Positions 1-64,000 of a stretch of DNA of 64,000 nt are shown here, in pieces. Numbering within the stretch: position 1 is the first letter of the stretch; each line of letters starts with the position of its first letter. The notes under the pieces were generated by a model. The model saw only the letters and a program-made list of their open reading frames with translations, had not been told where the DNA came from and did no database searches. Source of the stretch: an uncultured Cytophagales bacterium. Lineage in GTDB: Bacteria > Bacteroidota > Bacteroidia > Cytophagales > Thermonemataceae. The translations under genes and the position numbers were made by a program. The stretch is from contig CALEMF010000048.1 of assembly GCA_937911505.1 (NCBI GenBank), positions 1-64,000 of the forward strand, written 5' to 3'.

Positions 1-51
1 CCCACAGCGCCGATGATAGTGGAGTCACATTTGCTAAAGTAGGTCGCCGCC
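1..51 (+). rRNA. rrf: 5S ribosomal RNA, 3' end (partial)
   Basis: The first ~50 bases match the 3' third of a Bacteroidota 5S rRNA: a GCCGATG core, then the closing AGTAGGTCGCCGCC. The 5' part lies outside the window. A strong terminator about 40 bases further on fits the end of an rRNA operon. The exact 3' end is inferred. Confidence 0.82.
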
Positions 52-90
52 CAATAATAATTAGATTAATAACTAATAAGTTAGTAACTA

Positions 91-119
91 AGCGCATCTA
101 TAACAGATGCGCTTTTTTT
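91..119 (+). terminator. Rho-independent terminator after 5S rRNA
   Basis: Perfect 9-bp stem AGCGCATCT / AGATGCGCT with a 5-base loop, followed by a run of T. Its position just after the 5S gene suggests it ends the rRNA operon. Confidence 0.85.
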
Positions 120-187
120 ATGATTGAACAGATAATCTAACGAATGATCCAATGAATAATAGACCATAAAAGAATTAAATTGTAGCT

Positions 188-219
188 AAAAAGCCTGAAG
201 AATGCTCTTCAGGCTTTTT
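188..219. terminator. Bidirectional terminator between rRNA operon and glycosyltransferase gene
   Basis: Perfect 13-bp inverted repeat (188-200 with 207-219), A-rich on one side and T-rich on the other, so it can act on either strand. It would stop leftward transcripts from the gene ending at 257 and read-through from the rRNA operon. Confidence 0.75.
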
Positions 220-256
220 GGTTATAAAAGGGGTAGTAAACAGAAGTATCGTCCAT

Positions 257-1357
257 TTACAAGCGTGTAAATAATGCTCGCATGCTTTCCAAATGCTTAT
301 CGAGTGTATATGTCTTTAAAAAAGTATCACGCCCTCTCTGTCCCATATTTCGCGCAATATCAGGATTTTGTATTAAAAATTCTATTTTCTCTGCCAAAGA
401 CGCTGCATCTTTTGGCTCTGCTAATAGACCAGTGACTTGCTCTTCCACTATGTCAGGAATGGCGCGCCACTTTGTGGTTACTATCGGTAATTCAAACATC
501 ATGGCTTCTAGTGATACGTTACCGAAAGATTCTGCCTCAAAAAAGGTAGGAAAGCATAGTGCATCTGCTTTTACAAAATAATCCCATTTATCACTGCCTG
601 TTTTAACACCTGCCAAGTTGATATATTGCCCTAGTTTTTCTTGTTTACAGTATTTTTTAAATGTCTCTTCAAATTCTTCAGAAATAAAATCACCTACCAA
701 GTCTAGGTGAATTTTGTATCCCTGTATCAATAGCTTTTTTATAGCCTTTAGCAATACTAATACTCCTTTACTTTCTCTAAGAAGCCCAATGTATAGTATA
801 TTAAAAACCTCATTTTTAGAGCGTTTAATGGGTAAATAGGAAATCGCAGCGTCTTCTAATCCATTTCTGATAACAACAATTTCTTTGGATTGAAAGTATT
901 TTCCATCCGCGGGATTCAATGCTGAAAGTTGGATAGATACACTTGGTTTCCTATAGATGAAAAAAGCGAGCTTTCTAAAAGCAAAAGAACATTTCTGCAA
1001 ATATTCTGAAATACCTGCCGCCCTGAAGTGATAGACAGTATGCCTAAAAAAAGGACGAATAACGGCTAAAATTAATAAATCGCGAATAATGGGACTCAGA
1101 TTAGGCCCTGCAGGTGGATAGTAGAGTACATTAATCTTGTATTTGAATTTATATAAAATAGCTTTGTAGATGATGTGAAAGACATGAAAGAATTTAGCAA
1201 TACTGGGTTTCCCAATGGATTTGGCGCTTTTAGAGAAAGACATGCGAACATGATAAATTTTTACATCTTCAAAGTTAGCATTCACTAAGCGAGCTATCAT
1301 CAAAGCTTGTCCGTGATAGGGGGGAGGTATTTGTCCTATAACAAGGATCTTTTTCAT
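257..1357 (-). CDS. Glycosyltransferase family 4 (GT-B fold)
   Basis: A 366-residue glycosyltransferase of the GT4/GT1 group, which moves a sugar from an activated donor onto a growing surface polysaccharide at the cytoplasmic face of the inner membrane. The N-terminus has the glycine-rich GQIPPPYHG acceptor-side loop. The C-terminal half carries the typical YIGLLRESKG strand-loop (about residue 187) and the donor-binding SFGNVSLEAMMFELPIV segment (about residue 280) with the family's conserved Glu. No signal peptide. It is the last gene of a minus-strand run with a methyltransferase (9 bases away) and a flippase, so it likely belongs to a small glycan operon. Donor and acceptor cannot be predicted. 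Confidence 0.85.
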   Translation of the reverse strand: MKKILVIGQIPPPYHGQALMIARLVNANFEDVKIYHVRMSFSKSAKSIGKPSIAKFFHVFHIIYKAILYKFKYKINVLYYPPAGPNLSPIIRDLLILAVIRPFFRHTVYHFRAAGISEYLQKCSFAFRKLAFFIYRKPSVSIQLSALNPADGKYFQSKEIVVIRNGLEDAAISYLPIKRSKNEVFNILYIGLLRESKGVLVLLKAIKKLLIQGYKIHLDLVGDFISEEFEETFKKYCKQEKLGQYINLAGVKTGSDKWDYFVKADALCFPTFFEAESFGNVSLEAMMFELPIVTTKWRAIPDIVEEQVTGLLAEPKDAASLAEKIEFLIQNPDIARNMGQRGRDTFLKTYTLDKHLESMRALFTRL

Positions 1358-1366
1358 GCTTACTTC

Positions 1367-2056
1367 TTAAGAAATAATATTATAAGAAGTGCCTGTTAAG
1401 ATATAGGCAAAAGAATAGTTAGCGTACTTATAGGTTACGTTACACTCACTTCTCCATTTTTTCAAAATCTTTTTTTCCGCCCCTCGATTGGCATCGTCTA
1501 AAAAAACAGCGTAACTACTATTCAAGTGTTTTTGCATAAAAGGTAAGGCTGGGTAGCGCTTCATCTTCCCATCGGCAATAGGACCGTCTATAAACACAAA
1601 GTCAAAGTTTTCTTGTTGCTCTATAATCGTTTTGATTGTAGTTGTGTTATACCAAGTCAAATTGGGTAAGTATTCATCAGAGGTTTGTAATTCGCTATGA
1701 ATGAAAGTAACGTAATCTGTTAGCCCCTCAAGTGCTAAGGAAGTTTTAAGTAAGGCAATCCACTGAGCATCGTGCTCTACAGAATACAAATGTGTATCGG
1801 TTAAATTATTTCTTTTTATCAATCGGGCAATTACAACCGTAGAAACACCCGCCCCAAACTCAATCAGGTTTTTACGTTGATTGATAAGAATATCATTGAT
1901 CATAAAATATAAGGAATGTGGGCGAATAGCAGAAGTGCTAATAGGTATTATACTGGGTGTATCTAGTAGGGTTTGTAATGCCGTAAGTGCATAAACATCA
2001 TTACTTTTTTTACGTCTCAAGAACCTATAATAAATATTTCTAAGTTCTTCCTTCAT
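1367..2056 (-). CDS. Class I SAM-dependent methyltransferase-like protein
   Basis: 229 residues. A Rossmann-type SAM-binding motif, IEFGAGVSTVVIARL, lies near residue 85. It is followed by a motif-II-like YSVEHD and by a FDFVFIDGP strand near residue 150, as in sugar or O-methyltransferases that modify polysaccharide residues. The last part has FLDDANR. It sits between a flippase gene (16 bases upstream) and a glycosyltransferase gene (9 bases downstream), so methylation of a glycan or its precursor is the likely role. This is inferred from context; the substrate is unknown. Confidence 0.65.
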   Translation of the reverse strand: MKEELRNIYYRFLRRKKSNDVYALTALQTLLDTPSIIPISTSAIRPHSLYFMINDILINQRKNLIEFGAGVSTVVIARLIKRNNLTDTHLYSVEHDAQWIALLKTSLALEGLTDYVTFIHSELQTSDEYLPNLTWYNTTTIKTIIEQQENFDFVFIDGPIADGKMKRYPALPFMQKHLNSSYAVFLDDANRGAEKKILKKWRSECNVTYKYANYSFAYILTGTSYNIIS

Positions 2057-2072
2057 ATTAATCTTATTTTAG

Positions 2073-3356
2073 TTATTTCAATAAAGAGGCTATTTTAGGT
2101 ATACTTTTGATTTGTAAGAAAGCCATATTTCGAACAAATAACAAGTCACCCAAAAACCCAACAAAAGCATAAGAAATGACGGAGGCAAAGGCTGCTCCTT
2201 TTGCTCCGTAGTTTGGTATAAGCCAAAGATTGAGTGTAATATTGATACCTACCGCTAGAACCGCTTTGTATAAAGTGACAAAGGTCTTATTTTCTAAGGC
2301 CAGGTATCGATTGGTAATGTAACTGGTATTGGCGAATAAATTTGTAAATATATATATCTGCAAAATAACTACTGTCGGTGCGTAACGTTGTCCAAAACTA
2401 TTCATTACTATAAAATCTGCAAAAAATAATATACCCGAAAGCATGAATATACTGAACCATATGAGCGCTGAGTACAAGGTTTGAATATTTTGTAGGTACT
2501 TCTCTTGTGATATTTGCCTTGCTTCTATAACCTTTGGGAAAAATACTATAGCTACTACGTGAGGAATGTGAAAAAGTGCTTCAGATATTTTTACGCCTGC
2601 CGAATAATACCCTAAGACAGATTCATCTACAAAGTTCTTGAGCATAATTTGGTCTATGCGAAGATGAATGAGCATAGAAACATTCGAGAGCATAAAGAAT
2701 AAACCATCTTTAAGTAGCGTATCTGCAACCGATTTTTTAAAGGTAAAGGTTTTGATTTTTTCTTTCTTAGGGTGCTTTTGATAAAAAATCAAGAAAAATA
2801 ACGCAGTGGCTACAAACTCTAACAGGTGCAAAACCCCAAAGAAAAGAATAGAATACTGAAATACTAAAGCATACAGCTTGACAACAAAAACAAAGATAAA
2901 ACCAAAAAAGCGTGCAAAAGTAACTTGCTTTAGGTCGTTGATTGCTTGAAAAAAATAATCGAATACATCAAAAGACTGAAAAATAAACATAAACGACCAA
3001 ATCAGACAGAGGTTAAAAACTATGTCTAAGTCGATGTTGAGTAAATGTAGTGTCAATAGAAGGATTAGCATTAACACAACGGCAAAAACAATACGTAAAA
3101 TAATAGCAGTACCCAATATTTTACTTGCGGGGAGTTGTTTTTTTACCAGCTCTCTTACCACAATTACATCTAAACCAAGTGGTGCAAAAGCACTAAAAAT
3201 AGTAACAATAGCCAAAGCATAACTCCAAGCGCCGAATAGCTCAGGCTGTAAATAACGAGCAAGCCAAACAACAAAAATTAAGTTTCCACCAAGCCTCAAG
3301 AACTTATCTAAAAATAACCAAAGAATATTTTTTAGGTTTTTTCGTCTATTTTCCAT
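2073..3356 (-). CDS. Polysaccharide/oligosaccharide flippase (Wzx-like, MOP superfamily)
   Basis: About 427 residues, almost entirely hydrophobic helices, with the N-terminal pattern of O-antigen flippases: a basic start, then a helix with LGGNLIFVVWLARYLQPELFG, the usual signature of this family. It would move lipid-linked oligosaccharide across the inner membrane. An ATG at 3356 is preferred over a TTG one codon earlier. First gene of the three-gene glycan operon 3356-257. The 370-bp upstream gap has no gene and should hold the promoter. Confidence 0.85.
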   Translation of the reverse strand: MENRRKNLKNILWLFLDKFLRLGGNLIFVVWLARYLQPELFGAWSYALAIVTIFSAFAPLGLDVIVVRELVKKQLPASKILGTAIILRIVFAVVLMLILLLTLHLLNIDLDIVFNLCLIWSFMFIFQSFDVFDYFFQAINDLKQVTFARFFGFIFVFVVKLYALVFQYSILFFGVLHLLEFVATALFFLIFYQKHPKKEKIKTFTFKKSVADTLLKDGLFFMLSNVSMLIHLRIDQIMLKNFVDESVLGYYSAGVKISEALFHIPHVVAIVFFPKVIEARQISQEKYLQNIQTLYSALIWFSIFMLSGILFFADFIVMNSFGQRYAPTVVILQIYIFTNLFANTSYITNRYLALENKTFVTLYKAVLAVGINITLNLWLIPNYGAKGAAFASVISYAFVGFLGDLLFVRNMAFLQIKSIPKIASLLK

Positions 3357-3359
3357 CAA

Positions 3360-3673
3360 GTTTATACAGAGGTATTGTTAAGTTTTTATTGGAATAGAGT
3401 TAGATTAGTTTTTGGCTAATAAGGCTTGTTTAAAATCAGCGTTATTTCTGAATCTTCTTCAATCATTTATGTCGGATGTATCGTAGCCTATTGTCATTAT
3501 TTACCTTTTACTATCAGGGTAAATACCATCAATACTTTATGCACAAAATTTAAGAGCACAAAGGTAAGTGCTTTTCTCTAAACGAAGAATAACTCTATCA
3601 AGTATTTTGACTCACTGTGAAGATGGCAATGCTTTACTAGTATATTTTGGAAACCTATACCAACTACAAACAT
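3360..3673. other. Intergenic region, no gene seen
   Basis: AT-rich spacer between the start of the flippase gene and the terminator beyond the dps gene. No open reading frame, tRNA or clear repeat was recognised. It presumably holds the promoter of the leftward glycan operon. Confidence 0.5.
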
Positions 3674-3699
3674 AAAGCCTGAGTATTTACTCAGGCTTT
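3674..3699 (-). terminator. Terminator downstream of dps
   Basis: Near-perfect 12-bp inverted repeat AAAGCCTGAGTA / TACTCAGGCTTT with a 2-base loop, lying about 30 bases past the dps stop on the minus strand. The A/T-rich ends supply a T tract on either strand. Confidence 0.7.
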
Positions 3700-3727
3700 C
3701 GCTATTTTAATATAAAATGAAATATAC

Positions 3728-4195
3728 TTATTTATTATAAGCAGAGAGCATCCAAGTCGTTTTCTCTTGGGTTTGGATGTATTCAGTCATAAGGTCAACT
3801 GTACCTTCGTCGTTGGCGTCGCTAGCTACTTCTAATATTTTTCTTTCCTTTGAGATAAGTGTACTAAGGTTCTGTATCGTAGTTTCTACGGTACCTTTGG
3901 CATCTTTAATGTTTTTAGCCTCTTTTATTTCAGACTTTTCCATAAAATCAGAAAAAGCATGGAGCGGTGTATGCCCTAGGGTAAGGATACGCTCTGCTAC
4001 CTCGTCAATACTTTCGTTGGCTTGATTGTAAAGCTCTTCAAATTTAGCGTGTAACTCAAAAAAGCTATTACCGGTAATGTTCCAATGAAAGCCTCTAAGG
4101 TTTTGATAAAAAATTTCGTAGTTAGCTAAAAGGTCATTAAGGTGTTCTGCTAAGGCTGCTGCCTTGTTGGATTCAATACCTATCAGATTTTCCAT
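3728..4195 (-). CDS. dps: Dps family DNA-binding ferritin-like protein
   Basis: A 155-residue protein of normal Dps length. Dps forms a 12-subunit shell that stores iron, uses peroxide to oxidise Fe(II), and protects DNA during starvation or oxidative stress. The inter-subunit ferroxidase signature is clear: RGFHWNITGNSFFELHAKF (His and Phe/His region near residue 36-50), then Asp/Glu in SIDEVAERI. An ITLGHTP-type turn, LTLGHTPLHAFSDF, follows. Monocistronic, with its own terminator downstream. A peroxide-responsive promoter is expected but was not identified. Confidence 0.92.
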   Translation of the reverse strand: MENLIGIESNKAAALAEHLNDLLANYEIFYQNLRGFHWNITGNSFFELHAKFEELYNQANESIDEVAERILTLGHTPLHAFSDFMEKSEIKEAKNIKDAKGTVETTIQNLSTLISKERKILEVASDANDEGTVDLMTEYIQTQEKTTWMLSAYNK

Positions 4196-4300
4196 GTGTT
4201 TAATGTAGGTTTAGGTTGATGAATGTGTTTACTTAAAAATACAAGATAGTTTTTGATAATTCAAACGACTATTATGCTTCTGAGAAAATGTTTTTCTACG

Positions 4301-4885
4301 CTATTTATAGTGGTAAGAAAAGAAGAAATATAAGTAAAGCCATAGTATATCGACAAAGTGCCAATAAATAGTAACAAGCTTTAAGCGTAATTGATTGGGA
4401 GGGTTTACAGCATAAATAAAAGCATCTACGTACCTACTTTTGCGTATAGAATGCATAAAGACTAAAAGTAGTGCAATAATGCCTCCTACCAAGTGTAGTA
4501 TATGTAAACCAGAGATCACATATAAGAAGCTTCCAGATATTTTCCCGTTTTCAAAAAAGAAACCTTTATTTTTGAGTTCGCGCCAGCCTACATATTGTGT
4601 AATAATAAAAAAAACACCTAAAATAAGCGTAGTCCCTATCAAATACCTAAAAGCAAAAAAGTCTTCCTTTGAAAAAGCTTGATTGGCGTGATGTAACGTA
4701 AAACTACTAGCTAGCATAAAGAAGGTACTGATACCAAATACCTTTGGCAAATAGAAGTTTTCCCAATCTGCTCCCTCCTTACGTGCTACATACACGATGG
4801 TAAGTATAAGAAATGTAAAACTAATTCCTAAAAGACCACACCAAAGCATAAACTCCTGTGGCTCTCTTCGCTTCAACTTCAGCAT
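4301..4885 (-). CDS. Heme-copper cytochrome c oxidase subunit III
   Basis: 194 residues with five predicted membrane helices. It has the subunit III hallmarks: a SGLHILHLVGG helix with paired histidines near residue 126-130, and the closing IYWHFVDILWLYLYF helix with the conserved WHF-D-W pattern. Subunit III stabilises the catalytic subunit and shapes proton/O2 delivery in the inner membrane. It stands alone here, with no subunit I or II genes nearby, so the rest of the oxidase must be encoded elsewhere. It could be the shorter of two subunit III paralogues common in Bacteroidota. Confidence 0.88.
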   Translation of the reverse strand: MLKLKRREPQEFMLWCGLLGISFTFLILTIVYVARKEGADWENFYLPKVFGISTFFMLASSFTLHHANQAFSKEDFFAFRYLIGTTLILGVFFIITQYVGWRELKNKGFFFENGKISGSFLYVISGLHILHLVGGIIALLLVFMHSIRKSRYVDAFIYAVNPPNQLRLKLVTIYWHFVDILWLYLYFFFSYHYK

Positions 4886-5003
4886 GTATATAGGTTAATG
4901 GTTATGCTTTTCGCATGTAAACGGCTGGTCGGAGACCATTGTTTTAATACATAAGCCAGCAGCCTTTTAGGAACCGCTAGTCAATAAGAACGTACATACG
5001 TAT

Positions 5004-6644
5004 TTAAGCAATATTTTGTAAGTCCCTTACTAGTTCTTTGATTACTTCTTTATTATCAGGATCATAGCGCCAATTATTATCGAAGGCGTTTGTCACTTCT
5101 AAGTTTATTCTGTTGGCAATAGTAAGGCTATGAAACTGCGTATCTTTCTGTTGCTCTTGTTTCATATGTTTTACGACATCTTCACGAATATCAAACATTA
5201 CAAAATCAGATACTACCAACACGTCTGCTTCTTTATAATCATTAGTTTGTAATATGTTGATTGCTTCTATCAATGCAGGCGCTACGTCTGTACCTCCGTG
5301 AAAAGACATCGTCAGAAAGCGAATCAACTGATCCATAGAGTTGGTCAAGTCTAACAAATTGATCGTTTTGATGCCTATAGAAAAGTTGATCAAGAAAGCC
5401 TTTCTGTGTTCTTTTGCTGCCATTTTTAGAATAGCAAAACAGAGCGCTTTGGCTATTTGCTCAGGTGTACCTTCCATAGAGCCACTTGTATCGATACAGA
5501 CGATAAAAGGCCCTTTCTCCTTTCGCTTTATTTTTTGCTGTCTTATATGGTTGATCTTATTGCTGGTTACAAGGCTTTTTCCTTGATACTGAAAACTCAG
5601 CAGATTTTTATCAGCATACTTTTTTAAGAATACACTCTCTGTTTCGGGCAACCCCAAATAGGCAATCTCAGAGGGAAGTACATTAGGGAGGTAATTGTCT
5701 GCATGTACGCCGCCAATCTCAGTTTTCTTATCATAGTCGGTCACCCAAGCTTTATGTGTAATGATATTTTCATAGATTTCTTCCTCTATTTCGGTTTCTG
5801 CTTGGCGCATTTTTCCTAACGTGTCTGCTAGTGCTTGGATACTTTTTTCATTTTTAAGTACTTCTGCGTATTTCTTTAAGATATCAAAACCTGCCTCTTT
5901 CCAGTCACCACTCGAGATGTCCCAGAAGCGTCCAGTATCGTTGGTAAAAGGAGAAATGATAGAAACGAGCTTTTGAAACTCTTCTACCTTCGAGGAGAGC
6001 ATTTCGCCAAAGCTTTCTTTCTCTTTATTAAGCTGTTCTAGCTCATACCGAAGGCGTTTGGCCGTTAGTAATGAGCGCCACAAGGCTAGTAAATCTTCTA
6101 TGATGATCTCTAGTTGGGCTAGTTCTTCTTCATAAGCTTTTTCTTTGCGCTCCAATGCCTGTGCGTCGATAGGTTGAATGATGGTTTCAAACTTTTCCAC
6201 GTAGAAGTCAAAAGGAATTTCTGAGGAATCATACACCTCTCGTAGATAATTAATAAGGTGATACCAACTCCTTACCCAAAGAAAAGTAGGTTTGCCTATC
6301 CAGCGATTAATCTCTTTGATCTCTTCTTCGTAGGGGTTTTCTTTCTGGATCTTATCGTGCGTATCTCGCAGCCACTTAATAACATCTTCTAAAATTTGGT
6401 TACCTAAAGTGCTGTATTCTTGTGCTGTAGAAAGTACCTTGGGGGTTTCAAAAAGCTGATCCAGTGCTTCCTGTAAGTAGCTAAACTCTACGGATAGCTC
6501 TTGCTCTGTGAAGTCCTGTAGGTAAGTGTTTTGGTAACTTGGATTGATTTTTTGTTTAAGATAGTATACTAAGTAGCCTCGTGTAACTCTATCGAAGATG
6601 CTTCCAAATTCAATAAACTGGATAAAACTATCTTCTAAATGCAT
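5004..6644 (-). CDS. VWA domain protein, ViaA/CoxE-like
   Basis: 546 residues. The N-terminal two thirds is a charged, helical, coiled-coil-rich region. The C-terminal third (from about residue 375) is a von Willebrand A domain with a complete metal-ion-dependent adhesion site: CIDTSGSMEG (DxSxS), a Thr in FHGGTDVAPAL, and an Asp in VVSDFVM. The architecture matches ViaA-type proteins, which work with a MoxR-family AAA+ ATPase (RavA) in complex remodelling. No MoxR/RavA gene is adjacent, which is unusual for the family. Cytoplasmic, with no signal peptide. The role is inferred from domain order only. Confidence 0.75.
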   Translation of the reverse strand: MHLEDSFIQFIEFGSIFDRVTRGYLVYYLKQKINPSYQNTYLQDFTEQELSVEFSYLQEALDQLFETPKVLSTAQEYSTLGNQILEDVIKWLRDTHDKIQKENPYEEEIKEINRWIGKPTFLWVRSWYHLINYLREVYDSSEIPFDFYVEKFETIIQPIDAQALERKEKAYEEELAQLEIIIEDLLALWRSLLTAKRLRYELEQLNKEKESFGEMLSSKVEEFQKLVSIISPFTNDTGRFWDISSGDWKEAGFDILKKYAEVLKNEKSIQALADTLGKMRQAETEIEEEIYENIITHKAWVTDYDKKTEIGGVHADNYLPNVLPSEIAYLGLPETESVFLKKYADKNLLSFQYQGKSLVTSNKINHIRQQKIKRKEKGPFIVCIDTSGSMEGTPEQIAKALCFAILKMAAKEHRKAFLINFSIGIKTINLLDLTNSMDQLIRFLTMSFHGGTDVAPALIEAINILQTNDYKEADVLVVSDFVMFDIREDVVKHMKQEQQKDTQFHSLTIANRINLEVTNAFDNNWRYDPDNKEVIKELVRDLQNIA

Positions 6645-6722
6645 ATTTACTGGTTAAGGTGAAAACGGTTCTAGTATCTTAACCAGTATCATTAAGCAGG
6701 TGTTTAAGTCAAATAAAAACTG

Positions 6723-9386
6723 TTAGTTATTAGTACATTGTAGCTGGGCAAGCTCTTCTTCTGTAAAGATGTACTTTTTTAAAATGTGCCCTTCAATATT
6801 ACAGTAGGTTACCGAAATGGCCTCAACTCTACCTACTTCAAAAGACTTTTCGCACAAAAAGAGCGGTGCTTGAGGGGAGCCAATATTGGTAATATAACGA
6901 TACTTGAATGGGATGATTATGCCTTTCTGGTTGCTAAATACTCCAGAGACCTCTCCGGTACGTCCTTGAAAGATTATTTCCTCGTTTGGGGAAGCAGTAT
7001 CAGGAGATTTAATAAACTGTATGTCATCAAAAGTAATATTTAAAGCGGTGCTGTCTGACATATTTAAATGCTTAAACATCCAGTTACCTTCTTTTTGTAC
7101 CAAGACTACTTCATCCTTCCAAGGAATAATTTGCTGATAATCAAACGGTAAAATTTCTTCTTGATCAAGGTTGATCAGTCCTATGCTACCTTCTTTGATT
7201 ACTTTAAAGACTTGAGCATCTTCTCTAGTACAGGGTTGAGGTATTTGGTCGAAAGAAGGCGCTATAAGGGTAGCCGTTTTGGGTTCGTATAAGCCAAACT
7301 GCTGTTTATATAAAATAGGCACATAGCCTTTTGTAAGCTCTCCTATACCATCGTACTTAGCGGGGAGTAATTTTTTACCAAGGCTATCAACAAGCCCAAA
7401 CTTCCCTTTTGCACCTATGGCAATAAGGTTATCCTGTAATACGTGGATGGATTCATAGTAAGGCTTCACAATAAGTTTTCCTTGTTGGTTGTACAAGCCT
7501 TTCTTACCTATGGTATTCTCTACTAAGAGAAAATACTGCTCACTTTGCTTATTACCTTGCTCAATGGCTACTTTGGGAAAACCTTTTAGCGCTACTTCTG
7601 TACCGTTGCGAAATTTTCCTGTTACTTTACGACCCTTAAAAAACAGCGTAACATCCTTGAACAAAGCGATTGAATCATAAGCAAAAGGGGCTTTCTCTCT
7701 TCCTTGCCAATCAAATAAGCCCCACTTTTCTTCTTCTTTGGCAGCAAAGTGTTGATCATTGGCAATAACGTATTGAAAGTTTTGCTGGATTAAGGGCGTT
7801 CCTGTGCTGCGATAAACACGCCAGTCATTCTCTTCTCGTGTAATCCATCCCTTGTAGGTCGCTTGAATTTGATCGAAAGAGACAGGTAAAATAGTGCGCT
7901 TATTCTGCGACAGAATGCCGTACTTACCTTTAGAGGCTACTTTCACGTAGTGGTTCCCCAACCATTGTATATCGTCATAAACAGCATTGATAGAGATTGT
8001 TCGAGATTGTTTGAGGCGGTTAATTAATGTAGTGTTATCTGAAAACGTATAAAGACTATCTTGTTGGAAGATGATAAAACTTTTCCCTTGTAGTGAGATA
8101 TCATCGTAGCGACAAGGAACCACCTGATAGTTATGTAAGTTCATAAGCCCCCATTTTCCTCTTTGTTTTACCTTTACAAACAAGTTATTAAGCGGCTCGA
8201 TATCCTCAAAGATAGGCGGAAGCACATTAAAACCCTCTACGTGCAGTAGCCCATAACGGATATTCATACGAACAAGCATGAGATGGTTATTATAGGCTTC
8301 TACCTCATCATACTGAGCGGGAGATATTTTCTCGCCTGTCTTATCAATAATACCCAACTTACCCTCTTTAATAAAGGAAAGCCAAGGGGTTGTAATGGGC
8401 TCACATTTGTAAGGAGGCAGTATAGAATCGTACTGGCAAGGGATTTTTCTTACACTTAGTAAGTCGGAAAATCCGTACAAGTCATTATGAAAAACAGGTA
8501 TAATAAGATTATTACTTGCCTCAAGGTATTTTTCTTTATAGTGGCTTATGTCAAGGTGAGCATATTTCTTGAAGAAAGTAGCGGATTTCCCTTTGGCCGC
8601 AGATAAGTGATACAACCAAGCAAGAGCACGCTTTACCGCGGTACTCTGAGGAAAACGCCGTATGAAACGTTCGTAGCTCTCAATGGTATGATCGGTTGTA
8701 GTAATTTCAAAAATACGCCTCTGGGCTACGTTAACAGCTTGCGAGTTAGGATATTGTAGTAAGAATCGCTCGTAGCTTCGTAGTGTCTTCTCTTTTGTAA
8801 GACTGTCGAATACAAATAAATCATAGTAATACTGTGCATTTTGCGCCTGCTTAGAGTCGGGGTAGTTTTTTAAAAAGGTCTCAAAACTTTCTATAGAATT
8901 AGTGCGCTGTGCTGCTTGAAAAGCAAGGCTATCTCTCACTTCTGTAGCCTTTTTTACATAAGGAGAGGTTGCGTAAGTATCGATAAAGTGCTGGTGTTGT
9001 TGAAGATCATTTTGATCGTGCAACGTTGAATAGGCAGCTACTTCTAATTGACTTTTTAATGATAAAGCGCTATCAAGGTCTATACCGATACGTTTATAGA
9101 GCTTTTCTGCTTTGCTGAGGCTTTCATATTGGTGAATGGAACGAGTAAGATGTAAGTAAGCGGAGTCTATAGAATACTGCTGTAGAGAGTCATTTGAAAA
9201 ATAAACGGCATACAAAAAATGCAAGGCTGGATTATCATCGTCATCAACCGAATACTGATCTAAGAGAACCTTTGCTGCTTCGTAGTTACCTTGTTGTAGT
9301 TGCTTAAATGCTTTACCAATACCATCAGCCCATAGCCAAGAAGATAGTAGGCAAATAATACTCCAGCTCCAAAACACGTTTTTCAT
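6723..9386 (-). CDS. Exported WG-repeat protein with N-terminal TPR-like region
   Basis: 887 residues. It begins with a signal peptide (basic start, hydrophobic core, cleavage near SWLWADG). Residues ~25-260 hold helical repeats of TPR type, including three or four YERFL..YPNSQAV-like units typical of envelope-associated TPR modules. From about residue 300 to the end come many ~45-55-residue WG (KWGLMN-type) beta repeats: GKLGIIDKTG, IRYGLLHVEG, GKWGLMNLHN, GKYGILSQNK, EKWGLFDWQG and others. WG repeats are common in Bacteroidota and of unknown function; a scaffold or ligand-binding role is usually guessed. Likely periplasmic or surface located. The gene stands between bshC and the VWA gene on the same strand, with gaps of about 80-110 bases. 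Confidence 0.82.
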   Translation of the reverse strand: MKNVFWSWSIICLLSSWLWADGIGKAFKQLQQGNYEAAKVLLDQYSVDDDDNPALHFLYAVYFSNDSLQQYSIDSAYLHLTRSIHQYESLSKAEKLYKRIGIDLDSALSLKSQLEVAAYSTLHDQNDLQQHQHFIDTYATSPYVKKATEVRDSLAFQAAQRTNSIESFETFLKNYPDSKQAQNAQYYYDLFVFDSLTKEKTLRSYERFLLQYPNSQAVNVAQRRIFEITTTDHTIESYERFIRRFPQSTAVKRALAWLYHLSAAKGKSATFFKKYAHLDISHYKEKYLEASNNLIIPVFHNDLYGFSDLLSVRKIPCQYDSILPPYKCEPITTPWLSFIKEGKLGIIDKTGEKISPAQYDEVEAYNNHLMLVRMNIRYGLLHVEGFNVLPPIFEDIEPLNNLFVKVKQRGKWGLMNLHNYQVVPCRYDDISLQGKSFIIFQQDSLYTFSDNTTLINRLKQSRTISINAVYDDIQWLGNHYVKVASKGKYGILSQNKRTILPVSFDQIQATYKGWITREENDWRVYRSTGTPLIQQNFQYVIANDQHFAAKEEEKWGLFDWQGREKAPFAYDSIALFKDVTLFFKGRKVTGKFRNGTEVALKGFPKVAIEQGNKQSEQYFLLVENTIGKKGLYNQQGKLIVKPYYESIHVLQDNLIAIGAKGKFGLVDSLGKKLLPAKYDGIGELTKGYVPILYKQQFGLYEPKTATLIAPSFDQIPQPCTREDAQVFKVIKEGSIGLINLDQEEILPFDYQQIIPWKDEVVLVQKEGNWMFKHLNMSDSTALNITFDDIQFIKSPDTASPNEEIIFQGRTGEVSGVFSNQKGIIIPFKYRYITNIGSPQAPLFLCEKSFEVGRVEAISVTYCNIEGHILKKYIFTEEELAQLQCTNN

Positions 9387-9498
9387 AATAGGAATATAAG
9401 TGATGAAAGCACAAGATAATGTTAAAAAGATTGATAAGTAAACTATCTAAATCAATTCTATCACAATTATCAAGGTTGTTAATAAGTACGCATGAGGC

Positions 9499-11097
9499 TT
9501 AGATAGGTTCGCTAAGAACATACATACAAAAATCAAACGGCATAAAAGCCGCCATCACTTTCTCTATCCAAGTATCGTCGTTGATGTAGAAATTTAGAAA
9601 ACTATCGTATCGTTCCTGTAATGTACCATTGGGGAAAAGTTTATCTTTCAGGTTTAGTAACTGATTAATACTCGTCTCTTGGTTACGTTCTTCGGCTTTC
9701 ACCAGCCTTTTTTCTAGGTTCTCCACAATTTTAAGGGCTTTTTGTGCTTCAGCACCTACTGCCTTTCCCATAGACTGATCAACTGCTAAAGCCTTTTGCT
9801 CTATTTGTTCAAACACTTTGACAAGTTGTTCTTTATTGGTACTCAGGTCAAGCTGATGGGCTGCATTCTTGGCAATCCATTGTTTTCTTAGTTGTACCTC
9901 GTCAAGAAACAGCTCCTCAGGTGTAAGCCCCAGTTTTGTAAATTTAGATTGATTGGGGTTATTTAAGATTAACGCCATGTTGCGAAGCATCAACGCAGGA
10001 AACATTATATCTGCATCGTACTTTTTGAAATGATCAAAGGTAGATTGAAGTTCGAACCAATACGCCAATTCTCCCGCACCGCCAATGTAAGCCAAGTTTG
10101 GTAAAATAGCCTCTTGGTATACAGGACGAAGCAAAGCATTTGGGCTAAACTTCTCTGGTGATTGCTCTAACAAATGAAGAATATCTTCTTCGTTAAAGCT
10201 GAGAGGAGTATTGAGTACTTTATAAGTATTATCTTCCTCAACGAGCCGTTCTCTGATGCCTTCATCTAAGTAAAACAAGTTAATTTCTCTTGGGTTGGCT
10301 TGGATATCATAGCTTTGTTCAATAAGCGCGTCGATTTGTTCTTGCACTAATCGAGAAGTAGGCTGGTCAGTCAGCTCTTCTTTCATTATGGGGACAAAGA
10401 GGCGCTTCAATGCGGGGTCGTCTCCATCTAAACAGATCAGTCCATACTGCTCAAACAAGTGATTGACAAGATATCTAGTAGCATTGGTGAGGTTGGCTTG
10501 CTGAAGATACGCTTGCTCAAACAAAGGTAGTTTTTCAGGAAGTGCCTCTATAATTTCTTCAATGCCTTCAAGGTGCATTCTTCCTACTGCACCAGTTTGT
10601 GTTGATTGCCAAGTGTAGGCTTTCCCAAATAAGTGGAAGGTGGCAATCTCTTCAAAGTCGTGGTCTTCGCTCGCCATCCAAAAAATAGGAACAAAGTTGT
10701 AGGCAGGGTATTTTGCTTGGAGCAACTGGGTAGCCTTGATGGTGGAAACAATTTTATAAATGAAGAACAAGGGACCTCCAAAAAGACTCAGTTGATGTCC
10801 AGTTGTAACTGTAAAGGTGTTGTCTAATGCTAGTTTATCAATACTGTCTTTCACACGCTCGTGTAAATCGAGATGGCTGTACTGCTTGGTAAGTGCTTGG
10901 GTCAGTACCTTGCGCTTCTCAGAAGAAAACGATTGCTCTTGTAGTATCTTCTCGAAGTTATCAAGGCTAGGAAAGTGTTTGTAAAAAGGTTGAATAGTAG
11001 TTTGCTGATCCAGATAGTCGAGGATAATATCCTTGAGCAAGTTGATTTCTCGAAAGGCAATTTTATTAATCTGGTAAGTAGAGGTTAATGTATCCAT
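9499..11097 (-). CDS. bshC: Bacillithiol biosynthesis cysteine-adding enzyme BshC
   Basis: 532 residues, the usual length of BshC. This enzyme adds cysteine to GlcN-malate in the last step of bacillithiol synthesis, the low-molecular-weight thiol used by Firmicutes and many Bacteroidota. Recognisable family segments are FTVTTGHQLSLFGGPLFFIYK (about residue 97), the VPIFWMASEDHDFEEI stretch (about residue 135), and the AYIGGAGELAYW segment in the middle; a long coiled coil lies near residues 400-470. It is cytoplasmic. It is followed downstream by the WG-repeat gene and preceded by the cNMP-fold gene, all on the minus strand. Confidence 0.93.
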   Translation of the reverse strand: MDTLTSTYQINKIAFREINLLKDIILDYLDQQTTIQPFYKHFPSLDNFEKILQEQSFSSEKRKVLTQALTKQYSHLDLHERVKDSIDKLALDNTFTVTTGHQLSLFGGPLFFIYKIVSTIKATQLLQAKYPAYNFVPIFWMASEDHDFEEIATFHLFGKAYTWQSTQTGAVGRMHLEGIEEIIEALPEKLPLFEQAYLQQANLTNATRYLVNHLFEQYGLICLDGDDPALKRLFVPIMKEELTDQPTSRLVQEQIDALIEQSYDIQANPREINLFYLDEGIRERLVEEDNTYKVLNTPLSFNEEDILHLLEQSPEKFSPNALLRPVYQEAILPNLAYIGGAGELAYWFELQSTFDHFKKYDADIMFPALMLRNMALILNNPNQSKFTKLGLTPEELFLDEVQLRKQWIAKNAAHQLDLSTNKEQLVKVFEQIEQKALAVDQSMGKAVGAEAQKALKIVENLEKRLVKAEERNQETSINQLLNLKDKLFPNGTLQERYDSFLNFYINDDTWIEKVMAAFMPFDFCMYVLSEPI

Positions 11098-11157
11098 TTG
11101 GAGGCGTTTTATAAACGATGGTTGTGTAAAGGTAATTTACATAAAATTGTGCTAGGG

Positions 11158-11721
11158 CTATTTATTGAATTCAAGTGACCGAAAAGAAGCTATATAAGCT
11201 TGCCCTAAATCAAAAAAGCCAAAGTTATTTTGGTAGGTTTTAAATAAAAAGTGGGTGTTGCGATCATTAAGCTCGGCCAAGGCCATGAGCATTTTACTTT
11301 TAATGTCTTTATTGGCCTGAAAAATTTCCAAAATATTGACTTGAGGTATCACATAGATTCTAGCCTCTTCAGAAGCAACAATTGTGTTGAAATGACGCTT
11401 CGTCCTCTCTAAAAGCGCATTATTGCCTACTGAAGTGTACTTACGTACATAAGCTAATGTCTCAAATGAATCTTTTACATCAAGGGTAAGTTCTAACCTG
11501 CCATCTTTAATGATATAAAGCGCTTGGCTAGGGTCATTTCTAAAGAAGATGGCTTCATTTTTTTGGTAAGTCCTGAGATGCAGATAGGGTGAAAACTCAT
11601 CCAGTTCGTCATTGGTAAGGTCTTTAAAGAGATAGACCTTTGAGAAAAAACGAAAAGTAGCTAATTGCTTTTGTGTGAAAGTTTTGCGAAAAGGGTTAGT
11701 AAGCTTCAGTTTCATGGCCAT
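11158..11721 (-). CDS. Cyclic-nucleotide-binding-fold protein without a DNA-binding domain
   Basis: 187 residues. The middle part (about 30-145) is a Crp/cNMP-binding beta-roll: LFKDLTNDELDEFSPYL, then FFRNDPSQALYIIKDGRLEL, then SVGNNALLERTKRH. The phosphate-binding cassette lacks a clean GE...ALL....R pattern (NNALLER instead), so nucleotide binding is uncertain. The protein ends about 40 residues after the roll with no helix-turn-helix, unlike Crp/Fnr regulators. It may be a sensor or structural protein. Start at 11721, or a second ATG two codons later. Lies between tilS and bshC on the same strand. Confidence 0.7.
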   Translation of the reverse strand: MAMKLKLTNPFRKTFTQKQLATFRFFSKVYLFKDLTNDELDEFSPYLHLRTYQKNEAIFFRNDPSQALYIIKDGRLELTLDVKDSFETLAYVRKYTSVGNNALLERTKRHFNTIVASEEARIYVIPQVNILEIFQANKDIKSKMLMALAELNDRNTHFLFKTYQNNFGFFDLGQAYIASFRSLEFNK

Positions 11722-11778
11722 AGTATCTGCTATTTTACAAAAATAGTAGAAGTTTTCACAATGCGCCTCGTAGAGAAG

Positions 11779-13101
11779 CTAATGTTTTTCTATTATTAGC
11801 ACCTTATCTGTCTGTCCTGTTATTTTAAAACGATCATCGATACGCCAACCGATGACCCACACAATCTGCTTTTTGGCGGTTAGTACCCAGACATTTTGCT
11901 TTAGATTACGGGGGATTTTTAAATCGGTAAGAAAGTCGCTCACTTTCTTGCGACCCTTCAAACCTAGGGGGTAAAACCAATCTCCTTCTTGCCAAGACCG
12001 TACCTCTAAGGGCATCACAATCTTGTCAGCATCAAGGCAGGCCAAGTGTGCGGCAGTAGGTATTTGAAAATTTGTTGTGAGGGAGAGCTCTTGCCAAGAT
12101 AAATAGATGTGTTCATTCTTAAACACCTCTTCTTCCAGTGAAATAGCATAGGTTTGCATAGTAGTTGTTTGTTTGGGGGTGATGATAAGATAGTTGCGAT
12201 CCTTTACAAGTAAATGTGTTTCGCTTACAAATTGTTTCCCTGCTTGTCCGTCAAGTTGCTTGAGGAGTTCTTTCGTTTGTGTAAAATTAAAATTAAAAGT
12301 ACGAAGTAACTCATAAAGCAACACAATCCTAGAACCATCCGAGGGAATCTCTTGAATAGCCAAACGTATTACTTGTTGATCATATTGTAATTTCTGTTTC
12401 AAATTTTCTAGCGTGGTAGAGAAAATAACTTCTACCCCTCTTATTTTTTCCAAGGTTTCTTGAAAAGTACGCTCAAAGCTTGGGTTGATCTGCTTTAATT
12501 GTGGTACTACCTCGTTGCGAATGAGATTGCGCGCATACTTATTTATTTGATTGGAGGCATCTTCACGCCAAGAGAGTTGTTGTGCTATGGCGTAATGCTC
12601 AATGCTGTTTTTATCTGCAAACAACAAGGGACGCACAAGCTGATGTTGTTTAGGTAAGATCCCATGTAGGCCAGCGAGTCCTGTACCTTTTGTTAGATTA
12701 AACAACACCGTTTCAATACTATCGTTGAGGTGATGCGCAGTAGCGATAAAATCAAGGGCTTGCGCTTCAAGTAATTCGTTGAACCATTGGTAGCGCAGTG
12801 CTCTGGCCATCATTTGGATAGACTGTCGTTTTTCTTTTGCTAAGGTACGTGTATTAAAACGCTTTACGTAGCAAGGTACGCCATAGTTCTGGGCTAATTG
12901 CCTCACAAATTGCTCATCAGCATCGGCTTCTTTTCCTCTAAGCCCAAAATTACAATGAGCCACAGCAAAAGTATAGCCACTACTTGCCAAAAGGTGAGCC
13001 AGTACTACTGAGTCTACCCCTCCGCTAACGGCAAGCAGAATTTTATTTTCTTTGGAGAAAAGGCTATTTTTGGTAATAAATTCAAGGAATGAGGCTTCCA
13101 T
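11779..13101 (-). CDS. tilS: tRNA(Ile)-lysidine synthetase
   Basis: 440 residues. TilS converts the wobble cytidine (C34) of the AUA-reading tRNA-Ile to lysidine using ATP and lysine, and is essential in nearly all bacteria. The N-terminal PP-loop ATPase is complete: LLAVSGGVDSVVLAHLL at about residues 22-38, then AHCNFGLRGKEADADE and IATAHHLNDSIETVLFN. The C-terminal region contains the TilS substrate-binding domain with WQEGDWFYPLGLKGRKKVSDF. It starts at 13101, divergent from the thioesterase gene at 13164, leaving a 62-bp shared promoter region. Confidence 0.95.
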   Translation of the reverse strand: MEASFLEFITKNSLFSKENKILLAVSGGVDSVVLAHLLASSGYTFAVAHCNFGLRGKEADADEQFVRQLAQNYGVPCYVKRFNTRTLAKEKRQSIQMMARALRYQWFNELLEAQALDFIATAHHLNDSIETVLFNLTKGTGLAGLHGILPKQHQLVRPLLFADKNSIEHYAIAQQLSWREDASNQINKYARNLIRNEVVPQLKQINPSFERTFQETLEKIRGVEVIFSTTLENLKQKLQYDQQVIRLAIQEIPSDGSRIVLLYELLRTFNFNFTQTKELLKQLDGQAGKQFVSETHLLVKDRNYLIITPKQTTTMQTYAISLEEEVFKNEHIYLSWQELSLTTNFQIPTAAHLACLDADKIVMPLEVRSWQEGDWFYPLGLKGRKKVSDFLTDLKIPRNLKQNVWVLTAKKQIVWVIGWRIDDRFKITGQTDKVLIIEKH

Positions 13102-13163
13102 ACACTAAAAACACATTCACCTTTAAAGAAACATAAAAACTCAACAAACTGCTAATAAAACTT

Positions 13164-13568
13164 ATGATAACACACGAGACCCAGCTAAGGGTACGTTACG
13201 CCGAAACTGACCAAATGAAATATGTGTATTATGGTAACTATGCCACTTACTATGAAGTAGCAAGGGTAGAGTGCCTGCGAATGTTGGGGGTCAGCTATAA
13301 ACGCATAGAAGAAGATGGTATTATGCTTCCAGTGGTAGAGAGCCATATTAAATATGTAAAACCGGCTGTGTATGACGACCTACTTACCATAAAAGTGACG
13401 ATAGAGAAGATGCCTACTGCCAAAATTACCTTTGACTATGAGATTTATAACGAAGCAGGGGTATTTCTTAATGCAGGACAGACTATACTAGTATTTATTG
13501 ATATGCTAACTAATAGACCAATGCGCTGTCCAGAAGAGTTAAAAAACATATTTGTAAAGTATTTTTAG
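13164..13568 (+). CDS. Acyl-CoA thioesterase, YbgC/4HBT hotdog family
   Basis: 134 residues, full length for a single hotdog domain. The N-terminal signature YAETDQMKYVYYGNYATYYEVARVE contains the catalytic Asp and the Tyr/Asn loop seen in 4-hydroxybenzoyl-CoA thioesterase and YbgC proteins. It would hydrolyse acyl-CoA thioesters in the cytoplasm. The stop codon is one base from the start of the following desaturase gene, so the two are almost certainly co-transcribed. The acyl chain length is unknown. Confidence 0.85.
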   Translation: MITHETQLRVRYAETDQMKYVYYGNYATYYEVARVECLRMLGVSYKRIEEDGIMLPVVESHIKYVKPAVYDDLLTIKVTIEKMPTAKITFDYEIYNEAGVFLNAGQTILVFIDMLTNRPMRCPEELKNIFVKYF

Positions 13569-13569
13569 T

Positions 13570-15048
13570 ATGGAAAATAACACATCTACTTGTGCCGTAA
13601 TAGGCGCGGGTATTGCAGGCATTGCAGCCGCTATTAGGCTAGCCAATAAAGGGTACAAGGTAACTGTTTTTGAGGCGAACAACTACACAGGAGGAAAGCT
13701 TACACAAATAGAGAAGTCGGGTTTTCGTTTCGATGCAGGCCCTTCACTTTTTACGATGCCTCATTTTGTAGAAGAGCTTTTTCAACTCTCAGGGAAGGAT
13801 ACTAAGCAGTATTTCCAGTACGAGAAACTCGATACGGTCTGTCATTATTTTTACGAAGATGGTACGGTGATCCGCGCCTATGCTGATAAGGAAAAGTTTG
13901 CAGAAGAAGTAGCCCAAAAAACGACTGAAAACAAGGAAACGATTCTACACTTTTTAGAAAAAAGTGCTAAAAAGTATGCCCTCACCGCTAATCTATTTTT
14001 GTTTAGCTCTTTACATAAGATGGGCACTTACTTGACTAAAGAAACCCTCAAAGGTGTATTGGGGCTTCCTACCTTGGGTGTATTCAAAACAATGAATCGC
14101 GCCAACGAACAAACCTTTAAGGATGAGCGAGTGACACAGCTATTTAACCGCTTTGCTACTTATAATGGCTCTAACCCTTACGAAACACCAGCCACCCTCA
14201 ATATTATCCCTCACTTGGAACACAACATAGGCGCTTTTATGCCTAAAGGGGGGATGCATAGTATCAGCCAGAGTCTTTATAAACTTGCGCAAGATATAGG
14301 GGTGAGGTTTGTCTTAAATAGCCCTGTAGAAGAAATTGTAGTAGAAAAAGGTAAAGTAAAAGGTGTGAAAGTAAAGGGTGAGTTTTATCCTTTTCAGTTG
14401 ATAGTAAGTAATATGGATGTTGTGGGGACTTATAAAAGACTACTCAAACAACAAAAACAACCTAAAAAGTTACTTAATCAACCTAAATCAAGCTCCGCGC
14501 TTATTTTCTATTGGGGTATTCGGAAGCAATTCGATCAACTGGCCACGCACAATATTTTCTTTAGTAAAGATTATAAGAGCGAGTTCGAGCATATCTTTCA
14601 GAAAAAAACTATTTATGAGGATCCAACGGTATACATTAACATCACTTCACGGTACTGTCCTGAAGATGCACCGGCTGGTTGCGATAACTGGTTTACTATG
14701 ATTAACACCCCTAATAATGTAGGGCAAAACTGGGAACAGTTGATTGAAAGGGCCCGCCAGTCGATTATAGAGAAACTGAGCAGAATGCTCAATACCGATG
14801 TCGCTTCATTAATTGCCTGTGAGGAGATTCTAGAGCCACGCACCATAGAGAGCCGTACCTCTAGCAGCTTAGGCGCTTTGTATGGCAATAGCTCTAATAA
14901 CCGCTACGCAGCTTTTCTACGTCACGCGAATTTCTCTTCCAAGATAAAGAACCTTTACTTCTGTGGAGGAAGTGTGCATCCAGGTGGAGGTATCCCGCTT
15001 TGTCTTTCTTCTGCTAAGATTGTAGGAGACTTAGTGCCAACAGCATAG
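13570..15048 (+). CDS. FAD-dependent carotenoid desaturase, CrtD-like
   Basis: 492 residues, the normal length of the CrtI/CrtD family. The N-terminal dinucleotide-binding motif CAVIGAGIAGIAAAIRLANK is followed by VFEANNYTGGKL and RFDAGPSLFTMP. The last phrase and overall pattern resemble Bacteroidota 1-hydroxycarotenoid 3,4-desaturase (CrtD) more than phytoene desaturase (CrtI, usually MGPSWYWMP). The C-terminus has the family motif FCGGSVHPGGGIPLCLSSAK. It would introduce a double bond into a membrane carotenoid such as a saproxanthin/flexixanthin precursor. Translationally coupled to the thioesterase. No other carotenoid genes are nearby. The CrtD-versus-CrtI call is inference. Confidence 0.75.
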   Translation: MENNTSTCAVIGAGIAGIAAAIRLANKGYKVTVFEANNYTGGKLTQIEKSGFRFDAGPSLFTMPHFVEELFQLSGKDTKQYFQYEKLDTVCHYFYEDGTVIRAYADKEKFAEEVAQKTTENKETILHFLEKSAKKYALTANLFLFSSLHKMGTYLTKETLKGVLGLPTLGVFKTMNRANEQTFKDERVTQLFNRFATYNGSNPYETPATLNIIPHLEHNIGAFMPKGGMHSISQSLYKLAQDIGVRFVLNSPVEEIVVEKGKVKGVKVKGEFYPFQLIVSNMDVVGTYKRLLKQQKQPKKLLNQPKSSSALIFYWGIRKQFDQLATHNIFFSKDYKSEFEHIFQKKTIYEDPTVYINITSRYCPEDAPAGCDNWFTMINTPNNVGQNWEQLIERARQSIIEKLSRMLNTDVASLIACEEILEPRTIESRTSSSLGALYGNSSNNRYAAFLRHANFSSKIKNLYFCGGSVHPGGGIPLCLSSAKIVGDLVPTA

Positions 15049-15053
15049 GCTTC

Positions 15054-16556
15054 TTAAATAAGTTTTTCAAAGATACGCTTCATTGAGACTGCTTCGCTTA
15101 GTTTGTTGTGTAAATCTGTGATAGCAACTCTTTCTTGCGTCGTCGTATCTCTGTGGCGAAGCGTGACGGTTTCGTCTTCTAATGTTTGATGATCTACGGT
15201 AATACAGAAGGGAACACCAATCATATCCATACGGGTATAGTTTTTACCAATGGCGCCCCGTTCTTCATAAATAGTAGCCATGTCATACCGAAGCATTTCG
15301 AATACCTCTTTGGCTTTTGTTGGAAGATTTTGCTTTCTAAGTAAAGGTAGAACCGCCACTTTTACGGGAGCAATAGCAGGATGTATTTTGAGATAGGTAC
15401 GTACTTTTTCGTTTCCTTTGGCATCAACACCATAATCTTCTGTATAGGCATTTGATAAGATGGCCAAGAAAAGCCTGTCGGCTCCAATGGAAGTTTCAAC
15501 TACGTAAGGTAAATAGCGCTGCTTATCTTTTTCTTCTACCTCTTGGTCGAAGTAGTTTAAGTTCTTCTTTACATAGGCTTGATGCTGTTTTAAGTCGAAA
15601 TCCGTACGTGAGTGTATTCCTTCTAGCTCTCTAAAACCAAAAGGAAAATCGTATTCAATATCGAAAGCAGCATCAGCGTAGTGGGCAGGCTTTTCGTGTT
15701 CGTGAAAACGTAATTTCTCTTTAGGTAGCCCTAGTGCCAGTAAAAACTGATAGCGTTTTTCCTTCCAGTACTCAAACCATTCTTTTTGTGTACCAGGTCG
15801 CACAAAAAACTGCATTTCCATTTGTTCAAATTCACGCATACGGAAAATGAATTGTCGTGCTACGATTTCATTTCTAAAGGCTTTCCCAATTTGGGCAATA
15901 CCAAAAGGGACTTTCTGGCGGCTGGTCTGTTGTACATTTTGAAAGTTAGTAAAAATCCCTTGCGCCGTTTCAGGGCGTAAATAAACCGTGTTGGATTCCT
16001 CAGCCACAGAACCTATTTGGGTGGCAAACATTAAGTTGAACTGGCGTACTTCTGTCCAGTTGTTAGTTTTAGCAATAGGACATACAATTCCTTCTTCTAT
16101 CAGAAGTTGTCGTAAGCCTTCTAGGTTTTCGTCGGTAAGTAGTTGATTCATGCGCGCAATAAGTGCCTGCGCCTCATCTTCTTTTCCTTCTTCTGAGTAA
16201 GCGGCTGCTTTTGCTTCAAAAAGATGATCTACCCGATAACGTTTTTTAGAATCTTTGTTATCTACCATCGGGTCATTAAAGCTGTCTACGTGTCCAGAGG
16301 CTTTCCAAACAGTAGGGTGCATAAAGATGGCAGCATCTATACCGACCACATTATCGTGAAGCATTGTCATCGCTTTCCACCAAGCCTCTTTAAGATTATT
16401 TTTAAGCTCAACGCCATTTTGCCCATAGTCATATACGGCTTGCAAACCATCATAAATATCACTAGAGGGAAACACAAAGCCATATTCTTTGGCGTGTGAA
16501 ATAATTTTTTGAAGACTGGCTTCTTCTAAGGTCAGATTTTTCTTATTTTTTGACAT
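15054..16556 (-). CDS. glyQS: Glycyl-tRNA synthetase, single-chain alpha2 type
   Basis: 500 residues. A class II aminoacyl-tRNA synthetase that charges tRNA-Gly. Seen motifs: motif 2 region IGKAFRNEIVARQFIFRMREFEQ (about residues 226-248), the preceding RPETAQGIFTNFQ, the glycine-pocket stretch ELEGIHSRTDFDL, and motif 3 TSIGADRLFLAILSNAY. A C-terminal anticodon-binding domain (VAVLPLLRKQ onward) follows. It lacks separate alpha and beta chains, as expected for Bacteroidota. The gene ends five bases from crtD in convergent orientation, with no terminator between them. Confidence 0.95.
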   Translation of the reverse strand: MSKNKKNLTLEEASLQKIISHAKEYGFVFPSSDIYDGLQAVYDYGQNGVELKNNLKEAWWKAMTMLHDNVVGIDAAIFMHPTVWKASGHVDSFNDPMVDNKDSKKRYRVDHLFEAKAAAYSEEGKEDEAQALIARMNQLLTDENLEGLRQLLIEEGIVCPIAKTNNWTEVRQFNLMFATQIGSVAEESNTVYLRPETAQGIFTNFQNVQQTSRQKVPFGIAQIGKAFRNEIVARQFIFRMREFEQMEMQFFVRPGTQKEWFEYWKEKRYQFLLALGLPKEKLRFHEHEKPAHYADAAFDIEYDFPFGFRELEGIHSRTDFDLKQHQAYVKKNLNYFDQEVEEKDKQRYLPYVVETSIGADRLFLAILSNAYTEDYGVDAKGNEKVRTYLKIHPAIAPVKVAVLPLLRKQNLPTKAKEVFEMLRYDMATIYEERGAIGKNYTRMDMIGVPFCITVDHQTLEDETVTLRHRDTTTQERVAITDLHNKLSEAVSMKRIFEKLI

Positions 16557-16575
16557 GACGTTATATCACTTAGAG

Positions 16576-16858
16576 CCTGTTTAAAAATTAAATTTATGTA
16601 TAATTAATATTTTACGAAATTTTAACCATTTATTCCTCAATCTACCTTTCGTTCATTTTTTAGCTGCGCTGAACTCCACTTCGTTCCGGTTCTTGATGAA
16701 CCGAGCCTCTGGCGAGCTCGGCGTAGCCCAAAACGAACCAAAAACCGAGCTGGCGAGCTCGACGAAGTCAAATCCAAAGCTTCTACCCACAAGCCAACTC
16801 GCCTCCCCGCTGGATTTTCAGGCCAATGCACCTGTATTGATCTTAAAAACAGATAGTT
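16576..16858 (+). repeat. Dispersed intergenic repeat, copy 1 (~280 bp)
   Basis: The region between glyQS and the LRR gene holds a repeat that recurs at 46107-46305, 54998-55265 and 57103-57365, always in the same orientation. Shared blocks in order: an edge near TTTAAAAATTAAATT; CTTTCGTTCATTTTTT; a variable central part made of short palindromes (GGTTC/GAACC, CCGAGC/GCTCGG, GAGCTCG..GAAG); AAATCCAAAGCTTC; CCCGCTGGATTTTCAGGCC; and an edge near CTTAAAAACA. The rest of the 16557-17050 gap shows no gene. Reverse-strand open frames in it appear to be chance products of the repeat. Confidence 0.85.
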
Positions 16859-17050
16859 AAAAAAACTAAACATACTCTTAATAAATAATGGCTCACAAAT
16901 ACGTTACGAAAGTAGGTAGTTTTTGAACCAATTAAAAGTACAGATTTAGGAGAATTCAAAAGACTAGATATTTTTGCTATGACTACATAATACACCTCCT
17001 TTGTACGGAGTGCAAGTATTATATTGCCCTACAAGATTTATTGATACACT

Positions 17051-18895
17051 ATGGAATATAGAAATTTACAAGAAGCACTTCAAACACCTATAATTTCTAA
17101 AGTAACTACACTAGATTTATCTAACAAAGGATTGGAGACTTTACCCGAAGAAATTGGAAAGCTTACTAGCTTATGTGTACTGCGCTTAACTAATAATCGT
17201 CTCAAAATACTGCCCAAAGCCATCGGAAAGCTGGTAAACCTCTCCACACTAGACCTCAGTGAGAATCTATTGGAGGTACTACCTACCTCTTTAAAAAAGC
17301 TTGTAAAGCTACAAAGGCTCTATTTACAACAGAATAAGCTAACAGCCCTACCAGACGTATTTACTGACATGGAAAAGCTACGCATCTTATATGCGTCCGA
17401 AAATCAGCTAAGTGAACTACCTGCTTCCATAAGCGATTTGTTAGCATTACGGGTATTTCATTTAGAAAAAAACCATTTTACCCAAATGCCAACCGTACTA
17501 TACGAGTTACCTTTACTACAAGAAATAAGAGGCTTTCAGTTGGTACGTGAGATCTCACCAGGAGTACTTCAAAAGTTTAGGAAAGATTATAAAGAACAAG
17601 CCCTTTCTAAAGAACAGCAGAAATTATTTCTACAAATATTGGTAGGTAATACAAAAGCAGTAAAGAAAGCCTCACTGACAGACCTTTTGAGTGCTGTATT
17701 GTTTACGCATAGCCATGTGGCTATTCAAGCAAAAGATTATTTGTTAAAACGATACGAACAAGCTTATCAAACTAATCCTATTACTAGTACATCCGTTGTG
17801 GCTACTTGGGGAAAAACAGGCCTTAAAAAGACAGAGATAAAAGAAAAACTACAGACCTTAGGGGCTACCTATAGCCCAACTATTACCAATGAAGTAACCC
17901 ACATTGTAGTAGGAAAACCGTCTAAAAAAGCAAAGGTCAACTTTAGTAAACAGGCCATTCTTTCAGAAACGCAATTGGTAGATGCCTCTAACCAAATAGC
18001 CCCTCCTTTTCTACTGGAAGCCGATACGCCCAAAGAAAGCAAGGCACACGCAGTAGAGATGCTATTGAGTACAGACGAAAGAAATGTTGCGATAGGGCTA
18101 GCTTTTTTTAAAGCAGGAGGTGTTCCTAAAGATGTTATCACGGAATTATACCTCGTTTATAAGATTTCCCAAGACAAGAAAAATAAAGCGGAGGCAAAGA
18201 AATTATTAGAAATACATGCGCCTAAAGATGTTCATAAGGTTATGAAAGACCAGTCTCGTTTGGTATCCTCTGCTTACAATGGTAAAAAGAAGCTATACAA
18301 GGTGCAAACAAGATACGCGCAACTGTCTCAATCAATTGACTGGCTTCGGGTAGGATTTTATCTTTACAAACGTTTTGGGAAAGGGCTACGATTTGTATTG
18401 GATCACACAACACCTAATACTCCCTTTAAGATAGAAGTGTTACAAGCTTTAATTGAAGATAACCATTTTGATTATCATAAGGGCTACGCCACCTACATGC
18501 CCGATTACCAAAGCCATTACACATACGAGCACTATACTTTTGCCCCTTTCCCCAAAGAAGTCTATCAATTTACACAACTGCAAGGGATAAGTATAAAAGG
18601 ATGTCGTATTGCTGAAATCCCTGCAGGGATACATCAATTGACCGCTTTAGAAGTACTCGATCTAAGTGGTAACTTCCTAAAGGCGCTTCCTGAAGATATT
18701 ACACAACTGAAAAATCTAAGAAAGATAGATATCTCTAACAATGAGTTTGATGCGTTCCCTTTGCTATTGACTCAGCTACCTTCCTTGGAGGAAATTAAGA
18801 TAACCTACAACCGAAAGAGGTGGGAACATAATCCTTTAACTATACCCGATGGGGTATACGAAGCACTTCCTAACTGCTCAATACAGACGCGATAG
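17051..18895 (+). CDS. Leucine-rich-repeat protein with an internal BRCT-like domain
   Basis: 614 residues, no signal peptide. Residues ~18-155 carry six LRRs of the 23-residue bacterial/plant type (LDLSNKGLETLPEEIGKL and similar). Residues ~170-240 are helical. Residues ~245-310 look like a BRCT domain: SVVATWGKTGLKKTEIKEKL, then LGATYSPTITNEVTHIVVGK, matching the BRCT pattern of a glycine turn, a helix, and THVV strands. A helical middle region follows, and residues ~520-600 add three or four more LRRs (LEVLDLSGNFLKALPEDI). BRCT domains normally bind phosphopeptides or DNA in repair proteins and DNA ligase. Monocistronic, convergent with tolC 19 bases away. Function unknown; probably an intracellular interaction protein. 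Confidence 0.75.
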   Translation: MEYRNLQEALQTPIISKVTTLDLSNKGLETLPEEIGKLTSLCVLRLTNNRLKILPKAIGKLVNLSTLDLSENLLEVLPTSLKKLVKLQRLYLQQNKLTALPDVFTDMEKLRILYASENQLSELPASISDLLALRVFHLEKNHFTQMPTVLYELPLLQEIRGFQLVREISPGVLQKFRKDYKEQALSKEQQKLFLQILVGNTKAVKKASLTDLLSAVLFTHSHVAIQAKDYLLKRYEQAYQTNPITSTSVVATWGKTGLKKTEIKEKLQTLGATYSPTITNEVTHIVVGKPSKKAKVNFSKQAILSETQLVDASNQIAPPFLLEADTPKESKAHAVEMLLSTDERNVAIGLAFFKAGGVPKDVITELYLVYKISQDKKNKAEAKKLLEIHAPKDVHKVMKDQSRLVSSAYNGKKKLYKVQTRYAQLSQSIDWLRVGFYLYKRFGKGLRFVLDHTTPNTPFKIEVLQALIEDNHFDYHKGYATYMPDYQSHYTYEHYTFAPFPKEVYQFTQLQGISIKGCRIAEIPAGIHQLTALEVLDLSGNFLKALPEDITQLKNLRKIDISNNEFDAFPLLLTQLPSLEEIKITYNRKRWEHNPLTIPDGVYEALPNCSIQTR

Positions 18896-18914
18896 GATAA
18901 ACTGATGTGATTTT

Positions 18915-20408
18915 TTACTTTTTGAGACCATTATCAGGCTCAATAACGGTACTATTCTCAAAGTCGAAAAGCGTCAGTAGGCGAATGGTGTAATAAGCGC
19001 TCCAAATATTCTTTAAGTTGCTTAAGTAATTGTATTTGGCCTCCTCTCTGTCGTTCTGGGCTATATTAAGCTCAGTAATACCGATTTTACCTGATAGATA
19101 GCGCTCTTTGGCTATTTCAAAGCGTTTTTGCGCAATTTCATCTGCTTTTACAGCACTCTGCAACTGCTGTCGATAGATATTCCACTGCTTTACCTGTAAA
19201 TAGATTTCTTGTTCAAACTCTCTTTCTGCCAGCTCTGCTTCTGCCTCTACGAGTTCCTGATTGGAGAGGGCAGTTTTAATGGCTGACTTGGAGCGCCCCC
19301 AGTCCAGAATAGGAATTTCAAAACTCAGTTGAAAACGCTGTTGATCCTGCAAGGTTCTATAAACCTCAGTAAAAGTACTAGCGCTTTGGGTGTAACCAAA
19401 TGAGAAGTTAATATCCATATTGAATCCAGAGTTCCCTTTAGCGAAGGCAATTTCTTTTTCGGCTTCTAGCAATCTTCTTTGTATAGTAATAACCTTTGCT
19501 CGGTTCTTTCTGGCCTCAGCCAAAGCTTTCTGTTCATCTATGTAGATTTGTGGGATCTCGTCAGGAGGAATAAGCATAATATTAAGCGTGTCTTCCAGGC
19601 TCAAAAACGACTTAAGCTGTAGTGTATATATCTCATTGTCTAGCTTTGCGCGTTCTCTCGCTTGCTGTGCGTTAAGATAGTTAAGTTCTACTTGCAATAA
19701 TTCACTCTCTGCAATTTTTCCAATTTCATATTTCTTAATGGCTAGTTTGTAGATTGTATCGTTGTTAATGGCATTTTTCTCACTGATTTCTAGGTTGATT
19801 TGAGACAACAGTAAGTTAAAGAACAGGTTGGTAGATTTTACCGAAATGGCCTCTAAGTCTTCTGTGAAAATACGCTTGGCTTCTTCATACTTTTTAGGCT
19901 CTATTCTGGCATCCCAACGGAGTGGATTGAAACCAAAAACGGGTTGCCGAATACCAACTACTACAGGATAAGATAAGTAAGAAGTACTAGATTCGTTGCC
20001 CAGAATGTCTAAACGATTTAGCTGAGAGGTAGCAAAGAAAGTACCTCCCGTAGGAGCAATATTTTGTGTAAGCGATAAGTCAACTGAGGAGTTGGCAAGG
20101 CTACGCTCTCTAAAAGCTTCCAAACCACTGTTTTGAGTAACTGGAATAATTGTTCTGCTGATATCGGGTGCGTCTATATTAAGCGTAAGCTGCGGCTTAT
20201 AACGAGAGAGATGATTCCTATACTGCCAGTAGCTATTATTGAGTTGATTTTTGGCTCTTTGGTAATCAGGAGACTGGGTTTGTGCTAGTGATATAACTTG
20301 CTTGAGGGTAAACTCGTAGGCGCCATCCCTAAACTGCGCTGAAACAGGGTAAAAAGGTAATAGGCAAAGCATTTGAAGAAGTAAAACAAATATCTTTTTA
20401 CAAAACAT
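18915..20408 (-). CDS. TolC-family outer-membrane efflux protein
   Basis: About 497 residues from the ATG at 20408, which gives a clean signal peptide (basic start, LLLQMLCLLPFYPVSA). A TTG ten codons upstream is less likely. The two long coiled-coil halves of the TolC/OEP family are visible, each with the repeated pattern of Ala/Leu/Gln-rich helices (LSLAQTQSPDYQRAKNQL near the start; AKERYLSGKIGITELNIAQND near the end). It would form the trimeric outer-membrane duct of a tripartite exporter. Preceded by the ompA-like gene (gap about 70 bases) and ABC-ATPase gene on the same strand. No membrane-fusion or permease gene is adjacent. Confidence 0.88.
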   Translation of the reverse strand: MFCKKIFVLLLQMLCLLPFYPVSAQFRDGAYEFTLKQVISLAQTQSPDYQRAKNQLNNSYWQYRNHLSRYKPQLTLNIDAPDISRTIIPVTQNSGLEAFRERSLANSSVDLSLTQNIAPTGGTFFATSQLNRLDILGNESSTSYLSYPVVVGIRQPVFGFNPLRWDARIEPKKYEEAKRIFTEDLEAISVKSTNLFFNLLLSQINLEISEKNAINNDTIYKLAIKKYEIGKIAESELLQVELNYLNAQQARERAKLDNEIYTLQLKSFLSLEDTLNIMLIPPDEIPQIYIDEQKALAEARKNRAKVITIQRRLLEAEKEIAFAKGNSGFNMDINFSFGYTQSASTFTEVYRTLQDQQRFQLSFEIPILDWGRSKSAIKTALSNQELVEAEAELAEREFEQEIYLQVKQWNIYRQQLQSAVKADEIAQKRFEIAKERYLSGKIGITELNIAQNDREEAKYNYLSNLKNIWSAYYTIRLLTLFDFENSTVIEPDNGLKK

Positions 20409-20476
20409 AGATGATATGGCTGGTAAAAGCTCAGTCAATTTAGCTAATTTCGTAAAGGATAAAAAAATAAATAGCC

Positions 20477-21763
20477 TTATAGAATTTTAAATTCTACACG
20501 TCTGTTCAAGGCACGTCCCTCATCAGTAGCATTATCAGCAATCGGTTGTGTTTTTCCGTAGCCGGCAGTTACCAAACGACTTACGGGTGTTCCTTTTTCC
20601 TCTAAAAAGGTTTTAACAGTCAAAGCTCTCTGACGAGAGAGTTGTAGGTTATAATCGTTGGTACCTACATTATCGGTGTGCCCACTTATCTCAACACGTA
20701 TATCTTTATTTTTCTTTAGAATTTCTGCTAAAATATTGAGTTCAAAAAAAGAGGCTGGTTTTAGGGTAGCCTTATTGAAGTCAAAATAGATATTTTTTAA
20801 GATGATGGTTTTACCTGATTTCAACGGGGTCATCTTTGTGGGTAATGGAAGAGGTTTATTACCAACAGGTTGAAAATCAACTGTAATAATAGGATAATAC
20901 CCTTCTGCTTCAATTTCAATATTATACGTGTAGCAGTCTTCTAAGGAGATATCGTATATACCTTCTTCTAATGAGCTTACTTGCTCAGTTTCTGTATCTT
21001 GGTTGTAGTATTTTACTACTCCCTTCAGTGGGGCTTGGGTGTCTTCATCCATTACTTTACCAGTATATTGGTATTCATTGGGGCAATCTGATATAGGAAT
21101 TACGAATATATCATCTATAAAATAGTAAGCCGAGTTGTTGAAGGCCTGCGGGCGTACTTTTACTTTACACTCCGCTTGATTGTAAAACATCCCCAAGGTT
21201 AAATGGGTATATTGGTCATCTGCTAAAAACTCACCTTGTACGAGCTTCCAAGCACTATCCGTATTAATTATACTATCTGATTTTACGTGTGCTTTGCCAG
21301 CTTGAGGACTGCTTACAGGCTGATTAGTAAAGAGTATACCTAAGTTGCTTACCGCTAAACCGGAGTAGGTTTGTGCTAATAATGCTTTAAAACCTACCTT
21401 ATACCTTCTTCCTTTTTGCAAGGGTTTTTTGAGAGCTACACCAATAATCTCATTAGGGACGTTTTTATGAAAACAGGCTACCCCAACAAAATGCCCCCCT
21501 GTAGGCGGCTCAGCATAACCAAAGAAGTTTTTCGGAATTTTAATTGCCTTATTACCAGTACAACTCCCAAAATAATCAGGAGAGCCTTGGTATTTCTGCC
21601 ACGGAGTAGCCCGGTCCACCTGATCATACTCGGTTGGGCAGACGCTGAATTTTTCAAAACTAGGATTTGGTACAAGGTTTTGCCCGTGTACTGAACCACT
21701 CAGTATCACTAAGAAGATTATCAGGCGTGTAGTAGCGCGTAGAGGAATTATCAACTTCATCAT
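20477..21763 (-). CDS. OmpA-family outer-membrane protein
   Basis: About 428 residues from the ATG at 21763, which places a signal peptide (LIIFLVILSGSVHGQ) at the N-terminus and avoids a 90-base overlap with the upstream gene that a longer frame would need. The N-terminal ~200 residues start NLVPNPSFEKFSVCPTEYDQ, a domain common in Bacteroidota OmpA proteins. A carboxypeptidase-regulatory-like beta domain (YTGKVMDEDTQAPLKGVV) follows. The C-terminal OmpA domain has IYFDFNKATLKP, VEISGHTDNVG, and LSRQRALTVKTFL, the peptidoglycan-binding set. It anchors the outer membrane to the cell wall. Likely in one operon with the ABC-ATPase (28 bases upstream) and tolC. Confidence 0.88.
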   Translation of the reverse strand: MMKLIIPLRATTRLIIFLVILSGSVHGQNLVPNPSFEKFSVCPTEYDQVDRATPWQKYQGSPDYFGSCTGNKAIKIPKNFFGYAEPPTGGHFVGVACFHKNVPNEIIGVALKKPLQKGRRYKVGFKALLAQTYSGLAVSNLGILFTNQPVSSPQAGKAHVKSDSIINTDSAWKLVQGEFLADDQYTHLTLGMFYNQAECKVKVRPQAFNNSAYYFIDDIFVIPISDCPNEYQYTGKVMDEDTQAPLKGVVKYYNQDTETEQVSSLEEGIYDISLEDCYTYNIEIEAEGYYPIITVDFQPVGNKPLPLPTKMTPLKSGKTIILKNIYFDFNKATLKPASFFELNILAEILKKNKDIRVEISGHTDNVGTNDYNLQLSRQRALTVKTFLEEKGTPVSRLVTAGYGKTQPIADNATDEGRALNRRVEFKIL

Positions 21764-21791
21764 ACAAAAAATTAAATAGTAAAGGCTGGCG

Positions 21792-22487
21792 CTAACTTCT
21801 TTTACTTTGTGTAAGTGCTTGTTCACTAACAATAGTTCCATCAAGTAAGTAAACGGCACGCTGTGCATAAGCCGCGTCATAAGTAGAGTGTGTTACCATG
21901 AGTATCGTAGTGCCTTGTTTATTGAGTTGTGTAAGCAAGTACATCACATCTTCCCCGTTCTTCGAGTCCAAGTTACCCGTAGGCTCATCTGCCAGAATAA
22001 GCTTCGGATTCGTTATAATAGCTCTTGCAATGGCTACCTTTTGTTGTTGCCCTCCAGAAAGCTGCTGTGGAAAGTGATCTCTACGATGCTTAATACGTAA
22101 TTGCTCCATAAGCGCTTCTACTTGTCTCTTTCTTTGCTTACTAGATATTTTCAAATAGGCTAGTGGCAATTCAATATTTTCAAATACTGTTAGCTCGTCT
22201 ATTAAGTTAAAGCTTTGAAAGATGAATCCAATGTTCCGCTTGCGTATCTCTGCTCTTTTTTTCTCTGATGTACGGGTTACTTCTTTCTCTAAAAAATGTA
22301 TACTACCAGCACTAGGTGTATCTAATAAGCCTATCAAATTAAGTAAAGTAGACTTACCACAACCCGAAGGCCCCATAATAGCTACAAACTCACCTTCGGT
22401 TACTTGCAAAGTAACCCCGTTCAAGGCCAGTGTCTCTACTTCTTCAGTAGTGTAATGCTTTTTTAAGTTATCGATTTTTAAGAGCAT
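21792..22487 (-). CDS. ABC transporter ATP-binding protein, MacB/LolD type
   Basis: 231 residues from the ATG at 22487 (an upstream in-frame start nine codons earlier is less likely). All ABC motifs are present: Walker [17 protein letters not shown]-loop [16 protein letters not shown], signature [15 protein letters not shown], Walker [14 protein letters not shown], and the His switch MVTHS. The NLIDELTV wording places it with MacB/LolD/FtsE-type transporters that extract lipoproteins, peptides or drugs. Its permease is not encoded nearby. The gene is divergent from an NtrC/kinase pair, an arrangement that suggests regulation by that pair. Confidence 0.92.
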
Positions 22488-22513
22488 GTTTTGTGACAAA
22501 AAGATACAAGGCA

Positions 22514-22531
22514 TTGTACGTGAGCGTACAA
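22514..22531. promoter_or_regulatory. Inverted repeat, possible operator of the ABC operon
   Basis: Perfect 7-bp inverted repeat TTGTACG-TGAG-CGTACAA, 27 bases upstream of the preferred ABC-ATPase start in the divergent intergenic region. The size suits a dimeric regulator. Binding protein unknown. Confidence 0.4.
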
Positions 22532-22592
22532 TTTACTATTTTGGATTTCAATCAAAACTACTGGTAAGTGCCCAATAAAACTAATTTTATTT

Positions 22593-22632
22593 TGGTATGG
22601 TATTTTAAATGTACCTGACGTTAGACATACCA
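22593..22632. promoter_or_regulatory. Inverted repeat upstream of the NtrC-type regulator gene
   Basis: TGGTATG (22593-22599) and CATACCA (22626-22632) form a perfect 7-bp inverted repeat with a 26-base spacer, ending 33 bases before the regulator's start. It may be an operator or a hairpin in the 5' leader. No clear sigma-54 -24/-12 (GG...GC) element was found. Confidence 0.3.
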
Positions 22633-22665
22633 TTACGCTTCTTACATACTATATAGACAATCACT

Positions 22666-24051
22666 ATGGGCGAAAAAATAGAGAAGGTACTCATTATTGA
22701 TGATGATGAGGACATCTTATTGGCAGCTAAAATGTTTCTGAAGAAACATGTGAAACAGGTTATCATTGAGCAAAATCCACAAAAAATTCCTTTTCTCCTG
22801 AATAATGACACTTACGATGTCATTCTTTTAGACATGAACTTTAGCGAAGATACTACTAGTGGTAAAGAAGGGTTTCATTGGCTGGGAGAGATATTAAGCC
22901 GCGAGCCCAAAGCGGTCGTCATTATGATTACTGCCTTCGGTGATGTAGAAACAGCCGTAAAAGCATTAAAGGAAGGAGCAACAGATTTTGTACTAAAGCC
23001 TTGGCAAAACGAGAAACTGCTGGCTACTATTTCGTCAGCGGCTAAACTAAGTGCCTCCTACGAAGAGGTAAAAAAGCTTAAAAAGACAAATAGGCAACTA
23101 TTAGATGATATATCGGGCCATACTGATTATGATATGTTGGGAGAGAGCGCCGGTATCAAAAATGTAAGGAGTATCATTGATAAAGTAGCACAAACTGACG
23201 CCAATGTACTTATTTTAGGTGAAAATGGTACTGGAAAAGAGCTAGTAGCACGTGCTATACATCGAAATTCTATGCGAAGCGATAAGGTTTTTGTAGGGGT
23301 AGATATGGGAGCTATTAGCGAAACGCTTTTTGAGAGTGAGCTTTTCGGTCATAAAAAAGGAGCCTTTACAGATGCTAAAGAAGATCGTACTGGGCGTTTT
23401 GAAGTAGCCAATGGAGGAACATTATTTCTAGACGAAATCGGAAACCTACCACTGACTCATCAAGCAAAGCTTTTGGCCGTGCTACAAAATAGAGAAATTG
23501 TGCAGCTTGGTTCTAATAAAGTAGTACCTATTGATATTCGATTGATTTGCGCTACGAATATGCCACTCTACGAAATGGTAGAAGATAATCAATTTCGTCA
23601 AGATTTATTGTATAGAATCAATACGGTTGAGATTCACATCCCTCCACTGAGAGAAAGATTAGGGGATGTACCTGCCTTAGCGAAGTTTTTTGTGGGGAAA
23701 TATGCAAAGAAATATAAAAAAACAGGCTTTAAAATTTCTAGTGATGCTATTGGCCGCTTGCAAATGCACCACTGGCCTGGAAATATTCGAGAATTACAAC
23801 ATGCCATAGAGCGTGTCGTCATTATGAATGAATCAGATACAGTACAGGCAAACGATTTCTTCTTCCTTTCTACTAAAAAAGCAGACCAGACGATAAGTGT
23901 ACAGGGCACAAACCTTAATCTAGATGAAATGGAGAAAGTAGCCATAGAAAAAGCAATTCAAAAGCATAATGGTAATATCTCTAAGGCGGCGAAGGAGTTG
24001 GGTCTTACGAGGGCTTCTTTATACAGAAGACTAGAAAAATATGGTATTTAA
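22666..24051 (+). CDS. Sigma-54-dependent response regulator, NtrC family
   Basis: 461 residues. Receiver domain at ~7-125 with acidic DDDED and phosphoacceptor Asp56 in VILLDMNF. AAA+ domain at ~155-385: Walker A GENGTGKE, Walker B GGTLFLDEIGN, and the sigma-54 contact loop GAFTDA (Bacteroidota often have D where the consensus is GAFTGA). A Fis-type helix-turn-helix ends the protein (ISKAAKELGLTRASLYRRL). It would activate sigma-54 promoters when phosphorylated. The stop overlaps the start of the histidine kinase gene by 11 bases, so the two are a cognate pair. Divergent from the ABC/OmpA/TolC genes, which are plausible targets. Confidence 0.93.
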   Translation: MGEKIEKVLIIDDDEDILLAAKMFLKKHVKQVIIEQNPQKIPFLLNNDTYDVILLDMNFSEDTTSGKEGFHWLGEILSREPKAVVIMITAFGDVETAVKALKEGATDFVLKPWQNEKLLATISSAAKLSASYEEVKKLKKTNRQLLDDISGHTDYDMLGESAGIKNVRSIIDKVAQTDANVLILGENGTGKELVARAIHRNSMRSDKVFVGVDMGAISETLFESELFGHKKGAFTDAKEDRTGRFEVANGGTLFLDEIGNLPLTHQAKLLAVLQNREIVQLGSNKVVPIDIRLICATNMPLYEMVEDNQFRQDLLYRINTVEIHIPPLRERLGDVPALAKFFVGKYAKKYKKTGFKISSDAIGRLQMHHWPGNIRELQHAIERVVIMNESDTVQANDFFFLSTKKADQTISVQGTNLNLDEMEKVAIEKAIQKHNGNISKAAKELGLTRASLYRRLEKYGI

Positions 24052-25399
24052 GCGATTCAGATGGGTGGTTTTTCTGTTTATTGGGGCGTTTTTTTTAACG
24101 CTTCTACTACTGGTTTGGCTCCTATTGCAGACCAGTTACTATGCTACAATCGTAGTGATATTACTATTACTGATAGCGCAAGTATACAGCTTTATAAAGT
24201 ACATAGAAAAAACCAACGTAGAAATTACACGTTTCTTGAATGGTATCCATTATGATGACTTCTCCGCTACTTACCCTACTAATAGTCGCGGTAAAACTTT
24301 TAAAGAACTACACCGCGAGCTGAATAGAGTAGTGAGTAAATTCCAAGAGATTCGTGCAGAAAAAGAGGCACAATACCATTACTTGAGGTCTATTGTACAA
24401 CATATTAATATAGGCTTGATTGCCATAGATGAGTACCAAAAAGTACAACTTATCAACAACGCAGCGAAAAGATTATTGGGTATCAACCATTTAGATACAT
24501 TACAGATGCTGCAAGAAAACTTTCCAGAATTGGTAGCAAGTATAGAGGCGCTTCATTCAGAAGAAAAAAAGGTACTCAAATTTCAGGTCAATGAAGAAAT
24601 AGCCCAAATTACCTTGAGTGCTACTTCTATCAAACTGTTGGGCAAGACTTACAAGCTGGTATCTCTGCAGGATATTCATACGGAGCTAGAAGAGAAAGAA
24701 ATGGAAGCCTGGCAGAATCTCACCCGCGTGCTTACCCACGAGATTATTAATTCTGTTACACCCATCACCTCCCTAGCTTCTACGCTAGCACAAGAACTAG
24801 ATGAACAAGTAGATGATAACGGAGGGTATGAGTTTATAGAGTCAGAAGAAATTAAGGATGCCCATAAAGCCATTCAAGTAATTGAAAAACGATCTGCAGC
24901 CTTAGTAGACTTTGTAACTGACTTTAGAAACTTTACAAAGATACCTTCTCCTAAATTTCAACTTTTTGAAATAGAAGAGCTATTTAAGGGCATAGAGATT
25001 TTGATGAAAGATGACTTTAAAAAAGTTGATATTACCTTTCACTACGAGGTGCAACCAGCACATCTACAGCTATCGGCAGACCCCGCTTTAATCGAACAGA
25101 TTCTTATAAATCTAATTACTAATTCGATGCAAGCTTTGCATAATATAGCAGAAGCACGTATCGTACTTTCTGCACAAGTAGACGAAAACAGTAAGGTAAT
25201 CATGAAAGTAAGTGATAATGGAGCAGGGATCAGCGAAGAGGCTCGTAAACACATTTTTGTGCCTTTTTTCACTACGAAACGAACAGGTTCTGGTATTGGG
25301 CTGAGTCTCTCACGGCAAATTATGCGGATGCACGGGGGAAGTATTACAGTTAACTCTGTACCCAAGCAAGAAACAACCTTTACCTTAAAGTTTGCTTAG
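24041..25399 (+). CDS. Sensor histidine kinase, NtrB/NtrY-like
   Basis: 452 residues. Two N-terminal membrane helices (about residues 7-45), a linker, and a PAS-like domain (~120-215, with GLIAIDEYQKVQLINNAAKRLLG). The dimerisation/phosphoacceptor segment is LTRVLTHEIINSVTPITSLA with the reactive His in H-E-I-I-N. The ATPase domain has N-box LINLITNSMQAL, G1 VSDNGAGIS, and G2 GSGIGLSLSRQI. No large periplasmic domain, so it probably senses a cytoplasmic or membrane signal. The start overlaps the regulator's stop. The 3' end overlaps the remnant of a decayed minus-strand gene by about 15 bases. Confidence 0.92.
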   Translation: MVFKRFRWVVFLFIGAFFLTLLLLVWLLLQTSYYATIVVILLLLIAQVYSFIKYIEKTNVEITRFLNGIHYDDFSATYPTNSRGKTFKELHRELNRVVSKFQEIRAEKEAQYHYLRSIVQHINIGLIAIDEYQKVQLINNAAKRLLGINHLDTLQMLQENFPELVASIEALHSEEKKVLKFQVNEEIAQITLSATSIKLLGKTYKLVSLQDIHTELEEKEMEAWQNLTRVLTHEIINSVTPITSLASTLAQELDEQVDDNGGYEFIESEEIKDAHKAIQVIEKRSAALVDFVTDFRNFTKIPSPKFQLFEIEELFKGIEILMKDDFKKVDITFHYEVQPAHLQLSADPALIEQILINLITNSMQALHNIAEARIVLSAQVDENSKVIMKVSDNGAGISEEARKHIFVPFFTTKRTGSGIGLSLSRQIMRMHGGSITVNSVPKQETTFTLKFA

Positions 25400-25972
25400 T
25401 TGTATGCGCATATGTTCAATGTTTTGTTGTTTTAAGGGTGATAAAATGTTTTTACCATACACTGAATGATAAGTGTGTTGCTGGAAAAAATCAATATTCT
25501 GCTGGAGCCACTCCTTATCTGTATAATGCTTATTTAATACGAGTTGCCATTCTCGTCGTAATCGCTCAGCATCTTCCTGAAAGTGTGTAGATCACAGTTG
25601 TCTCCATAACAATAAAAAAAAAACAGCTTCTAATGAATTCTGAGGAGTTTGAGGCATCTTTGTAGCACCAATACAATCAATAATCTGCTGTAGTACATTC
25701 GTTTCATATGCCTGAACTTTTAAAAAATGCCAAGCGATTTCTTGACTAACTGCTTCATGACCCTCAAATACTTGTGTATGCCCTGTATCGTGAAACCAAG
25801 CAGCAAGCAGTATAATTTCTTTGCTTTGTGAGGAAATCTCCATTGCACTAGCTATTTTTTCTACTGCTTGTACTACCGTTCGTGTATGTTGTAAATTATG
25901 ATAAATCCTATTGGAAGGAAGCGCTTCAGTAAGTAAGGTTTCTACATAATGTTGAGCAAGCGCAATAGACAT
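25385..25972 (-). pseudogene. Decayed HD-domain phosphohydrolase gene
   Basis: An intact N-terminal frame (25972-25592) encodes a typical HD domain: YHNLQHTRTVVQAVEKI, then LAAWFHDTGHTQVFEGHE, then CIGATKMPQTP. It breaks at a run of ten T (coding strand, 25614-25623), exactly where the family's conserved CDADLxHLG would follow. Pieces of that motif persist out of frame (a CDLH coding stretch). The C-terminal part resumes in another frame from about 25582 (QEDAERLRREWQLVLNKHYT, then DKEWLQQNIDFFQQH) to a stop at 25385. At least two indels are needed, so it is a pseudogene. The sequence resembles the HD half of proteins annotated as Pycsar effectors, without their membrane domain. That link is inference. 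Confidence 0.8.
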
Positions 25973-26038
25973 ATATAAAAGTAAGAAAGTAATGGGTATA
26001 TCACTGATCTACTGTAAGTAGTGGAGGAAGATGAAGCT

Positions 26039-27376
26039 TTATTTAAACATTTTACCTAATTTCTGCTTCCCTCCCTGCATTTTATTCATCTTCTTCATCA
26101 TCTTTTTCATCTCACTAAATTGCTTAATCAAGTTATTCACTTGTTGTACAGAAGTGCCGCTGCCCTTTGCAATGCGTTTTCTACGACTACCACTAGAAGT
26201 ACCTCCTAGGAGTAGATCGGGATTTTCTCGCTCTTTTTTTGTCATGGATTGGATTACGGCCTCAATAGGTACAAAGGCATCATCGTCCAGATCAACATCT
26301 TTAATCATTTTACCCATCCCTGGAATCATCCCTACTAGATCTTTCAGATTTCCCATCTTTTTAATTTGCTGTAACTGTGAGTAGAAGTCCTCAAAGTTAA
26401 ACTGGTTTTGTCGTATCTTTTTATTGATACGCTCCGCTTCCTTCTCGTCGAATACCTGTTGCGCTTTCTCAACCAAAGATACCACATCACCCATACCCAA
26501 GATACGACTGGCCATTCTATCAGGATAGAAGATGTCCATCGCATCCATTTTCTCGCCTGTTCCTACAAACTTAATGGGTTTTTCTACTACTGAGCGTATA
26601 GAGAGCGCTGCTCCGCCTCGGGTATCACCATCTAGTTTGGTGAGCACAACGCCTGTGAAGTCGAGCTGGTCGTTGAAGGCTTTCGCTATATTAACAGCAT
26701 CTTGTCCCGTCATCGCATCTACCACAAACAGAATCTCGTCAGGATTGATTGCTTTCTTCACTTCCGTAATCTCGGTCATCATTTGCTCATCTATTGCCAA
26801 ACGACCGGCGGTATCTACTACAACGATCTGCTTTTTCTGCTCTTTCGCGTAAGCGAGGGCATTTTTAGCTACTTGTACAGCATTTTTATTCTCGGGTTCT
26901 GCATATACTTCTACCCCTATTTGCTCTCCGAGTACCTTCAACTGATCAATGGCCGCAGGACGATACAAATCGCAAGCGACCAAAAGTACCTCTTTATTCT
27001 GTGCTTTTAAGTGATTAGCAAGTTTCCCAGAGAAAGTAGTTTTACCAGAACCTTGTAAGCCAGACATAAGAATCACAGAAGGATTAGAAGTAAGCTGAAT
27101 ACCCTTTTGCTCACCACCCATCAGTTGTGTGAGTTGGTCGTGAACGATTTTGACAAGCATTTGCCCTGGCTCTACAGCAATCAATATTTTTTGTCCTAGC
27201 GCTTCCTCTCTTATATTTTCTGTAATGCTCTTGGCTACATTATAGTTAACATCCGCATTTAGTAAAGCTTTCCTGATTTCTTTTACAGTAGTGGCTACAT
27301 TTATCTCGGTAATTCTATCCTTTCCCTTAAGGGTACGTAGCGCGCCGTCAAGCTTTTCACTTAGATTCTCAAACAT
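26039..27376 (-). CDS. ffh: Signal recognition particle GTPase Ffh
   Basis: 445 residues, full length. The N domain begins MFENLSEKLDGALRTLKGKD. The G domain has P-loop GLQGSGKTTFSGKLA, DTAGRLAIDEQMM, and TKLDGDTRGGAALS. The methionine-rich M domain (QLQQIKKMGNLKDLVGMIPG and the SRP RNA-binding KKRERENPDLL, RRKRIAKGSG segment) ends the protein. It targets nascent membrane proteins to the translocon with FtsY and 4.5S RNA. Single gene with its start near 27376; the 135-bp upstream region separates it from the divergent methyltransferase gene. Confidence 0.97.
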   Translation of the reverse strand: MFENLSEKLDGALRTLKGKDRITEINVATTVKEIRKALLNADVNYNVAKSITENIREEALGQKILIAVEPGQMLVKIVHDQLTQLMGGEQKGIQLTSNPSVILMSGLQGSGKTTFSGKLANHLKAQNKEVLLVACDLYRPAAIDQLKVLGEQIGVEVYAEPENKNAVQVAKNALAYAKEQKKQIVVVDTAGRLAIDEQMMTEITEVKKAINPDEILFVVDAMTGQDAVNIAKAFNDQLDFTGVVLTKLDGDTRGGAALSIRSVVEKPIKFVGTGEKMDAMDIFYPDRMASRILGMGDVVSLVEKAQQVFDEKEAERINKKIRQNQFNFEDFYSQLQQIKKMGNLKDLVGMIPGMGKMIKDVDLDDDAFVPIEAVIQSMTKKERENPDLLLGGTSSGSRRKRIAKGSGTSVQQVNNLIKQFSEMKKMMKKMNKMQGGKQKLGKMFK

Positions 27377-27511
27377 AAATTTTGCGGTTTTTTGGTAAAA
27401 TGGGTTACAAAATTACAACTTTAAGGGCAGAGTGCCAAAACTTGTAATTTCATTTTCTTATAAAGTATATATTTTATAATATTGAATGCTTAATTATGTT
27501 GCCGCTATATT

Positions 27512-28132
27512 ATGTTTAAAAAGTTACTTTCTTTATTACCCCCTTTTTTAAGAAGTGAGTTGAGACAAATAAAATGGAGACGAGATCTAAAGAAATGGAA
27601 AAATCGTGGTAAACCTGTACCTCCCCCTCATATTGTAAAACAACTAACCATAGAAAGCTACGCAAAGGAATATCAGATAGATGTTTTTGTAGAAACAGGT
27701 ACGCATAGAGGAACTACGTTGGAAGCACAACGAAAGAGCTTCAAAAAGCTATACTCTATAGAATTAGATAAAAAATTGTATGAAAATGCCTCTAAGCGTT
27801 TTGGGAGATATTCTCACATTAAAGTTTTACAAGGTGATAGTAGTATAAAGTTAAGAGAAGTAGTTAAATCGCTTTCTGAGAAATCACTTTTTTGGCTCGA
27901 TGCGCATTACTCTGGAGTAGGAACTGCTCGTGGTAGTTTAGACTGCCCTATATATGGAGAGTTAGAAGCAATTTTTGGAAGTAGACAAAAGCACATCATT
28001 CTCATTGATGATGCTAGGTTGTTTATTGGAAAAGATGATTATCCAACTATACAAGAGTTAAAAGCATTTGTCGCTCAACACGATGAAGATATACAAATGA
28101 TAGTTGAGGATGATATTATTCGATTATTTTAA
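27512..28132 (+). CDS. Methyltransferase-like protein of glycan island
   Basis: 206 residues. After a basic N-terminus (SLLPPFLRSELRQIKWRR), the core FVETGTHRGTTLEAQRKSF (about residue 66) looks like a Rossmann SAM-binding start (E-x-G-T-x-x-G). It is followed by LYSIELDKKLYENASKRF and VLQGDSS, then SLFWLDAHY and HIILIDDARLF. This pattern fits class I methyltransferase-like proteins found in surface-polysaccharide clusters. The 3' end overlaps the convergent flippase gene by 9 bases. The actual substrate, and even methyltransferase activity, is not established. Confidence 0.6.
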   Translation: MFKKLLSLLPPFLRSELRQIKWRRDLKKWKNRGKPVPPPHIVKQLTIESYAKEYQIDVFVETGTHRGTTLEAQRKSFKKLYSIELDKKLYENASKRFGRYSHIKVLQGDSSIKLREVVKSLSEKSLFWLDAHYSGVGTARGSLDCPIYGELEAIFGSRQKHIILIDDARLFIGKDDYPTIQELKAFVAQHDEDIQMIVEDDIIRLF

Positions 28133-29611
28133 CTTTATCTTTTTGATAAGCTCAGTGAGAAGCCTATTTGCATCTTCTGAAACCTCAAAAAACCAGGCCC
28201 CAGCCGCTAAAAGTGTAGAAATTAGTAAGCTCCTAAGCAAAATATTAATGATTGGGTGTAGTTCTAAAGTACTAGTAGAGTAGGCTACTAACGCAATAGT
28301 ACCAACCAAAGCAAGGCAGATGAGCGTTTGTTTAGTAAATGGTTGCAACTTAAACTGTTTATATATAAATACAAGTCGAATAAAGTTATAAACAATTATT
28401 GAAGATAATGTGGCAAAGGCAGCACCCTCCAACTGATAGCGAGGAATGAGAAAAAGGTTCAACATAGTCATAATTAGGATCAAAATAAGATTGGTGATTA
28501 AGTTGAACCGATAGTATCTAGAGTAAATAATAATTTCGTGATTCATACCCATAGCCATATCTATGAATCGCATAAGACCAATAAACAATACTACAAAATA
28601 GCCTTGGATGTAAATTTCGCCTTTAGGCATTATTAAAAAAATATCTTTAAGGTTCAATAAAATAAGTAGAAGTAGCCAAGCACCCACCAGTAATTGATTG
28701 ATAGAAGTTTTTTGATACATAGTCTTAATGCGAGCAATATCATTGTTTTTCCAAGCAGAAGAAATAATAGGAATAGAGATTTGTGATATGGCACGTCTTG
28801 GTATCTCAACAACAGTACCCATAAAGAAGGCAATGGAGTAGATTCCTGCTTCTCTTTCTCCTATTAATCCGCCCAACATAATAATGTCAAGGTTACTTAT
28901 GACTACATTACTCGCACTACTCAGCATAATGAAGATTCCATAGTTTATAAATGAGCGTAACTCTTTTATAGAAAAACTAAAGTGCCAATTGAGTTTTCCT
29001 ATATTAAATCTACGTAAGTAGATTAATAAGCCTATAATACTCATTATACGAGTGAGGATAATACTTCCAATAAACTGTTTGAAGTCAATAAGCTCTATTG
29101 ATAGCAATAACAAGGCAACTACTAAGACGACTCTAAGTAAGAAACTATCTAATATACTGGGGACTACGATACGATAATGTGCTCTTGAAAAAGCTAATAA
29201 AATACCTTGATAAGTTATTAAGCAAACTAGAAAAAAAAGCTGATAGCGGTAATTCAGCAGGTTACTATATTTTTCTAATAAAGATGGTGACAACAAAAAA
29301 GGTACAAAATGAATAAATAGAAACGATAGGCATAAGCCTATAAGGGGATATATAAGACAGAATGTAAAAAAAGTGTTTTTTCCCTCTGTAGACTTTTTAA
29401 ACAGGGGAAAGAAGTGGTCTATAACACCAACGATACCCAACTGAAAAATAGTAGCTAGAAGTAATTCATTAGCAAGAATAAGCCTTAGTACACCAATTTC
29501 TTCAGGAGATAAAAGTTGTGGAAATAACCAAACATTATTGAGAGCACCTAGTAAAACACCTATGTACAATACGATACTGGTTTTTAACCCTTGCCTAATC
29601 ACTATTCCCAT
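28124..29611 (-). CDS. Oligosaccharide flippase, MOP superfamily
   Basis: 495 residues with about 12-14 hydrophobic helices. It starts with a basic/amphipathic IRQGLKTSIVLYIGVLLG helix followed by LLSPEEIGVLRL, the family's first loop signature. It would translocate undecaprenyl-linked glycan units. Second flippase in the window, so there are two separate polysaccharide loci. Its stop lies inside the end of the convergent methyltransferase gene. The start is one base after the stop of the GT61-like gene at 29613, which is upstream on the same strand, so the two are likely co-transcribed. Confidence 0.83.
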   Translation of the reverse strand: MGIVIRQGLKTSIVLYIGVLLGALNNVWLFPQLLSPEEIGVLRLILANELLLATIFQLGIVGVIDHFFPLFKKSTEGKNTFFTFCLIYPLIGLCLSFLFIHFVPFLLSPSLLEKYSNLLNYRYQLFFLVCLITYQGILLAFSRAHYRIVVPSILDSFLLRVVLVVALLLLSIELIDFKQFIGSIILTRIMSIIGLLIYLRRFNIGKLNWHFSFSIKELRSFINYGIFIMLSSASNVVISNLDIIMLGGLIGEREAGIYSIAFFMGTVVEIPRRAISQISIPIISSAWKNNDIARIKTMYQKTSINQLLVGAWLLLLILLNLKDIFLIMPKGEIYIQGYFVVLFIGLMRFIDMAMGMNHEIIIYSRYYRFNLITNLILILIMTMLNLFLIPRYQLEGAAFATLSSIIVYNFIRLVFIYKQFKLQPFTKQTLICLALVGTIALVAYSTSTLELHPIINILLRSLLISTLLAAGAWFFEVSEDANRLLTELIKKIKLK

Positions 29612-29612
29612 A

Positions 29613-30911
29613 CTAATCTCTTAAGCCACTTTTAAATCTTTCATTCACATTATCTACTTTTTCGTAAAAATGTAGCTCTGGAGCATTTCGTACATAAAAC
29701 TTTTCATAGTTACTTAAAATATTTATTACGTGTTTAGCCACTAACTTTGGTTTGCTGTAAGCAGGTAAAAGTCTTCCTAAAAAGCTATCCATACGTTTAG
29801 TAAATGGTAAGGCAATATCTTGCAACCAGTTTCCTAAACGGTCGTGAGGGATAATTTCTACAAAGCCAGCCGCATGAGCAGTAGGAAGTAGCATATTAGA
29901 ACCATGAATCCCCACCACTACCTGTGATTTAGCATATTGTTCACACCATTCCTTTTCTTTTTCAAATGATATATGATCTTCTCTCAAGTCTTGGATAGCT
30001 TTACTAAAGCTACCAGTACGACCTAAACCAATTACCTTAATTTGTACTTGAGGAAATACTTTTTTTATTTTCTTAGTTAGCTTTTTTAAGCGCAATGCTT
30101 GAAAATAACAAAAAAATGCGCGAAAAATAGTGAAGTTTTCAAGAAGAGAAAACTTCTTAAAAGCCAAAAATAACAACTCTTCGAAGCCTGAGCCTGTCCA
30201 GAATCTATCCTCACGCCAGATAAAACTCACTTGAAGCGGTAATCTATAAAAATTTACTAATGAAAAAGGTGATACCTTAGAGTAGGGCGTAATTGAAAAA
30301 TTTTCTAAAGAAGGGATAGGGTAAGCCAAGCTTAAATAGACTTCTTGATAATGTGAGAGACTTTCTTCGATAAGATTTTCTAAAGCGATATACCAATTAT
30401 TAAACTCAGAAAGCTTTAAATCTATCAACCATATTTCAGCTACTCCTTCAGGAACTAACCAAGCAAAAGATTTTGGTAAAATAATAATGAGACCTTCTTC
30501 AGGATATCTCTCTAAATACTGAGTAGCGTTAAAAAGCTTGAGTAAGACATGACCATATAAGACATCAGTACAGTTCAGAATAATGACTTTTTCGCATTTA
30601 TTTTTTATGATTTTTTTAATGTTAACGGTAGCGTCAGAAGGGCTATTATAAGCTTTGAGTAAAGATTTATGAAACCAACGATAATACTTATCACGACCAA
30701 CTAGTGCATTCTTCTGTTTATCTATAATTGTGGGGTACAAAAGCGCATTCCCTATGGGAAAATCCATAAGAAAGTTATTTTTGCAAGTACCACAGACAGT
30801 ACTTGCCAATATATGTAATCCTTGAAAAATGATCTTTTCAACTTTACATAGTTCTTCTGTACAATAAGGACAACGGAATTGTTGATATAAATCTGGTTTT
30901 AGAGAAATCAT
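29613..30911 (-). CDS. GT61-like glycosyltransferase with N-terminal zinc-ribbon
   Basis: 432 residues. The first ~50 residues hold four cysteines in two pairs (RCPYCTEELC, then VCGTCKNNF), a zinc-ribbon resembling the Trm112p-like fold. The remainder contains VVVGIHGSNMLLPTAHAAGFVEIIP near residue 335, which matches the hallmark of DUF563/GT61 glycosyltransferases (VGxHGAGLxN....). It also has NLLTK-type linker segments and no membrane helix. The fusion of a zinc-ribbon to a GT61 domain is unusual. It precedes the flippase on the same strand and probably acts in the same glycan pathway. Family assignment is from the motif only. Confidence 0.55.
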   Translation of the reverse strand: MISLKPDLYQQFRCPYCTEELCKVEKIIFQGLHILASTVCGTCKNNFLMDFPIGNALLYPTIIDKQKNALVGRDKYYRWFHKSLLKAYNSPSDATVNIKKIIKNKCEKVIILNCTDVLYGHVLLKLFNATQYLERYPEEGLIIILPKSFAWLVPEGVAEIWLIDLKLSEFNNWYIALENLIEESLSHYQEVYLSLAYPIPSLENFSITPYSKVSPFSLVNFYRLPLQVSFIWREDRFWTGSGFEELLFLAFKKFSLLENFTIFRAFFCYFQALRLKKLTKKIKKVFPQVQIKVIGLGRTGSFSKAIQDLREDHISFEKEKEWCEQYAKSQVVVGIHGSNMLLPTAHAAGFVEIIPHDRLGNWLQDIALPFTKRMDSFLGRLLPAYSKPKLVAKHVINILSNYEKFYVRNAPELHFYEKVDNVNERFKSGLRD

Positions 30912-30923
30912 AAAAGTAAATGA

Positions 30924-31445
30924 TTATTTTTGAAAGTGAAGAAAACTATACCAATGGAAGAAGGGATCAATACTTTCATCTTTCAAAGGGTAAAGCTAAG
31001 ATAGAGTCTTTTCTAAAAAAAGATTGTTGGGTGTAAAAGAGACAGGGCGAATACTTATCACTGTAGTAGGCATATATTGTAAAATAAATGCCAGGTTAGT
31101 AGCCTTAGAGTCAATATTATAATGGTGAATGGGTCGGCAAGTAAAAGTTTTCTTTACGAGCCAAGTTTTTTGATAAAAATAAATGGGATCTAAAGGGGCT
31201 AATAGAGTCTTATCTAGCAAATAGGGCTGCCAACTCAACTTTTCAAACTGACTGTTGGCTCTTTGACTTGAAAAGCTCCGATAACCTTTGAGAAAAGACC
31301 ACCAAAGTTTTAGGAACTGAATGAGCCTGAAACGAAAAAATAGAGGAAATGTGTGTAGAATGTGGTATAGGCTTATAAAAATAGATTTTTGTTTTAAACG
31401 CTTTTTCAACGACATAAAGTTGGTAACATTTAACGAAGAACTCAT
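30924..31445 (-). pseudogene. Truncated DUF268-like methyltransferase gene
   Basis: The open frame 31445-30996 encodes 149 residues whose middle (YLLDKTLLAPLDPIYFYQKT, then HHYNIDSKATNLAFILQYMP, then VISIRPVSF) resembles the beginning of DUF268 class I methyltransferases, which read HxDIGSS...L....P....DIRP and continue for another ~100 residues. The frame meets a TAG at 30996. Translation past it still looks family-like (LYPLKDESIDPFFHWYSF, cf. LPFKDNSIDS) before a second stop at 30924. The catalytic half is gone. The gene lies in the glycan island next to a decayed transposase. Confidence 0.6.
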
Positions 31446-31529
31446 CTAGGATTATTAAAAAGATGTTCAAAGAAAGACACTTTTATATCATAAAAACTAA
31501 GCCCCTTAACGAACATCTTAAATAAAGAT

Positions 31530-32344
31530 AGTATAAAACGAGAAATACTTCCCTATATCGCTCAAGGAAAAAGAGGGGAAAATGACAGAAGCGTAAATGA
31601 TAGGCATTACAGGTCTGATACTATATCGTTTGAAAGCAGGCTACCAATGGGAATAGTTGCCTATAAGTAGCTTTCTGAGCGGCTCCTACAGTTACAAAAC
31701 GACCTTTTGTCATTTTCAACGTTGGTCGAAACATAAGGGAAGGTATGGAGTATGGTTCAAATTTCTGGGTGCAAGTAAACCTTTTCTTAATTATTATGAG
31801 CATTCAGTTAGATGGCAACCAAGCCCTGTAAAAGGGGCTTTTGAAGCAGTAGGCTATCAAAGAAGAGTAAGACCATCAACCAACTGCTTGTATATTATAA
31901 AAATAGGGTGGTTATCAGCTTTGGGTGGGCGGTGACAGGTAATCATTAGGATGTCTTTGAGTTAGAGAAAGCGCTTGAGGCGATTCTGGAGCTTGTATCA
32001 TTGAGCATAGGCTTAGATGGCCTGATTTGCAATGCTGATGCTACCTTTGATTGTCAGGAACTCAGAGCACTTTGCGGGTAATACGGTATCAAGCGTATCT
32101 ATAGGCTTAATGCTAAAAATGAGGTGGTGAGTAAAAGGGAAGAATATTTTAGCTTCGCTGAGCTTATTTTGTTCGGTTGATGAGCAGTTCTTTAGAGACC
32201 CTTATGTAGTTGAAAGGTCTTTTGCTTAGATGGATGCTTTTAAGGCACTTCTGATATGTTTTAAAAAAAATTGACCATTGGAGGAGCTTAATTGTCATCA
32301 CGCTCCTCGTCATCGGCATCAAAAAGTTTAGTTTAAAAATATTA
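31530..32344 (+). pseudogene. Decayed IS5-type transposase
   Basis: Conceptual translation with frame jumps and stops gives a recognisable IS4/IS5-family transposase: ILYRLKAGYQWE-stop-LPIS, SYSYKTTFCHFQRWSKHKG, PVKGAFEAVGYQRR, GLDGLICNADATFDCQELRA, DPYVVERSFA-stop-MDAFKALL, and a final VIGIKKF. The family norms are RLKTGCQWRELP, YHFxRWSK, GEAVGYQGRK, LNADAGFD, and VIERTNAWMDSFRALL. At least five disabling changes are present, so the element is long dead. Clear terminal inverted repeats were not found. It fills the gap between the truncated methyltransferase and the next glycosyltransferase gene. Confidence 0.8.
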
Positions 32345-32411
32345 GATAAGTTCTATATTAAAAAATAATTTTTAATTTACTCAATACAAAAGATAACTCT
32401 ATTCTATAGGA

Positions 32412-33302
32412 ATGATAAAGCTCGCCCCTATTGTATTATTTATTTATAATCGTCCTATACACACAAAAAAAACGATTGATAGTCTATTAAAAAACCCTTT
32501 AGCAGCTCATTCTGAGCTGTTTGTGTATGCTGACGGCCCAAAACGAGATAAAGACATACCCAAGGTAAATGAAGTAAGGCAGATTGTGAATAAGATAAAA
32601 GGATTTACCAATGTACACCTTACAACACAAGACAAGAATAAAGGCTTAGCAGATTCAGTCATTTCAGGCGTTTCTGAGGTTATCAACATTTTTGGTAAAG
32701 CGATTGTCATCGAAGATGATTTAATCTCTACTAGTAACTTCCTCAATTTTATGAATGACTGTCTAGATTTTTATGCCAATACGCCTCATATTTTTTCTAT
32801 ATCGGGCTACATTTATCCTTTCTCTATACCTACTACCTATCAAAAGGATGTATTACTATTGCCTAGATCCTCTTCTTGGGGCTGGGCTACTTGGAAAGAT
32901 AGATGGGCAAAGGCAGATTGGACAATAAGCAACGCCAGTCAAATCAAAAAAGACAAAGCCTTACAAGAAAGCTTGGCAGTAGGTGGAAGCGACTTGATAG
33001 CTATGCTCTACAAGCAAAAACTGGGTAAAATAGACTCTTGGTCAGTAAGGTGGAGCTATACACATCTTAAACACCAAGCGTATGGACTCTTTCCAGTGAA
33101 CTCTAAGATATATAACATAGGAAACGATGCTTCTGGTACACACTCGGACCGTACAAGTAAATATGATGTCATACTAAAAAATACACCTTACCAGCTCACG
33201 AAGGATCTTACACCTCAAAAGGAAATCATTACTTCGTTCCAAAAGTTTTTTGAACCCAGCTTATATCGCAAAATTATTAATAAAATAAGATACGGTGTTT
33301 AG
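32412..33302 (+). CDS. GT2/GNT-I-type glycosyltransferase
   Basis: 296 residues with a GT-A N-terminus: LAPIVLFIYNRPIHTKKTID, then LFVYADGPKR (donor-site DGP), then NKGLADSVISGVSEVI, and KAIVIEDDLISTSNFLNFM where the EDD is the metal-binding D-x-D. C-terminal part has SSWGWATWKDRW, seen in GT2-like transferases of Bacteroidota glycan clusters. It would add a sugar to a surface glycan in the cytoplasm. Followed at 43 bases by an FkbM-type methyltransferase gene and then a GT4 gene, forming a plus-strand operon. Confidence 0.82.
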   Translation: MIKLAPIVLFIYNRPIHTKKTIDSLLKNPLAAHSELFVYADGPKRDKDIPKVNEVRQIVNKIKGFTNVHLTTQDKNKGLADSVISGVSEVINIFGKAIVIEDDLISTSNFLNFMNDCLDFYANTPHIFSISGYIYPFSIPTTYQKDVLLLPRSSSWGWATWKDRWAKADWTISNASQIKKDKALQESLAVGGSDLIAMLYKQKLGKIDSWSVRWSYTHLKHQAYGLFPVNSKIYNIGNDASGTHSDRTSKYDVILKNTPYQLTKDLTPQKEIITSFQKFFEPSLYRKIINKIRYGV

Positions 33303-33344
33303 TAAAAAGCTATACTTTTGAAAGTATTATAAATTTCAGAAACG

Positions 33345-34157
33345 GTGAAACTGTTTTTTAAGATTATTTTCCGAGAACTCTATCATTTATTTAAAAGTAA
33401 AAAGAGTAGAGCTTTTTTATGGCTAGTATTGAAGCTAGGGGACAAAAAGCGCTATCAACCCTGTCAGGTAAAGTACTCACGCTATTATTTCTCTATACCA
33501 GATGCTTTATCCTTTGTATGGCAAATCAAAGAGATTTTTGTAGATGAGAGCTATGCATTTACTACACAAGAAGCTTCACCTATTATTTATGTCTGTGGTG
33601 CCAATGTAGGTGTAGACTGCCTGTACTTCAAAGAAAATTACCCACAAGCCCGTATCAAAGCTTTTGAGGCTGACCCACAAATTGTGAAATATTTAAAAAA
33701 TAACTTAATAACCAACCAATGTAAAGCAGTAGAAGTCATTGCTAAAGCGGTTTGGGTGCACAACGAGGGCATCGAGATGCAGCTAGAAGGTGCAGATGGA
33801 GGGTCTATCTTTGGAGAAGGAAATAAGGTAACTGTAGAAAGCACAAGACTAAAAACTTGGCTATTGCAAGAAAGCAGTATAGATATGCTTAAAATGGACA
33901 TAGAAGGTGCAGAGGTAAGCGTTTTGGAAGATTGTGGAAAAGCACTGGAGAAGGTAAGTAACTTGTTCGTAGAGTACCATGCTTATACAAAGCAACCTCA
34001 AGCACTGCATAAACTAATATCAATACTTTCAGCGGCAGGTTTCAGGTATTATGTACAAGAAGCAATTCCTCGTAAAAAACCACTTGTGAACCATCAATAT
34101 CGCAATCAACAAGTGATGGATTTACAACTTAATATATATGCTTATCGCTTAAAATAG
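33345..34157 (+). CDS. FkbM-family methyltransferase
   Basis: 270 residues beginning at a GTG. SAM-binding region IIYVCGANVGVDCLYFKENYP (about residue 84), then IKAFEADPQIVKYLKNNL, then the FkbM-typical acidic strand MLKMDIEGAEVSVLED (about residue 182), and FVEYHAYTKQPQALHKLI. FkbM enzymes O-methylate sugars or polyketides; here a sugar hydroxyl of the surface glycan is likely. It lies between two glycosyltransferase genes on the same strand (gaps 42 and 5 bases). Confidence 0.85.
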   Translation: MKLFFKIIFRELYHLFKSKKSRAFLWLVLKLGDKKRYQPCQVKYSRYYFSIPDALSFVWQIKEIFVDESYAFTTQEASPIIYVCGANVGVDCLYFKENYPQARIKAFEADPQIVKYLKNNLITNQCKAVEVIAKAVWVHNEGIEMQLEGADGGSIFGEGNKVTVESTRLKTWLLQESSIDMLKMDIEGAEVSVLEDCGKALEKVSNLFVEYHAYTKQPQALHKLISILSAAGFRYYVQEAIPRKKPLVNHQYRNQQVMDLQLNIYAYRLK

Positions 34158-34162
34158 TCATT

Positions 34163-35413
34163 GTGAATATACTTCTCATCAATACTTATCAACAACGGGG
34201 AGGGGCAGCCGTAGCTTGCCAAAGGTTATTTAAAGCCCACCAGCAGCAAGGCCTCTCTGTAAAATTATTGGTACAGGAAGGGCAGCAGATAGCGCATAAT
34301 ACTACTTTTATAGCCAATAGTTACTGGCAAAGAAAGAAAGCTTTTACACGTTTTACATTAGAAAGATTATCTTTTCTGCCCTACGAAAGGGATAAGCGCA
34401 TACGCTTTGCTTTTTCACCAGCGCAAGTAGGCGTTGATATTTCGCAACACCCACTTGTAAAAGAAGCAGATGTATTACATCTACATTGGATTAACTTCGG
34501 CTTCCTTTCTTTAAAATCTCTCCGGAAACTTGTACAACTTGATAAACCCATTGTTTGGACTTTACACGATATGTGGACTTTTACAGGAGGCTGCCACTAT
34601 GCAGGTACTTGTAACAACTATGTGGACAAGTGTGGAAAGTGTCATTTCTTAAAGCGACCTCACGAAAAAGATTTATCATACCGTATTCACAAAAAAAAAC
34701 AAGCGCTATTCGCAAAAGCAAACTTACACGTAGTTACTTGTAGTCAATGGCTGCAATCACTTGCAAAAGAAAGTAGCCTTTTACGTAATAAAGCAGTAAT
34801 AAGTATTCCTAATCCAATTGATACACAGGTATTTCAGCCCTTAGCTGCCAAAGCAGCGAGAATAGACCTTAAGTTACCTGAAAGTAGTTTTTTGGTGCTT
34901 TTTGGTGCTATGAATGTAGCAGATGAAAGAAAGGGTTTTCGTTACTTAGAGCAGGCCTTACAGTGGCTCCGTAAAGAGACTACATCCTTACCTATAGAGT
35001 TAATCATTTTTGGTAATGTGGATAAGTTGACTTCTTGGAACTTCCCTTTTCCCGTTCACTTTTTAGGAAGCATTCAGGATCAAAGTATTTTGAGAAAGGT
35101 GTATGCAGCGGCTGATGTATTTGTGCTACCTTCTCTGGAAGATAATCTTCCTAATACAGTAATGGAAAGTATGGCCTGTGGTACTCCCGTAGTCGCTTTT
35201 GAGACTGGTGGACTTCCCGAAATGATTGACCCACTAAAAAATGGGTATCTAGCTAAATATAAAGATGCTAAAGACTTAGCAAAAGGTATCTTAGCTATAC
35301 AGGATAAAACTGTTGACTGGTCATCAAATGCTCGTCAGAAGGTATTAGACAACTACACAGAAGAAACAGTGAGTAAGCAGTATGTGCAACTTTACAAATC
35401 TCTTATCAAGTAG
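34163..35413 (+). CDS. Glycosyltransferase family 4
   Basis: 416 residues from a GTG five bases after the FkbM stop. N-terminus NILLINTYQQRGGAAVACQRL is the acceptor-domain start of GT4 enzymes. A Cys-containing stretch WTFTGGCHYAGTCNNYVDKC follows TLHDMW, typical of Bacteroidota colanic-acid-type transferases; the four Cys may bind metal. The donor domain has ADVFVLPSLEDNLPNTVMES and CGTPVVAFETGGLPEMI with the conserved E-x7-E pattern. Last gene of the plus-strand glycan operon. Confidence 0.88.
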   Translation: MNILLINTYQQRGGAAVACQRLFKAHQQQGLSVKLLVQEGQQIAHNTTFIANSYWQRKKAFTRFTLERLSFLPYERDKRIRFAFSPAQVGVDISQHPLVKEADVLHLHWINFGFLSLKSLRKLVQLDKPIVWTLHDMWTFTGGCHYAGTCNNYVDKCGKCHFLKRPHEKDLSYRIHKKKQALFAKANLHVVTCSQWLQSLAKESSLLRNKAVISIPNPIDTQVFQPLAAKAARIDLKLPESSFLVLFGAMNVADERKGFRYLEQALQWLRKETTSLPIELIIFGNVDKLTSWNFPFPVHFLGSIQDQSILRKVYAAADVFVLPSLEDNLPNTVMESMACGTPVVAFETGGLPEMIDPLKNGYLAKYKDAKDLAKGILAIQDKTVDWSSNARQKVLDNYTEETVSKQYVQLYKSLIK

Positions 35414-35834
35414 TTCAAATGGCTAGACAGTTTAACCTATTTTAGAATAGAAATGCAGTTATTTCTTCCACGTTTATCAACAACTACGATACTATGCTAA
35501 ATTACTTTTTTCTATATTTTGTGGATAATACTAGAATGGATAAGTAACTTAGATTAAATGAATTGGAACAAATCTTATTTAGGCTCTTTTTTAGATTTTA
35601 TTATGTAGCTTAAGAACTAACTACCTTCTGTTAAACTACTTTAAAAGCATCAACCTAAAGGACTTCCCATACTCAGTCAGTTTAGTAGCTTTCAAACCCA
35701 ATGCTACTTATGACAAGCAGAAAGGTGGTAGCTAGGTATCTTGATAAGGGTTTTACTGGTAAATGTCTTGTTTTCTTTCTAAACTATCCTAACTGATTCG
35801 TAGTTGCATAAACAAAACCAAATATAGCGCATAA
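35414..35834. other. Intergenic region, no gene seen
   Basis: 420 AT-rich bases between the GT4 gene and the peroxiredoxin gene. Both strands were read and no recognisable protein fragment, tRNA or strong hairpin was found. It must hold the promoter for the peroxiredoxin/YdcF genes. Confidence 0.45.
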
Positions 35835-36296
35835 ATGGCACTGAAAATTAATGAGCAAGCCCCTGACTTTACATTACCCTCAACCAGCGGAAAAGACCTT
35901 ACCCTTAGTAAAGACTTAGTAAATAAACCCTGTATTATTTATTTCTATCCAAAGGACTTTACCAGTGTATGTACAAAAGAGGCTTGTGCTTTTCGAGATG
36001 AGTTTGCGGCTTTTCGAGAAGTAGATATAGAAGTATATGGTATTAGTCGGGATGACATACCTACCCACCAGAAGTTTAAGGAGCAGCACCAACTTCCTTT
36101 TGATTTGCTTTCAGATAAAAGTGGTAAAGTATGTAAAGCCTACAGTGCCTTAGTACCCATTATAGGCTTACCTAAGCGTATTACCTATTTACTCAACAAA
36201 GACCATCGTATTGCAGGTGTCTTTCAGGATATGTTCAGTGCTGATAAGCATATTAAGCGTATGATAGAGAAGGTAAATACCAAATCTTACCTATAA
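35835..36296 (+). CDS. bcp: Peroxiredoxin, BCP/PrxQ type
   Basis: 153 residues, standard single thioredoxin-fold domain. Starts LKINEQAPDFTLPSTSGKDL; the peroxidatic site is TSVCTKEACAF, with Cys46 and a second Cys five residues later (Cys51), the CxxxxC spacing of atypical two-Cys PrxQ enzymes. It reduces hydroperoxides using thioredoxin. Cytoplasmic, no signal peptide. The ydcF-like gene follows after 31 bases. Confidence 0.93.
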   Translation: MALKINEQAPDFTLPSTSGKDLTLSKDLVNKPCIIYFYPKDFTSVCTKEACAFRDEFAAFREVDIEVYGISRDDIPTHQKFKEQHQLPFDLLSDKSGKVCKAYSALVPIIGLPKRITYLLNKDHRIAGVFQDMFSADKHIKRMIEKVNTKSYL

Positions 36297-36327
36297 AATT
36301 ATAACTTGTAATGAATGTGGATAACTT

Positions 36328-37089
36328 ATGTTCTTCATCTTATCTAAAACGCTTTACTATGTGTTGATGCCCATTACTTGGGTAATAGGTATCTTGGTAT
36401 ACACGTTATTTGTAAAAAATAGAAAATATAAGCATCGTGCCCTCAAAATAGCCTTGCTAGCTATATGTTTACTAGGTAATAAATTCATCATAAATGAACT
36501 CCTGCTTGCGTGGGAGTACCCTCCTACACCCATAGAGGCGCTGCCCACCTACGATGTAGGTATTGTACTTACAGGAATTACCAATAGTGCAAAATACCCA
36601 CAGGACCGTACTTATTTTCAAAAAGGTGCTGATCGTATTACCCATACCCTTCAACTTTATAAACAAGGTAAACTAAAAAAGATACTTATATCAGGAGGGC
36701 TTTATTGGCGTAGAGACCAAAGAAGTGAAGCAAAAGCACTGCAAGAGTTTCTCATTATAGGAGGTGTACCCGAAAAGGATATTTTGATTGAGGAAGGCTC
36801 TTACAACACACGTGAAAATGCCATTAACTCAGCTAAAATACTCGAAGAGAAGTTTCCAAATCAAAAGTATTTGTTGATTACCTCGGCCTTTCACCTAAGG
36901 CGTGCAGAGGGATGTTTTCAACAACAAGGTGTTGAGGTGACGACCTTTGCCGTAGATTTCTATACACAACAACGTACTCCCTCCCCAGGCTTCTGGCTCA
37001 TTCCTTCTGAAAAGGCTTTTTACTACTGGTACGTATGGACACACGAGGTAGTAGGGTACATTGTGTATAAGGCTTTAGGATATGCTTGA
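36328..37089 (+). CDS. YdcF/ElyC-type DUF218 membrane protein
   Basis: 253 residues. Two N-terminal hydrophobic helices (about 1-27 and 36-55) precede the DUF218 domain: VGIVLTGITN, then GADRITHTLQLYKQGKLKKILISGG, VPEKDILIEEGSYNTRENAINSAKIL (with the conserved S-x-x-T-x-E-N-A), and LLITSAFHLRRAEGCFQQQG. ElyC-like proteins act in envelope or lipid-carrier maintenance, but the reaction is unknown. Convergent with the binding-protein gene; 26-base gap with no terminator. Confidence 0.85.
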   Translation: MFFILSKTLYYVLMPITWVIGILVYTLFVKNRKYKHRALKIALLAICLLGNKFIINELLLAWEYPPTPIEALPTYDVGIVLTGITNSAKYPQDRTYFQKGADRITHTLQLYKQGKLKKILISGGLYWRRDQRSEAKALQEFLIIGGVPEKDILIEEGSYNTRENAINSAKILEEKFPNQKYLLITSAFHLRRAEGCFQQQGVEVTTFAVDFYTQQRTPSPGFWLIPSEKAFYYWYVWTHEVVGYIVYKALGYA

Positions 37090-37115
37090 ATAGCTAAATT
37101 GTCTTTCTTTTTACT

Positions 37116-38033
37116 TCAGTAAGCAGCAGGATATATTTTTTTTGATAAACTTAAAGCGTTTGTACCTAAGCTAGCACCAAAATCTAATAGCTCACTTTCG
37201 TCGATAAGAATCAGCCTACCCATTTTTCCTGCTGTTGTATCGTAGTAACCAGGAATTTTATTAAGATTGGCTCTTCCTTCTAAGCTTCGCAAACTTTGTG
37301 TTGTCATCAAAAAATAGGTAGGAGCTGCTTTTGTTACTTCGGTAGCGGTTAAGCGTACCAATCCTTCGCTATTATTGAGGGCGTTTTCTGCCCCTGCTAA
37401 CTGAATAAGCGCATCAGCAGGAGTATTTTCACCCGCTAACATAAGGTTGGTTTCATTATTAGCAAATATATACAGTATTTTTGCTTTGTATTTTATATCA
37501 CTCATTTGCTCCTTTACTGTCGTAATATCTTCTTGTATCTTGTCAATAATAGCCTGTCCTTTAGCTTTCTTATCGATGAGCGTAGCTAGCTCCTCAATTA
37601 ACTGCTGTGTACTGGCCAAATTATACTGAGGTTCAAAGAGTAGATAATCTATTTTTTGATTTTGTACTTCACTTACAACATTGTTTGGGCTTGCCTCTTT
37701 AGTAGACAGAACAAGGTCGGGGCGATGCTTCAGTACCCTTTCTGAGGTAAGAATTCTACCGTAGCCTACTTTAGGAAGCTTTTTTGTGACGGGAGTTGTT
37801 GTTGTATACTTGTCAACAGCTACCAAATTATCAGTAGCTTCTAAGTCGATAAGAATCTCCGTAATAGGGCTCCCTATTGCGACAATCCTTTGGTAATTTT
37901 TGGGTGTAGGGGCTTCTATAACTTCTGTAGAGTCAACTTGGATAGAGTCTTTTACAGATTGTACATTTTCTTCTGACGAAGTACAGGTGAGTAAAAACGT
38001 ACATAAAGAAACGAGTGGTAGTGTTCTAGTCAT
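37116..38033 (-). CDS. ABC-type metal-chelate/cobalamin-binding lipoprotein
   Basis: 305 residues. Lipoprotein signal peptide with lipobox LLTC at about residue 17, then an acidic linker. The rest is a BtuF/FepB/HmuT-type helical-backbone binding protein: RIVAIGSPITEILIDLEATD, then VGYGRILTSERVLKHRPDLVL, and the long alpha-helix linking two lobes. It would bind heme, siderophore or cobalamin in the periplasm. No permease, ATPase or TonB receptor gene is adjacent. Ligand unknown. Confidence 0.8.
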   Translation of the reverse strand: MTRTLPLVSLCTFLLTCTSSEENVQSVKDSIQVDSTEVIEAPTPKNYQRIVAIGSPITEILIDLEATDNLVAVDKYTTTTPVTKKLPKVGYGRILTSERVLKHRPDLVLSTKEASPNNVVSEVQNQKIDYLLFEPQYNLASTQQLIEELATLIDKKAKGQAIIDKIQEDITTVKEQMSDIKYKAKILYIFANNETNLMLAGENTPADALIQLAGAENALNNSEGLVRLTATEVTKAAPTYFLMTTQSLRSLEGRANLNKIPGYYDTTAGKMGRLILIDESELLDFGASLGTNALSLSKKIYPAAY

Positions 38034-38098
38034 ATTTTTGTTAAGTATGTTATGTAAGATGTGTTTTATCTTATACTAATCTGGTATAGAAAAGTATT

Positions 38099-38863
38099 CT
38101 AGTCATTTTCTGATAATTGTTCCATATGAGTGATCCACTGAGGTAGTATTTCTAAAAGTTTAAACATTACCTTCTCCGCCCTTTCAATGAATAAGTCAAA
38201 GTTACCATATGCCTCTCCTTCCTGCTTGTTTACCAAGTCACTTACACCTCTTAAGATAACTACCTTTGTCTTATTTCTACCCGCTACGTAAGCAATGGCT
38301 CCTGTTTCCCAATCGCCTGCTACAGCTTTATATTCGTTTTGTAATTTTTCAATTTCATCAATGGCTAAGTCTTTATCAGCAGAAACCAGTGTGGTTTTTA
38401 ATACTTTTGTAGGATAGTTATCACCAAGCCAACTTAAATCAATAGAAGTGGTATAGTCATCAATGGCTTCTTTTGAATCGCCCATTGCCTCTTTAATATC
38501 ATAAATGATGGTGCGATCAGCTAGTATGATATCTAGGCGATCTACTTTTCCTTCAAAACCACCACAAGTTCCTAGGTTAATTAATACACGAGGCTCATAA
38601 GTATCGATGACGTATTGTGTTGCTCCTGCGGCAGCTACTTTACCCCATCCTTCGTGAAAGAAGAGGACTTTTTGTTGTGCAATTTCTTTGTAAAAGAATT
38701 CTCCCCAAACAGAGCTCTGATATTGTTCATTTGGATAAGCTTTCTTTACCGCCTTCCATTCCATGTTGGCAGAGACAACTACGGCATACTCCACCTGTTG
38801 TGCATAGCTAGTATGGCCTATCAATAACAATAAATAAGAGAGAAAGATAGTCAGAAGCCGCAT
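38099..38863 (-). CDS. Exported purine-nucleosidase-like protein, MTA/SAH nucleosidase family
   Basis: 254 residues. It has an N-terminal signal peptide (FLSYLLLLIGHTSYAQQ), unlike the usual cytoplasmic enzyme. The body follows the PNP/UDP phosphorylase fold: VVVSANMEWKAVKKAYP, the phosphate/ribose-site GTCGGF, and the catalytic region VAGDWETGAIAYVA with the Glu, then VILRGVSDLV. MTA/SAH nucleosidases cleave methylthioadenosine and S-adenosylhomocysteine. A periplasmic version may scavenge nucleosides. Substrate not provable from sequence. Confidence 0.75.
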   Translation of the reverse strand: MRLLTIFLSYLLLLIGHTSYAQQVEYAVVVSANMEWKAVKKAYPNEQYQSSVWGEFFYKEIAQQKVLFFHEGWGKVAAAGATQYVIDTYEPRVLINLGTCGGFEGKVDRLDIILADRTIIYDIKEAMGDSKEAIDDYTTSIDLSWLGDNYPTKVLKTTLVSADKDLAIDEIEKLQNEYKAVAGDWETGAIAYVAGRNKTKVVILRGVSDLVNKQEGEAYGNFDLFIERAEKVMFKLLEILPQWITHMEQLSEND

Positions 38864-38949
38864 AAGTACTAGGTAAATTGTACTTCTAAAGATAGCAAAA
38901 AACTAGCAAAATAGTCAGTAAATAATGACTTATTAACGACTGACAACAG

Positions 38950-40725
38950 CTAGAATAGTGAGTGCTTTTTGGCTGCTATACTAAGCCCTATAGAGGCTAA
39001 TAAAATGAGGAAACAATACAATAAGCCTTCCTCCCATTGTAGTAAGATAAATGATCCTACAGCAAATAAAGCAGCATATACAATGATGACACTACATATC
39101 CAGCAAGCAAGTAATATTAGTACCGAAGCCCCCTGTGGTGTATCTTTAAGTTGTACTCTTATAGGTTGCCAAGCCCCTTGCGGTCGTACACGTTTATAAA
39201 AACTAAGCAGGGTATCTTGTGGAGTAGGTGAGGTGATAAAGGTGACTAATAGCCAACTGACCGTTGTAACGCCTACCGTGAAAAAAAAGCTGTTAGGAAA
39301 TACCCATTCAAAAGAGAATTTGGCCAAAGCATAAGCTACAAAAGGGACAACCGTAGCAGTGATTTCACTCCAAGCATTGATACGCCACCAGTACCATCGT
39401 AAGATAAGTACTAACCCTAGGCCAGCCCCACACTCAATGATGAACTCCCAAACGCTTGAAATATTTTTTAGTTGTGTGGTAACACCTAGTGCGATTAGTG
39501 CAATAAGCCCTGTAGTGATTTTAGAGACAACTACATAATGTTTTTCATTTTTATTGCGTTGTACAGGTCGAATAAGACGCTTATAGATATCGCCTACCAA
39601 ATAACTTGCACCCCAGTTGAGCTGGGTAGAGACGGTACTCATGTAGGCTGCTAAAAAAGCGACCAATAGTAATCCTTTTAAGCCAACCGGTAGAAAATCA
39701 CGCATTGCATATACAAATCCCAGCCGTTTTTCATCAGCACCAAGCTCTGGATAAAGTACTAAGCTGCATAAGCCCACGATAATCCAAGGCCAAGGACGAA
39801 TGGCATAATGAGCAATTTGGAAAAATAGTGTAGCCTTAATAGCGTGAGACTCATCGCGAGTACTCATAATTCTTTGTGCAATGTAACCGCCGCCACCAGG
39901 TTCTGCTCCGGGGTACCAGCTTGTCCACCAGATAGAAATATAAGCCAAGAAACTCCCTAAACCAATAGAAAGTGTATTAAGCGAGCTTTTGAGAGATTGT
40001 GTGGATTGTATCTGAGGGAAAAAGTTAAAGGCTTCAGCAGGTAAGGAGGCCTTCAATTGGGCTATACCGCCAATTTTTTCATCATTTACTACAAAAATAG
40101 CTAGCAACAAACAGCCTACCATCGCTACTACAAACTGTAAGGTATCCGTAATGGCCACTCCCAATAAACCTGACATGCTTGCATATAACATGACAAGCAG
40201 CATAAGGAGCGCAGTATAGTTGAGGGCGGCTTGCGGTGATAGCTCGAAAAAGACTTCTAAAATCGTTACAAGGGCAAGATTCACCCAACCAATGATAAGG
40301 CAATTCATGAAAAGACCTAAGTAGAGCGCCTTGAATACCCTTAGGATCTTCGCGGCTTGGCCAGCATAGCGTATTTCAATAAATTCAACATCTGTCATGA
40401 TGTTGGCGCGTCGCCAGAGTTTGGCAAAAAAGAAGGTGGTGAGTAAACCACCTGCTAGCATATTCCACCAAATCCAGTTACCAGCAATCCCACTCTCTGC
40501 TACAAACTCTGTGATGGCGAGCGGGGTATCTGCTGCGAAAGTGGTAGCCACCATAGAAGTACCAGCAATCCACCAAGGTAAATTACGCCCTCCTAGAAAA
40601 AAGGCTTCTAAACTTTGTTTGGCTTGGTTACGATAATATAAGCCTATGGAGAGAATAATGACTAAAAAAAGAACAATGACTATCCAGTCAAGGGGGGCAA
40701 GTATGGCAATTAGGTGCGTTGTCAC
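38950..40725 (-). CDS. Sodium:solute symporter (SSS family)
   Basis: About 591 residues, with about 13-14 membrane helices. Start GTG at 40725 is preferred over a TTG five codons upstream, which falls in the terminator zone. N-terminus IAILAPLDWIVIVLFLVI and the helix-1/2 linker LEAFFLGGRNLPWWIAGTSMVATTFAADTP contain the SSS signature and sodium-site residues. It would import a sugar, amino acid or organic acid driven by Na+. Transcribed leftward; downstream lies the nucleosidase gene (86-base gap), so nucleoside uptake is possible but unproven. Confidence 0.88.
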   Translation of the reverse strand: MTTHLIAILAPLDWIVIVLFLVIILSIGLYYRNQAKQSLEAFFLGGRNLPWWIAGTSMVATTFAADTPLAITEFVAESGIAGNWIWWNMLAGGLLTTFFFAKLWRRANIMTDVEFIEIRYAGQAAKILRVFKALYLGLFMNCLIIGWVNLALVTILEVFFELSPQAALNYTALLMLLVMLYASMSGLLGVAITDTLQFVVAMVGCLLLAIFVVNDEKIGGIAQLKASLPAEAFNFFPQIQSTQSLKSSLNTLSIGLGSFLAYISIWWTSWYPGAEPGGGGYIAQRIMSTRDESHAIKATLFFQIAHYAIRPWPWIIVGLCSLVLYPELGADEKRLGFVYAMRDFLPVGLKGLLLVAFLAAYMSTVSTQLNWGASYLVGDIYKRLIRPVQRNKNEKHYVVVSKITTGLIALIALGVTTQLKNISSVWEFIIECGAGLGLVLILRWYWWRINAWSEITATVVPFVAYALAKFSFEWVFPNSFFFTVGVTTVSWLLVTFITSPTPQDTLLSFYKRVRPQGAWQPIRVQLKDTPQGASVLILLACWICSVIIVYAALFAVGSFILLQWEEGLLYCFLILLASIGLSIAAKKHSLF

Positions 40726-40744
40726 GCAGCAAATATACAAAAAG

Positions 40745-40773
40745 AAACCACACAGTAGCTACTGTGTGGTTTT
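40745..40773 (-). terminator. Terminator downstream of the ECF sigma gene
   Basis: Perfect inverted repeat AAACCACACAGTA / TACTGTGTGGTTT (13-bp arms, 2-base loop). It lies 36 bases past the ECF sigma stop on the minus strand and just upstream of the symporter start, so it separates the two units. Confidence 0.75.
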
Positions 40774-40808
40774 GAGTAGAATATATTGTAATTTCCTAGA
40801 AGAAATTT

Positions 40809-41315
40809 CTAGTAACCGTGTCTTTTAAGTTTGCCCTTTAACTCCTTACGAGCAATATGGATTCGATTTTTAACAGTACCGATAGGGATCTGTAAGCGAT
40901 CAGCGATTTCATGGTACTTAAAACCTTTATAATACATCATAAAAGGTACTTTATACACATCATCTAAATCGTCTATAGCTCTAGTGATCTCTTTCATGGC
41001 AAGAGAAGTGTAAGCCCCATTACTAGATACATTCTCTGAAGAGTTGATGTAGTGCAAATTATCGGTAGAGTCTATGAAGGTTTTTCTCCTCACCATTCTT
41101 TGATAGTTGGTAATGAAGGTATTTTTCATGATGGTATATAACCAAGCACGTAAATTAGTACCATCTGTAAACTTCTCTCTATTGGTGAAAGCCTTCAAGA
41201 GCGTTTCTTGTAACAGGTCGTTGGCGTCCTCTATGTCTTTAGTCAATTTGATAGCGAAAGGCTTCAAAGACTTTGAGGCGTCTTTCAGCGAAAGGCTAAA
41301 TTCTGATGCTGTCAT
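40809..41315 (-). CDS. ECF-family RNA polymerase sigma factor
   Basis: 168 residues. Region 2 has DANDLLQETLLKAFTNREKF and TNLRAWLYTIMKNTFITNYQR, which recognise the -10 element. Region 4 has KVPFMMYYKGFKYHEIADRL and GTVKNRIHIARKELK, a helix-turn-helix for the -35 element. No anti-sigma gene is adjacent. This pattern is typical of a highly conserved Bacteroidota ECF sigma that works without a partner. Motif-rich upstream DNA suggests autoregulation. Target genes unknown. Confidence 0.9.
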   Translation of the reverse strand: MTASEFSLSLKDASKSLKPFAIKLTKDIEDANDLLQETLLKAFTNREKFTDGTNLRAWLYTIMKNTFITNYQRMVRRKTFIDSTDNLHYINSSENVSSNGAYTSLAMKEITRAIDDLDDVYKVPFMMYYKGFKYHEIADRLQIPIGTVKNRIHIARKELKGKLKRHGY

Positions 41316-41333
41316 GGTTGTCTTTGGTTTTTA

Positions 41334-41449
41334 TTGTTTAAACAAATTTAAGAAAGATTCAACATAATCCAAATGTTTTGTTTAATAAGTTTATAAAAAA
41401 AGTTTAACAAAACAGAGTTGATGAGATAAACATATTACTTTTGTTAAAG
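41334..41449. promoter_or_regulatory. Cluster of TTTTGTTAAA-type motifs upstream of the ECF sigma gene
   Basis: Within ~115 bases upstream of the sigma gene lie a palindrome TTGTTTAAACAA (41334-41345), an inverted pair GTTTTGTTTAA / GTTTAACAAAAC (41375-41413), and another TTTTGTTAAA (41440-41449). The recurrence of one word in both orientations suggests protein binding sites. The rest of the 41316-41692 gap shows no gene. Confidence 0.4.
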
Positions 41450-41692
41450 TATGCTCACCATAACATTAAACACCGTACCGTAGTGCGCGTAATGGCTAAA
41501 AATAGGTGTCTGTTGTAACATTTAATGGATCAAAAGTACTATGCGAACGATCTATCGCAATAGCTACAAAGAAGAAATACTCTCTTTCGTTTATCAGATA
41601 TGTAGCATTTTTTCTACAAGTTGAGGTAAAAACACACAGTTTGCAAATGAATACGCTTTGTAAAATAAAGTGAAAAACTTTCTTGAAAAGAA

Positions 41693-42463
41693 CTAACAAT
41701 CTAACCAACCTTTAAAAACTGCACTCTTTTCACGACTAACTAGTACTTCGGTAGGTGGCAATGGAACGAGCTCTACTTTTAGTTTTCCATTAAAATACTG
41801 ATGTACTTGTGAAATAGCATTGAAGCGAGCGATAAACTTTCTGTTTAACCTGAAAAATGCTTTGGGATTAAGCAAGTTCTCGAGCTTTTCAAGCGTGTAG
41901 TCAATGGCAAAGCGCTTTTCGTCTGATGTAACTAACAATACTATTTTATCTTCGGCCATAAAATAGGCGACTTGATTTTGCTCAATAGAGACGAGTCGAT
42001 CACCCATTTTGACAAGAAAGCGATCTTTGTACGATAATTTTCTTTCCTGTAGTTGTGTAAGTAAGAGATCAAGGTTAGTGGTTGAAGGAGCCGCGGTAGA
42101 AAAAAGCTCTTGGAACTTATGGATACTATCTTTCAAGGCTTGCTTATCAATAGGTTTTAACAGATAGTCAATACTATTTACTTGAAAAGCCTTTATGGCA
42201 TATTCGTCGTAGGCAGTAGTAAAAATAATAGGTACTTTGACTGAAATGTGCTCAAAAATATGGAAGCTAATTCCATCTGCTAGCTGTATGTCCATAAAAA
42301 TAAGCTGCGGGTTTTCGTGTGTTTTAAGCCAACTAGTAGCGTCTTCCACACTGTCGATTACGTCTAAGATACACCAATCTGGAACAATTTCTTGGATAAG
42401 TTTCTGTAAACGTCGCGCGGCTGGTGCTTCATCTTCAACAATCAACACATTTAATTCAGGCAT
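41693..42463 (-). CDS. LytTR-type response regulator
   Basis: 256 residues from the ATG at 42463, which overlaps the kinase stop by 8 bases (a longer frame would run far into the kinase gene). Receiver domain with VLIVEDEAPAARRL and phosphoacceptor Asp58 in LIFMDIQLADG. A conserved QVNSIDYLLKPID ends the receiver. The C-terminal LytTR DNA-binding domain has YKDRFLVKMGDRLVSIEQNQV, then FFRLNRKFIARFNAI. It binds DNA as a dimer, and is paired with the adjacent LytS-like kinase. The upstream TonB receptor gene is a possible target. Confidence 0.93.
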   Translation of the reverse strand: MPELNVLIVEDEAPAARRLQKLIQEIVPDWCILDVIDSVEDATSWLKTHENPQLIFMDIQLADGISFHIFEHISVKVPIIFTTAYDEYAIKAFQVNSIDYLLKPIDKQALKDSIHKFQELFSTAAPSTTNLDLLLTQLQERKLSYKDRFLVKMGDRLVSIEQNQVAYFMAEDKIVLLVTSDEKRFAIDYTLEKLENLLNPKAFFRLNRKFIARFNAISQVHQYFNGKLKVELVPLPPTEVLVSREKSAVFKGWLDC

Positions 42464-43451
42464 ATGCGTTTTCAATTTTGAGTAGGGGGAGTGCCACCAT
42501 AAAATTTTTAGTAGTAGTAATAACATTGACCGTCTTATCGGTAAGATACTTATACCTATTGATGATATTTTGCAAGCCTATCTTTGTAGAGCTCTCTTGA
42601 ATCGTTTTTTTCTGTAGATTATTTTTTACTATGATATAGTTCTTCTCAATGTAGATATCTACCATTAATGGTTTGGACTGAGAGATAATATTATGCTTTA
42701 CAACGTTTTCTAGTAAAATTTGTAGTGATAAAGGGGCAATAGAGCTCTCAAGGTCTTTTTCGCTGATATTGACCCTAAATTGTAGGTTATCTCCAAATCG
42801 TATTTGATGAAGAAATAAAAAAGCTTTCGCAAACTTCAACTCTGTTGCTAAATCGACTAACTCTCTGTCTTTACTTTGCAGCACATAACGGTATACGTTA
42901 GAAAGCTTTTCAACAAACTCTACCGCTAGATTAGGATTTTCCAAGATGATTGCTGTAAGTGTATTTAAGCTGTTAAATAAAAAATGAGGATTGACTTGAT
43001 TCTTGAGCGTTTCAAATTGTGACTGTATGTGCTCTCGCTTAAGCTTTTCAGTTTCAAGCTTTGTCTCCCGCCATTTGTGAAAGAAGTAAGCACTTTCATA
43101 AATAGAAACAACTACAAAAGAAGCGACCATACTAATGAGCCACCCTTTGGCAAACTCCGCTATAGAATGCTCTTCTCTGAAGAGCAACATACATAAAGGT
43201 GTAGTAACAGTAATGAATATAAATACAATAAGCGCCTGAGAAGCAAGTCTTTTGGGTGTTTGTTCATAACGTGGGTATCGTCTACGCATCCATTGTACGA
43301 TCATCCAACCACCTTGCCAGTAGATAAGGGTGTACATAAAAGAGATAAGCGTAGATTGCCAGTAGTCGGTTGCACTTGTAACGAAAGGAATGGCTAGGGC
43401 AAGAAGAGGTATTCCAATCAAGCGAATATATTTTTCTTTAATAGTCATCAT
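42456..43451 (-). CDS. LytS/YehU-type sensor histidine kinase
   Basis: 331 residues. Four N-terminal membrane helices (about 10-150), then a short coiled coil, then a His_kinase domain with the phosphoacceptor in LKNQVNPHFLFNSLNTLTA. The C-terminal ATPase region has LSLQILLENVVKHNI (N-box); the G-boxes are short, ending in IGLQNIINRYKYL as in this family. The stop overlaps the response-regulator start, showing translational coupling. The signal sensed is unknown; membrane helices suggest an envelope or quinone cue. Confidence 0.9.
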   Translation of the reverse strand: MMTIKEKYIRLIGIPLLALAIPFVTSATDYWQSTLISFMYTLIYWQGGWMIVQWMRRRYPRYEQTPKRLASQALIVFIFITVTTPLCMLLFREEHSIAEFAKGWLISMVASFVVVSIYESAYFFHKWRETKLETEKLKREHIQSQFETLKNQVNPHFLFNSLNTLTAIILENPNLAVEFVEKLSNVYRYVLQSKDRELVDLATELKFAKAFLFLHQIRFGDNLQFRVNISEKDLESSIAPLSLQILLENVVKHNIISQSKPLMVDIYIEKNYIIVKNNLQKKTIQESSTKIGLQNIINRYKYLTDKTVNVITTTKNFMVALPLLKIENAYA

Positions 43452-43530
43452 TTTGGTAGTCTAAAAAATGAAAAGTAAGGAAGAGAGGGTGGACTCTTCC
43501 TTTTTACCTACACAATTTACAAATATTTAC

Positions 43531-45909
43531 TTAGAATGTCACCCGATACTGTACTACTGGAAATAAGCCTAACTGATAATTCGTTCTTAGTTGCTGTGTA
43601 GTCCTATTATAACTGATATTAAGGGGGTTTTGTCGGTTAGTAATGTTTTGTATATCTACAAAGAACTCTTGCGTAACGCGCTGACCATTCATACGGTAGC
43701 CTATCTTAAAGTCTAATCGGAAGTAGTCGTCTAATTGCTCAGAAAAAGCATTTTCCTCGTCAAATACCACATCATCTTCATCAATTATGGTAATCTGGCT
43801 AGTAGCGGCTAGGTCGATAGGGGTAAATCTTCTTCCACCGGCTGCTGTAGCTTTGATATCCATCGTCAGGGCATTATTCTTTTTACCTAGTCGCCATTCT
43901 CTACCAAAAAGCCCATTTACTACGTAGTTTCCATCAAAGGCAGTATTACGCCATACTTCATCGCTACCTTGGTATTCAGAGCGAAACAAAGAAGTGGTAA
44001 AGAGAAAGTAGTAATCATCACTGTAGAACCTCTCTAATGTAAGCTCAATACCATAGTTTCGGCCGTCACCTTCGTTTACCAAGTTGTCTCTGCTATCTAT
44101 GCCAAAGTCAGTACCCGTATTGAGTAACGAGAAAGAAGAAGGTTGGCTTTCTACAGGTGCATCATAAAGCTGTTGATAATAGACTTCTGTCTTCAAACGA
44201 AGGTTATCAGCCAATTGATTTTCATAGCCTAATACGACGTGGTTAGCACGGGTAAAGTCAAGATTTTCATTGGTACGCACTCCTTGTTCGTTTTGTAAGA
44301 AATAAATAGATAGAGGTTGTATTTGGCTATGCATACCCAATCCTAATGAAATAGTTTGATTGGGACGGAAACTATAACGGAAACCTAAGCGAGGCTCTAT
44401 GGCCCAACTGTCGTTCAAAGCAAGCCATTGCCCATGGACACCTGCATTCATAGTGAGTTGTTCGGTGAAGCGGTGTTGCCATTGTACGTAAGGTTGTACC
44501 AAAGTAGTACTTCCTTCAAAGTCTTGTTCTACAAGAAACGAACCCTCATCGGTAAGTGCACTATCTATGATATTGAGATTATAGACATCTACAATGACCC
44601 CTCCATTAAGCGTATTCTTACTATTTAGTTTTGTATTAATTTGTTCTCTAAACGACCACTTGGTTTGTTGGTAATCACCTCCATTGCTATAGAAGCCATT
44701 TACTACTTCGCCTGAGCTGGCATCTCTTTCTAGTTGGTCTACCATAAAGGAATCATTAGTGCCCGAGAAGGCTACATTGAATTGTGAGTAGGTATTTTTA
44801 TTAAAATAATAGTTGTGTGTAAGACCAATAGCGCCTGTAAGGCTTTCAGCCCGAAGGTCTTCATTACTACTAGAAAACTGATTCTCTGACTCCGCTTCTT
44901 CTTCACTACCTAGTAAATCAATGTTACTTATGCCTCCGAAGCCAAACAAGCTGAATCTTCCCCACTTTTGGGTAGGAAAATCAAACTTAAAGTTGATGTC
45001 TTGGTAATAGGGAACAGCACTGCCTGTACCTAGATCAATGCCTATAGCATCGAAAACAGCCAGAGTAGAATAACGGTAATTGACCAAGTAAGAAGCACGA
45101 GAATTTTTACTAAAAGGGCCTTCTAAGCCTGCTTCAAAACCATTAAACCCAATTTGTGCCATATATTCCCTTTTAAAGGCGTTGCCTGTGCGCATTTGTA
45201 AGTCAAATACTCCTGCCAAAGCGTTTCCGTACTCCGCAGGAAAAGCCCCTGTAGTAAAGTCTGAGTTATCGAGGGTATTGTTGTTGAGCATGCTTACTGG
45301 CCCACCAGTAGCCCCCAAGGTAGAGAAATGGTTAGGACTAGGAATATCGATACCGTCTAAGCGCCATAATAAGCCTGTTGGAGAATTTCCACGAATAATG
45401 ATATCGTTACGGGCATCGTTCGCGCCAGAAACACCTGCAAAGTTAGTAGCCATACGTGCGGGGTCATTACGACTTCCTGCGTATCGCGAAGTTTCTTCGA
45501 TGGTAAACTGTCTGGTACTCACACTACTAAATTCGTTTTTTGCCTTTGTTTTATCTTCACTGTCTTCTGCTACAATCTCTACAGCATCGAGTAGTTGCTC
45601 TTCCAGAGAAGCGGTTACAAAGACCTCTTTCCCTGCGGTGACCATTACATTGGGAATAATACGCTCATCGTAGCCGACATAACTTACTTTGAGGTCGATG
45701 CGACCAACAGGTACGGCTGGAAGTACAAAAAAACCATCTGTATCGGTTGTCGCACCCATCAAAGGATCGCTGCCTACCACGATAACGGTAGCTCCTATGA
45801 GTGGAAATTTAGATTGGGTATCCAGTATTTTACCTCTTACTACTTGCGTTTGCGCATAGATAGGGAGGCTGAATAGAAAAATGGTTAAAAAGAGAAAGAA
45901 ATTTTTCAT
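43531..45909 (-). CDS. TonB-dependent outer-membrane receptor with carboxypeptidase-regulatory domain
   Basis: About 792 residues from the ATG at 45909, which gives a clear signal peptide (KNFFLFLTIFLFSLPIYAQ). Residues ~20-105 are a carboxypeptidase-regulatory-like beta domain (VVRGKILDTQSKFPLIGATV). A plug region follows with NDIIIRGNSPTGLLWRLDGID and EYGNALAGVFDLQMRTGN. The remaining ~560 residues are the 22-strand barrel, ending in the aromatic VVQYRVTF. No SusD gene is beside it, so it is not a classic Sus pair; the substrate may be a peptide, siderophore or small glycan. The LytS/LytTR pair follows downstream on the same strand. Confidence 0.9.
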   Translation of the reverse strand: MKNFFLFLTIFLFSLPIYAQTQVVRGKILDTQSKFPLIGATVIVVGSDPLMGATTDTDGFFVLPAVPVGRIDLKVSYVGYDERIIPNVMVTAGKEVFVTASLEEQLLDAVEIVAEDSEDKTKAKNEFSSVSTRQFTIEETSRYAGSRNDPARMATNFAGVSGANDARNDIIIRGNSPTGLLWRLDGIDIPSPNHFSTLGATGGPVSMLNNNTLDNSDFTTGAFPAEYGNALAGVFDLQMRTGNAFKREYMAQIGFNGFEAGLEGPFSKNSRASYLVNYRYSTLAVFDAIGIDLGTGSAVPYYQDINFKFDFPTQKWGRFSLFGFGGISNIDLLGSEEEAESENQFSSSNEDLRAESLTGAIGLTHNYYFNKNTYSQFNVAFSGTNDSFMVDQLERDASSGEVVNGFYSNGGDYQQTKWSFREQINTKLNSKNTLNGGVIVDVYNLNIIDSALTDEGSFLVEQDFEGSTTLVQPYVQWQHRFTEQLTMNAGVHGQWLALNDSWAIEPRLGFRYSFRPNQTISLGLGMHSQIQPLSIYFLQNEQGVRTNENLDFTRANHVVLGYENQLADNLRLKTEVYYQQLYDAPVESQPSSFSLLNTGTDFGIDSRDNLVNEGDGRNYGIELTLERFYSDDYYFLFTTSLFRSEYQGSDEVWRNTAFDGNYVVNGLFGREWRLGKKNNALTMDIKATAAGGRRFTPIDLAATSQITIIDEDDVVFDEENAFSEQLDDYFRLDFKIGYRMNGQRVTQEFFVDIQNITNRQNPLNISYNRTTQQLRTNYQLGLFPVVQYRVTF

Positions 45910-46106
45910 GACCAAGAGCTTTTTAGGTTGTTGATGTATCAAAGCTCGTGGATAGGGGCTATATAATGAAGGGTACGCCGAGCGAGTGGCTACTTATCAG
46001 GATGAAACGTAGGATGGGGGAGATCAAGCGTTTGTGGTGGGAATAATGCTAGAAAGGCTTGCTTGAATAATTCTACCTTTTACTCATTGACAATTAAGAG
46101 CATGTC

Positions 46107-46305
46107 ATGTTTAAAAATTAAATTCTTCATAATTAATACTTTACGAAATTTTCACCACTTATCCTTCAATTTGCCTTTCGTTCATTTTTTGACTTCGTCG
46201 AGCTCGGCGCAGCCAAATCCAAAGCTTCCGCCCACAAACCAGTCCACCTCCCCGCTGGATTTTCAGACCCGCGCACTTATAATATTCTTAAAAACAAACA
46301 GTTAG
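46107..46305 (+). repeat. Dispersed intergenic repeat, copy 2 (~200 bp)
   Basis: Shortest member of the repeat family. It shares with copy 1 the left edge TTTAAAAATTAAATT, TACGAAATTTT, CCTTTCGTTCATTTTTT, then GACTTCGTCGAGCTCGGCG, AAATCCAAAGCTTCCGCCC, the CCCGCTGGATTTTCAGACC block, and the right edge CTTAAAAACAAACAG. The central palindrome array is reduced compared with copies 1 and 4. It marks the left border of the immunity island; the rest of the 45910-46358 stretch shows nothing else. Confidence 0.85.
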
Positions 46306-46358
46306 AGAAAATTTAAACCTGCTTTAAGGTGCACAAAGGTGAAGAGGGTTAAAAATAC

Positions 46359-46444
46359 AATACCTCAATGAGTTCGAACGGATGTTGTTTTTTAGTGATT
46401 TTCTTTACTCTACTTAACGAGTAGTCCGAACTTGTTGAGGTATT
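46359..46444 (+). ncRNA. Candidate structured RNA or long hairpin
   Basis: Arms 46359-46379 and 46424-46444 pair over 21 positions, with one A-C mismatch. Two of the pairs are G-U wobbles on the plus strand and would be mismatches on the minus strand, so a plus-strand RNA is favoured. The 44-base loop contains a further 4-bp hairpin (CTAC/GTAG). No T run follows, so it is not a normal terminator. Located between repeat copy 2 and the lipoprotein gene. Expression is unknown. Confidence 0.35.
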
Positions 46445-46512
46445 ATGGGTTACTGCTCTTTACTTTAGCATTAAAAAGCAAAGACAATCACCTTAAAAAG
46501 TGTATTACAGCA

Positions 46513-47112
46513 TTACTTTTCTGGTGAATAGGGCATAGCAGATTTGTGAACAACGATTCGTAGTTTATTATCCTTATCTTTTACGTAACCTAGCGTATAT
46601 TCTACTTTTACTTCGTCGCCTTCGGTAGTAGTAAAGTAATAGTTACCCATTGCTACTGCCATATTGCAACTGTTATTGATGATGCCGCTATTTTCCCAAC
46701 GGACGTTTGTCCAAGGTTTTATAGCAAACCCTTTGTCTTCTGGGTAAGTTTCATTACCACCTACAAAGTAGGAGAGTGCGCCATCAAAGCTTCCACGGAA
46801 TTGATCGACTGAAGCCAAGGTTGGCTTAAACAATACCGAGCTAAGGTCGTAGCCGTATAAGTCTTGTATATGTTCCATAGCAGCTTGTTTATAATCGCCT
46901 TTATCAGTGTAAACCTTTCCTATTTTGACGATACCTTCTCCCCACTCTTCTTGCGCCTTGATAACCTCTGCTTCTGTGATACATTCTGAAGAGTAAAGGG
47001 CAATGGTGTTCCCCTCTTTATTGTCAGTAGTTTCTTTTTCTTGTGGTGGTTGTTGTGTGCAGGATGCTGCAATAAATAGTAGTGAGATAAAAAAAAATGT
47101 GAGTGGTCTCAT
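46513..47112 (-). CDS. Lipoprotein, possible NTF2/SnoaL-like fold
   Basis: 199 residues. Lipoprotein signal peptide ending in a lipobox (LFIAASC, Cys at about residue 18), then an acidic/polar linker. The core has ECITEAEVIKAQEEWGEGIV, KQAAMEHIQDLYGYDLSSV, FVGGNETYPEDKGFAIKPW, and YYFTTTEGDEVKVEYTLGYV. The alternating helix and strand pattern, with WGEGIVKIG near the start, suggests an NTF2/SnoaL-like fold; the family is uncertain. It is likely anchored in the periplasm and has no identifiable partner nearby. Just inside the left edge of the immunity island. Confidence 0.6.
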   Translation of the reverse strand: MRPLTFFFISLLFIAASCTQQPPQEKETTDNKEGNTIALYSSECITEAEVIKAQEEWGEGIVKIGKVYTDKGDYKQAAMEHIQDLYGYDLSSVLFKPTLASVDQFRGSFDGALSYFVGGNETYPEDKGFAIKPWTNVRWENSGIINNSCNMAVAMGNYYFTTTEGDEVKVEYTLGYVKDKDNKLRIVVHKSAMPYSPEK

Positions 47113-47318
47113 ATGTGTTAGACTTTAAAGTTGTACATGAACTATTTTCAATTATAGAAGCTGTAGCTCTATTTAAAGGTTCACTGTCAACTCTAAAATC
47201 TATTTCTGTTAGTATGGGTAGCTAATCTGTTTTATTGTTTTTATATAGGTAATTATTAGTCAGTAGTTAATTCATAAGGTTTGTTATTGTTAGGGAGCCA
47301 CTTTTTAAATAGTAAGTT
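47113..47318. other. Intergenic region, no gene seen
   Basis: About 200 AT-rich bases between the start of the lipoprotein gene and the 3' remnant of the CxxC gene. No gene or repeat was recognised. Confidence 0.4.
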
Positions 47319-47682
47319 CTAACTTATATAGAAGCCTCCTAAATATGTGCGCTTTAAAAGCAGGGAAATCATCTTGAAGTACGACACATTATGTGGTGCC
47401 TGCATCAAAAAATCTACCATTGAAATCTCAAACCGATACTGCTTCACGTAACGCTATTTTTTGTTTCGTAAAACCCTTTATCTTATTGAAGAGGCCTTCG
47501 GTGATAATCGGTGGGCCGGGGTCTTCTCCGAGCCACTCATTGAACTGATAACTTAAACGATGCTCAGTATTTTCTACTCTTTTGCAAGCATCGCAGGCAA
47601 CTTTCTTCTCTATATGAGTCTTCTGCCCCATTTCACCTTTAACAGGTAAATTATAAAGTGTGAATATCTTAGGGTGGTTCAT
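47319..47682 (-). pseudogene. Probable frameshifted small zinc-ribbon/immunity-like gene
   Basis: The open frame 47682-47428 encodes 84 residues with a CxxC pair (VACDACKRVE) followed by FNEWLGEDPGPPIITEGLFN. This layout (CxxC, then W, then II.EG.....KIKGF) recalls small CxxC-containing immunity-type proteins that end with a GFEFxPV...Y pattern. The frame ends abruptly at LREAVSV, while another frame continues with QYRFEISMVDFLMQAPHNVS and YFKMISLLL to a stop at 47319, giving the missing tail. A single indel near 47435 would join them. The family call is weak; an intact short protein is the alternative. Confidence 0.4.
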
Positions 47683-47846
47683 TCGAATAAATACATAATA
47701 TTACTGATCAAACTATTGGAAGAGGTCTTTTGCCTATTTAAATTTTCTAGCCGTTTTAGTAACTGCTGAGCCATTCTTATCATTGATCAATCAAGTGTAT
47801 CCTGATCTACTGACATTTAGTATGGATTCTCCGATGTATATACGTA

Positions 47847-48395
47847 CTAGATCTTGGTTAAATCCATATTATCAAAATATCTAATTCCGGTAAACCCTTC
47901 CTTATCCAGCGCTTTCTTGAGTGGCTCAGTCACAAATACTATCTCTGGACGATCGAGTAATCTAAAAAGATCCAATTCATATAATTTATCTTCTCGCACC
48001 ACTAGCTTCGTGATTTGGTCAGGTTTGTTTACTTTCTCATATACGGTATAGGTAGACTGCTCGTAATCCATACAGTTCCTAAGTCCGATGATGTTTAATA
48101 ACCAATATTTTTTATCGGCGATAGTTACCTCAATAAAATTGATTGGCTGATGCTTTACATTTTGTTCTATAAATAATCGTAACGGTTCGCTTACGAAATA
48201 TTCTGTAGAGCCTGTTCCTAATAGGTCTGGATATAGCTTTGTCTTATTTTTCAAAACCATTTTACGCAAGTCAACTGAATGCTCTTCTATTCTCTCTCCA
48301 TCAATAATGGCATCAATAACATCCCAAGAATGACCGGTATTTTCGATGTAGGCATGTTTTTCACCAGTGTATGGAGATATTTTGTAAACTTTCAT
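47847..48395 (-). CDS. Imm11/DUF1629-like immunity protein
   Basis: 182 residues, cytoplasmic, no signal peptide. The sequence ends in the pattern typical of Imm11 (DUF1629): LDLFRLLDRPEIVFVTEPLK, then KALDKEGFTGIRYFD, that is, a strand, VS/VT-E-x-L, a helix, and TGhxF. An earlier part has EYFVSEPLRLFIEQNV and YWLLNIIGLRNCMDYEQS. Immunity proteins of this type neutralise toxins from polymorphic secretion systems by direct binding. Short subtype (~185 residues) shared with the genes at 53259 and 56239. No cognate toxin is encoded nearby. Confidence 0.6.
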   Translation of the reverse strand: MKVYKISPYTGEKHAYIENTGHSWDVIDAIIDGERIEEHSVDLRKMVLKNKTKLYPDLLGTGSTEYFVSEPLRLFIEQNVKHQPINFIEVTIADKKYWLLNIIGLRNCMDYEQSTYTVYEKVNKPDQITKLVVREDKLYELDLFRLLDRPEIVFVTEPLKKALDKEGFTGIRYFDNMDLTKI

Positions 48396-48553
48396 ATCAT
48401 TAACCTTAGTTGTATGGTCATTTATAATGACTACTCGTTTCTTATAGGTTATATAACTCGTTTACAGGTCAATAGATAGTTTGCTTTCCTCTAAATATTC
48501 CCTGAGTAAAAAATAAGGTCGGAAGCTAGCGTAGAAGTCTTAGTAACAGAAGC

Positions 48554-49252
48554 TCATATCAGATGTACAATACCTTCTTCAGTTAATTCAACTTTATTCT
48601 CTTTACTAATTCCTGATAAACCACCAATATTTACACGACCATCATTCTTGCGAAATAATTCAGTAAGCTCTCTAAACCAATTGTTAAATATTCTGGTATT
48701 TAATGTGGCCAGCTCGGTATTATCGACCCATTTCTGATTAGGATACAGCTCTTCCGAGATTTTAAATTTTTGGTTTACGACAGGGAAATAAATGTCTGAA
48801 TGTATTTCAACATAAAAATCTAAACGGTTACCATTAAATCCTGAGGACCACATCCAAAGAGGTCCTGTATAACCCATTTCAGTTTTTGAATCCTCAGGAT
48901 CATTTAGTTTCCTAAGTATGGGGCCCATCAAATCTATTGTCCTCTCTATTAATGCGCCTTTTTCATCGTATAAATAAATTTTATAAACGGAATTGTACTT
49001 GAACTGATAGGTCTTTTGATTGATTGCCGTAAAACGAAGTGCTATGATATTCTTTTTTTCGTACTTATTCAGATCATTCATGTATAACTCAATAGGATCA
49101 CCCTTATCTTTACAAATGAGTTTATGAACTACATGCTTTTCGTTGATACGTAATAGTTTTTCCAAGAAAGAGTGGTTATATGAACGCTTAGGGATGGAAA
49201 GTGTATAAGTAGCTCTATTGTAGTCTTCGTTACAACCCCAGTGATTAATCAT
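48554..49252 (-). CDS. Unknown protein in the immunity island
   Basis: 232 residues, not recognised. No signal peptide or membrane helix. Mixed alpha/beta with aromatic-rich stretches such as GPLWMWSSGFNGNRLDFYVEI in the middle and WVDNTELATLNTRIFNNWF near the end. The size, cytoplasmic nature and position among immunity-type genes suggest an immunity protein of a family I cannot name. Isolated by gaps of ~160 and ~190 bases, so probably transcribed from its own promoter. Confidence 0.55.
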   Translation of the reverse strand: MINHWGCNEDYNRATYTLSIPKRSYNHSFLEKLLRINEKHVVHKLICKDKGDPIELYMNDLNKYEKKNIIALRFTAINQKTYQFKYNSVYKIYLYDEKGALIERTIDLMGPILRKLNDPEDSKTEMGYTGPLWMWSSGFNGNRLDFYVEIHSDIYFPVVNQKFKISEELYPNQKWVDNTELATLNTRIFNNWFRELTELFRKNDGRVNIGGLSGISKENKVELTEEGIVHLI

Positions 49253-49445
49253 TTAAATATTTTGTTATTCATTATCAACTTATGTGTGGCTGACCACCTT
49301 GCTTTGACTACTCATTAAGCACCAAGCATAAATGAGTAAGCCTCTCTTTGAGATACAAAAGCCATCTACTATTAAGTTTTACAGCGTAATCTATTGAACA
49401 TATTTATTTCATTTACCTTCTCAAAAGCTGGCAAATCGTTCAGGA

Positions 49446-49847
49446 CTAGGTTTTTATAGCACCTTTTTGCTTATAGTAGCTGAGTAAATAAAAGCCTATG
49501 GCATTTACTCCTGCTATTACCAAACAAGTAGCCATTACCTCCATGGTGTACGTTGAGACAATTTTTTGAATCATTCTTCCACGTTGGCCATCACTCACAA
49601 AAGATAAAAATAGAATACTTAATGTACTACATAAACATACTGATGAAAAAACCCAACCGACCCCAGCGTTGGTGATTTTTTTTCCTAAATAAATCATTAC
49701 TAAATGAATAATAAAACCTACTGAGGTAATAAACACAAATGCTTCACCAAAATTAAGCGAGAAGGGATTAGATACCATATAGGCCATCAATAATGTAATT
49801 ACCAACGTAAGGATCCAATAGCATTTCCAGTAGAATGACTTTTGCAT
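49446..49847 (-). CDS. Small four-helix membrane protein in the immunity island
   Basis: 133 residues with four hydrophobic helices: WILTLVITLLMAYMV, FVFITSVGFIIHLVMIYLG, VFSSVCLCSTLSILFLSFV, and ATCLVIAGVNAIGFYLLSYY. No known domain. It could be a membrane-embedded immunity protein guarding against a pore-forming or membrane-targeting toxin; this is inference from position. Alternatives are a general small membrane protein. The upstream 193-base gap (49253-49445) lies downstream of its stop and shows no gene. Confidence 0.55.
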   Translation of the reverse strand: MQKSFYWKCYWILTLVITLLMAYMVSNPFSLNFGEAFVFITSVGFIIHLVMIYLGKKITNAGVGWVFSSVCLCSTLSILFLSFVSDGQRGRMIQKIVSTYTMEVMATCLVIAGVNAIGFYLLSYYKQKGAIKT

Positions 49848-49848
49848 T

Positions 49849-50061
49849 TCAAAAAGTATGGCTTGAAGTTAACAAGTGTTTTATGTATAAAAAAACAAGG
49901 TCGTTGGTTAAATATTTCTTTATAAATAGTATGCCTAATGAATCGCTATTTATAAACTTAGTAATACCTGTATAGGTAGTAAGAAGCCTGATGATTATTT
50001 TCTTCCCTGTAAAAATATACAGGGGTTCCAAAATTAAGGTGCCAAGCTTTTTATCCTGCAT
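49849..50061 (-). CDS. Short hypothetical frame upstream of the membrane protein gene
   Basis: A 70-codon frame ending one base before the membrane protein gene start. Contains a basic, hydrophobic mix (LYIFTGKKIIIRLLTTY). No recognisable domain. Tight spacing favours a real gene; low complexity of evidence argues for a chance frame. Treat as doubtful. Confidence 0.22.
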   Translation of the reverse strand: MQDKKLGTLILEPLYIFTGKKIIIRLLTTYTGITKFINSDSLGILFIKKYLTNDLVFLYIKHLLTSSHTF

Positions 50062-50078
50062 TCACCTCTTACTAGGGA

Positions 50079-50886
50079 TTAGGGTAAGCGCGTGACTTCC
50101 ACTTTTATTTCCCAACCTTTTTCATAAGCCCTGCTGGTGATACTCAGAATTTCCCAAGGTTACCATCCTCGTACTTCTCTAAAACGATTGTCTTCTGTAG
50201 TATCATAGTATTGTCTATTTTTTTCAAGTGCCTCTTTTAACTGTTTATTGAAAGAATCCTCACTACCAAAGTAGTATGCTTTTAGAAGCTCTTGTCTTGG
50301 CTCATCAATCATTGAAACATAGTTTTTCAACTCAGGATCATAGTTATACTTTTCTTTTGAGCTTATTGTATATTCATTATAAAGTTGCTCACTCGGCTTT
50401 GTTTCGTTTTTTATACATCTTGTAAGTCGGATGGTGTTCATGCTCTCCATAGTTTAAAAACGTACTATTTTCTTCTAGGTTAAGAATTAAGTCAGTTACT
50501 TGTTCGCAGCGACAAATAGAAGCATAGATATACGCACCCATGAGTGTAAATACTTTATCGTAACCTGTGCTTGTGTTAGTGAGTTCGACTTCTTTATCTG
50601 CTACCCAAAGTTTCAGGGGTTTCCCATTGTTATCAAGTGACCTAATATGCCCATAAATACCTTGCATGGCTAGTTTAAAATAGTGTCTTAACGTATCTAG
50701 GTCAGTTCCTCCATCTAACATTTTGAGGGTAAGCCACTTCACACTATTTCTATACAAGTAAAATGGCTTATCTCCTCCCTTATCTTGTGCCACTTTAATC
50801 ATTTCTATTTCTTTAGTCAAAGATCTTTCTAACTCCCCGTGGAAGAATTCTTTGTCGAAATTTTCAAAGCCAATCAAATTATCCAT
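50079..50886 (-). pseudogene. Imm49-like immunity gene, broken by frameshift and stop
   Basis: A paralogue of the intact gene at 52247-53101. The first part (ATG at 50886) reads FENFDKEFFHGELERSL, then LAMQGIYGHIRSLDNNGKP (the intact gene has LLMAMQGIYGHIKTLSNFGK), then AYIYASICRCEQVTDLIL. It hits a stop just past a run of six A, while the next frame continues with LLKAYYFGSEDSFNKQLKEA and NRQYYDTTEDNRFREVRGW. That frame then has an in-frame TAA and the natural C-terminus PWEILSITSRAYEKGWEIKV ends at 50079. One base indel plus one nonsense change, so inactive unless recoded. Confidence 0.78.
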
Positions 50887-51217
50887 TATCAAAAGTATTT
50901 GTCTTTGGATGATATGTCACTTTCATTAATGTAGGCACTTCACGTTCATCTTCTTGAAATAAGTTTGCTATCATTTCAACACTCTCTACTCCTTTATCTA
51001 AAAAATCAAACATACTGTCATCATCAACATTGTACTTCTCACTAGACGCGTCATTTACTTCGTGCGTACCGACTATTTGATCATTAATATTGTAGATTGA
51101 ACAATACATATAGATAGATTTTACCTCTGTACAATTGTTTCCTACATACACAAAGGTATCTTCCACTATGCTAGTAGTTAGTTTCATAAATCGGTTGCCA
51201 AAGGCTTTAACCTTCAT
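50879..51217 (-). CDS. Small unknown protein, candidate immunity protein
   Basis: 112 residues, acidic, no signal peptide. Middle part DDDSMFDFLDKGVESVEMIA; the end TLMKVTYHPKTNTFDNG has the K-x-T-Y-x-P-x-T-x-x-F-D shape seen at the C-terminus of YezG/DUF600-like immunity proteins, but no closer match is seen. Its stop overlaps the start of the Imm49-like pseudogene by 8 bases, so the two formed an operon. Begins 15 bases after a tiny basic frame (51331-51233). Confidence 0.5.
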   Translation of the reverse strand: MKVKAFGNRFMKLTTSIVEDTFVYVGNNCTEVKSIYMYCSIYNINDQIVGTHEVNDASSEKYNVDDDSMFDFLDKGVESVEMIANLFQEDEREVPTLMKVTYHPKTNTFDNG

Positions 51218-51232
51218 TTCATTATCAATTTG

Positions 51233-51331
51233 TTATCTTCTCTTAAAACGCCCTGGTCTATTACACTTGGTTTTAACATCTACCTCTACTCTTTTTACTT
51301 GAGGAAGTTCCTCTGGCTTAATTCTTTTCAT
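51233..51331 (-). CDS. Tiny basic frame upstream of the immunity-type gene
   Basis: 32 codons from an ATG, highly basic (about 12 Lys/Arg), with wording ELPQVKRVEVDVKTKCNRPG. An upstream in-frame extension contains CFCCKK but no start. It ends 15 bases before the next gene on the same strand. It might be a small protein or the 3' end of a lost toxin gene, since toxin C-termini usually sit immediately upstream of their immunity gene. No evidence of expression. Confidence 0.25.
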   Translation of the reverse strand: MKRIKPEELPQVKRVEVDVKTKCNRPGRFKRR

Positions 51332-51454
51332 CTTTTTACAACAAAAACAAGTTATATGTTTTTGAATACTTTACCGATATCAAAAGTCTACCCTCCTTTG
51401 AGACTGCGCGTGTCAAGAGCGGTTTTGTCTCATACTAAATAAGGGTTCTTATTA

Positions 51455-52120
51455 CTACTGATTGATCACTACCGAATAATTGACCTCCTTAAACCTAAAA
51501 CCCGTTATTCCCTCTGTTTCGAGGTGGTTCTTAAGGTTTTCTGAGCAAGAAAGGTGACCTGTGATGCCCAAATGGATGAAATCATAATTATCGTTAACTG
51601 AAACAATTTTTGGATACAGCTTCTCCATTTTCCCACTTTTTAGTAATTCAAGATTTTTTTCTCTGAACTCAATGGCAGATGCTACAGCAACCTCATTTCC
51701 AAATGCCTGCTTAGTGGTGCTGTAGGTGTAGAACTTACTATTTTTGTAGTCGATGAGGTCAAAGGCAGCTTTGTACCAAACAAAGCAATATCTATGGGAC
51801 TGGCCTAAGAAATATACTTTTGCGGGTCGTGATTCGACAAGAGCTAATTTATAGTTGACAATAATTTCATATGCCTTTTGCGATAAAATCATTCCTGACA
51901 TTATGGAAACAAAGCTACTGTTGATGGCATCTGTTAGTTTGGCTCCTTTCTTTAACAAGAAGTGATCAAAATCAGGTAGTTCAGTATTTTCATCCCAGTT
52001 ATTAATTTCCGCGAATTGATCACCGCGTGCTTTCTGGAAATCAACTTTTAATTCCTCGACCTGAGGGTATTTTCCAATAATTCTGGAATCTGTTTCATTG
52101 CGTAGGATAAAATACTTCAT
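51455..52120 (-). CDS. Imm11/DUF1629-like immunity protein (long subtype)
   Basis: 221 residues. Begins MKYFILRNETDSRIIGKYPQ; the middle LLKKGAKLTDAINSSFVS, MSGMILSQKAYEIIVNYKLA and AFDLIDYKNSKFYTYS match the long Imm11-type pattern also found at 53852 and 55285 (K-x-G-A-x-L-T-D, then hxhSpKhpplh, then DYKpSxF). The C-terminus ENLKNHLETEGITGFRFKEV carries the TGhxF motif. Probably binds and neutralises a toxin in the cytoplasm. Standalone with a 126-base upstream gap. Confidence 0.6.
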   Translation of the reverse strand: MKYFILRNETDSRIIGKYPQVEELKVDFQKARGDQFAEINNWDENTELPDFDHFLLKKGAKLTDAINSSFVSIMSGMILSQKAYEIIVNYKLALVESRPAKVYFLGQSHRYCFVWYKAAFDLIDYKNSKFYTYSTTKQAFGNEVAVASAIEFREKNLELLKSGKMEKLYPKIVSVNDNYDFIHLGITGHLSCSENLKNHLETEGITGFRFKEVNYSVVINQ

Positions 52121-52246
52121 TTTTTAAAAGAGGGATTTAATAGTTACACTATACGAGGGTAGTGTCAATCATATTATCCGTTTCTTTGACAATTAATCTT
52201 GCATCGATACAGAGCATAAGCTTTGCTTGTACCTTATTAACCTCGA

Positions 52247-53101
52247 TTACTTATCATAAACGGAGGGTACATTATACTCTCCTGTTACAAACGCCATAGG
52301 AAGGCGTGGGTCATCCACTGTTATTTTCCAGCCTTTATCATAGGCCTTACAGGCTACAAAAATGATTGGCCAAGGTAGCCAATTTATAGAATCCCGGCAG
52401 CGTCCCTCTTCCTCGGTATCATAGTATTCTCTATTTTTATTTAACGCAGTTTCCAGCGATTGATTAAAGGTATTAGCATCGGAAAAGAAATAAGCATGTT
52501 CTAGTGCTATCAGCGGTTTGCTTACATACTCTCTGTACCCTTCTTCTTCGGCGCCTTGTAGTCTATCCAGATTGGCCTTTTGGCAGTGCTCAAAGGACTC
52601 TTCATCAACCTCCTTCTCATTTTTAAAAAACTTTAATATTTTGTAGGCCGATGAGTACTCAAAACGACCCTCTCTAAAAAAAAGGGTTGAATCATCTTGC
52701 GCCATCACTAAATCAATAACGTCTTTATTACGGCAAATACTGGCATTGACATACGCACCCCATAAGTCAAACACGGTATCATAGCTATTTTTTTTGTTTA
52801 CCAATTCCACCTCCTCGCCGTCTATGGGTATTTTGGTAGGCTTACCAAAGTTGGAAAGGGTTTTTATATGGCCATAAATACCTTGCATAGCCATTAGGAG
52901 ATCTTTAGCGATACTTGCTTTACCGTGACTTCCTTCTATATATTTTAGCGTTACCCAGCTTTTGGCATCTATGTACAAATAATACAGTCGATCTCCATTA
53001 TTTTTGGCTAAATGAAGCATTTCGTCTCTGAAGCCTAGTAGGTCTTCATATTCTTCTTTAAAGAAATTTTGGTCAAAGTTTTTAAAATTAATCTGGATCA
53101 T
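52247..53101 (-). CDS. Imm49-like immunity protein
   Basis: 284 residues from the ATG at 53101; an upstream extension of 23 codons is basic and unlike the family, so this start is preferred. Helical, cytoplasmic. Motifs shared with the paralogue at 50079: AMQGIYGHIKTLSNFGKPT, DLWGAYVNASICRNKDVID, LEHAYFFSDANTFNQSLETA, NKNREYYDTEEEGRCRDS, and the final WPIIFVACKAYDKGWKITVD. The pattern of an internal GEEVEL strand and C-terminal A.A.D.G...... resembles Imm49. Assignment is by recognition of pattern, not search. Confidence 0.6.
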   Translation of the reverse strand: MIQINFKNFDQNFFKEEYEDLLGFRDEMLHLAKNNGDRLYYLYIDAKSWVTLKYIEGSHGKASIAKDLLMAMQGIYGHIKTLSNFGKPTKIPIDGEEVELVNKKNSYDTVFDLWGAYVNASICRNKDVIDLVMAQDDSTLFFREGRFEYSSAYKILKFFKNEKEVDEESFEHCQKANLDRLQGAEEEGYREYVSKPLIALEHAYFFSDANTFNQSLETALNKNREYYDTEEEGRCRDSINWLPWPIIFVACKAYDKGWKITVDDPRLPMAFVTGEYNVPSVYDK

Positions 53102-53258
53102 TTCAAATCGTTTATTCAAAGTCGCGCTCAGTGCTTTACCACCTTTAATGAATAGCTTTGTAAAGCGCAACCTTTAATAGCCTGTATAATTGTATGCGAT
53201 ACACTTAAAAAGATGAGAATAGGCACTAAAATATTTCAACTATTAGCCATCCATTGAA

Positions 53259-53825
53259 TCAAATTATTTTAAACTCTCCCAGAGAAATAAAGCTCAGTCC
53301 CGTGATATTATTTTCTTCAATAGCTTGCTTAAACTTTTGATTGACAAAAATGGCTGTTCTTATTGGGGTAATTCTAAATATATTTCTGCGAGAAAGCATT
53401 TCTTCTTTTAAGACTAGCTTGGCTATACTATTAATAACTGTGGAGCCTTCGAAAGTATTATAGACTGAATTTTCTTTATCAAAACAATCCATGTTTTCTA
53501 GGATATTGAAAGCATAGTATTTTTGATTAGCTGGATCGGCAGATTTAAAAACATTTATACCACAAAATTCAAAAAGCTCTTTTTCAAACTGTTGTTCGAG
53601 CAGGTTTTTTAACCTCTCCGACACTATTGGTACGCCTGGATCGTAGAAATCAACCAGCAGTTTTTCATCATTATAGTTTATTCTTATCTCAAAATTATCT
53701 TCATTAGCAAGCGACTTTCCTTTTCTAATCTTAGAAGCAACTTTGGGATCATATTTTATCAGTGAAAAGGGTTTTCTCCCATCTTTGAAGTAATTGTTAA
53801 TAGCATAAAAATCCATCACTTTCAT
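53259..53825 (-). CDS. Imm11/DUF1629-like immunity protein (short subtype)
   Basis: 188 residues. C-terminal part RNIFRITPIRTAIFVNQKFK, then QAIEENNITGLSFISLGEF is the Imm11 end pattern (VN/VS-x-x-h, helix, ITGhxF). Middle has VPIVSERLKNLLEQQF and YYAFNILENMDCFDKENSVY, matching the same positions in the gene at 47847. Followed by no gap problem: the upstream long-subtype gene ends 27 bases before its start, so the two are probably one transcript. Confidence 0.6.
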   Translation of the reverse strand: MKVMDFYAINNYFKDGRKPFSLIKYDPKVASKIRKGKSLANEDNFEIRINYNDEKLLVDFYDPGVPIVSERLKNLLEQQFEKELFEFCGINVFKSADPANQKYYAFNILENMDCFDKENSVYNTFEGSTVINSIAKLVLKEEMLSRRNIFRITPIRTAIFVNQKFKQAIEENNITGLSFISLGEFKII

Positions 53826-53851
53826 AGTGCTTTAGTACGACTGAAAAGAGA

Positions 53852-54511
53852 CTATTGGTTTATAATTTCCCACTTGAGGTCCTTAAACGCAAATCCGACT
53901 AATCTTGACGCTTCAATTTTGTCTTTTACTCTTTGACTTATAATAATATAAGGATTGTACGGAAACCTAAAAAGGTCAAAAGCCTCAGTTAATACAAGTT
54001 TAGTAGGAACAATAGTCTTACCCTTTGAACCTTCTTTAGCTAACACTTCATTAACCTTTTCCAAATCACTACTTGTATTTATCTCAACTTCTCCGTCACT
54101 CAGATTTAGCAACTCGCTTTTGATCTCAAAAACGGAATGTTTATAATCATAGATACCAATGGAAGGCTTTATTCTCATGTAGTAATAATCGTGACCAATA
54201 TCATCTTCGGAATAAACTGTCGCAGAAAAGAATGAGGTATTGCTAAGCGTAAATGCCCAGAAAAGGTTTTTTGCCTGATTGCTAATCAGAAAGCCATTTA
54301 ATACAGAAAAAAACCTTACCGTTAGAGAGTCAGTTAGGGCAGCTCCGCTATCTAGTAAAAAACTGTCCATATTCGGTAACTCTTCATCCTTGAGAGTGCT
54401 CAAATAACCAAACTTATCGGTATCTTTCACAGCCTCTTTTATTTCTTTAATTTGAGGAAATGTTCCAATTACGTCAAGTCTTGTTAGCCTTACCAAAGAA
54501 TAGTACCTCAT
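53852..54511 (-). CDS. Imm11/DUF1629-like immunity protein (long subtype)
   Basis: 219 residues. Begins MRYYSLVRLTRLDVIGTFPQ, parallel to the 51455 gene; shares LDSGAALTDSLTVRFFSVL, NGFLISNQAKNLFWAFTLSN, and IGIYDYKHSVFEIKS. C-terminus ISQRVKDKIEASRLVGFAFK has the family's SxxhKxxh....hGhxF. It is preceded, 53 bases upstream, by the full-length XRE regulator gene and followed by a short-subtype immunity gene, giving an XRE-imm-imm operon (54960-53259). Confidence 0.6.
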   Translation of the reverse strand: MRYYSLVRLTRLDVIGTFPQIKEIKEAVKDTDKFGYLSTLKDEELPNMDSFLLDSGAALTDSLTVRFFSVLNGFLISNQAKNLFWAFTLSNTSFFSATVYSEDDIGHDYYYMRIKPSIGIYDYKHSVFEIKSELLNLSDGEVEINTSSDLEKVNEVLAKEGSKGKTIVPTKLVLTEAFDLFRFPYNPYIIISQRVKDKIEASRLVGFAFKDLKWEIINQ

Positions 54512-54564
54512 ATGTTTATCTGCTTATTCGACTATTTGGCAGAGGAGAGATATCAGCCTCTCCC

Positions 54565-54960
54565 TTACCCCTTCATTTTACTACTTATCTCTCTAATGAT
54601 AGCCATCAGTTCTGCACGCTCCTTACGCATCTCTGCTAGTTCTGCTTTTAGCAGCTCGATTACCTCGGAGGCGGCATGATAATGAACATCTCCGTTTGTA
54701 TAACCGGTGTTACTATTACAATGATCATTGGTATTGGTAGTATTGAAGTTAATTTGCTTTTCGACACCTAATAGGTCAGTAACGGTTGTTTCGAACAGCT
54801 CTGCTAACTGCTCTAGTCGCTCTATGGTAAAGCTTTTCGTTTGGTTTGCCTCTATTTTGCTGTAGGCATTTTGGGAAATGCCTAGCTCTTCTGCTACAAA
54901 TTCTTGGCTATAGTTGAGTCTTAGCCGATGTTTTTTGATGTTGTCGCCTAGTACATTCAT
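54565..54960 (-). CDS. XRE-family transcriptional regulator
   Basis: 131 residues. Helix-turn-helix at ~8-62: IKKHRLRLNYSQEFVAEELG, then ISQNAYSKIEANQTKSFTIE and RLEQLAELFETTVTDLLG. A polar linker follows, then a C-terminal coiled coil (EVIELLKAELAEMRKERAEL) likely for oligomerisation. Its first ~35 codons and upstream DNA are identical to the second XRE gene at 56805-57065. Lies at the head of the XRE-immunity-immunity operon, suggesting control of immunity gene expression. Repeat copy 3 sits 38 bases upstream of its start. Confidence 0.88.
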   Translation of the reverse strand: MNVLGDNIKKHRLRLNYSQEFVAEELGISQNAYSKIEANQTKSFTIERLEQLAELFETTVTDLLGVEKQINFNTTNTNDHCNSNTGYTNGDVHYHAASEVIELLKAELAEMRKERAELMAIIREISSKMKG

Positions 54961-55086
54961 TTGAGGGAGCGTTTATTGGTATAATATCTAATAGTATACT
55001 TAAAAACTAAATTCTGTATAGTTCACAGGCTGCAAAGTACTTACTACTTGTGCTTCTATTTATCTTCTGTTCATTTTTTGACTTCG
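54851..55086. repeat. 236-bp exact direct repeat, left copy (XRE 5' end and leader)
   Basis: Identical by eye, base for base, to 56956-57191 (offset 2105). It covers the first ~36 codons of the XRE gene, its leader, and the left part of the dispersed repeat up to TTTTTTGACTTCG, where the two copies diverge. Lower but clear similarity extends further into the XRE gene. Confidence 0.92.
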
Positions 55087-55265
55087 TCAAATACCAATTA
55101 GCTATGATTCTTGATAAGTTGAGCTACCAGCGAGCTTGACGAAGCCAACCGAGCTTACGAGTTTAATGTAACTAAAATCCCTAGCTTCTACTCCTGAAAT
55201 CAGCCCATTGTCCTGCTAGACTTTCAAACTAGCGCACATGTTTTGGAATTTAAAATAAATAATCA
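54998..55265 (+). repeat. Dispersed intergenic repeat, copy 3 (~270 bp)
   Basis: Edge TACTTAAAAACTAAATTC; block CTTCTGTTCATTTTTTGACTTCG; a diverged palindrome region with GCGAGCTTGACGAAGCC; a worn copy of the right block (GTCCTGCTAGACTTTCAAACTAGCGCAC); and right edge TTTAAAATAAATAA. The most diverged member on its right half. It fills the gap 54961-55284 between the XRE gene and the next immunity gene. Confidence 0.8.
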
Positions 55266-55284
55266 CAAACAACCTAAGCACTGT

Positions 55285-55926
55285 TCAAATGTATACATAA
55301 TTCATGTATCGTTCAAAATAAGCTCCTGTAATACCATATTCTTCCATCTTATTTTTAAGCCCTTCTGAAATCAAAATTTCTACATTGTATGGAGATCTTA
55401 AAACATCAACCCTTTTGAAAAGAACTAGTTTTTTGGGTTCTACGAAATCTGGTAAATCTACGCGATCCTTGTCCTTGAGATGCACCTGTTTATTCTCCTC
55501 AGAGAAATCCACAAAAACAGAATGATCAAAATCAATTAACTCGACACAGTTATCAATTAAGTGCATAAAATGATAACCCTCTGATACTTCGCCCGTTTTT
55601 AACTCAATAGATGTTTTATAAAACCTAACTCCATGTATGTTAACTTGCCCCAGTAATTCTTTAAATTTTTTACTCACAAATATACCAAGTGATTTGGCAG
55701 GAAGATACGAACTCAGAACATCGGTTAAAATAGCCCCTTTTTTTAACCTGAAGTTTTCTAAATTAGGCTCTATTTGAGGAAAAGACCGATAATCTAATAT
55801 TTTAAAATTGTTTTGTTTTTTATAGTAGTCTTTAGGAATGTCAAGTTGTTCCCATACGCCCACTTCTTCTAGCGAAGTCGAAGGACACAAAGTATAATAA
55901 TTTATCGAATTCATATTATTTATCAT
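55285..55926 (-). CDS. Imm11/DUF1629-like immunity protein (long subtype)
   Basis: 213 residues. Contains FRLKKGAILTDVLSSYLPAK, LGIFVSKKFKELLGQVNIHG, VELIDFDHSVFVDFSEEN, and a C-terminus LISEGLKNKMEEYGITGAYF with the ITGhxF end. These match the long-subtype layout of 51455 and 53852. Starts at 55926, or at a second ATG four codons on. Lies between the two direct-repeat copies, followed by the XRE leader. Confidence 0.58.
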   Translation of the reverse strand: MINNMNSINYYTLCPSTSLEEVGVWEQLDIPKDYYKKQNNFKILDYRSFPQIEPNLENFRLKKGAILTDVLSSYLPAKSLGIFVSKKFKELLGQVNIHGVRFYKTSIELKTGEVSEGYHFMHLIDNCVELIDFDHSVFVDFSEENKQVHLKDKDRVDLPDFVEPKKLVLFKRVDVLRSPYNVEILISEGLKNKMEEYGITGAYFERYMNYVYI

Positions 55927-56238
55927 TTTGGTGATTTACCTTTTAAACTCAGCAAACAACTTACTACCTTGTGTTCATAGAGGTTTAGAATCGCTGTTAG
56001 GCAAAGTAACTCTTCCTCAAGACCAAGTAAGTGATGATAGAGCGTTAGACTTTACTAAGGCTGTTGGTCTTAAAGTTCCGCGTCAGCAAGTTAAGTGAAA
56101 TGGGTTGATCTCCTTCCCAACCTGAATCAGTACATAAAACACTTTGAGCCTTTGAGAAATCCTTTGTACACCTTTCATAAAGGGTTTCTTAGCGTAATTA
56201 GATAAGGCTAGAAGAGGACATTGTTTATCAACGTCTAA
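55927..56238 (+). other. Gap with a possible decayed plus-strand coding remnant
   Basis: On the plus strand, one frame gives LPCVHRGLESLLGKVTLPQD then QVSDDRALDFTKAVGLKVPR before a stop. One frame over, the sequence continues with VKWVDLLPNLNQYIKHFEPL then RNPLYTFHKGFLSVIR and a stop. Together they read like one protein C-terminus with a frameshift near 56095. The family was not recognised. It runs opposite to the surrounding immunity genes. Confidence 0.3.
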
Positions 56239-56808
56239 TTAAAAGGTTGATTTTGATAAGGGTCTAAAAGTTACCCCCTTTAAATTTGCGGCATCAATTA
56301 AGCTCTTTAATTGCTCACTAAGTACTACATTCGTTCTCATTTCTTCAAAGCGATATATGTCTACATCTAACAAATTATCTTGCCTTATGACGAGCTTATC
56401 AATACCTATAACTCTTCCGGTTGATAACTGTACAACTTGAGATTTGGTAAAGTCAATAGGAGATTTAAGCTTTAGCGGGTTCAATAAAAAATAATCCAGA
56501 TTCTTTTTGCGCTGGCAAATAAGGGTTACTGGCACGAGTTCGACTTTGTTCTGAACATGTTTTAATAATATATCAGCGAATTTTTTTGATACAATATCAT
56601 AATTACTGATTGCCAATATTATGTCACCGACTATTTTATTTTTCACATAGAAGATAAGGTCATTGCTTGAGTATTTCTTTAAAGACATTCCTAGCTGGTG
56701 CTCGGCTATATCTACAACATCTACGTCCATCTCTTTAGGCAGCTTATGACGATCAATAAAACACTCCTCTTCTATAATGTCAGCTTGTAAAGTATATAGT
56801 TCTTTCAT
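56239..56808 (-). CDS. Imm11/DUF1629-like immunity protein (short subtype)
   Basis: 189 residues. Features: KKFADILLKHVQNKVELVPV, LDYFLLNPLKLKSPIDFTKS, KLVIRQDNLLDVDIYRFEEM, and an end RTNVVLSEQLKSLIDAANLK then GVTFRPLS, the Imm11 finish. The KLVIRQDNL..(L/V)D(L/I)(F/Y)R segment is shared with 47847 (KLVVREDKLYELDLFR). Its ATG overlaps the stop of the truncated XRE gene (ATGA), so it is translationally coupled to it. Confidence 0.6.
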   Translation of the reverse strand: MKELYTLQADIIEEECFIDRHKLPKEMDVDVVDIAEHQLGMSLKKYSSNDLIFYVKNKIVGDIILAISNYDIVSKKFADILLKHVQNKVELVPVTLICQRKKNLDYFLLNPLKLKSPIDFTKSQVVQLSTGRVIGIDKLVIRQDNLLDVDIYRFEEMRTNVVLSEQLKSLIDAANLKGVTFRPLSKSTF

Positions 56809-57065
56809 TGTATATAGCCAGTGCTATCATTATGGTCGTTCGTAGTATTAAAGGTGATATGCTTTTCAATACCCAGCAGGTCATTGACGGTTGTCTCAAA
56901 AAGCGCTGCCAACTGCTCTAGTCGCTCTATGGTAAAGTTTTTCGTTTGGTTTGCTTCTATTTTGCTGTAGGCATTTTGGGAAATGCCTAGCTCTTCTGCT
57001 ACAAATTCTTGGCTATAGTTGAGTCTTAGCCGATGTTTTTTGATGTTGTCGCCTAGTACATTCAT
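56805..57065 (-). CDS. Truncated XRE-family regulator fused in operon with an immunity gene
   Basis: 86 residues. The helix-turn-helix is intact and almost the same as in the 54565 gene (EANQTKNFTIERLEQLAALF vs EANQTKSFTIERLEQLAELF). The protein stops at STGYIQ, just where the full-length paralogue goes on (NTGYTNGDVHYHAASEV) into its coiled coil. The stop overlaps the next gene's start (ATGA). So the DNA-binding part is kept, while the oligomerisation tail was replaced by the incoming immunity gene. It may bind the same operator without its normal partner interface. Confidence 0.8.
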   Translation of the reverse strand: MNVLGDNIKKHRLRLNYSQEFVAEELGISQNAYSKIEANQTKNFTIERLEQLAALFETTVNDLLGIEKHITFNTTNDHNDSTGYIQ

Positions 57066-57191
57066 TTGAGGGAGCGTTTATTGGTATAATATCTAATAGT
57101 ATACTTAAAAACTAAATTCTGTATAGTTCACAGGCTGCAAAGTACTTACTACTTGTGCTTCTATTTATCTTCTGTTCATTTTTTGACTTCG
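56956..57191. repeat. 236-bp exact direct repeat, right copy (XRE 5' end and leader)
   Basis: Second copy of the block at 54851-55086, 2105 bases away in the same orientation, covering the XRE start and leader and entering repeat copy 4. The pair flanks two immunity genes and would allow deletion or amplification by homologous recombination. Confidence 0.92.
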
Positions 57192-57365
57192 CTGAACTCC
57201 ACTTCGTTTCGGTTCTTGATGAACCGAGCTTCTGGCGAGCTCAACGAAGTCAACCGACGTAGGAGCTCAGCGAAGCTAAATCCAAAGCTCCTACCCACGA
57301 AGCTTACCCACCTCCTCGCTGGATTTTCAGGCCAACACACTTATTTTAAGCTTGAAAAATAAATG
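57103..57365 (+). repeat. Dispersed intergenic repeat, copy 4 (~265 bp)
   Basis: Left part identical to copy 3; the central part returns to the copy 1 form, with GAACTCCACTTCGTTTCGGT, GGTTCTTGATGAACC hairpin, CGAGCTTCTGGCGAGCTC, and AAATCCAAAGCTCCTACCC. Right block CCTCGCTGGATTTTCAGGCC is well conserved. It is the right edge of the immunity island; htpG begins its 3' end about 95 bases further. The remainder of 57066-57460 holds only the htpG terminator. Confidence 0.85.
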
Positions 57366-57411
57366 ACTATAGCACGTCTAAAGTTATAACAAGACGGAGA
57401 ATTTACAAAAT

Positions 57412-57442
57412 AGCCGTCACCTGATATACTCAGATGACGGCT
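57412..57442 (-). terminator. Terminator downstream of htpG
   Basis: Stem AGCCGTCA-C-CTGA / TCAG-A-TGACGGCT (13-bp arms with one mismatch, G-U on the minus-strand RNA, 5-base loop), followed on the minus strand by ATTTTG. Lies about 20 bases after the htpG stop. Confidence 0.75.
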
Positions 57443-57460
57443 TTACTATGGAAAATAAGT

Positions 57461-59272
57461 TTATGATACCAAATTGATACTCCGCTCTATAAACTTCGTC
57501 AGGCGATTGCCTTTTAGTAAGTCTTGAGAGAGTAGTGCAATGTCGTATAGTTGCTTGATAAGGCGTGCTTGCTCTGCTTCTTCCTCTGTTTTTACAATTT
57601 TATCGATCAAGGTATGGTTACCGTTGATAGCGATTTGGTGTTGCGAAGGCATCATAAAACCGCCCATTCCTTGTGCATCAGCCATCTCCTGCATACGTCG
57701 CATATACTCAGGCAAGGTAATAACTACAGGAAGCTCGTCGGTAGGAAGTGCCTCCACGGTGATGGTAAGCTTATCGTCACCCAAAGCTTTCTTGAAAGCT
57801 TCAATGATGCTTTCTTGCTCTTCTTTAGAAAGCACTACTTCGGCGCTCTCTTCTTTGGAAATGAGCTTATCTACTACATCTGCATCTACACGCTTCAACT
57901 GTGTCTTCTCTAGGTTTCTTTCTAAGATGCCAATAAAATGATTGTCGATAGGACCATCAAACTGTAAAATGTCGTAATTACGCTTCTTGGCGGACTGAAT
58001 ATAGGTATCTTGCTTTTCGGCGTCGTTGGTAAAAAGCCAAATGAGGTTTTCGTCCTTATCCGTCTGTAACGGCTTTACTTTTTCCTTGTATTCTTCAAAG
58101 GTATGGTAGGCGGCTTCTACGTTTTTCAACAAGCAGAATTTTTCTGCTTTACTGTAAAACTTCTCGTCTGTAACCATTCCGTATTTCACAAAAAGTCCGA
58201 TACTATCCCACTTTTCCTCAAAAGCCTTGCGGTCGTTTTTGAAAAGCTCCTGCAGTTTATCAGCTACCTTTTTAGTAATATAAGTATTGATTTTCTTCAC
58301 GTTGGCGTCTGCCTGTAAGTAGCTCCGCGACACATTGAGTGGAATATCAGGGGAGTCGATTACACCGTGGAGTAGCATCAAAAACTCAGGTACTACATCT
58401 TTCACCTCATCGGTAATGAATACTTGGCGAGAGTAAAGCTGTATCTGGTTGCGTTGTACCTCGAAGTTATTGCGAATCTTCGGAAAGTAGAGCACACCCG
58501 TAAGCTCAAAAGGAAAGTCTACGTTCAAATGTATCCAGAAAAGCGGCTCTTCTGCCATCGGATAAAGCTCCTTGTAGAAGTTTAAGTAGTCTTCGTCGCT
58601 TAGTTCGTTGGGGGCTTTTGTCCAAAGAGGCGCGGTGTTGTTGATGACCTCTTCTTCTAACACTACGGTGACGGGTAAAAACTTTGCGTATTTGTTAAGA
58701 ATGCCTTGTAGTCTTGCCTTGTCCAAGAACTCTTCTGAATCTCCAGCAATGTGCAAAACGATATCTGTGCCTTGCGTCTCTTTCTCGACAGAGGTGATGT
58801 CAAATTCAGTATCTCCCTCACATACCCACTTTACTGGCTCCGTGTCTTTTTGGTACGACTTTGTAATGATCTCTACTTGCTTGGCCACCATAAAAGCTGA
58901 GTAGAAGCCCAACCCGAAATGCCCAATAATTTGTTTGTCCTCGCCTTTATCTTTATACTTTTCGATGAAGTCACTAGCTCCTGACATAGCGATTTGGTTA
59001 ATATAGTATTTGATCTCTTCGGCAGTCATCCCAATCCCATTGTCGCTTACCGTAATGGTTTTTGCTTCTGCATCAAAAGAGACGTTCACTTTCAGATTTT
59101 CGATGTCGCCCTCATATTCTCCTAAGGAACCTAATTTTTTCAATTTCTGACAAGCATCTATCGCGTTCGATACCAATTCTCTCAAAAATATCTCGTGGTC
59201 AGAGTATAAGAACTTCTTGATGATGGGAAAGATATTTTCCGTGTGAATTGACAAAGTACCCTTTTCTTGCAT
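57461..59272 (-). CDS. htpG: Molecular chaperone HtpG (Hsp90)
   Basis: 603 residues, standard for HtpG. The N-terminal ATPase has FLRELVSNAIDACQKL, VSDNGIGMTAEEI, and IGHFGLGFYSAFMVA (the Bergerat fold ATP lid). The middle domain has GVLYFPKIRNNFEVQ, and SPDIPLNVSRSYLQ. The C-terminal dimerisation domain follows. The cytosolic ATP-dependent chaperone assists client folding under stress. The divergent upstream region (59273-59550) should hold a heat-responsive promoter; a GTGACAATCTGACA element is seen there but its role is not proven. Confidence 0.96.
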   Translation of the reverse strand: MQEKGTLSIHTENIFPIIKKFLYSDHEIFLRELVSNAIDACQKLKKLGSLGEYEGDIENLKVNVSFDAEAKTITVSDNGIGMTAEEIKYYINQIAMSGASDFIEKYKDKGEDKQIIGHFGLGFYSAFMVAKQVEIITKSYQKDTEPVKWVCEGDTEFDITSVEKETQGTDIVLHIAGDSEEFLDKARLQGILNKYAKFLPVTVVLEEEVINNTAPLWTKAPNELSDEDYLNFYKELYPMAEEPLFWIHLNVDFPFELTGVLYFPKIRNNFEVQRNQIQLYSRQVFITDEVKDVVPEFLMLLHGVIDSPDIPLNVSRSYLQADANVKKINTYITKKVADKLQELFKNDRKAFEEKWDSIGLFVKYGMVTDEKFYSKAEKFCLLKNVEAAYHTFEEYKEKVKPLQTDKDENLIWLFTNDAEKQDTYIQSAKKRNYDILQFDGPIDNHFIGILERNLEKTQLKRVDADVVDKLISKEESAEVVLSKEEQESIIEAFKKALGDDKLTITVEALPTDELPVVITLPEYMRRMQEMADAQGMGGFMMPSQHQIAINGNHTLIDKIVKTEEEAEQARLIKQLYDIALLSQDLLKGNRLTKFIERSINLVS

Positions 59273-59402
59273 ATCTCTTTCTTTTTACGTGAGTAAATGA
59301 TACATTTATTTGGTATGCATTTTTTCAAAAGTTATTCCATCAAAATAAAAAGTGACAATCTGACATAACGAAGTCGTTTAAACTTTTTCTATTTCCTAAA
59401 AA

Positions 59403-59525
59403 ATGATTAAAATTCGCCCATATTTCGTTACTTTTCTCATCCGTAGCGCTGCTATGGCTTTCAAAAAGTGCCTCATCTGGTCAAATTTTCTTCTATTTTC
59501 GGTCAAAAACAAAAAGTCTAAATGA
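59403..59525 (+). other. Short open frame in the htpG upstream region
   Basis: 40 codons on the plus strand from ATG to TGA (starts MIKIRPYFVTFLIRSAAMAF). On the minus strand the same DNA reads FLKAIAALRMRKVTKYGRIL without a stop. The wording seems familiar from intergenic DNA in Bacteroidota, which would make it another dispersed element, but this rests on memory only. The rest of 59273-59550 shows no gene. Confidence 0.25.
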
Positions 59526-59550
59526 CTTCAACTATAAAACGTAACGAGAC

Positions 59551-60237
59551 ATGATATTTTGGCTAACCTTTTATTTGAAAGTCATCAGTGGCATCACTAC
59601 CCCAGAATCTATGGTGGCCAGTGAAAAGATGTTTTTAGGTTTTTTGGGTGATACCGCTTATTGCTATCTCTCTAAAGTCGATCAGCAGCCGGGTTCTTAT
59701 TATCAGTATACTGAGCGGCTCATTTTCTACGCGAGAAAGTTTGATGGAACGCTCTTAAAAAAAGAAAAGGTAAGGGAAGTAGAATACAAAAGCGATGTTG
59801 AACTCAACACTTGGAAGCAAACCGAGCTAGTGAAAAAGCCCTTCGATGTAACAGGTTATCTCATAAAGCATCAAGTAGCGATGCGCCCCCCTATACCCTA
59901 TGAGACGCTTACTGGGCTAGTCCCTTTAAAAGAAGGCTTGATGCTCAAAAATCAACTCATCATAGAAGCAAGTCAGATTGATCGCCATCTCGATTTACAT
60001 ATGGAGCATATGTTTGCCGCAGAAGGTGAGCGTATCTATCCCATCAAATACGATGAATTCATTGCTTATGAAAGTACAGCAGATTATAATGATAATCCTG
60101 TAGCAAAAAATACAAGAGGATTAAAAGCAATCTATTTTAAAGGCGATTACCTAGTCCTAAAAGTACACTACAGTGATATAGACCTACTCCTGCCCGTAAA
60201 AATGAAAGTAGTTCAGCGCATCTTGGAGAAGAAATAA
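59551..60237 (+). CDS. Hypothetical protein
   Basis: 228 residues, not recognised. Starts with a hydrophobic stretch MIFWLTFYLKVISGITTPES that might be a weak signal or anchor. The rest is soluble, with alternating strands (YYQYTERLIFYARKFDGTLL, then PPIPYETLTGLVPLKEGLML) and a C-terminal VLKVHYSDIDLLLPVKMKVV. Lies 313 bases upstream of cinA's end, 40 bases before cinA, on the same strand, so co-transcription is likely. No functional clue. Confidence 0.6.
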   Translation: MIFWLTFYLKVISGITTPESMVASEKMFLGFLGDTAYCYLSKVDQQPGSYYQYTERLIFYARKFDGTLLKKEKVREVEYKSDVELNTWKQTELVKKPFDVTGYLIKHQVAMRPPIPYETLTGLVPLKEGLMLKNQLIIEASQIDRHLDLHMEHMFAAEGERIYPIKYDEFIAYESTADYNDNPVAKNTRGLKAIYFKGDYLVLKVHYSDIDLLLPVKMKVVQRILEKK

Positions 60238-60277
60238 TATCAGACAAGTTCATAGAGAAAACCAAAATAAACCAATT

Positions 60278-61549
60278 ATGCAAACGCCCTTAGCCGAGAT
60301 AATTAACATAGGAGATGAAATTCTCTATGGGCAGATTACCAATACCAACGCTCAAGGGATGAGCGAAGCACTCAATAAAATAGGGGTGAATGTAGTAAGA
60401 CATACCGTCATCAACGATGACGAAAACGCTATTCTAAAAGCGCTCGAAGAAGCAGAAAAACGATGTGATATTATATTACTTACGGGAGGATTGGGCCCTA
60501 CGAAGGACGACATTACCAAAAAGACCCTTTGTAAGTTTTTCGGGACAGAACTTGTGATGAACGAGGAGGCATTAGCGCACGTTTCAGCATTCTTTTCAAA
60601 AAGGAAAATTGAGATGTTGGAAATCAATAAATGGCAAGCGGCGCTGCCGAGTAATGCTACCTACATCAAAAATAGCAAAGGAACAGCCCCTGGAATGTGG
60701 TTTGAGCATAACGGGAAAGTATTCGTATCGATGCCAGGTGTACCTTACGAAATGAAACACCTAATGGAGTACTATGTAGTACCTCATTTACAAAATTTCT
60801 TTCAAACACCCCATATTGTACATAAAATGATCAAAACAGTGGGCGTAGGGGAGTCTTATTTGGCCGATAAGATTGAAACTTGGGAAGACAACTTACCACC
60901 GCACATTAGATTGGCCTATCTGCCTAGCTTTGGCATGGTACGTCTACGACTTACAGGTATAGGCGACGATGTAGTACAGGTAGAAAAAGATATCGAAGCA
61001 GAGGTAAAAAAAGTATTACCTACCATTCATAAATCTGTTTATGGCTTTGATGATGACGAATTACCGTTTGTGGTGGGACGTATGCTGGCCAATCAGGGAA
61101 AGACACTCGCCACCGCCGAAAGTTGTACAGGAGGCTTCTTAGCCTACAGCTTTACCCAGTATGCAGGCAGCTCAGATTTTTTTACGGGATCGGTCGTTGC
61201 CTACAGCAATGAGGTAAAAATGAAAGTATTGGGAGTAGAGGCGGAAACGCTCGAAAAACAAGGGGCAGTAAGCGAGGAAACGGTATTACAAATGGCAGCA
61301 GGCGTAAGGAAAGCCTTGGGTACAGACATAGGCGTAGCTACAAGCGGCATTGCAGGGCCAGGCGGAGGAACAGAAACTAAGCCGGTAGGAACCATTTGGG
61401 TAGGGTATTCAGATGCTGAACAAACGGTAGCCACACTTTACCAACTTACGGAAGATCGAATGGTAAACATTCGTGTTACTTCTAATTTACTCATCGACTG
61501 GATCAGGCGGAAGAATGGTTATAATTTAAAGAAGCTTCAAGTAGAATAA
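60278..61549 (+). CDS. cinA: CinA-family nicotinamide-nucleotide amidohydrolase
   Basis: 423 residues. The N-terminal MoCF-like domain (about 1-170) has AEIINIGDEILYGQITNTNA, then ILLTGGLGPTKDDITKKTL. The C-terminal amidohydrolase domain (about 265-410) has ATAESCTGGFLAYSFTQYAG, then FFTGSVVAYSNEVKMKVLGV, and TSGIAGPGGGTETKPVGTIW. CinA deamidates NMN in pyridine-nucleotide recycling and may hydrolyse ADP-ribose. Cytoplasmic. Followed 21 bases later by the aldo/keto reductase gene. Confidence 0.94.
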   Translation: MQTPLAEIINIGDEILYGQITNTNAQGMSEALNKIGVNVVRHTVINDDENAILKALEEAEKRCDIILLTGGLGPTKDDITKKTLCKFFGTELVMNEEALAHVSAFFSKRKIEMLEINKWQAALPSNATYIKNSKGTAPGMWFEHNGKVFVSMPGVPYEMKHLMEYYVVPHLQNFFQTPHIVHKMIKTVGVGESYLADKIETWEDNLPPHIRLAYLPSFGMVRLRLTGIGDDVVQVEKDIEAEVKKVLPTIHKSVYGFDDDELPFVVGRMLANQGKTLATAESCTGGFLAYSFTQYAGSSDFFTGSVVAYSNEVKMKVLGVEAETLEKQGAVSEETVLQMAAGVRKALGTDIGVATSGIAGPGGGTETKPVGTIWVGYSDAEQTVATLYQLTEDRMVNIRVTSNLLIDWIRRKNGYNLKKLQVE

Positions 61550-61570
61550 ACGACATAAATAAACATACTG

Positions 61571-62596
61571 ATGAAATATAAACTTTTTGGAAAAACAGGC
61601 TTGCGTGTATCTGAGCTATGTTTAGGTACGATGACTTTTGGCGAAGAATGGGGAACAGGCGCTAACAAGGAAGAAAGTAAAAAAATATTTGACCATTATG
61701 TAGAGCAAGGCGGTAATTTTCTCGATACGGCCAATCGCTATACAGAAGGAACCAGCGAAGAGTGGCTGGGTGAGTTTATGGGTAATGAAAGAGATCGCTT
61801 TGTGGTAGCTACCAAGTACACTTTATACGACGATCCTACCAATATCAACGCTTCGGGAAATCACCGTAAGAATATGTTTCGTTCTGTAGAGCAGAGCCTA
61901 AAGCGATTGAATACAGATTATATAGATATTCTTTGGGTACATATGTGGGACTTTACCACACCTGTAGAAGAAGTAATGCGCGGTTTAGACGACCTAGTGC
62001 GTATGGGTAAGGTACATTATATTGCTGTCTCTGATGCACCCGCTTGGGTGGTAGCAAAAGCCAATACTTTGGCAGCCCTACGTGGATGGACACCCTTTAC
62101 AGGTTTACAAATAGAGTATAGCCTTATTGAGCGTACGGTAGAACAAGAACTACTACCTATGGCCAAAGACTTTGACTTGTGTATTACACCTTGGTCACCT
62201 TTGGGTGCGGGTATGCTTACAGGTAAGTACAATGAAGGGTTGGCAGAAGGAGGGCGTTTATCGGAAAAAAGCGTAAAGTTTACAGAGCATAACCAAAAAA
62301 TTGCCAGAAAGGTATCGGAAGTAGCAGAGAAGATAGGCGCTACTGCCCCACAAGTTGCCTTGGCTTGGCTACGCCAACAAGACCAGCAGGTGATTCCCAT
62401 TATCGGCGCACGTAAAATGAGCCAACTCAAAGACTCGATGGGGTGTTTAGAGGTGGTAATTCCTGATGAGTTGATGAACGAATTAGATGAGGTAAGTAAA
62501 GTGGCGTTGGGCTTTCCGCAGGCTTTCTTTAATTTACCTAATGTACAAAAAGTAATGTTCGGCGATCACGGAGAAGACTTAGAGAATCACCATTAG
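61571..62596 (+). CDS. Aldo/keto reductase
   Basis: 341 residues, a full TIM-barrel AKR. Signature stretches: LRVSELCLGTMTFGEEWGTG, the catalytic FLDTANRYTEGTSEEWLGEF with the Asp and Tyr, IDILWVHMWD, and the NADPH-site IPIIGARKMSQLKDSMGCLE. The loop HMWD (rather than HxPD) is the form used by bacterial AKR11/12-type enzymes. It reduces aldehydes or ketones with NADPH in the cytoplasm; the natural substrate is unknown. Ends three bases from the convergent recR stop. Confidence 0.92.
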   Translation: MKYKLFGKTGLRVSELCLGTMTFGEEWGTGANKEESKKIFDHYVEQGGNFLDTANRYTEGTSEEWLGEFMGNERDRFVVATKYTLYDDPTNINASGNHRKNMFRSVEQSLKRLNTDYIDILWVHMWDFTTPVEEVMRGLDDLVRMGKVHYIAVSDAPAWVVAKANTLAALRGWTPFTGLQIEYSLIERTVEQELLPMAKDFDLCITPWSPLGAGMLTGKYNEGLAEGGRLSEKSVKFTEHNQKIARKVSEVAEKIGATAPQVALAWLRQQDQQVIPIIGARKMSQLKDSMGCLEVVIPDELMNELDEVSKVALGFPQAFFNLPNVQKVMFGDHGEDLENHH

Positions 62597-62598
62597 GG

Positions 62599-63201
62599 CT
62601 ACTCGTAGGTAATTCTAGTTTGAATACTTCTGCCTAAGGTGATTTCATCGGTGTATTCCAATTCACCACCAATGGGAACGCCTCTCGCAATGGTAGAGAC
62701 TTTCACATTAAGTGGTTTTAGCTTTTTAGTAAGGTAAAAAGCGGTTGTATCGCCCTCCATAGTGGGGCTAAGTGCTAATATGACCTCCTTGGCCTCTAGT
62801 TTAGGAATACGCTTCAAGAGGGGTTCTATGCGTAGATCATTGGGTGTAATGCCGTCCATAGGCGCTATAAGCCCTCCCAGTACATGGTACAGTCCTCTAT
62901 ATTGTGCTGTATTTTCGATAGCGAAAATATCCTTAAAGTTTTCAACCACACAGATGGTTTGTCGATCCCTTTTTGGGCTTAGGCAAATATCGCAGACTTC
63001 TTTATCCGACACATTACCACATTCTTGGCAGTATTGAATACCCTCTCGTAAATCAGTAAGCGCTTCGGCCAATTGTTTTACGTCTTTCTCTTTTTGCTTT
63101 AATAAGTGTAATACTAATCTGAAAGCGGTTTTTTTACCAATACCGGGCAGCTTAGCTATTTCTTGCACAGCCGCTTCTATCAGTTTTGAAGAAAACTCCA
63201 T
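62599..63201 (-). CDS. recR: Recombination protein RecR
   Basis: 200 residues from the ATG at 63201, giving the canonical start EFSSKLIEAAVQEIAKLPGI then GKKTAFRLVLHLL (helix-hairpin-helix). The C4 zinc finger is CQECGNVSDKEVCDIC. The TOPRIM domain has ICVVENFKDIFAIENTAQYR, and YHVLGGLIAPMDGI. A longer frame upstream is unsupported. RecR works with RecO and RecF to load RecA at gaps. The start is 10 bases from the upstream clpS stop (63212), so the two are co-transcribed. Confidence 0.95.
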   Translation of the reverse strand: MEFSSKLIEAAVQEIAKLPGIGKKTAFRLVLHLLKQKEKDVKQLAEALTDLREGIQYCQECGNVSDKEVCDICLSPKRDRQTICVVENFKDIFAIENTAQYRGLYHVLGGLIAPMDGITPNDLRIEPLLKRIPKLEAKEVILALSPTMEGDTTAFYLTKKLKPLNVKVSTIARGVPIGGELEYTDEITLGRSIQTRITYE

Positions 63202-63211
63202 AAAGTATATC

Positions 63212-63499
63212 TTAAATAATCTCGGCGGAGATGCCTCTATCACAAATACCTTCTCGCATAGGCTTTAAATACTCAAAAGAACCGTGTTTTACAGCACACT
63301 TACCCTTATAATGAATAATCCAAGTACATTGCTCTGCCTGTTGAGGCTCGTGACCACAAATCTTGATGAGGGTGTCGATCACGTGATCGAAGGTATTATA
63401 GTCGTCGTTGAATACAACGAGTTCACGCTCCTCTTGGTCTGTAATGACGGTTTCTACATCTTCTAATACTTCACTGTCGTGGTCGGGGTATGTACTCAT
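63212..63499 (-). CDS. clpS: ATP-dependent Clp protease adaptor ClpS
   Basis: 95 residues. The adaptor core ELVVFNDDYNTFDHVIDTLI (substrate-site Asn-Asp-Asp) and GHEPQQAEQCTWIIHYKGKC, then AVKHGSFEYLKPMREGICDR define ClpS. It binds the ClpA/ClpC N-domain and delivers N-end-rule substrates. The N-terminal ~25 residues are acidic and disordered. First gene of the clpS-recR unit, divergent from the symporter gene at 63655. Confidence 0.93.
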   Translation of the reverse strand: MSTYPDHDSEVLEDVETVITDQEERELVVFNDDYNTFDHVIDTLIKICGHEPQQAEQCTWIIHYKGKCAVKHGSFEYLKPMREGICDRGISAEII

Positions 63500-63654
63500 C
63501 GTTAGAATTTTAATTTTGAGTTTTGGTAAATTTAATAAAATTTAGGCAATTTTACCGCTTCTCAATATTGGTTTTTAACCTTAAACTCTTGTAAATCAAG
63601 GATTGTTTACACACGTTTTAATTCATCAATAGCTCAGGAAGCTCCTTATTTTTC

Positions 63655-64000
63655 ATGGACATTCAACTTGTTCTCAGCGTATTAATTATCTACTTCTTTT
63701 TCTTGGTGATCATTGCCTATCTCACCTCAAGAAAAGCTTCTACTACTACCTTTTTTAATGCCGATAAGCAATCGCCTTGGTACTTGGTAGCCTTTGGTAT
63801 GATTGGCGCCTCTTTGTCAGGTGTGACTTTTATCTCTATTCCTGGCGCAGTGCTTGGCTCGCAGTTTTCTTATTTCCAAATTGTGCTAGGATACATTGCG
63901 GGCTACTCGGTGATTGCTACTGTGTTGATGCCTTTGTACTACAAGCTTCAGTTGGTTTCTATCTACGGATACTTAGAACAACGCTTTGGCTTTTGGACGT
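63655..64000 (+). CDS. Sodium:solute symporter, 5' part (truncated by window end)
   Basis: The first 115 codons of an SSS-family symporter: helix [20 protein letters not shown], the linker [20 protein letters not shown], then [17 protein letters not shown], which carries the SSS helix-2 sodium site (S-G-V-T-F-I-S). It continues past the end of the window. Not closely similar to the symporter at 38950, so a second, distinct transporter. Substrate unknown. Confidence 0.88.

Follow-up and report, generated by a model that had tools for sequence, protein, structure and literature searches.

Recombination between paralogues has been documented in T7SS immunity arrays for esaG and tipC (Garrett et al, 2022, PMC9484751). 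Imm11 genes are known from polyimmunity loci of both the homogeneous and the heterogeneous type (Zhang et al, 2012, PMC3482391), and the rAID arrays are defined by a tyrosine recombinase together with conserved intergenic motifs (PMC12247911). The locus described here lies in a 64,000-nucleotide stretch of DNA from an uncultured Cytophagales bacterium, and this whole stretch is called the window below; the data for the locus come from one genome, a draft assembly of 123 contigs. Clustered Imm11 and Imm49 genes in one orientation were found, in agreement with the immunity array recognised in a preliminary description of this DNA, and the locus is a polyimmunity array of orphan Imm11 and Imm49 genes. 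Five Imm11 ORFs and one Imm49 ORF passed the cut-offs in the window, all on the minus strand.

The array is transcribed from right to left and starts next to htpG, which is followed by a terminator-like hairpin (57412–57442, minus strand) with a 13-bp stem and a T-rich tail; this hairpin, recognised by consensus match only, separates htpG from the XRE2 operon. A MITE-like element comes next, and then the gene of XRE2, a shortened HTH_3 regulator of 86 aa (56805–57065, minus strand), Imm11-B (56239–56808, minus strand; Pfam Imm11 E = 1.8e-8), and Imm11-A (55285–55926, minus strand; E = 6.6e-11). A second element leads to the gene of XRE1, a full-length HTH_3 regulator of 131 aa (54565–54960, minus strand; Pfam HTH_3 E = 4.4e-13), and XRE1 is followed downstream by Imm11-C (53852–54511, minus strand; E = 2e-5), Imm11-D (53259–53825, minus strand; E = 1.8e-20), the Imm49 gene (52247–53170, minus strand; Pfam Imm49 E = 8e-15), and, at the far end of the array, Imm11-F (47847–48395, minus strand; E = 2.9e-14). 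The region 50160–50892 contains a second Imm49-like gene split in two overlapping frames (50389–50892 and 50160–50450). It is probably related to the intact Imm49 gene and carries a frameshift; the DNA identity between the two regions is 58%. No toxin domain was recognised in the array ORFs scanned, among which several small ORFs matched no family and may hide an unrecognised toxin. Similarly, no Pfam match to a recombinase was obtained among the array ORFs, and the flanking genes at 57–64 kb were judged by reading of their translations only.

The Imm11-B and Imm11-A genes, the Pfam matches of which bear out the two Imm11-like genes noted earlier, are bracketed by a direct repeat located at 54851–55086 (copy 1, the downstream copy, minus strand) and 56956–57191 (copy 2, the upstream copy, minus strand). 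The two copies were confirmed to be identical letter for letter over 236 bp, in direct orientation and with a spacing of 2105 bp, and the first base outside the block was mismatched at each end. Three parts make up the block: codons 1–36 of the HTH_3 regulator (XRE1 in copy 1 and XRE2 in copy 2), a short leader, and the left part of a dispersed repeat, which is entered at about 54983 in copy 1. When the whole genome was searched with the block, exactly two full-length copies were found along with 38 partial matches at 71–86% identity, mostly to its second half, which gave the first hint that the supposed leader was not unique. The block had been described as the XRE start and leader; the XRE start was correct, whereas the leader turned out to be mostly (about 54983–55086) the left part of the dispersed repeat. 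Apart from the block, which was present in two copies only, no other intergenic repeat family of at least 25 nt was found in 48–64 kb.

The self-comparison of 46–57.5 kb placed the block within an older duplication, seen as one 542-bp alignment of 84.5% identity between 54724–55260 and 56826–57364 (both on the minus strand). On the XRE side of the block 107 of 133 alignment columns (80%) were identical, and on the other side 122 of 182 (67%). Thus, the divergence reported just beyond the block is real on both sides, but the flanks are still homologous. When the 83 difference events of the 542-bp alignment were placed at random in 20,000 trials, the longest identical run had a mean of 30 and a maximum of 87, and 236 was reached in 0/20,000. 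A recent duplication that placed the XRE start and leader on both sides of the cassette would agree with blocks that are exactly identical and in direct orientation. However, a single event of this kind would leave the whole 542 bp nearly identical, and the homology was found to run past the block with the above differences, which include 12 synonymous differences between XRE1 and XRE2 in codons 37–80, beyond the block edge. We consider such a duplication very unlikely, and of the two origins proposed earlier, a recent duplication or a gene conversion, it is the conversion that was retained.

The dispersed repeat was found to have the features of a MITE-like family, that is, dispersed non-coding copies bearing terminal inverted repeats. 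In an alignment of 40 copies, its shortest form measured about 225–230 bp, with the inverted ends TTAGAGAATGTTTAA ... TTTAAACATACTCTTA and a core hairpin around CTTGAT (GTTCATTTTTCCTTGATGAAAAACGAAC). The tail pattern gave 67 matches in the genome, and the same pattern read backwards, used as control, gave 0. The window contains an old degraded copy at 54983–55300 and a chimeric copy at 57088–57390 (both with approximate ends and recognised by homology to the dispersed family), each with its left part in the exact block, and further copies at 16581–16790 and 46111–46240. By eye only, a TA or TTA target-site duplication was suggested, and the variants of the core stem looked compensatory. The core hairpin carries a varying number of 26–30-nt palindromic units (ACCGA..GAGCTC..CG.AGYYA) at a few recurring insertion points, and these insertions lengthen one hairpin of the element while its outer stem is kept. 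In 284 kb of sequence chosen for its elements, 46 of 48 such units were in or near the MITE-like element and the other 2 in a related hairpin. The hairpin core (CTTGATGAAAAACGAACCAAAAAATCAAG and close variants) was present in 26 copies in the own genome, with 0 for the backward control, and an exact-pattern search across Bacteroidota detected it in 10 of 395 genomes (e.g., L077–L080, G005, G022, and G056). The scan of the named genomes with the exact 28-base core gave four matches elsewhere, and one of them, in the Flavobacteriaceae MAG L077, had a near full-length element. The core sequence was not found in any of the papers searched.

Ten contigs of the assembly (C4, C34, C41, C44, C50, C84, C92, C96, C105, and C116) start or stop inside or near MITE-like copies. 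The element is probably one cause of the assembly breaks, and the contig ends within it fit a short-read assembly. The draft state of the genome and these contig ends in other element copies would also suit an artefact in which one unit was entered twice. In that case, the doubly entered unit would not be expected to end within older homology on both sides, and the four flanks of the block are distinct, being diverged but homologous on either side; an assembly artefact is therefore rated as highly improbable.

The regulator genes allowed the constraint on the block to be assessed. XRE1 and XRE2 have 0 differences in codons 2–36, and 14 codons differ in codons 37–70, with 9 synonymous and 5 non-synonymous changes. 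XRE2 is without the C-terminal segment that is kept in the other paralogues of the own genome that were aligned, XRE1 among them, and its stop codon TGA shares bases with the ATG start codon of Imm11-B (ATGA). The block spans the leader and the first part of the HTH domain, and such a region might be held identical by purifying selection if it included an essential operator, leader RNA, or protein end. When XRE1 was compared with a paralogue on contig C46, however, 12 synonymous changes were found in codons 2–36 and 11 in codons 37–70, and thus the first half of XRE1 is not unusually constrained. Furthermore, the part of the block that belongs to the MITE-like element has degenerated relative to its family, no significant fold was obtained (z of 0.26 and −0.99), and Rfam gave no match up to E = 1 for the leader and seven other repeat loci. 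With these results, identity held by selection is hardly credible. Neither a shared operator motif nor a convincing promoter was found in the XRE leaders, a result that speaks against a co-regulation of the two immunity operons. Two further XRE genes of this family, also in tandem in the own genome (contig C54; L068 4106–4489 and 4773–5138), showed 69% identity with a longest run of 20; having no long exact run, they contrast with the pair in the window.

The possibility of XRE being a regular partner of Imm11 was rejected. The own genome has about 12 XRE paralogues, of which only 2 adjoin Imm genes, and the other genomes searched, relatives included, gave no member of this XRE family in the vicinity of Imm11. 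As most of the paralogues are located away from Imm genes and none occurs near Imm11 in those genomes, the XRE-Imm11 pairing is local.

The direction of transfer was analysed on 29 near-complete element copies by measuring, in the left 98, the next 54, and the next 121 nt, the identity to the most similar of the other copies. The medians were 88.8% (left), 96.3% (centre), and 83.9% (right). The downstream element of the window was old throughout, with 77.0, 67.3, and 66.9% to the best other copy, and the upstream element was mixed, with 77.0% in the left, 94.4% in the centre, and 81.1% in the right part. The left-part identity of 77% in both window elements was the lowest among the 29 copies. 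Because the upstream element is chimeric, having an old left part and a young centre, and the downstream element is uniformly old, the downstream copy (54851–55086) is the likely donor and the upstream copy (56956–57191) the likely recipient. This direction is based on a single chimeric element, the young centre of which could come from another copy of the family.

The exact run between flanks of lower identity, the outcome of the permutations, and the lack of special constraint together argue for a recent conversion between old paralogues. In the account that we hold to be quite probable, a unit composed of the MITE-like element, the leader, and the XRE regulator gene is present in the array as two old paralogues. 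A recent non-reciprocal recombination would have transferred 236 bp between them, most likely from the downstream to the upstream unit, and this tract comprises half the element, the leader, and the DNA-binding end of XRE. As a result, the two immunity operons would now be identical in their leader and in the first part of the regulator DNA-binding module, and they are probably controlled alike. The nucleotides themselves show an exact tract surrounded by diverged homologous sequence, flanks that are old, an upstream element that is chimeric, and a truncated XRE2 overlapping an Imm11 start, and gene conversion is the most likely mechanism by which such a pattern would arise. The immunity genes were not involved in the copying, since the Imm11 proteins are mostly only 23–28% identical to one another. 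The copying of the immunity cassette as a unit was thus not supported; the bracketed genes did not arise recently from the neighbouring pair, and a recognisable duplication is limited to the regulator-leader-element unit. The Imm proteins would be expected to neutralise incoming toxins.

The distribution of Imm11 was patchy: none of the 7 other family genomes searched has it, and the order has it in 17 of the 194 genomes, the own genome counted. The G+C content was 32–39% in the array as against 37–44% on the htpG-recR side, and this lower value and the patchy distribution fit a horizontal gain. A circular or linear DNA with Imm11-B, Imm11-A, and its own XRE leader might have been inserted by a single crossover at a resident leader, leaving direct repeats behind. 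The exact block would then be the crossover region, or the insertion could be the older source of the 542-bp duplication, with conversion coming later. The patchy occurrence of the array, the lack of relationship at the 25% level between the bracketed Imm11 pair and the next pair, the full-length XRE that remains once the 2105 bp are removed, and the hybrid nature of the upstream element are in favour of this scheme. However, a crossover between diverged homologues yields reciprocal hybrids and not 236 bp that are identical in both copies, so that a conversion is still needed. In addition, no empty site was found at htpG, around which the gene order is not conserved in the family relatives, and no plasmid relative was matched when 53000–57460 was searched by distant blastn. 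The insertion by itself is considered unlikely, and the conversion between two resident units is preferred.

The proposal that the repeats could act as a substrate for deletion or amplification holds in principle. If the two blocks recombined by crossover, exactly 2105 bp would be lost, Imm11-B and Imm11-A included, and a full-length XRE would remain; a deletion would thus be harmless to the regulator, and the loss of the cassette by repeat recombination appears mechanically possible from the arrangement of the repeats. A wider role of the XRE-leader-MITE unit as a recurring landing or exchange point, where cassettes sharing the leader are gained and lost by homologous recombination and conversion keeps them under the resident regulator, is a speculative extension that we regard as doubtful. 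What this one genome shows is an array whose control region has been homogenised while its immunity genes have remained very different from one another. Should sister strains vary at the locus, it could be tested directly whether repeated units of regulator and leader permit the gain and shedding of cassettes without a dedicated recombinase.

The MITE-like element resembles the bacterial MITEs and REP-type repeats (e.g., PMC3733652 and PMC9769881) in its short non-coding dispersed copies, terminal inverted repeats, and palindromic core, and differs from them in the core hairpin that bears varying counts of 26–30-nt palindromic units. Like the rAID arrays, the locus has co-oriented short orphan immunity genes and some repeated sequence in a Bacteroidota genome. 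The rAID arrays have a recombinase gene at the array head and a motif at every intergenic gap, whereas here no tyrosine recombinase gene was recognised in or beside the array and only two repeat copies, made of the regulator gene and the MITE, are present. The two defining features of the rAID arrays were not found at the locus, since Pfam recognised no recombinase among the array ORFs and no conserved motifs occur between the immunity genes. The locus resembles the polyimmunity loci (PMC3482391) in its succession of Imm11 and Imm49 genes with no toxin gene recognised alongside, and the difference is that each of the two sub-arrays here is headed by an XRE gene with a repeat-derived leader. 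With the esaG and tipC arrays (PMC9484751), the locus shares the immunity array and the conserved blocks of homology, which in those arrays recombine and can drive the loss and gain of genes. The blocks in esaG and tipC are within the immunity genes and were followed in many strains, whereas here, in one genome, they comprise the regulator gene and leader, and the Imm genes are not homogenised. Thus, paralogues of immunity arrays are already known to recombine, and the distinctive feature of this locus is that the DNA-binding end of the regulator and the leader have been homogenised.

What the first reader, a model, noticed from the sequence alone, without database searches (positions are those of the whole stretch)
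56805..57065. XRE regulator cut after its DNA-binding domain and coupled by ATGA to an immunity gene
The two XRE proteins agree through the helix-turn-helix, then the second ends at GYIQ where the first continues into a coiled coil. The stop overlaps the start of the following Imm11-like gene by four bases. This is what one expects if new immunity genes are captured downstream of a common XRE leader. The truncated regulator might act as a competitor at a shared operator.
Basis: partly seen in the sequence, partly recalled or inferred. Interest (0 to 1): 0.65.

Follow-up and report, generated by a model that had tools for sequence, protein, structure and literature searches.

The report
Short regulator leading an immunity gene
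In a bacterial cluster of genes that protect against rivals' toxins, one of two near-twin DNA-binding regulators has lost its tail and runs straight into a protection gene, which looks like the product of ordinary DNA shuffling inside a known kind of cluster.

Summary
XRE2 (56805-57065, -) keeps a complete XRE/HTH_3 domain, stops inside the disordered linker and lacks the 40-residue C-terminal helix of XRE1 (54565-54960, -). Its TGA overlaps the ATG of an Imm11 gene (56239-56808) by four bases. A 236-nt tract (126 nt leader + 110 nt coding) is identical in both copies, with 67% and 82% identity on either side, so the copies were homogenised recently (gene conversion or crossover). Much of the leader is a dispersed intergenic repeat with at least 40 copies in this genome; the piece special to the XREs is about 40 nt before the ATG, with a 21-bp dyad found exactly at these two sites only. 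The surroundings are a polyimmunity locus dominated by Imm11, of a described kind. Imm11a looks like an orphan: four of six relatives elsewhere sit directly behind AHH-type nuclease genes. The 'capture platform' reading is only weakly supported. Both cases are in this one island, with different junctions. The other eight intact paralogues keep the helix and none was seen leading an Imm11 or Imm49 gene. No Imm11/Imm49 relative was found in 128 loci around HTH relatives elsewhere. Competition at a shared operator is possible but untested. Modest interest.

The parts
56805..57065 (-). XRE2: 86-aa HTH_3 regulator, ends inside the linker (GYIQ*)
   Evidence: (HTH_3 48.9 bits)
56805..56808 (-). ATGA: stop of XRE2 overlapping the start of Imm11a
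56239..56808 (-). Imm11a: full-length Imm11 immunity protein, probable orphan
55285..55926 (-). Imm11b
   Evidence: 42.3 bits
54565..54960 (-). XRE1: 131-aa full-length paralogue with C-terminal helix
53852..54511 (-). Imm11c
   Evidence: 24.4 bits, cut-off 22.1
53259..53825 (-). Imm11d
   Evidence: 73.5 bits
52247..53170 (-). Imm49a
   Evidence: 55.5 bits
51455..52120 (-). Imm11e: below the Pfam cut-off (14.6 bits) but aligned over its whole length to Imm11c and Imm11b
50160..50892 (-). Imm49b, split between two frames (probably broken)
47847..48395 (-). Imm11f
   Evidence: 53.3 bits
56956..57191 (-). 236-nt tract identical to 54851-55086 (126 nt leader + 110 nt coding), XRE2 copy
54851..55086 (-). 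236-nt identical tract, XRE1 copy
57105..57362 (-). dispersed intergenic repeat copy that forms most of the XRE2 leader (ends approximate)
55000..55257 (-). dispersed intergenic repeat copy upstream of XRE1 (ends approximate)
57084..57104 (.). imperfect 21-bp dyad GTATACTATTAGATATTATAC, candidate operator, 18 nt before the XRE2 ATG
54979..54999 (.). same dyad before XRE1

Best explanation
This is a polyimmunity locus in which a 'repeat + leader + XRE 5' half' segment exists twice and has been homogenised by recombination. In the XRE2 copy the 3' end of the regulator gene was replaced, at the linker/helix border, by an orphan Imm11 gene whose relatives stand behind AHH-type nuclease toxins. XRE2 now works as the first cistron of a small operon: an HTH-only protein that should still recognise the same leader DNA as XRE1, with Imm11a translated from the overlapping ATG. 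Shown: the anatomy, the mosaic identity, the intact HTH, the full-length Imm11a, and the toxin-side position of its relatives. Inferred: that XRE2 is made and binds the dyad, that Imm11a is co-transcribed and translationally coupled, and that the shared leader puts both immunity sets under the same regulator.
For: 236-nt identical run with 121/180 and 107/130 identity to its sides; 0 differing codons in codons 1-36 against 12 in codons 37-66, 8 of them synonymous, so protein-level selection does not explain the identity. The eight other intact paralogues in this genome carry the C-terminal helix, so the short form is derived. No coiled-coil remnant downstream. Imm11a is full length. Imm11a relatives were found in 6 genomes besides this one, of 390 searched in the order; in 4 of these 6 the gene just upstream matches AHH (E 7e-16, 2e-10, 3e-5, and a weak 0.024 on a fragment at a contig end). 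No AHH match in the own genome. Same-strand Imm11/Imm49 array with no recognised toxin in 46.5-57.1 kb. HTH-only relatives are common in Bacteroidota (54 of 72 loci under 100 aa), so an HTH-only product can be a working regulator.
Against: No expression or binding data. Bacteroidota use Shine-Dalgarno signals little (recalled), so the overlap need not mean coupling. The dyad is weak: 149 of 2000 shuffled leaders do as well, and no similar dyad stands before the paralogues. The AHH search detected the family in only 2 of the 4 genomes where an AHH-like neighbour had been read, so a diverged toxin in this 93%-complete draft is not excluded. No genome of the same genus was available, so the ancestral arrangement was not seen.
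Confidence: 0.6

Rival explanations
1. Relic: XRE2 is a 3'-truncated, non-functional duplicate. The immunity gene happened to land there and only uses the leader as a promoter and translation entry; the HTH protein does nothing.
For: Truncated and broken family members exist in this genome: C89:10022-10369 with an internal stop, C90 fragments. A neighbouring immunity gene, Imm49b, is split between frames.
Against: The HTH is intact with no stop or frameshift, and the changed codons 37-66 are mostly synonymous (8 of 12). However, the first 36 of the 86 codons lie in the recently converted tract, so their preservation is not informative.
Confidence: 0.3
2. Competitor: XRE2 lacks the presumed oligomerising helix and antagonises XRE1 at the shared leader, so that it de-represses or fine-tunes both immunity operons.
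For: Identical residues 1-42 and identical leader with an exact shared dyad. The closest solved relatives are SinR, a two-part regulator that depends on its C-terminal oligomerisation part (recalled).
Against: No binding data. HTH-only relatives commonly stand before an HD-domain gene (20 of 58 scanned members), so lack of the helix does not mark an antagonist. One case only.
Confidence: 0.12
3. General capture platform: immunity genes are repeatedly recruited behind this XRE leader at a fixed breakpoint.
For: Two different immunity sets follow the same homogenised leader.
Against: The two junctions differ (4-nt overlap after codon 86 against a full ORF plus 53 nt). No Imm11 or Imm49 gene was seen behind the other eight intact paralogues in the stretches read. 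No Imm11/Imm49 relative in 128 loci with HTH relatives. No immunity family is named among the 25 listed Pfam families of 57 and of 31 downstream genes (19 and 16 further families not listed).
Confidence: 0.08
4. Assembly artefact: a short-read assembler joined two loci through the 236-nt repeat.
For: Draft of 123 contigs. Copies of the dispersed repeat lie within about 200 nt of contig ends in several contigs (C4, C44, C84, C92, C96, C105, C116).
Against: The XRE2/Imm11a junction lies about 148 nt beyond the tract and in no repeat found in 46-60 kb, so swapping tails through the tract would leave one truncated and one full-length XRE all the same.
Confidence: 0.05

Closest known systems
Homogeneous/heterogeneous polyimmunity loci (Zhang et al. 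2012, PMC3482391; passages read)
   Same: Tandem same-strand immunity genes without toxin genes between them; Imm11 is named there as forming prominent homogeneous polyimmunity loci and as partner of AHH, HNH and SHH toxins; Imm49 is listed too.
   Different: The passages read mention no XRE regulator inside such loci; here two lie within the array. No XerC/D recombinase was noticed next to it in the genes read.
Homologous recombination between tandem immunity paralogues, esaG/tipC (Garrett et al. 2022, PMC9484751; abstract and passages read)
   Same: Mosaic identity blocks in an immunity array; there too recombination hits a non-immunity gene (DUF5079) and the intergenic DNA upstream of it.
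   Different: Here the block is a regulator leader and not the immunity gene itself, and one regulator copy is cut.
Orphan immunity arrays by sequential displacement of effectors in Vibrio cholerae (PMC5361080; [quoted passage not shown] passages read)
   Same: Immunity genes kept without their toxins.
   Different: Neither text, as far as read, has an HTH regulator as the first cistron; no T6SS context was noticed here.
SinR / PezA type XRE regulators (PDB 1b0n, 3qq6, 5tn0, 2p5t by sequence)
   Same: N-terminal XRE HTH.
   Different: Similarity stops at the HTH; the C-terminal part of XRE1 is a single long helix after a disordered linker, not the SinR or PezA C-terminal domain (the latter recalled).

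Membership tests
Polyimmunity locus | four or more immunity genes in tandem | tested here: met
   Imm11a, b, c, d, f and Imm49a above Pfam cut-offs; Imm11e and Imm49b below
Polyimmunity locus | same orientation, small gaps | tested here: met
   all on the - strand; gaps of -62 to 324 nt between neighbours from XRE2 to Imm11f, the larger overlaps inside the split Imm49b
Polyimmunity locus | no intervening toxin gene | tested here: met
   no Pfam toxin match among the genes of 46.5-57.1 kb; five ORFs there have no Pfam match at all, so an unknown toxin is not excluded
Imm11 (PF07791) | profile match over the curated cut-off | tested here: met
   Imm11a 34.4 bits against 22.1
Imm11 (PF07791) | neutralises a cognate toxin | not testable with these tools
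   inferred only from neighbours of relatives
XRE/HTH_3 (PF01381) | profile match over the curated cut-off | tested here: met
   XRE2 48.9, XRE1 49.5 bits against 23
Own-genome XRE + coiled-coil paralogue family | C-terminal long helix after a variable linker | tested here: not met
   missing in XRE2 only, of the ten intact members
Truncated competitor regulator | binds the same operator and lowers activity of the full-length form | not testable with these tools
   identical leader and recognition region only

The most novel reading that the evidence does not exclude
A leader-plus-HTH cassette acts as a homogenised regulatory header that recombination places before different orphan immunity genes. 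Its HTH-only form is a dominant modulator of the full-length regulator, so the whole immunity array is tuned by the dose of truncated against full-length XRE.
Probability: 0.08. Interest if true: 0.55.

Novelty: new member of a known kind. Interest (0 to 1): 0.28.

Why it matters
If the regulatory reading held, it would say how orphan immunity arrays, whose expression control is little described in the texts read here, get switched on together, and that gene conversion keeps the switch uniform. As it stands it is one clear example of recombination reshaping a polyimmunity locus through a shared regulator leader.

Tried and rejected
Rejected: XRE2 as a frameshifted full-length gene (no coiled-coil remnant in any frame of the window). 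Rejected: a plain block duplication (flanks and downstream genes diverged far more than the tract, order of Imm11 sub-groups reversed). Rejected: the whole leader as an XRE-specific operator region (most of it is a dispersed repeat). Led nowhere: Rfam scan of 45.9-57.5 kb, no match; RNA fold of the dyad region no better than shuffles (z -0.02); XRE1 alone against genome contigs and viral contigs, no relative; XRE2-Imm11a DNA against plasmids, no match; a literature search on truncated XRE competitors and one on dispersed repeats in Bacteroidetes listed nothing that looked relevant.

Rows dropped: 15 of 72 loci had no same-strand ORF of 60 aa or more within 450 nt, so 57 were scanned, together with Imm11a (58 members). 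In one search, 10 of 56 loci gave no tblastn hit with XRE2; of the 42 with a downstream ORF, 32 were within 450 nt, one a duplicate, so 31 were scanned. The 128 loci hold a few places twice (for example L027/L218, L028/L228). One search scored 40 of 75 candidates, so 40 is a lower bound for the repeat. Start codons were picked by a simple rule.

Full report
What is there. On the minus strand, XRE2 (57065-56805, 86 aa) is followed with a four-base ATGA overlap by a 189-aa gene (56808-56239). XRE2 matches HTH_3 at 48.9 bits and the next gene matches Imm11 at 34.4 bits (cut-off 22.1), almost end to end on the profile. Going on along the strand come Imm11b, then XRE1 (131 aa), Imm11c, Imm11d, Imm49a, a weak Imm11 relative (Imm11e), a 112-aa gene without a match, a split Imm49 copy, two more genes without a Pfam match and Imm11f. 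No gene in this stretch has a Pfam toxin match. The array sits between a lipoprotein-like gene (46513-47112, no Pfam match) and a large gene at 57461-59272 that reads like htpG (my reading, not scanned).

The truncation. An AlphaFold2 model of XRE1 (21-row alignment, mean pLDDT 78.9, pTM 0.50) has the HTH in residues 4-64, a disordered linker (68-93 below pLDDT 50) and a confident helix at 91-130. XRE2 ends at residue 86, so it loses the helix and keeps the HTH. The family in the own genome has ten intact members above 140 bits, plus C89:10022-10369 with an internal stop; XRE2 is the only intact one without the helix (one member, on C37, runs into a contig end within the helix). The lost part is not found elsewhere in the window. 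Imm11a is not truncated: its nearest relative elsewhere aligns from residue 4. So the XRE-derived sequence ends and the immunity gene begins within a few bases of the stop. A shared TATACAA-like stretch just before the junction in XRE1 and XRE2 (sequences printed) could be a trace of microhomology, but it is short.

The shared leader. The two XRE regions share a 236-nt identical run: 126 nt of leader and 110 nt of coding sequence. Identity is 121/180 columns on the upstream side and 107/130 on the downstream side; 10,000 column shuffles gave at most 86 (shuffling ignores that neighbouring columns are not independent). Codons 1-36 have no difference, codons 37-66 have 12, of which 8 are synonymous. 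That pattern fits recent gene conversion or crossover between the two copies, not uniform divergence.

What the leader is made of. The first 80-90 nt of the 119-nt leader are a dispersed repeat: 40 scored matches of 75 candidates in the own genome, mostly 70-80% identical. An 18-copy alignment shows a modular element with conserved 5' and 3' blocks and a variable middle, often at contig ends. A common leader is therefore partly a common repeat. Between the repeat and the ATG lies a 21-bp imperfect dyad; it occurs exactly at only these two places in the genome, and with two mismatches at two more. As a dyad it is unremarkable: 149 of 2000 shuffles do as well. No similar dyad stands before the paralogues.

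Is this XRE a capture platform? Both immunity sets behind this leader are in this one island. Their genes are at most about 27% identical over long alignments and come in opposite sub-group order: the a/d/f type first after XRE2, the b/c/e type first after XRE1. The other eight intact paralogues stand mostly next to genes that look like housekeeping genes by eye; two have a less usual neighbour: C46 a DUF2625 gene downstream and C89 an unassigned 1091-aa gene upstream. In other genomes the HTH is common: 75 of 390 genomes of the order at E 1e-8 or better, the own genome counted. Of 46 loci re-read, 41 encode a protein of 100 aa or more. In a wider, mainly Bacteroidota set, however, 54 of 72 loci have proteins under 100 aa, with an HD-domain gene as the commonest neighbour (20 of 58 scanned), and one of these, in Pedobacter, also uses a 4-nt overlap. 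Profiles of Imm11 (two sub-groups) and Imm49 built from the window and from Imm11a's relatives found nothing in 128 such loci (857 kb), while finding the window's own Imm11 and Imm49 genes. The platform reading is therefore not supported beyond this island; the sampled relatives are mostly 30-55% identical, and no same-genus genome was available.

Where Imm11a came from. Relatives were found in six other genomes of 390. In four of the six, the gene just upstream on the same strand matches AHH (E 7e-16, 2e-10, 3e-5, and 0.024 on a fragment at a contig end); in one it is a Barstar-family gene, and in one no such gene was seen. AHH is listed as an Imm11 partner by Zhang et al. 2012 (PMC3482391, passages read). 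The own genome gave no AHH match; the same search found AHH in two of the four genomes where an AHH-like neighbour had been read, so a diverged copy is not excluded. Imm11a is thus probably an orphan immunity gene in which XRE2 now holds the place of the toxin.

Mechanism. Most likely XRE2 is the first cistron of a two-gene unit, still able to recognise the shared leader, with Imm11a translated from the overlapping start. Whether XRE2 represses, competes or does nothing is open. The closest solved relatives, by the HTH only, are SinR and PezA.

Comparison and verdict. The island meets the tested features of a polyimmunity locus (definition), with Imm11 in the majority. Recombination between paralogues in immunity arrays, including a non-immunity gene and its upstream DNA, is published for esaG/DUF5079 (PMC9484751; abstract and passages), and orphan arrays for Vibrio (PMC5361080; abstract). 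The new detail is an XRE regulator copy cut and joined to an immunity gene; in the searches made no listing pointed to the same thing, but they cover only an open-licence library. New member of a known kind; interest about 0.28.

Noticed in passing
window 57105-57362, 55000-55257, 46100-46330 and at least 37 further places in the own genome: Dispersed modular intergenic repeat of about 210-310 nt with conserved end blocks and a variable middle made of short GAGCTC-rich units; copies lie at many contig ends. No Rfam match in the window region.
   Followed up: partly
window 50160-50892 (-): Imm49 relative split between two overlapping frames; the parts match consecutive stretches of the neighbouring Imm49 gene, so it looks broken.
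   Followed up: partly
G000:C89:10022-10369 and C90:7012-7277: Interrupted and fragmentary copies of the same XRE family elsewhere in the genome.
   Followed up: no
L022 (G000:C89) 989-4899: 1091-aa gene without a significant Pfam or NCBIfam match followed closely by two small genes and then an XRE paralogue (5103-5636); could be a secreted protein with immunity genes.
   Followed up: partly
window 55928-56098 (+) and the 312-nt gap between Imm11a and Imm11b: Unexplained gap with a short opposite-strand ORF without a Pfam match.
   Followed up: no
L190 (G000:C55) 5789-7056: Another Imm11 gene followed by a CPCC cysteine-rich gene, outside the island and with no XRE family match on its contig.
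   Followed up: partly
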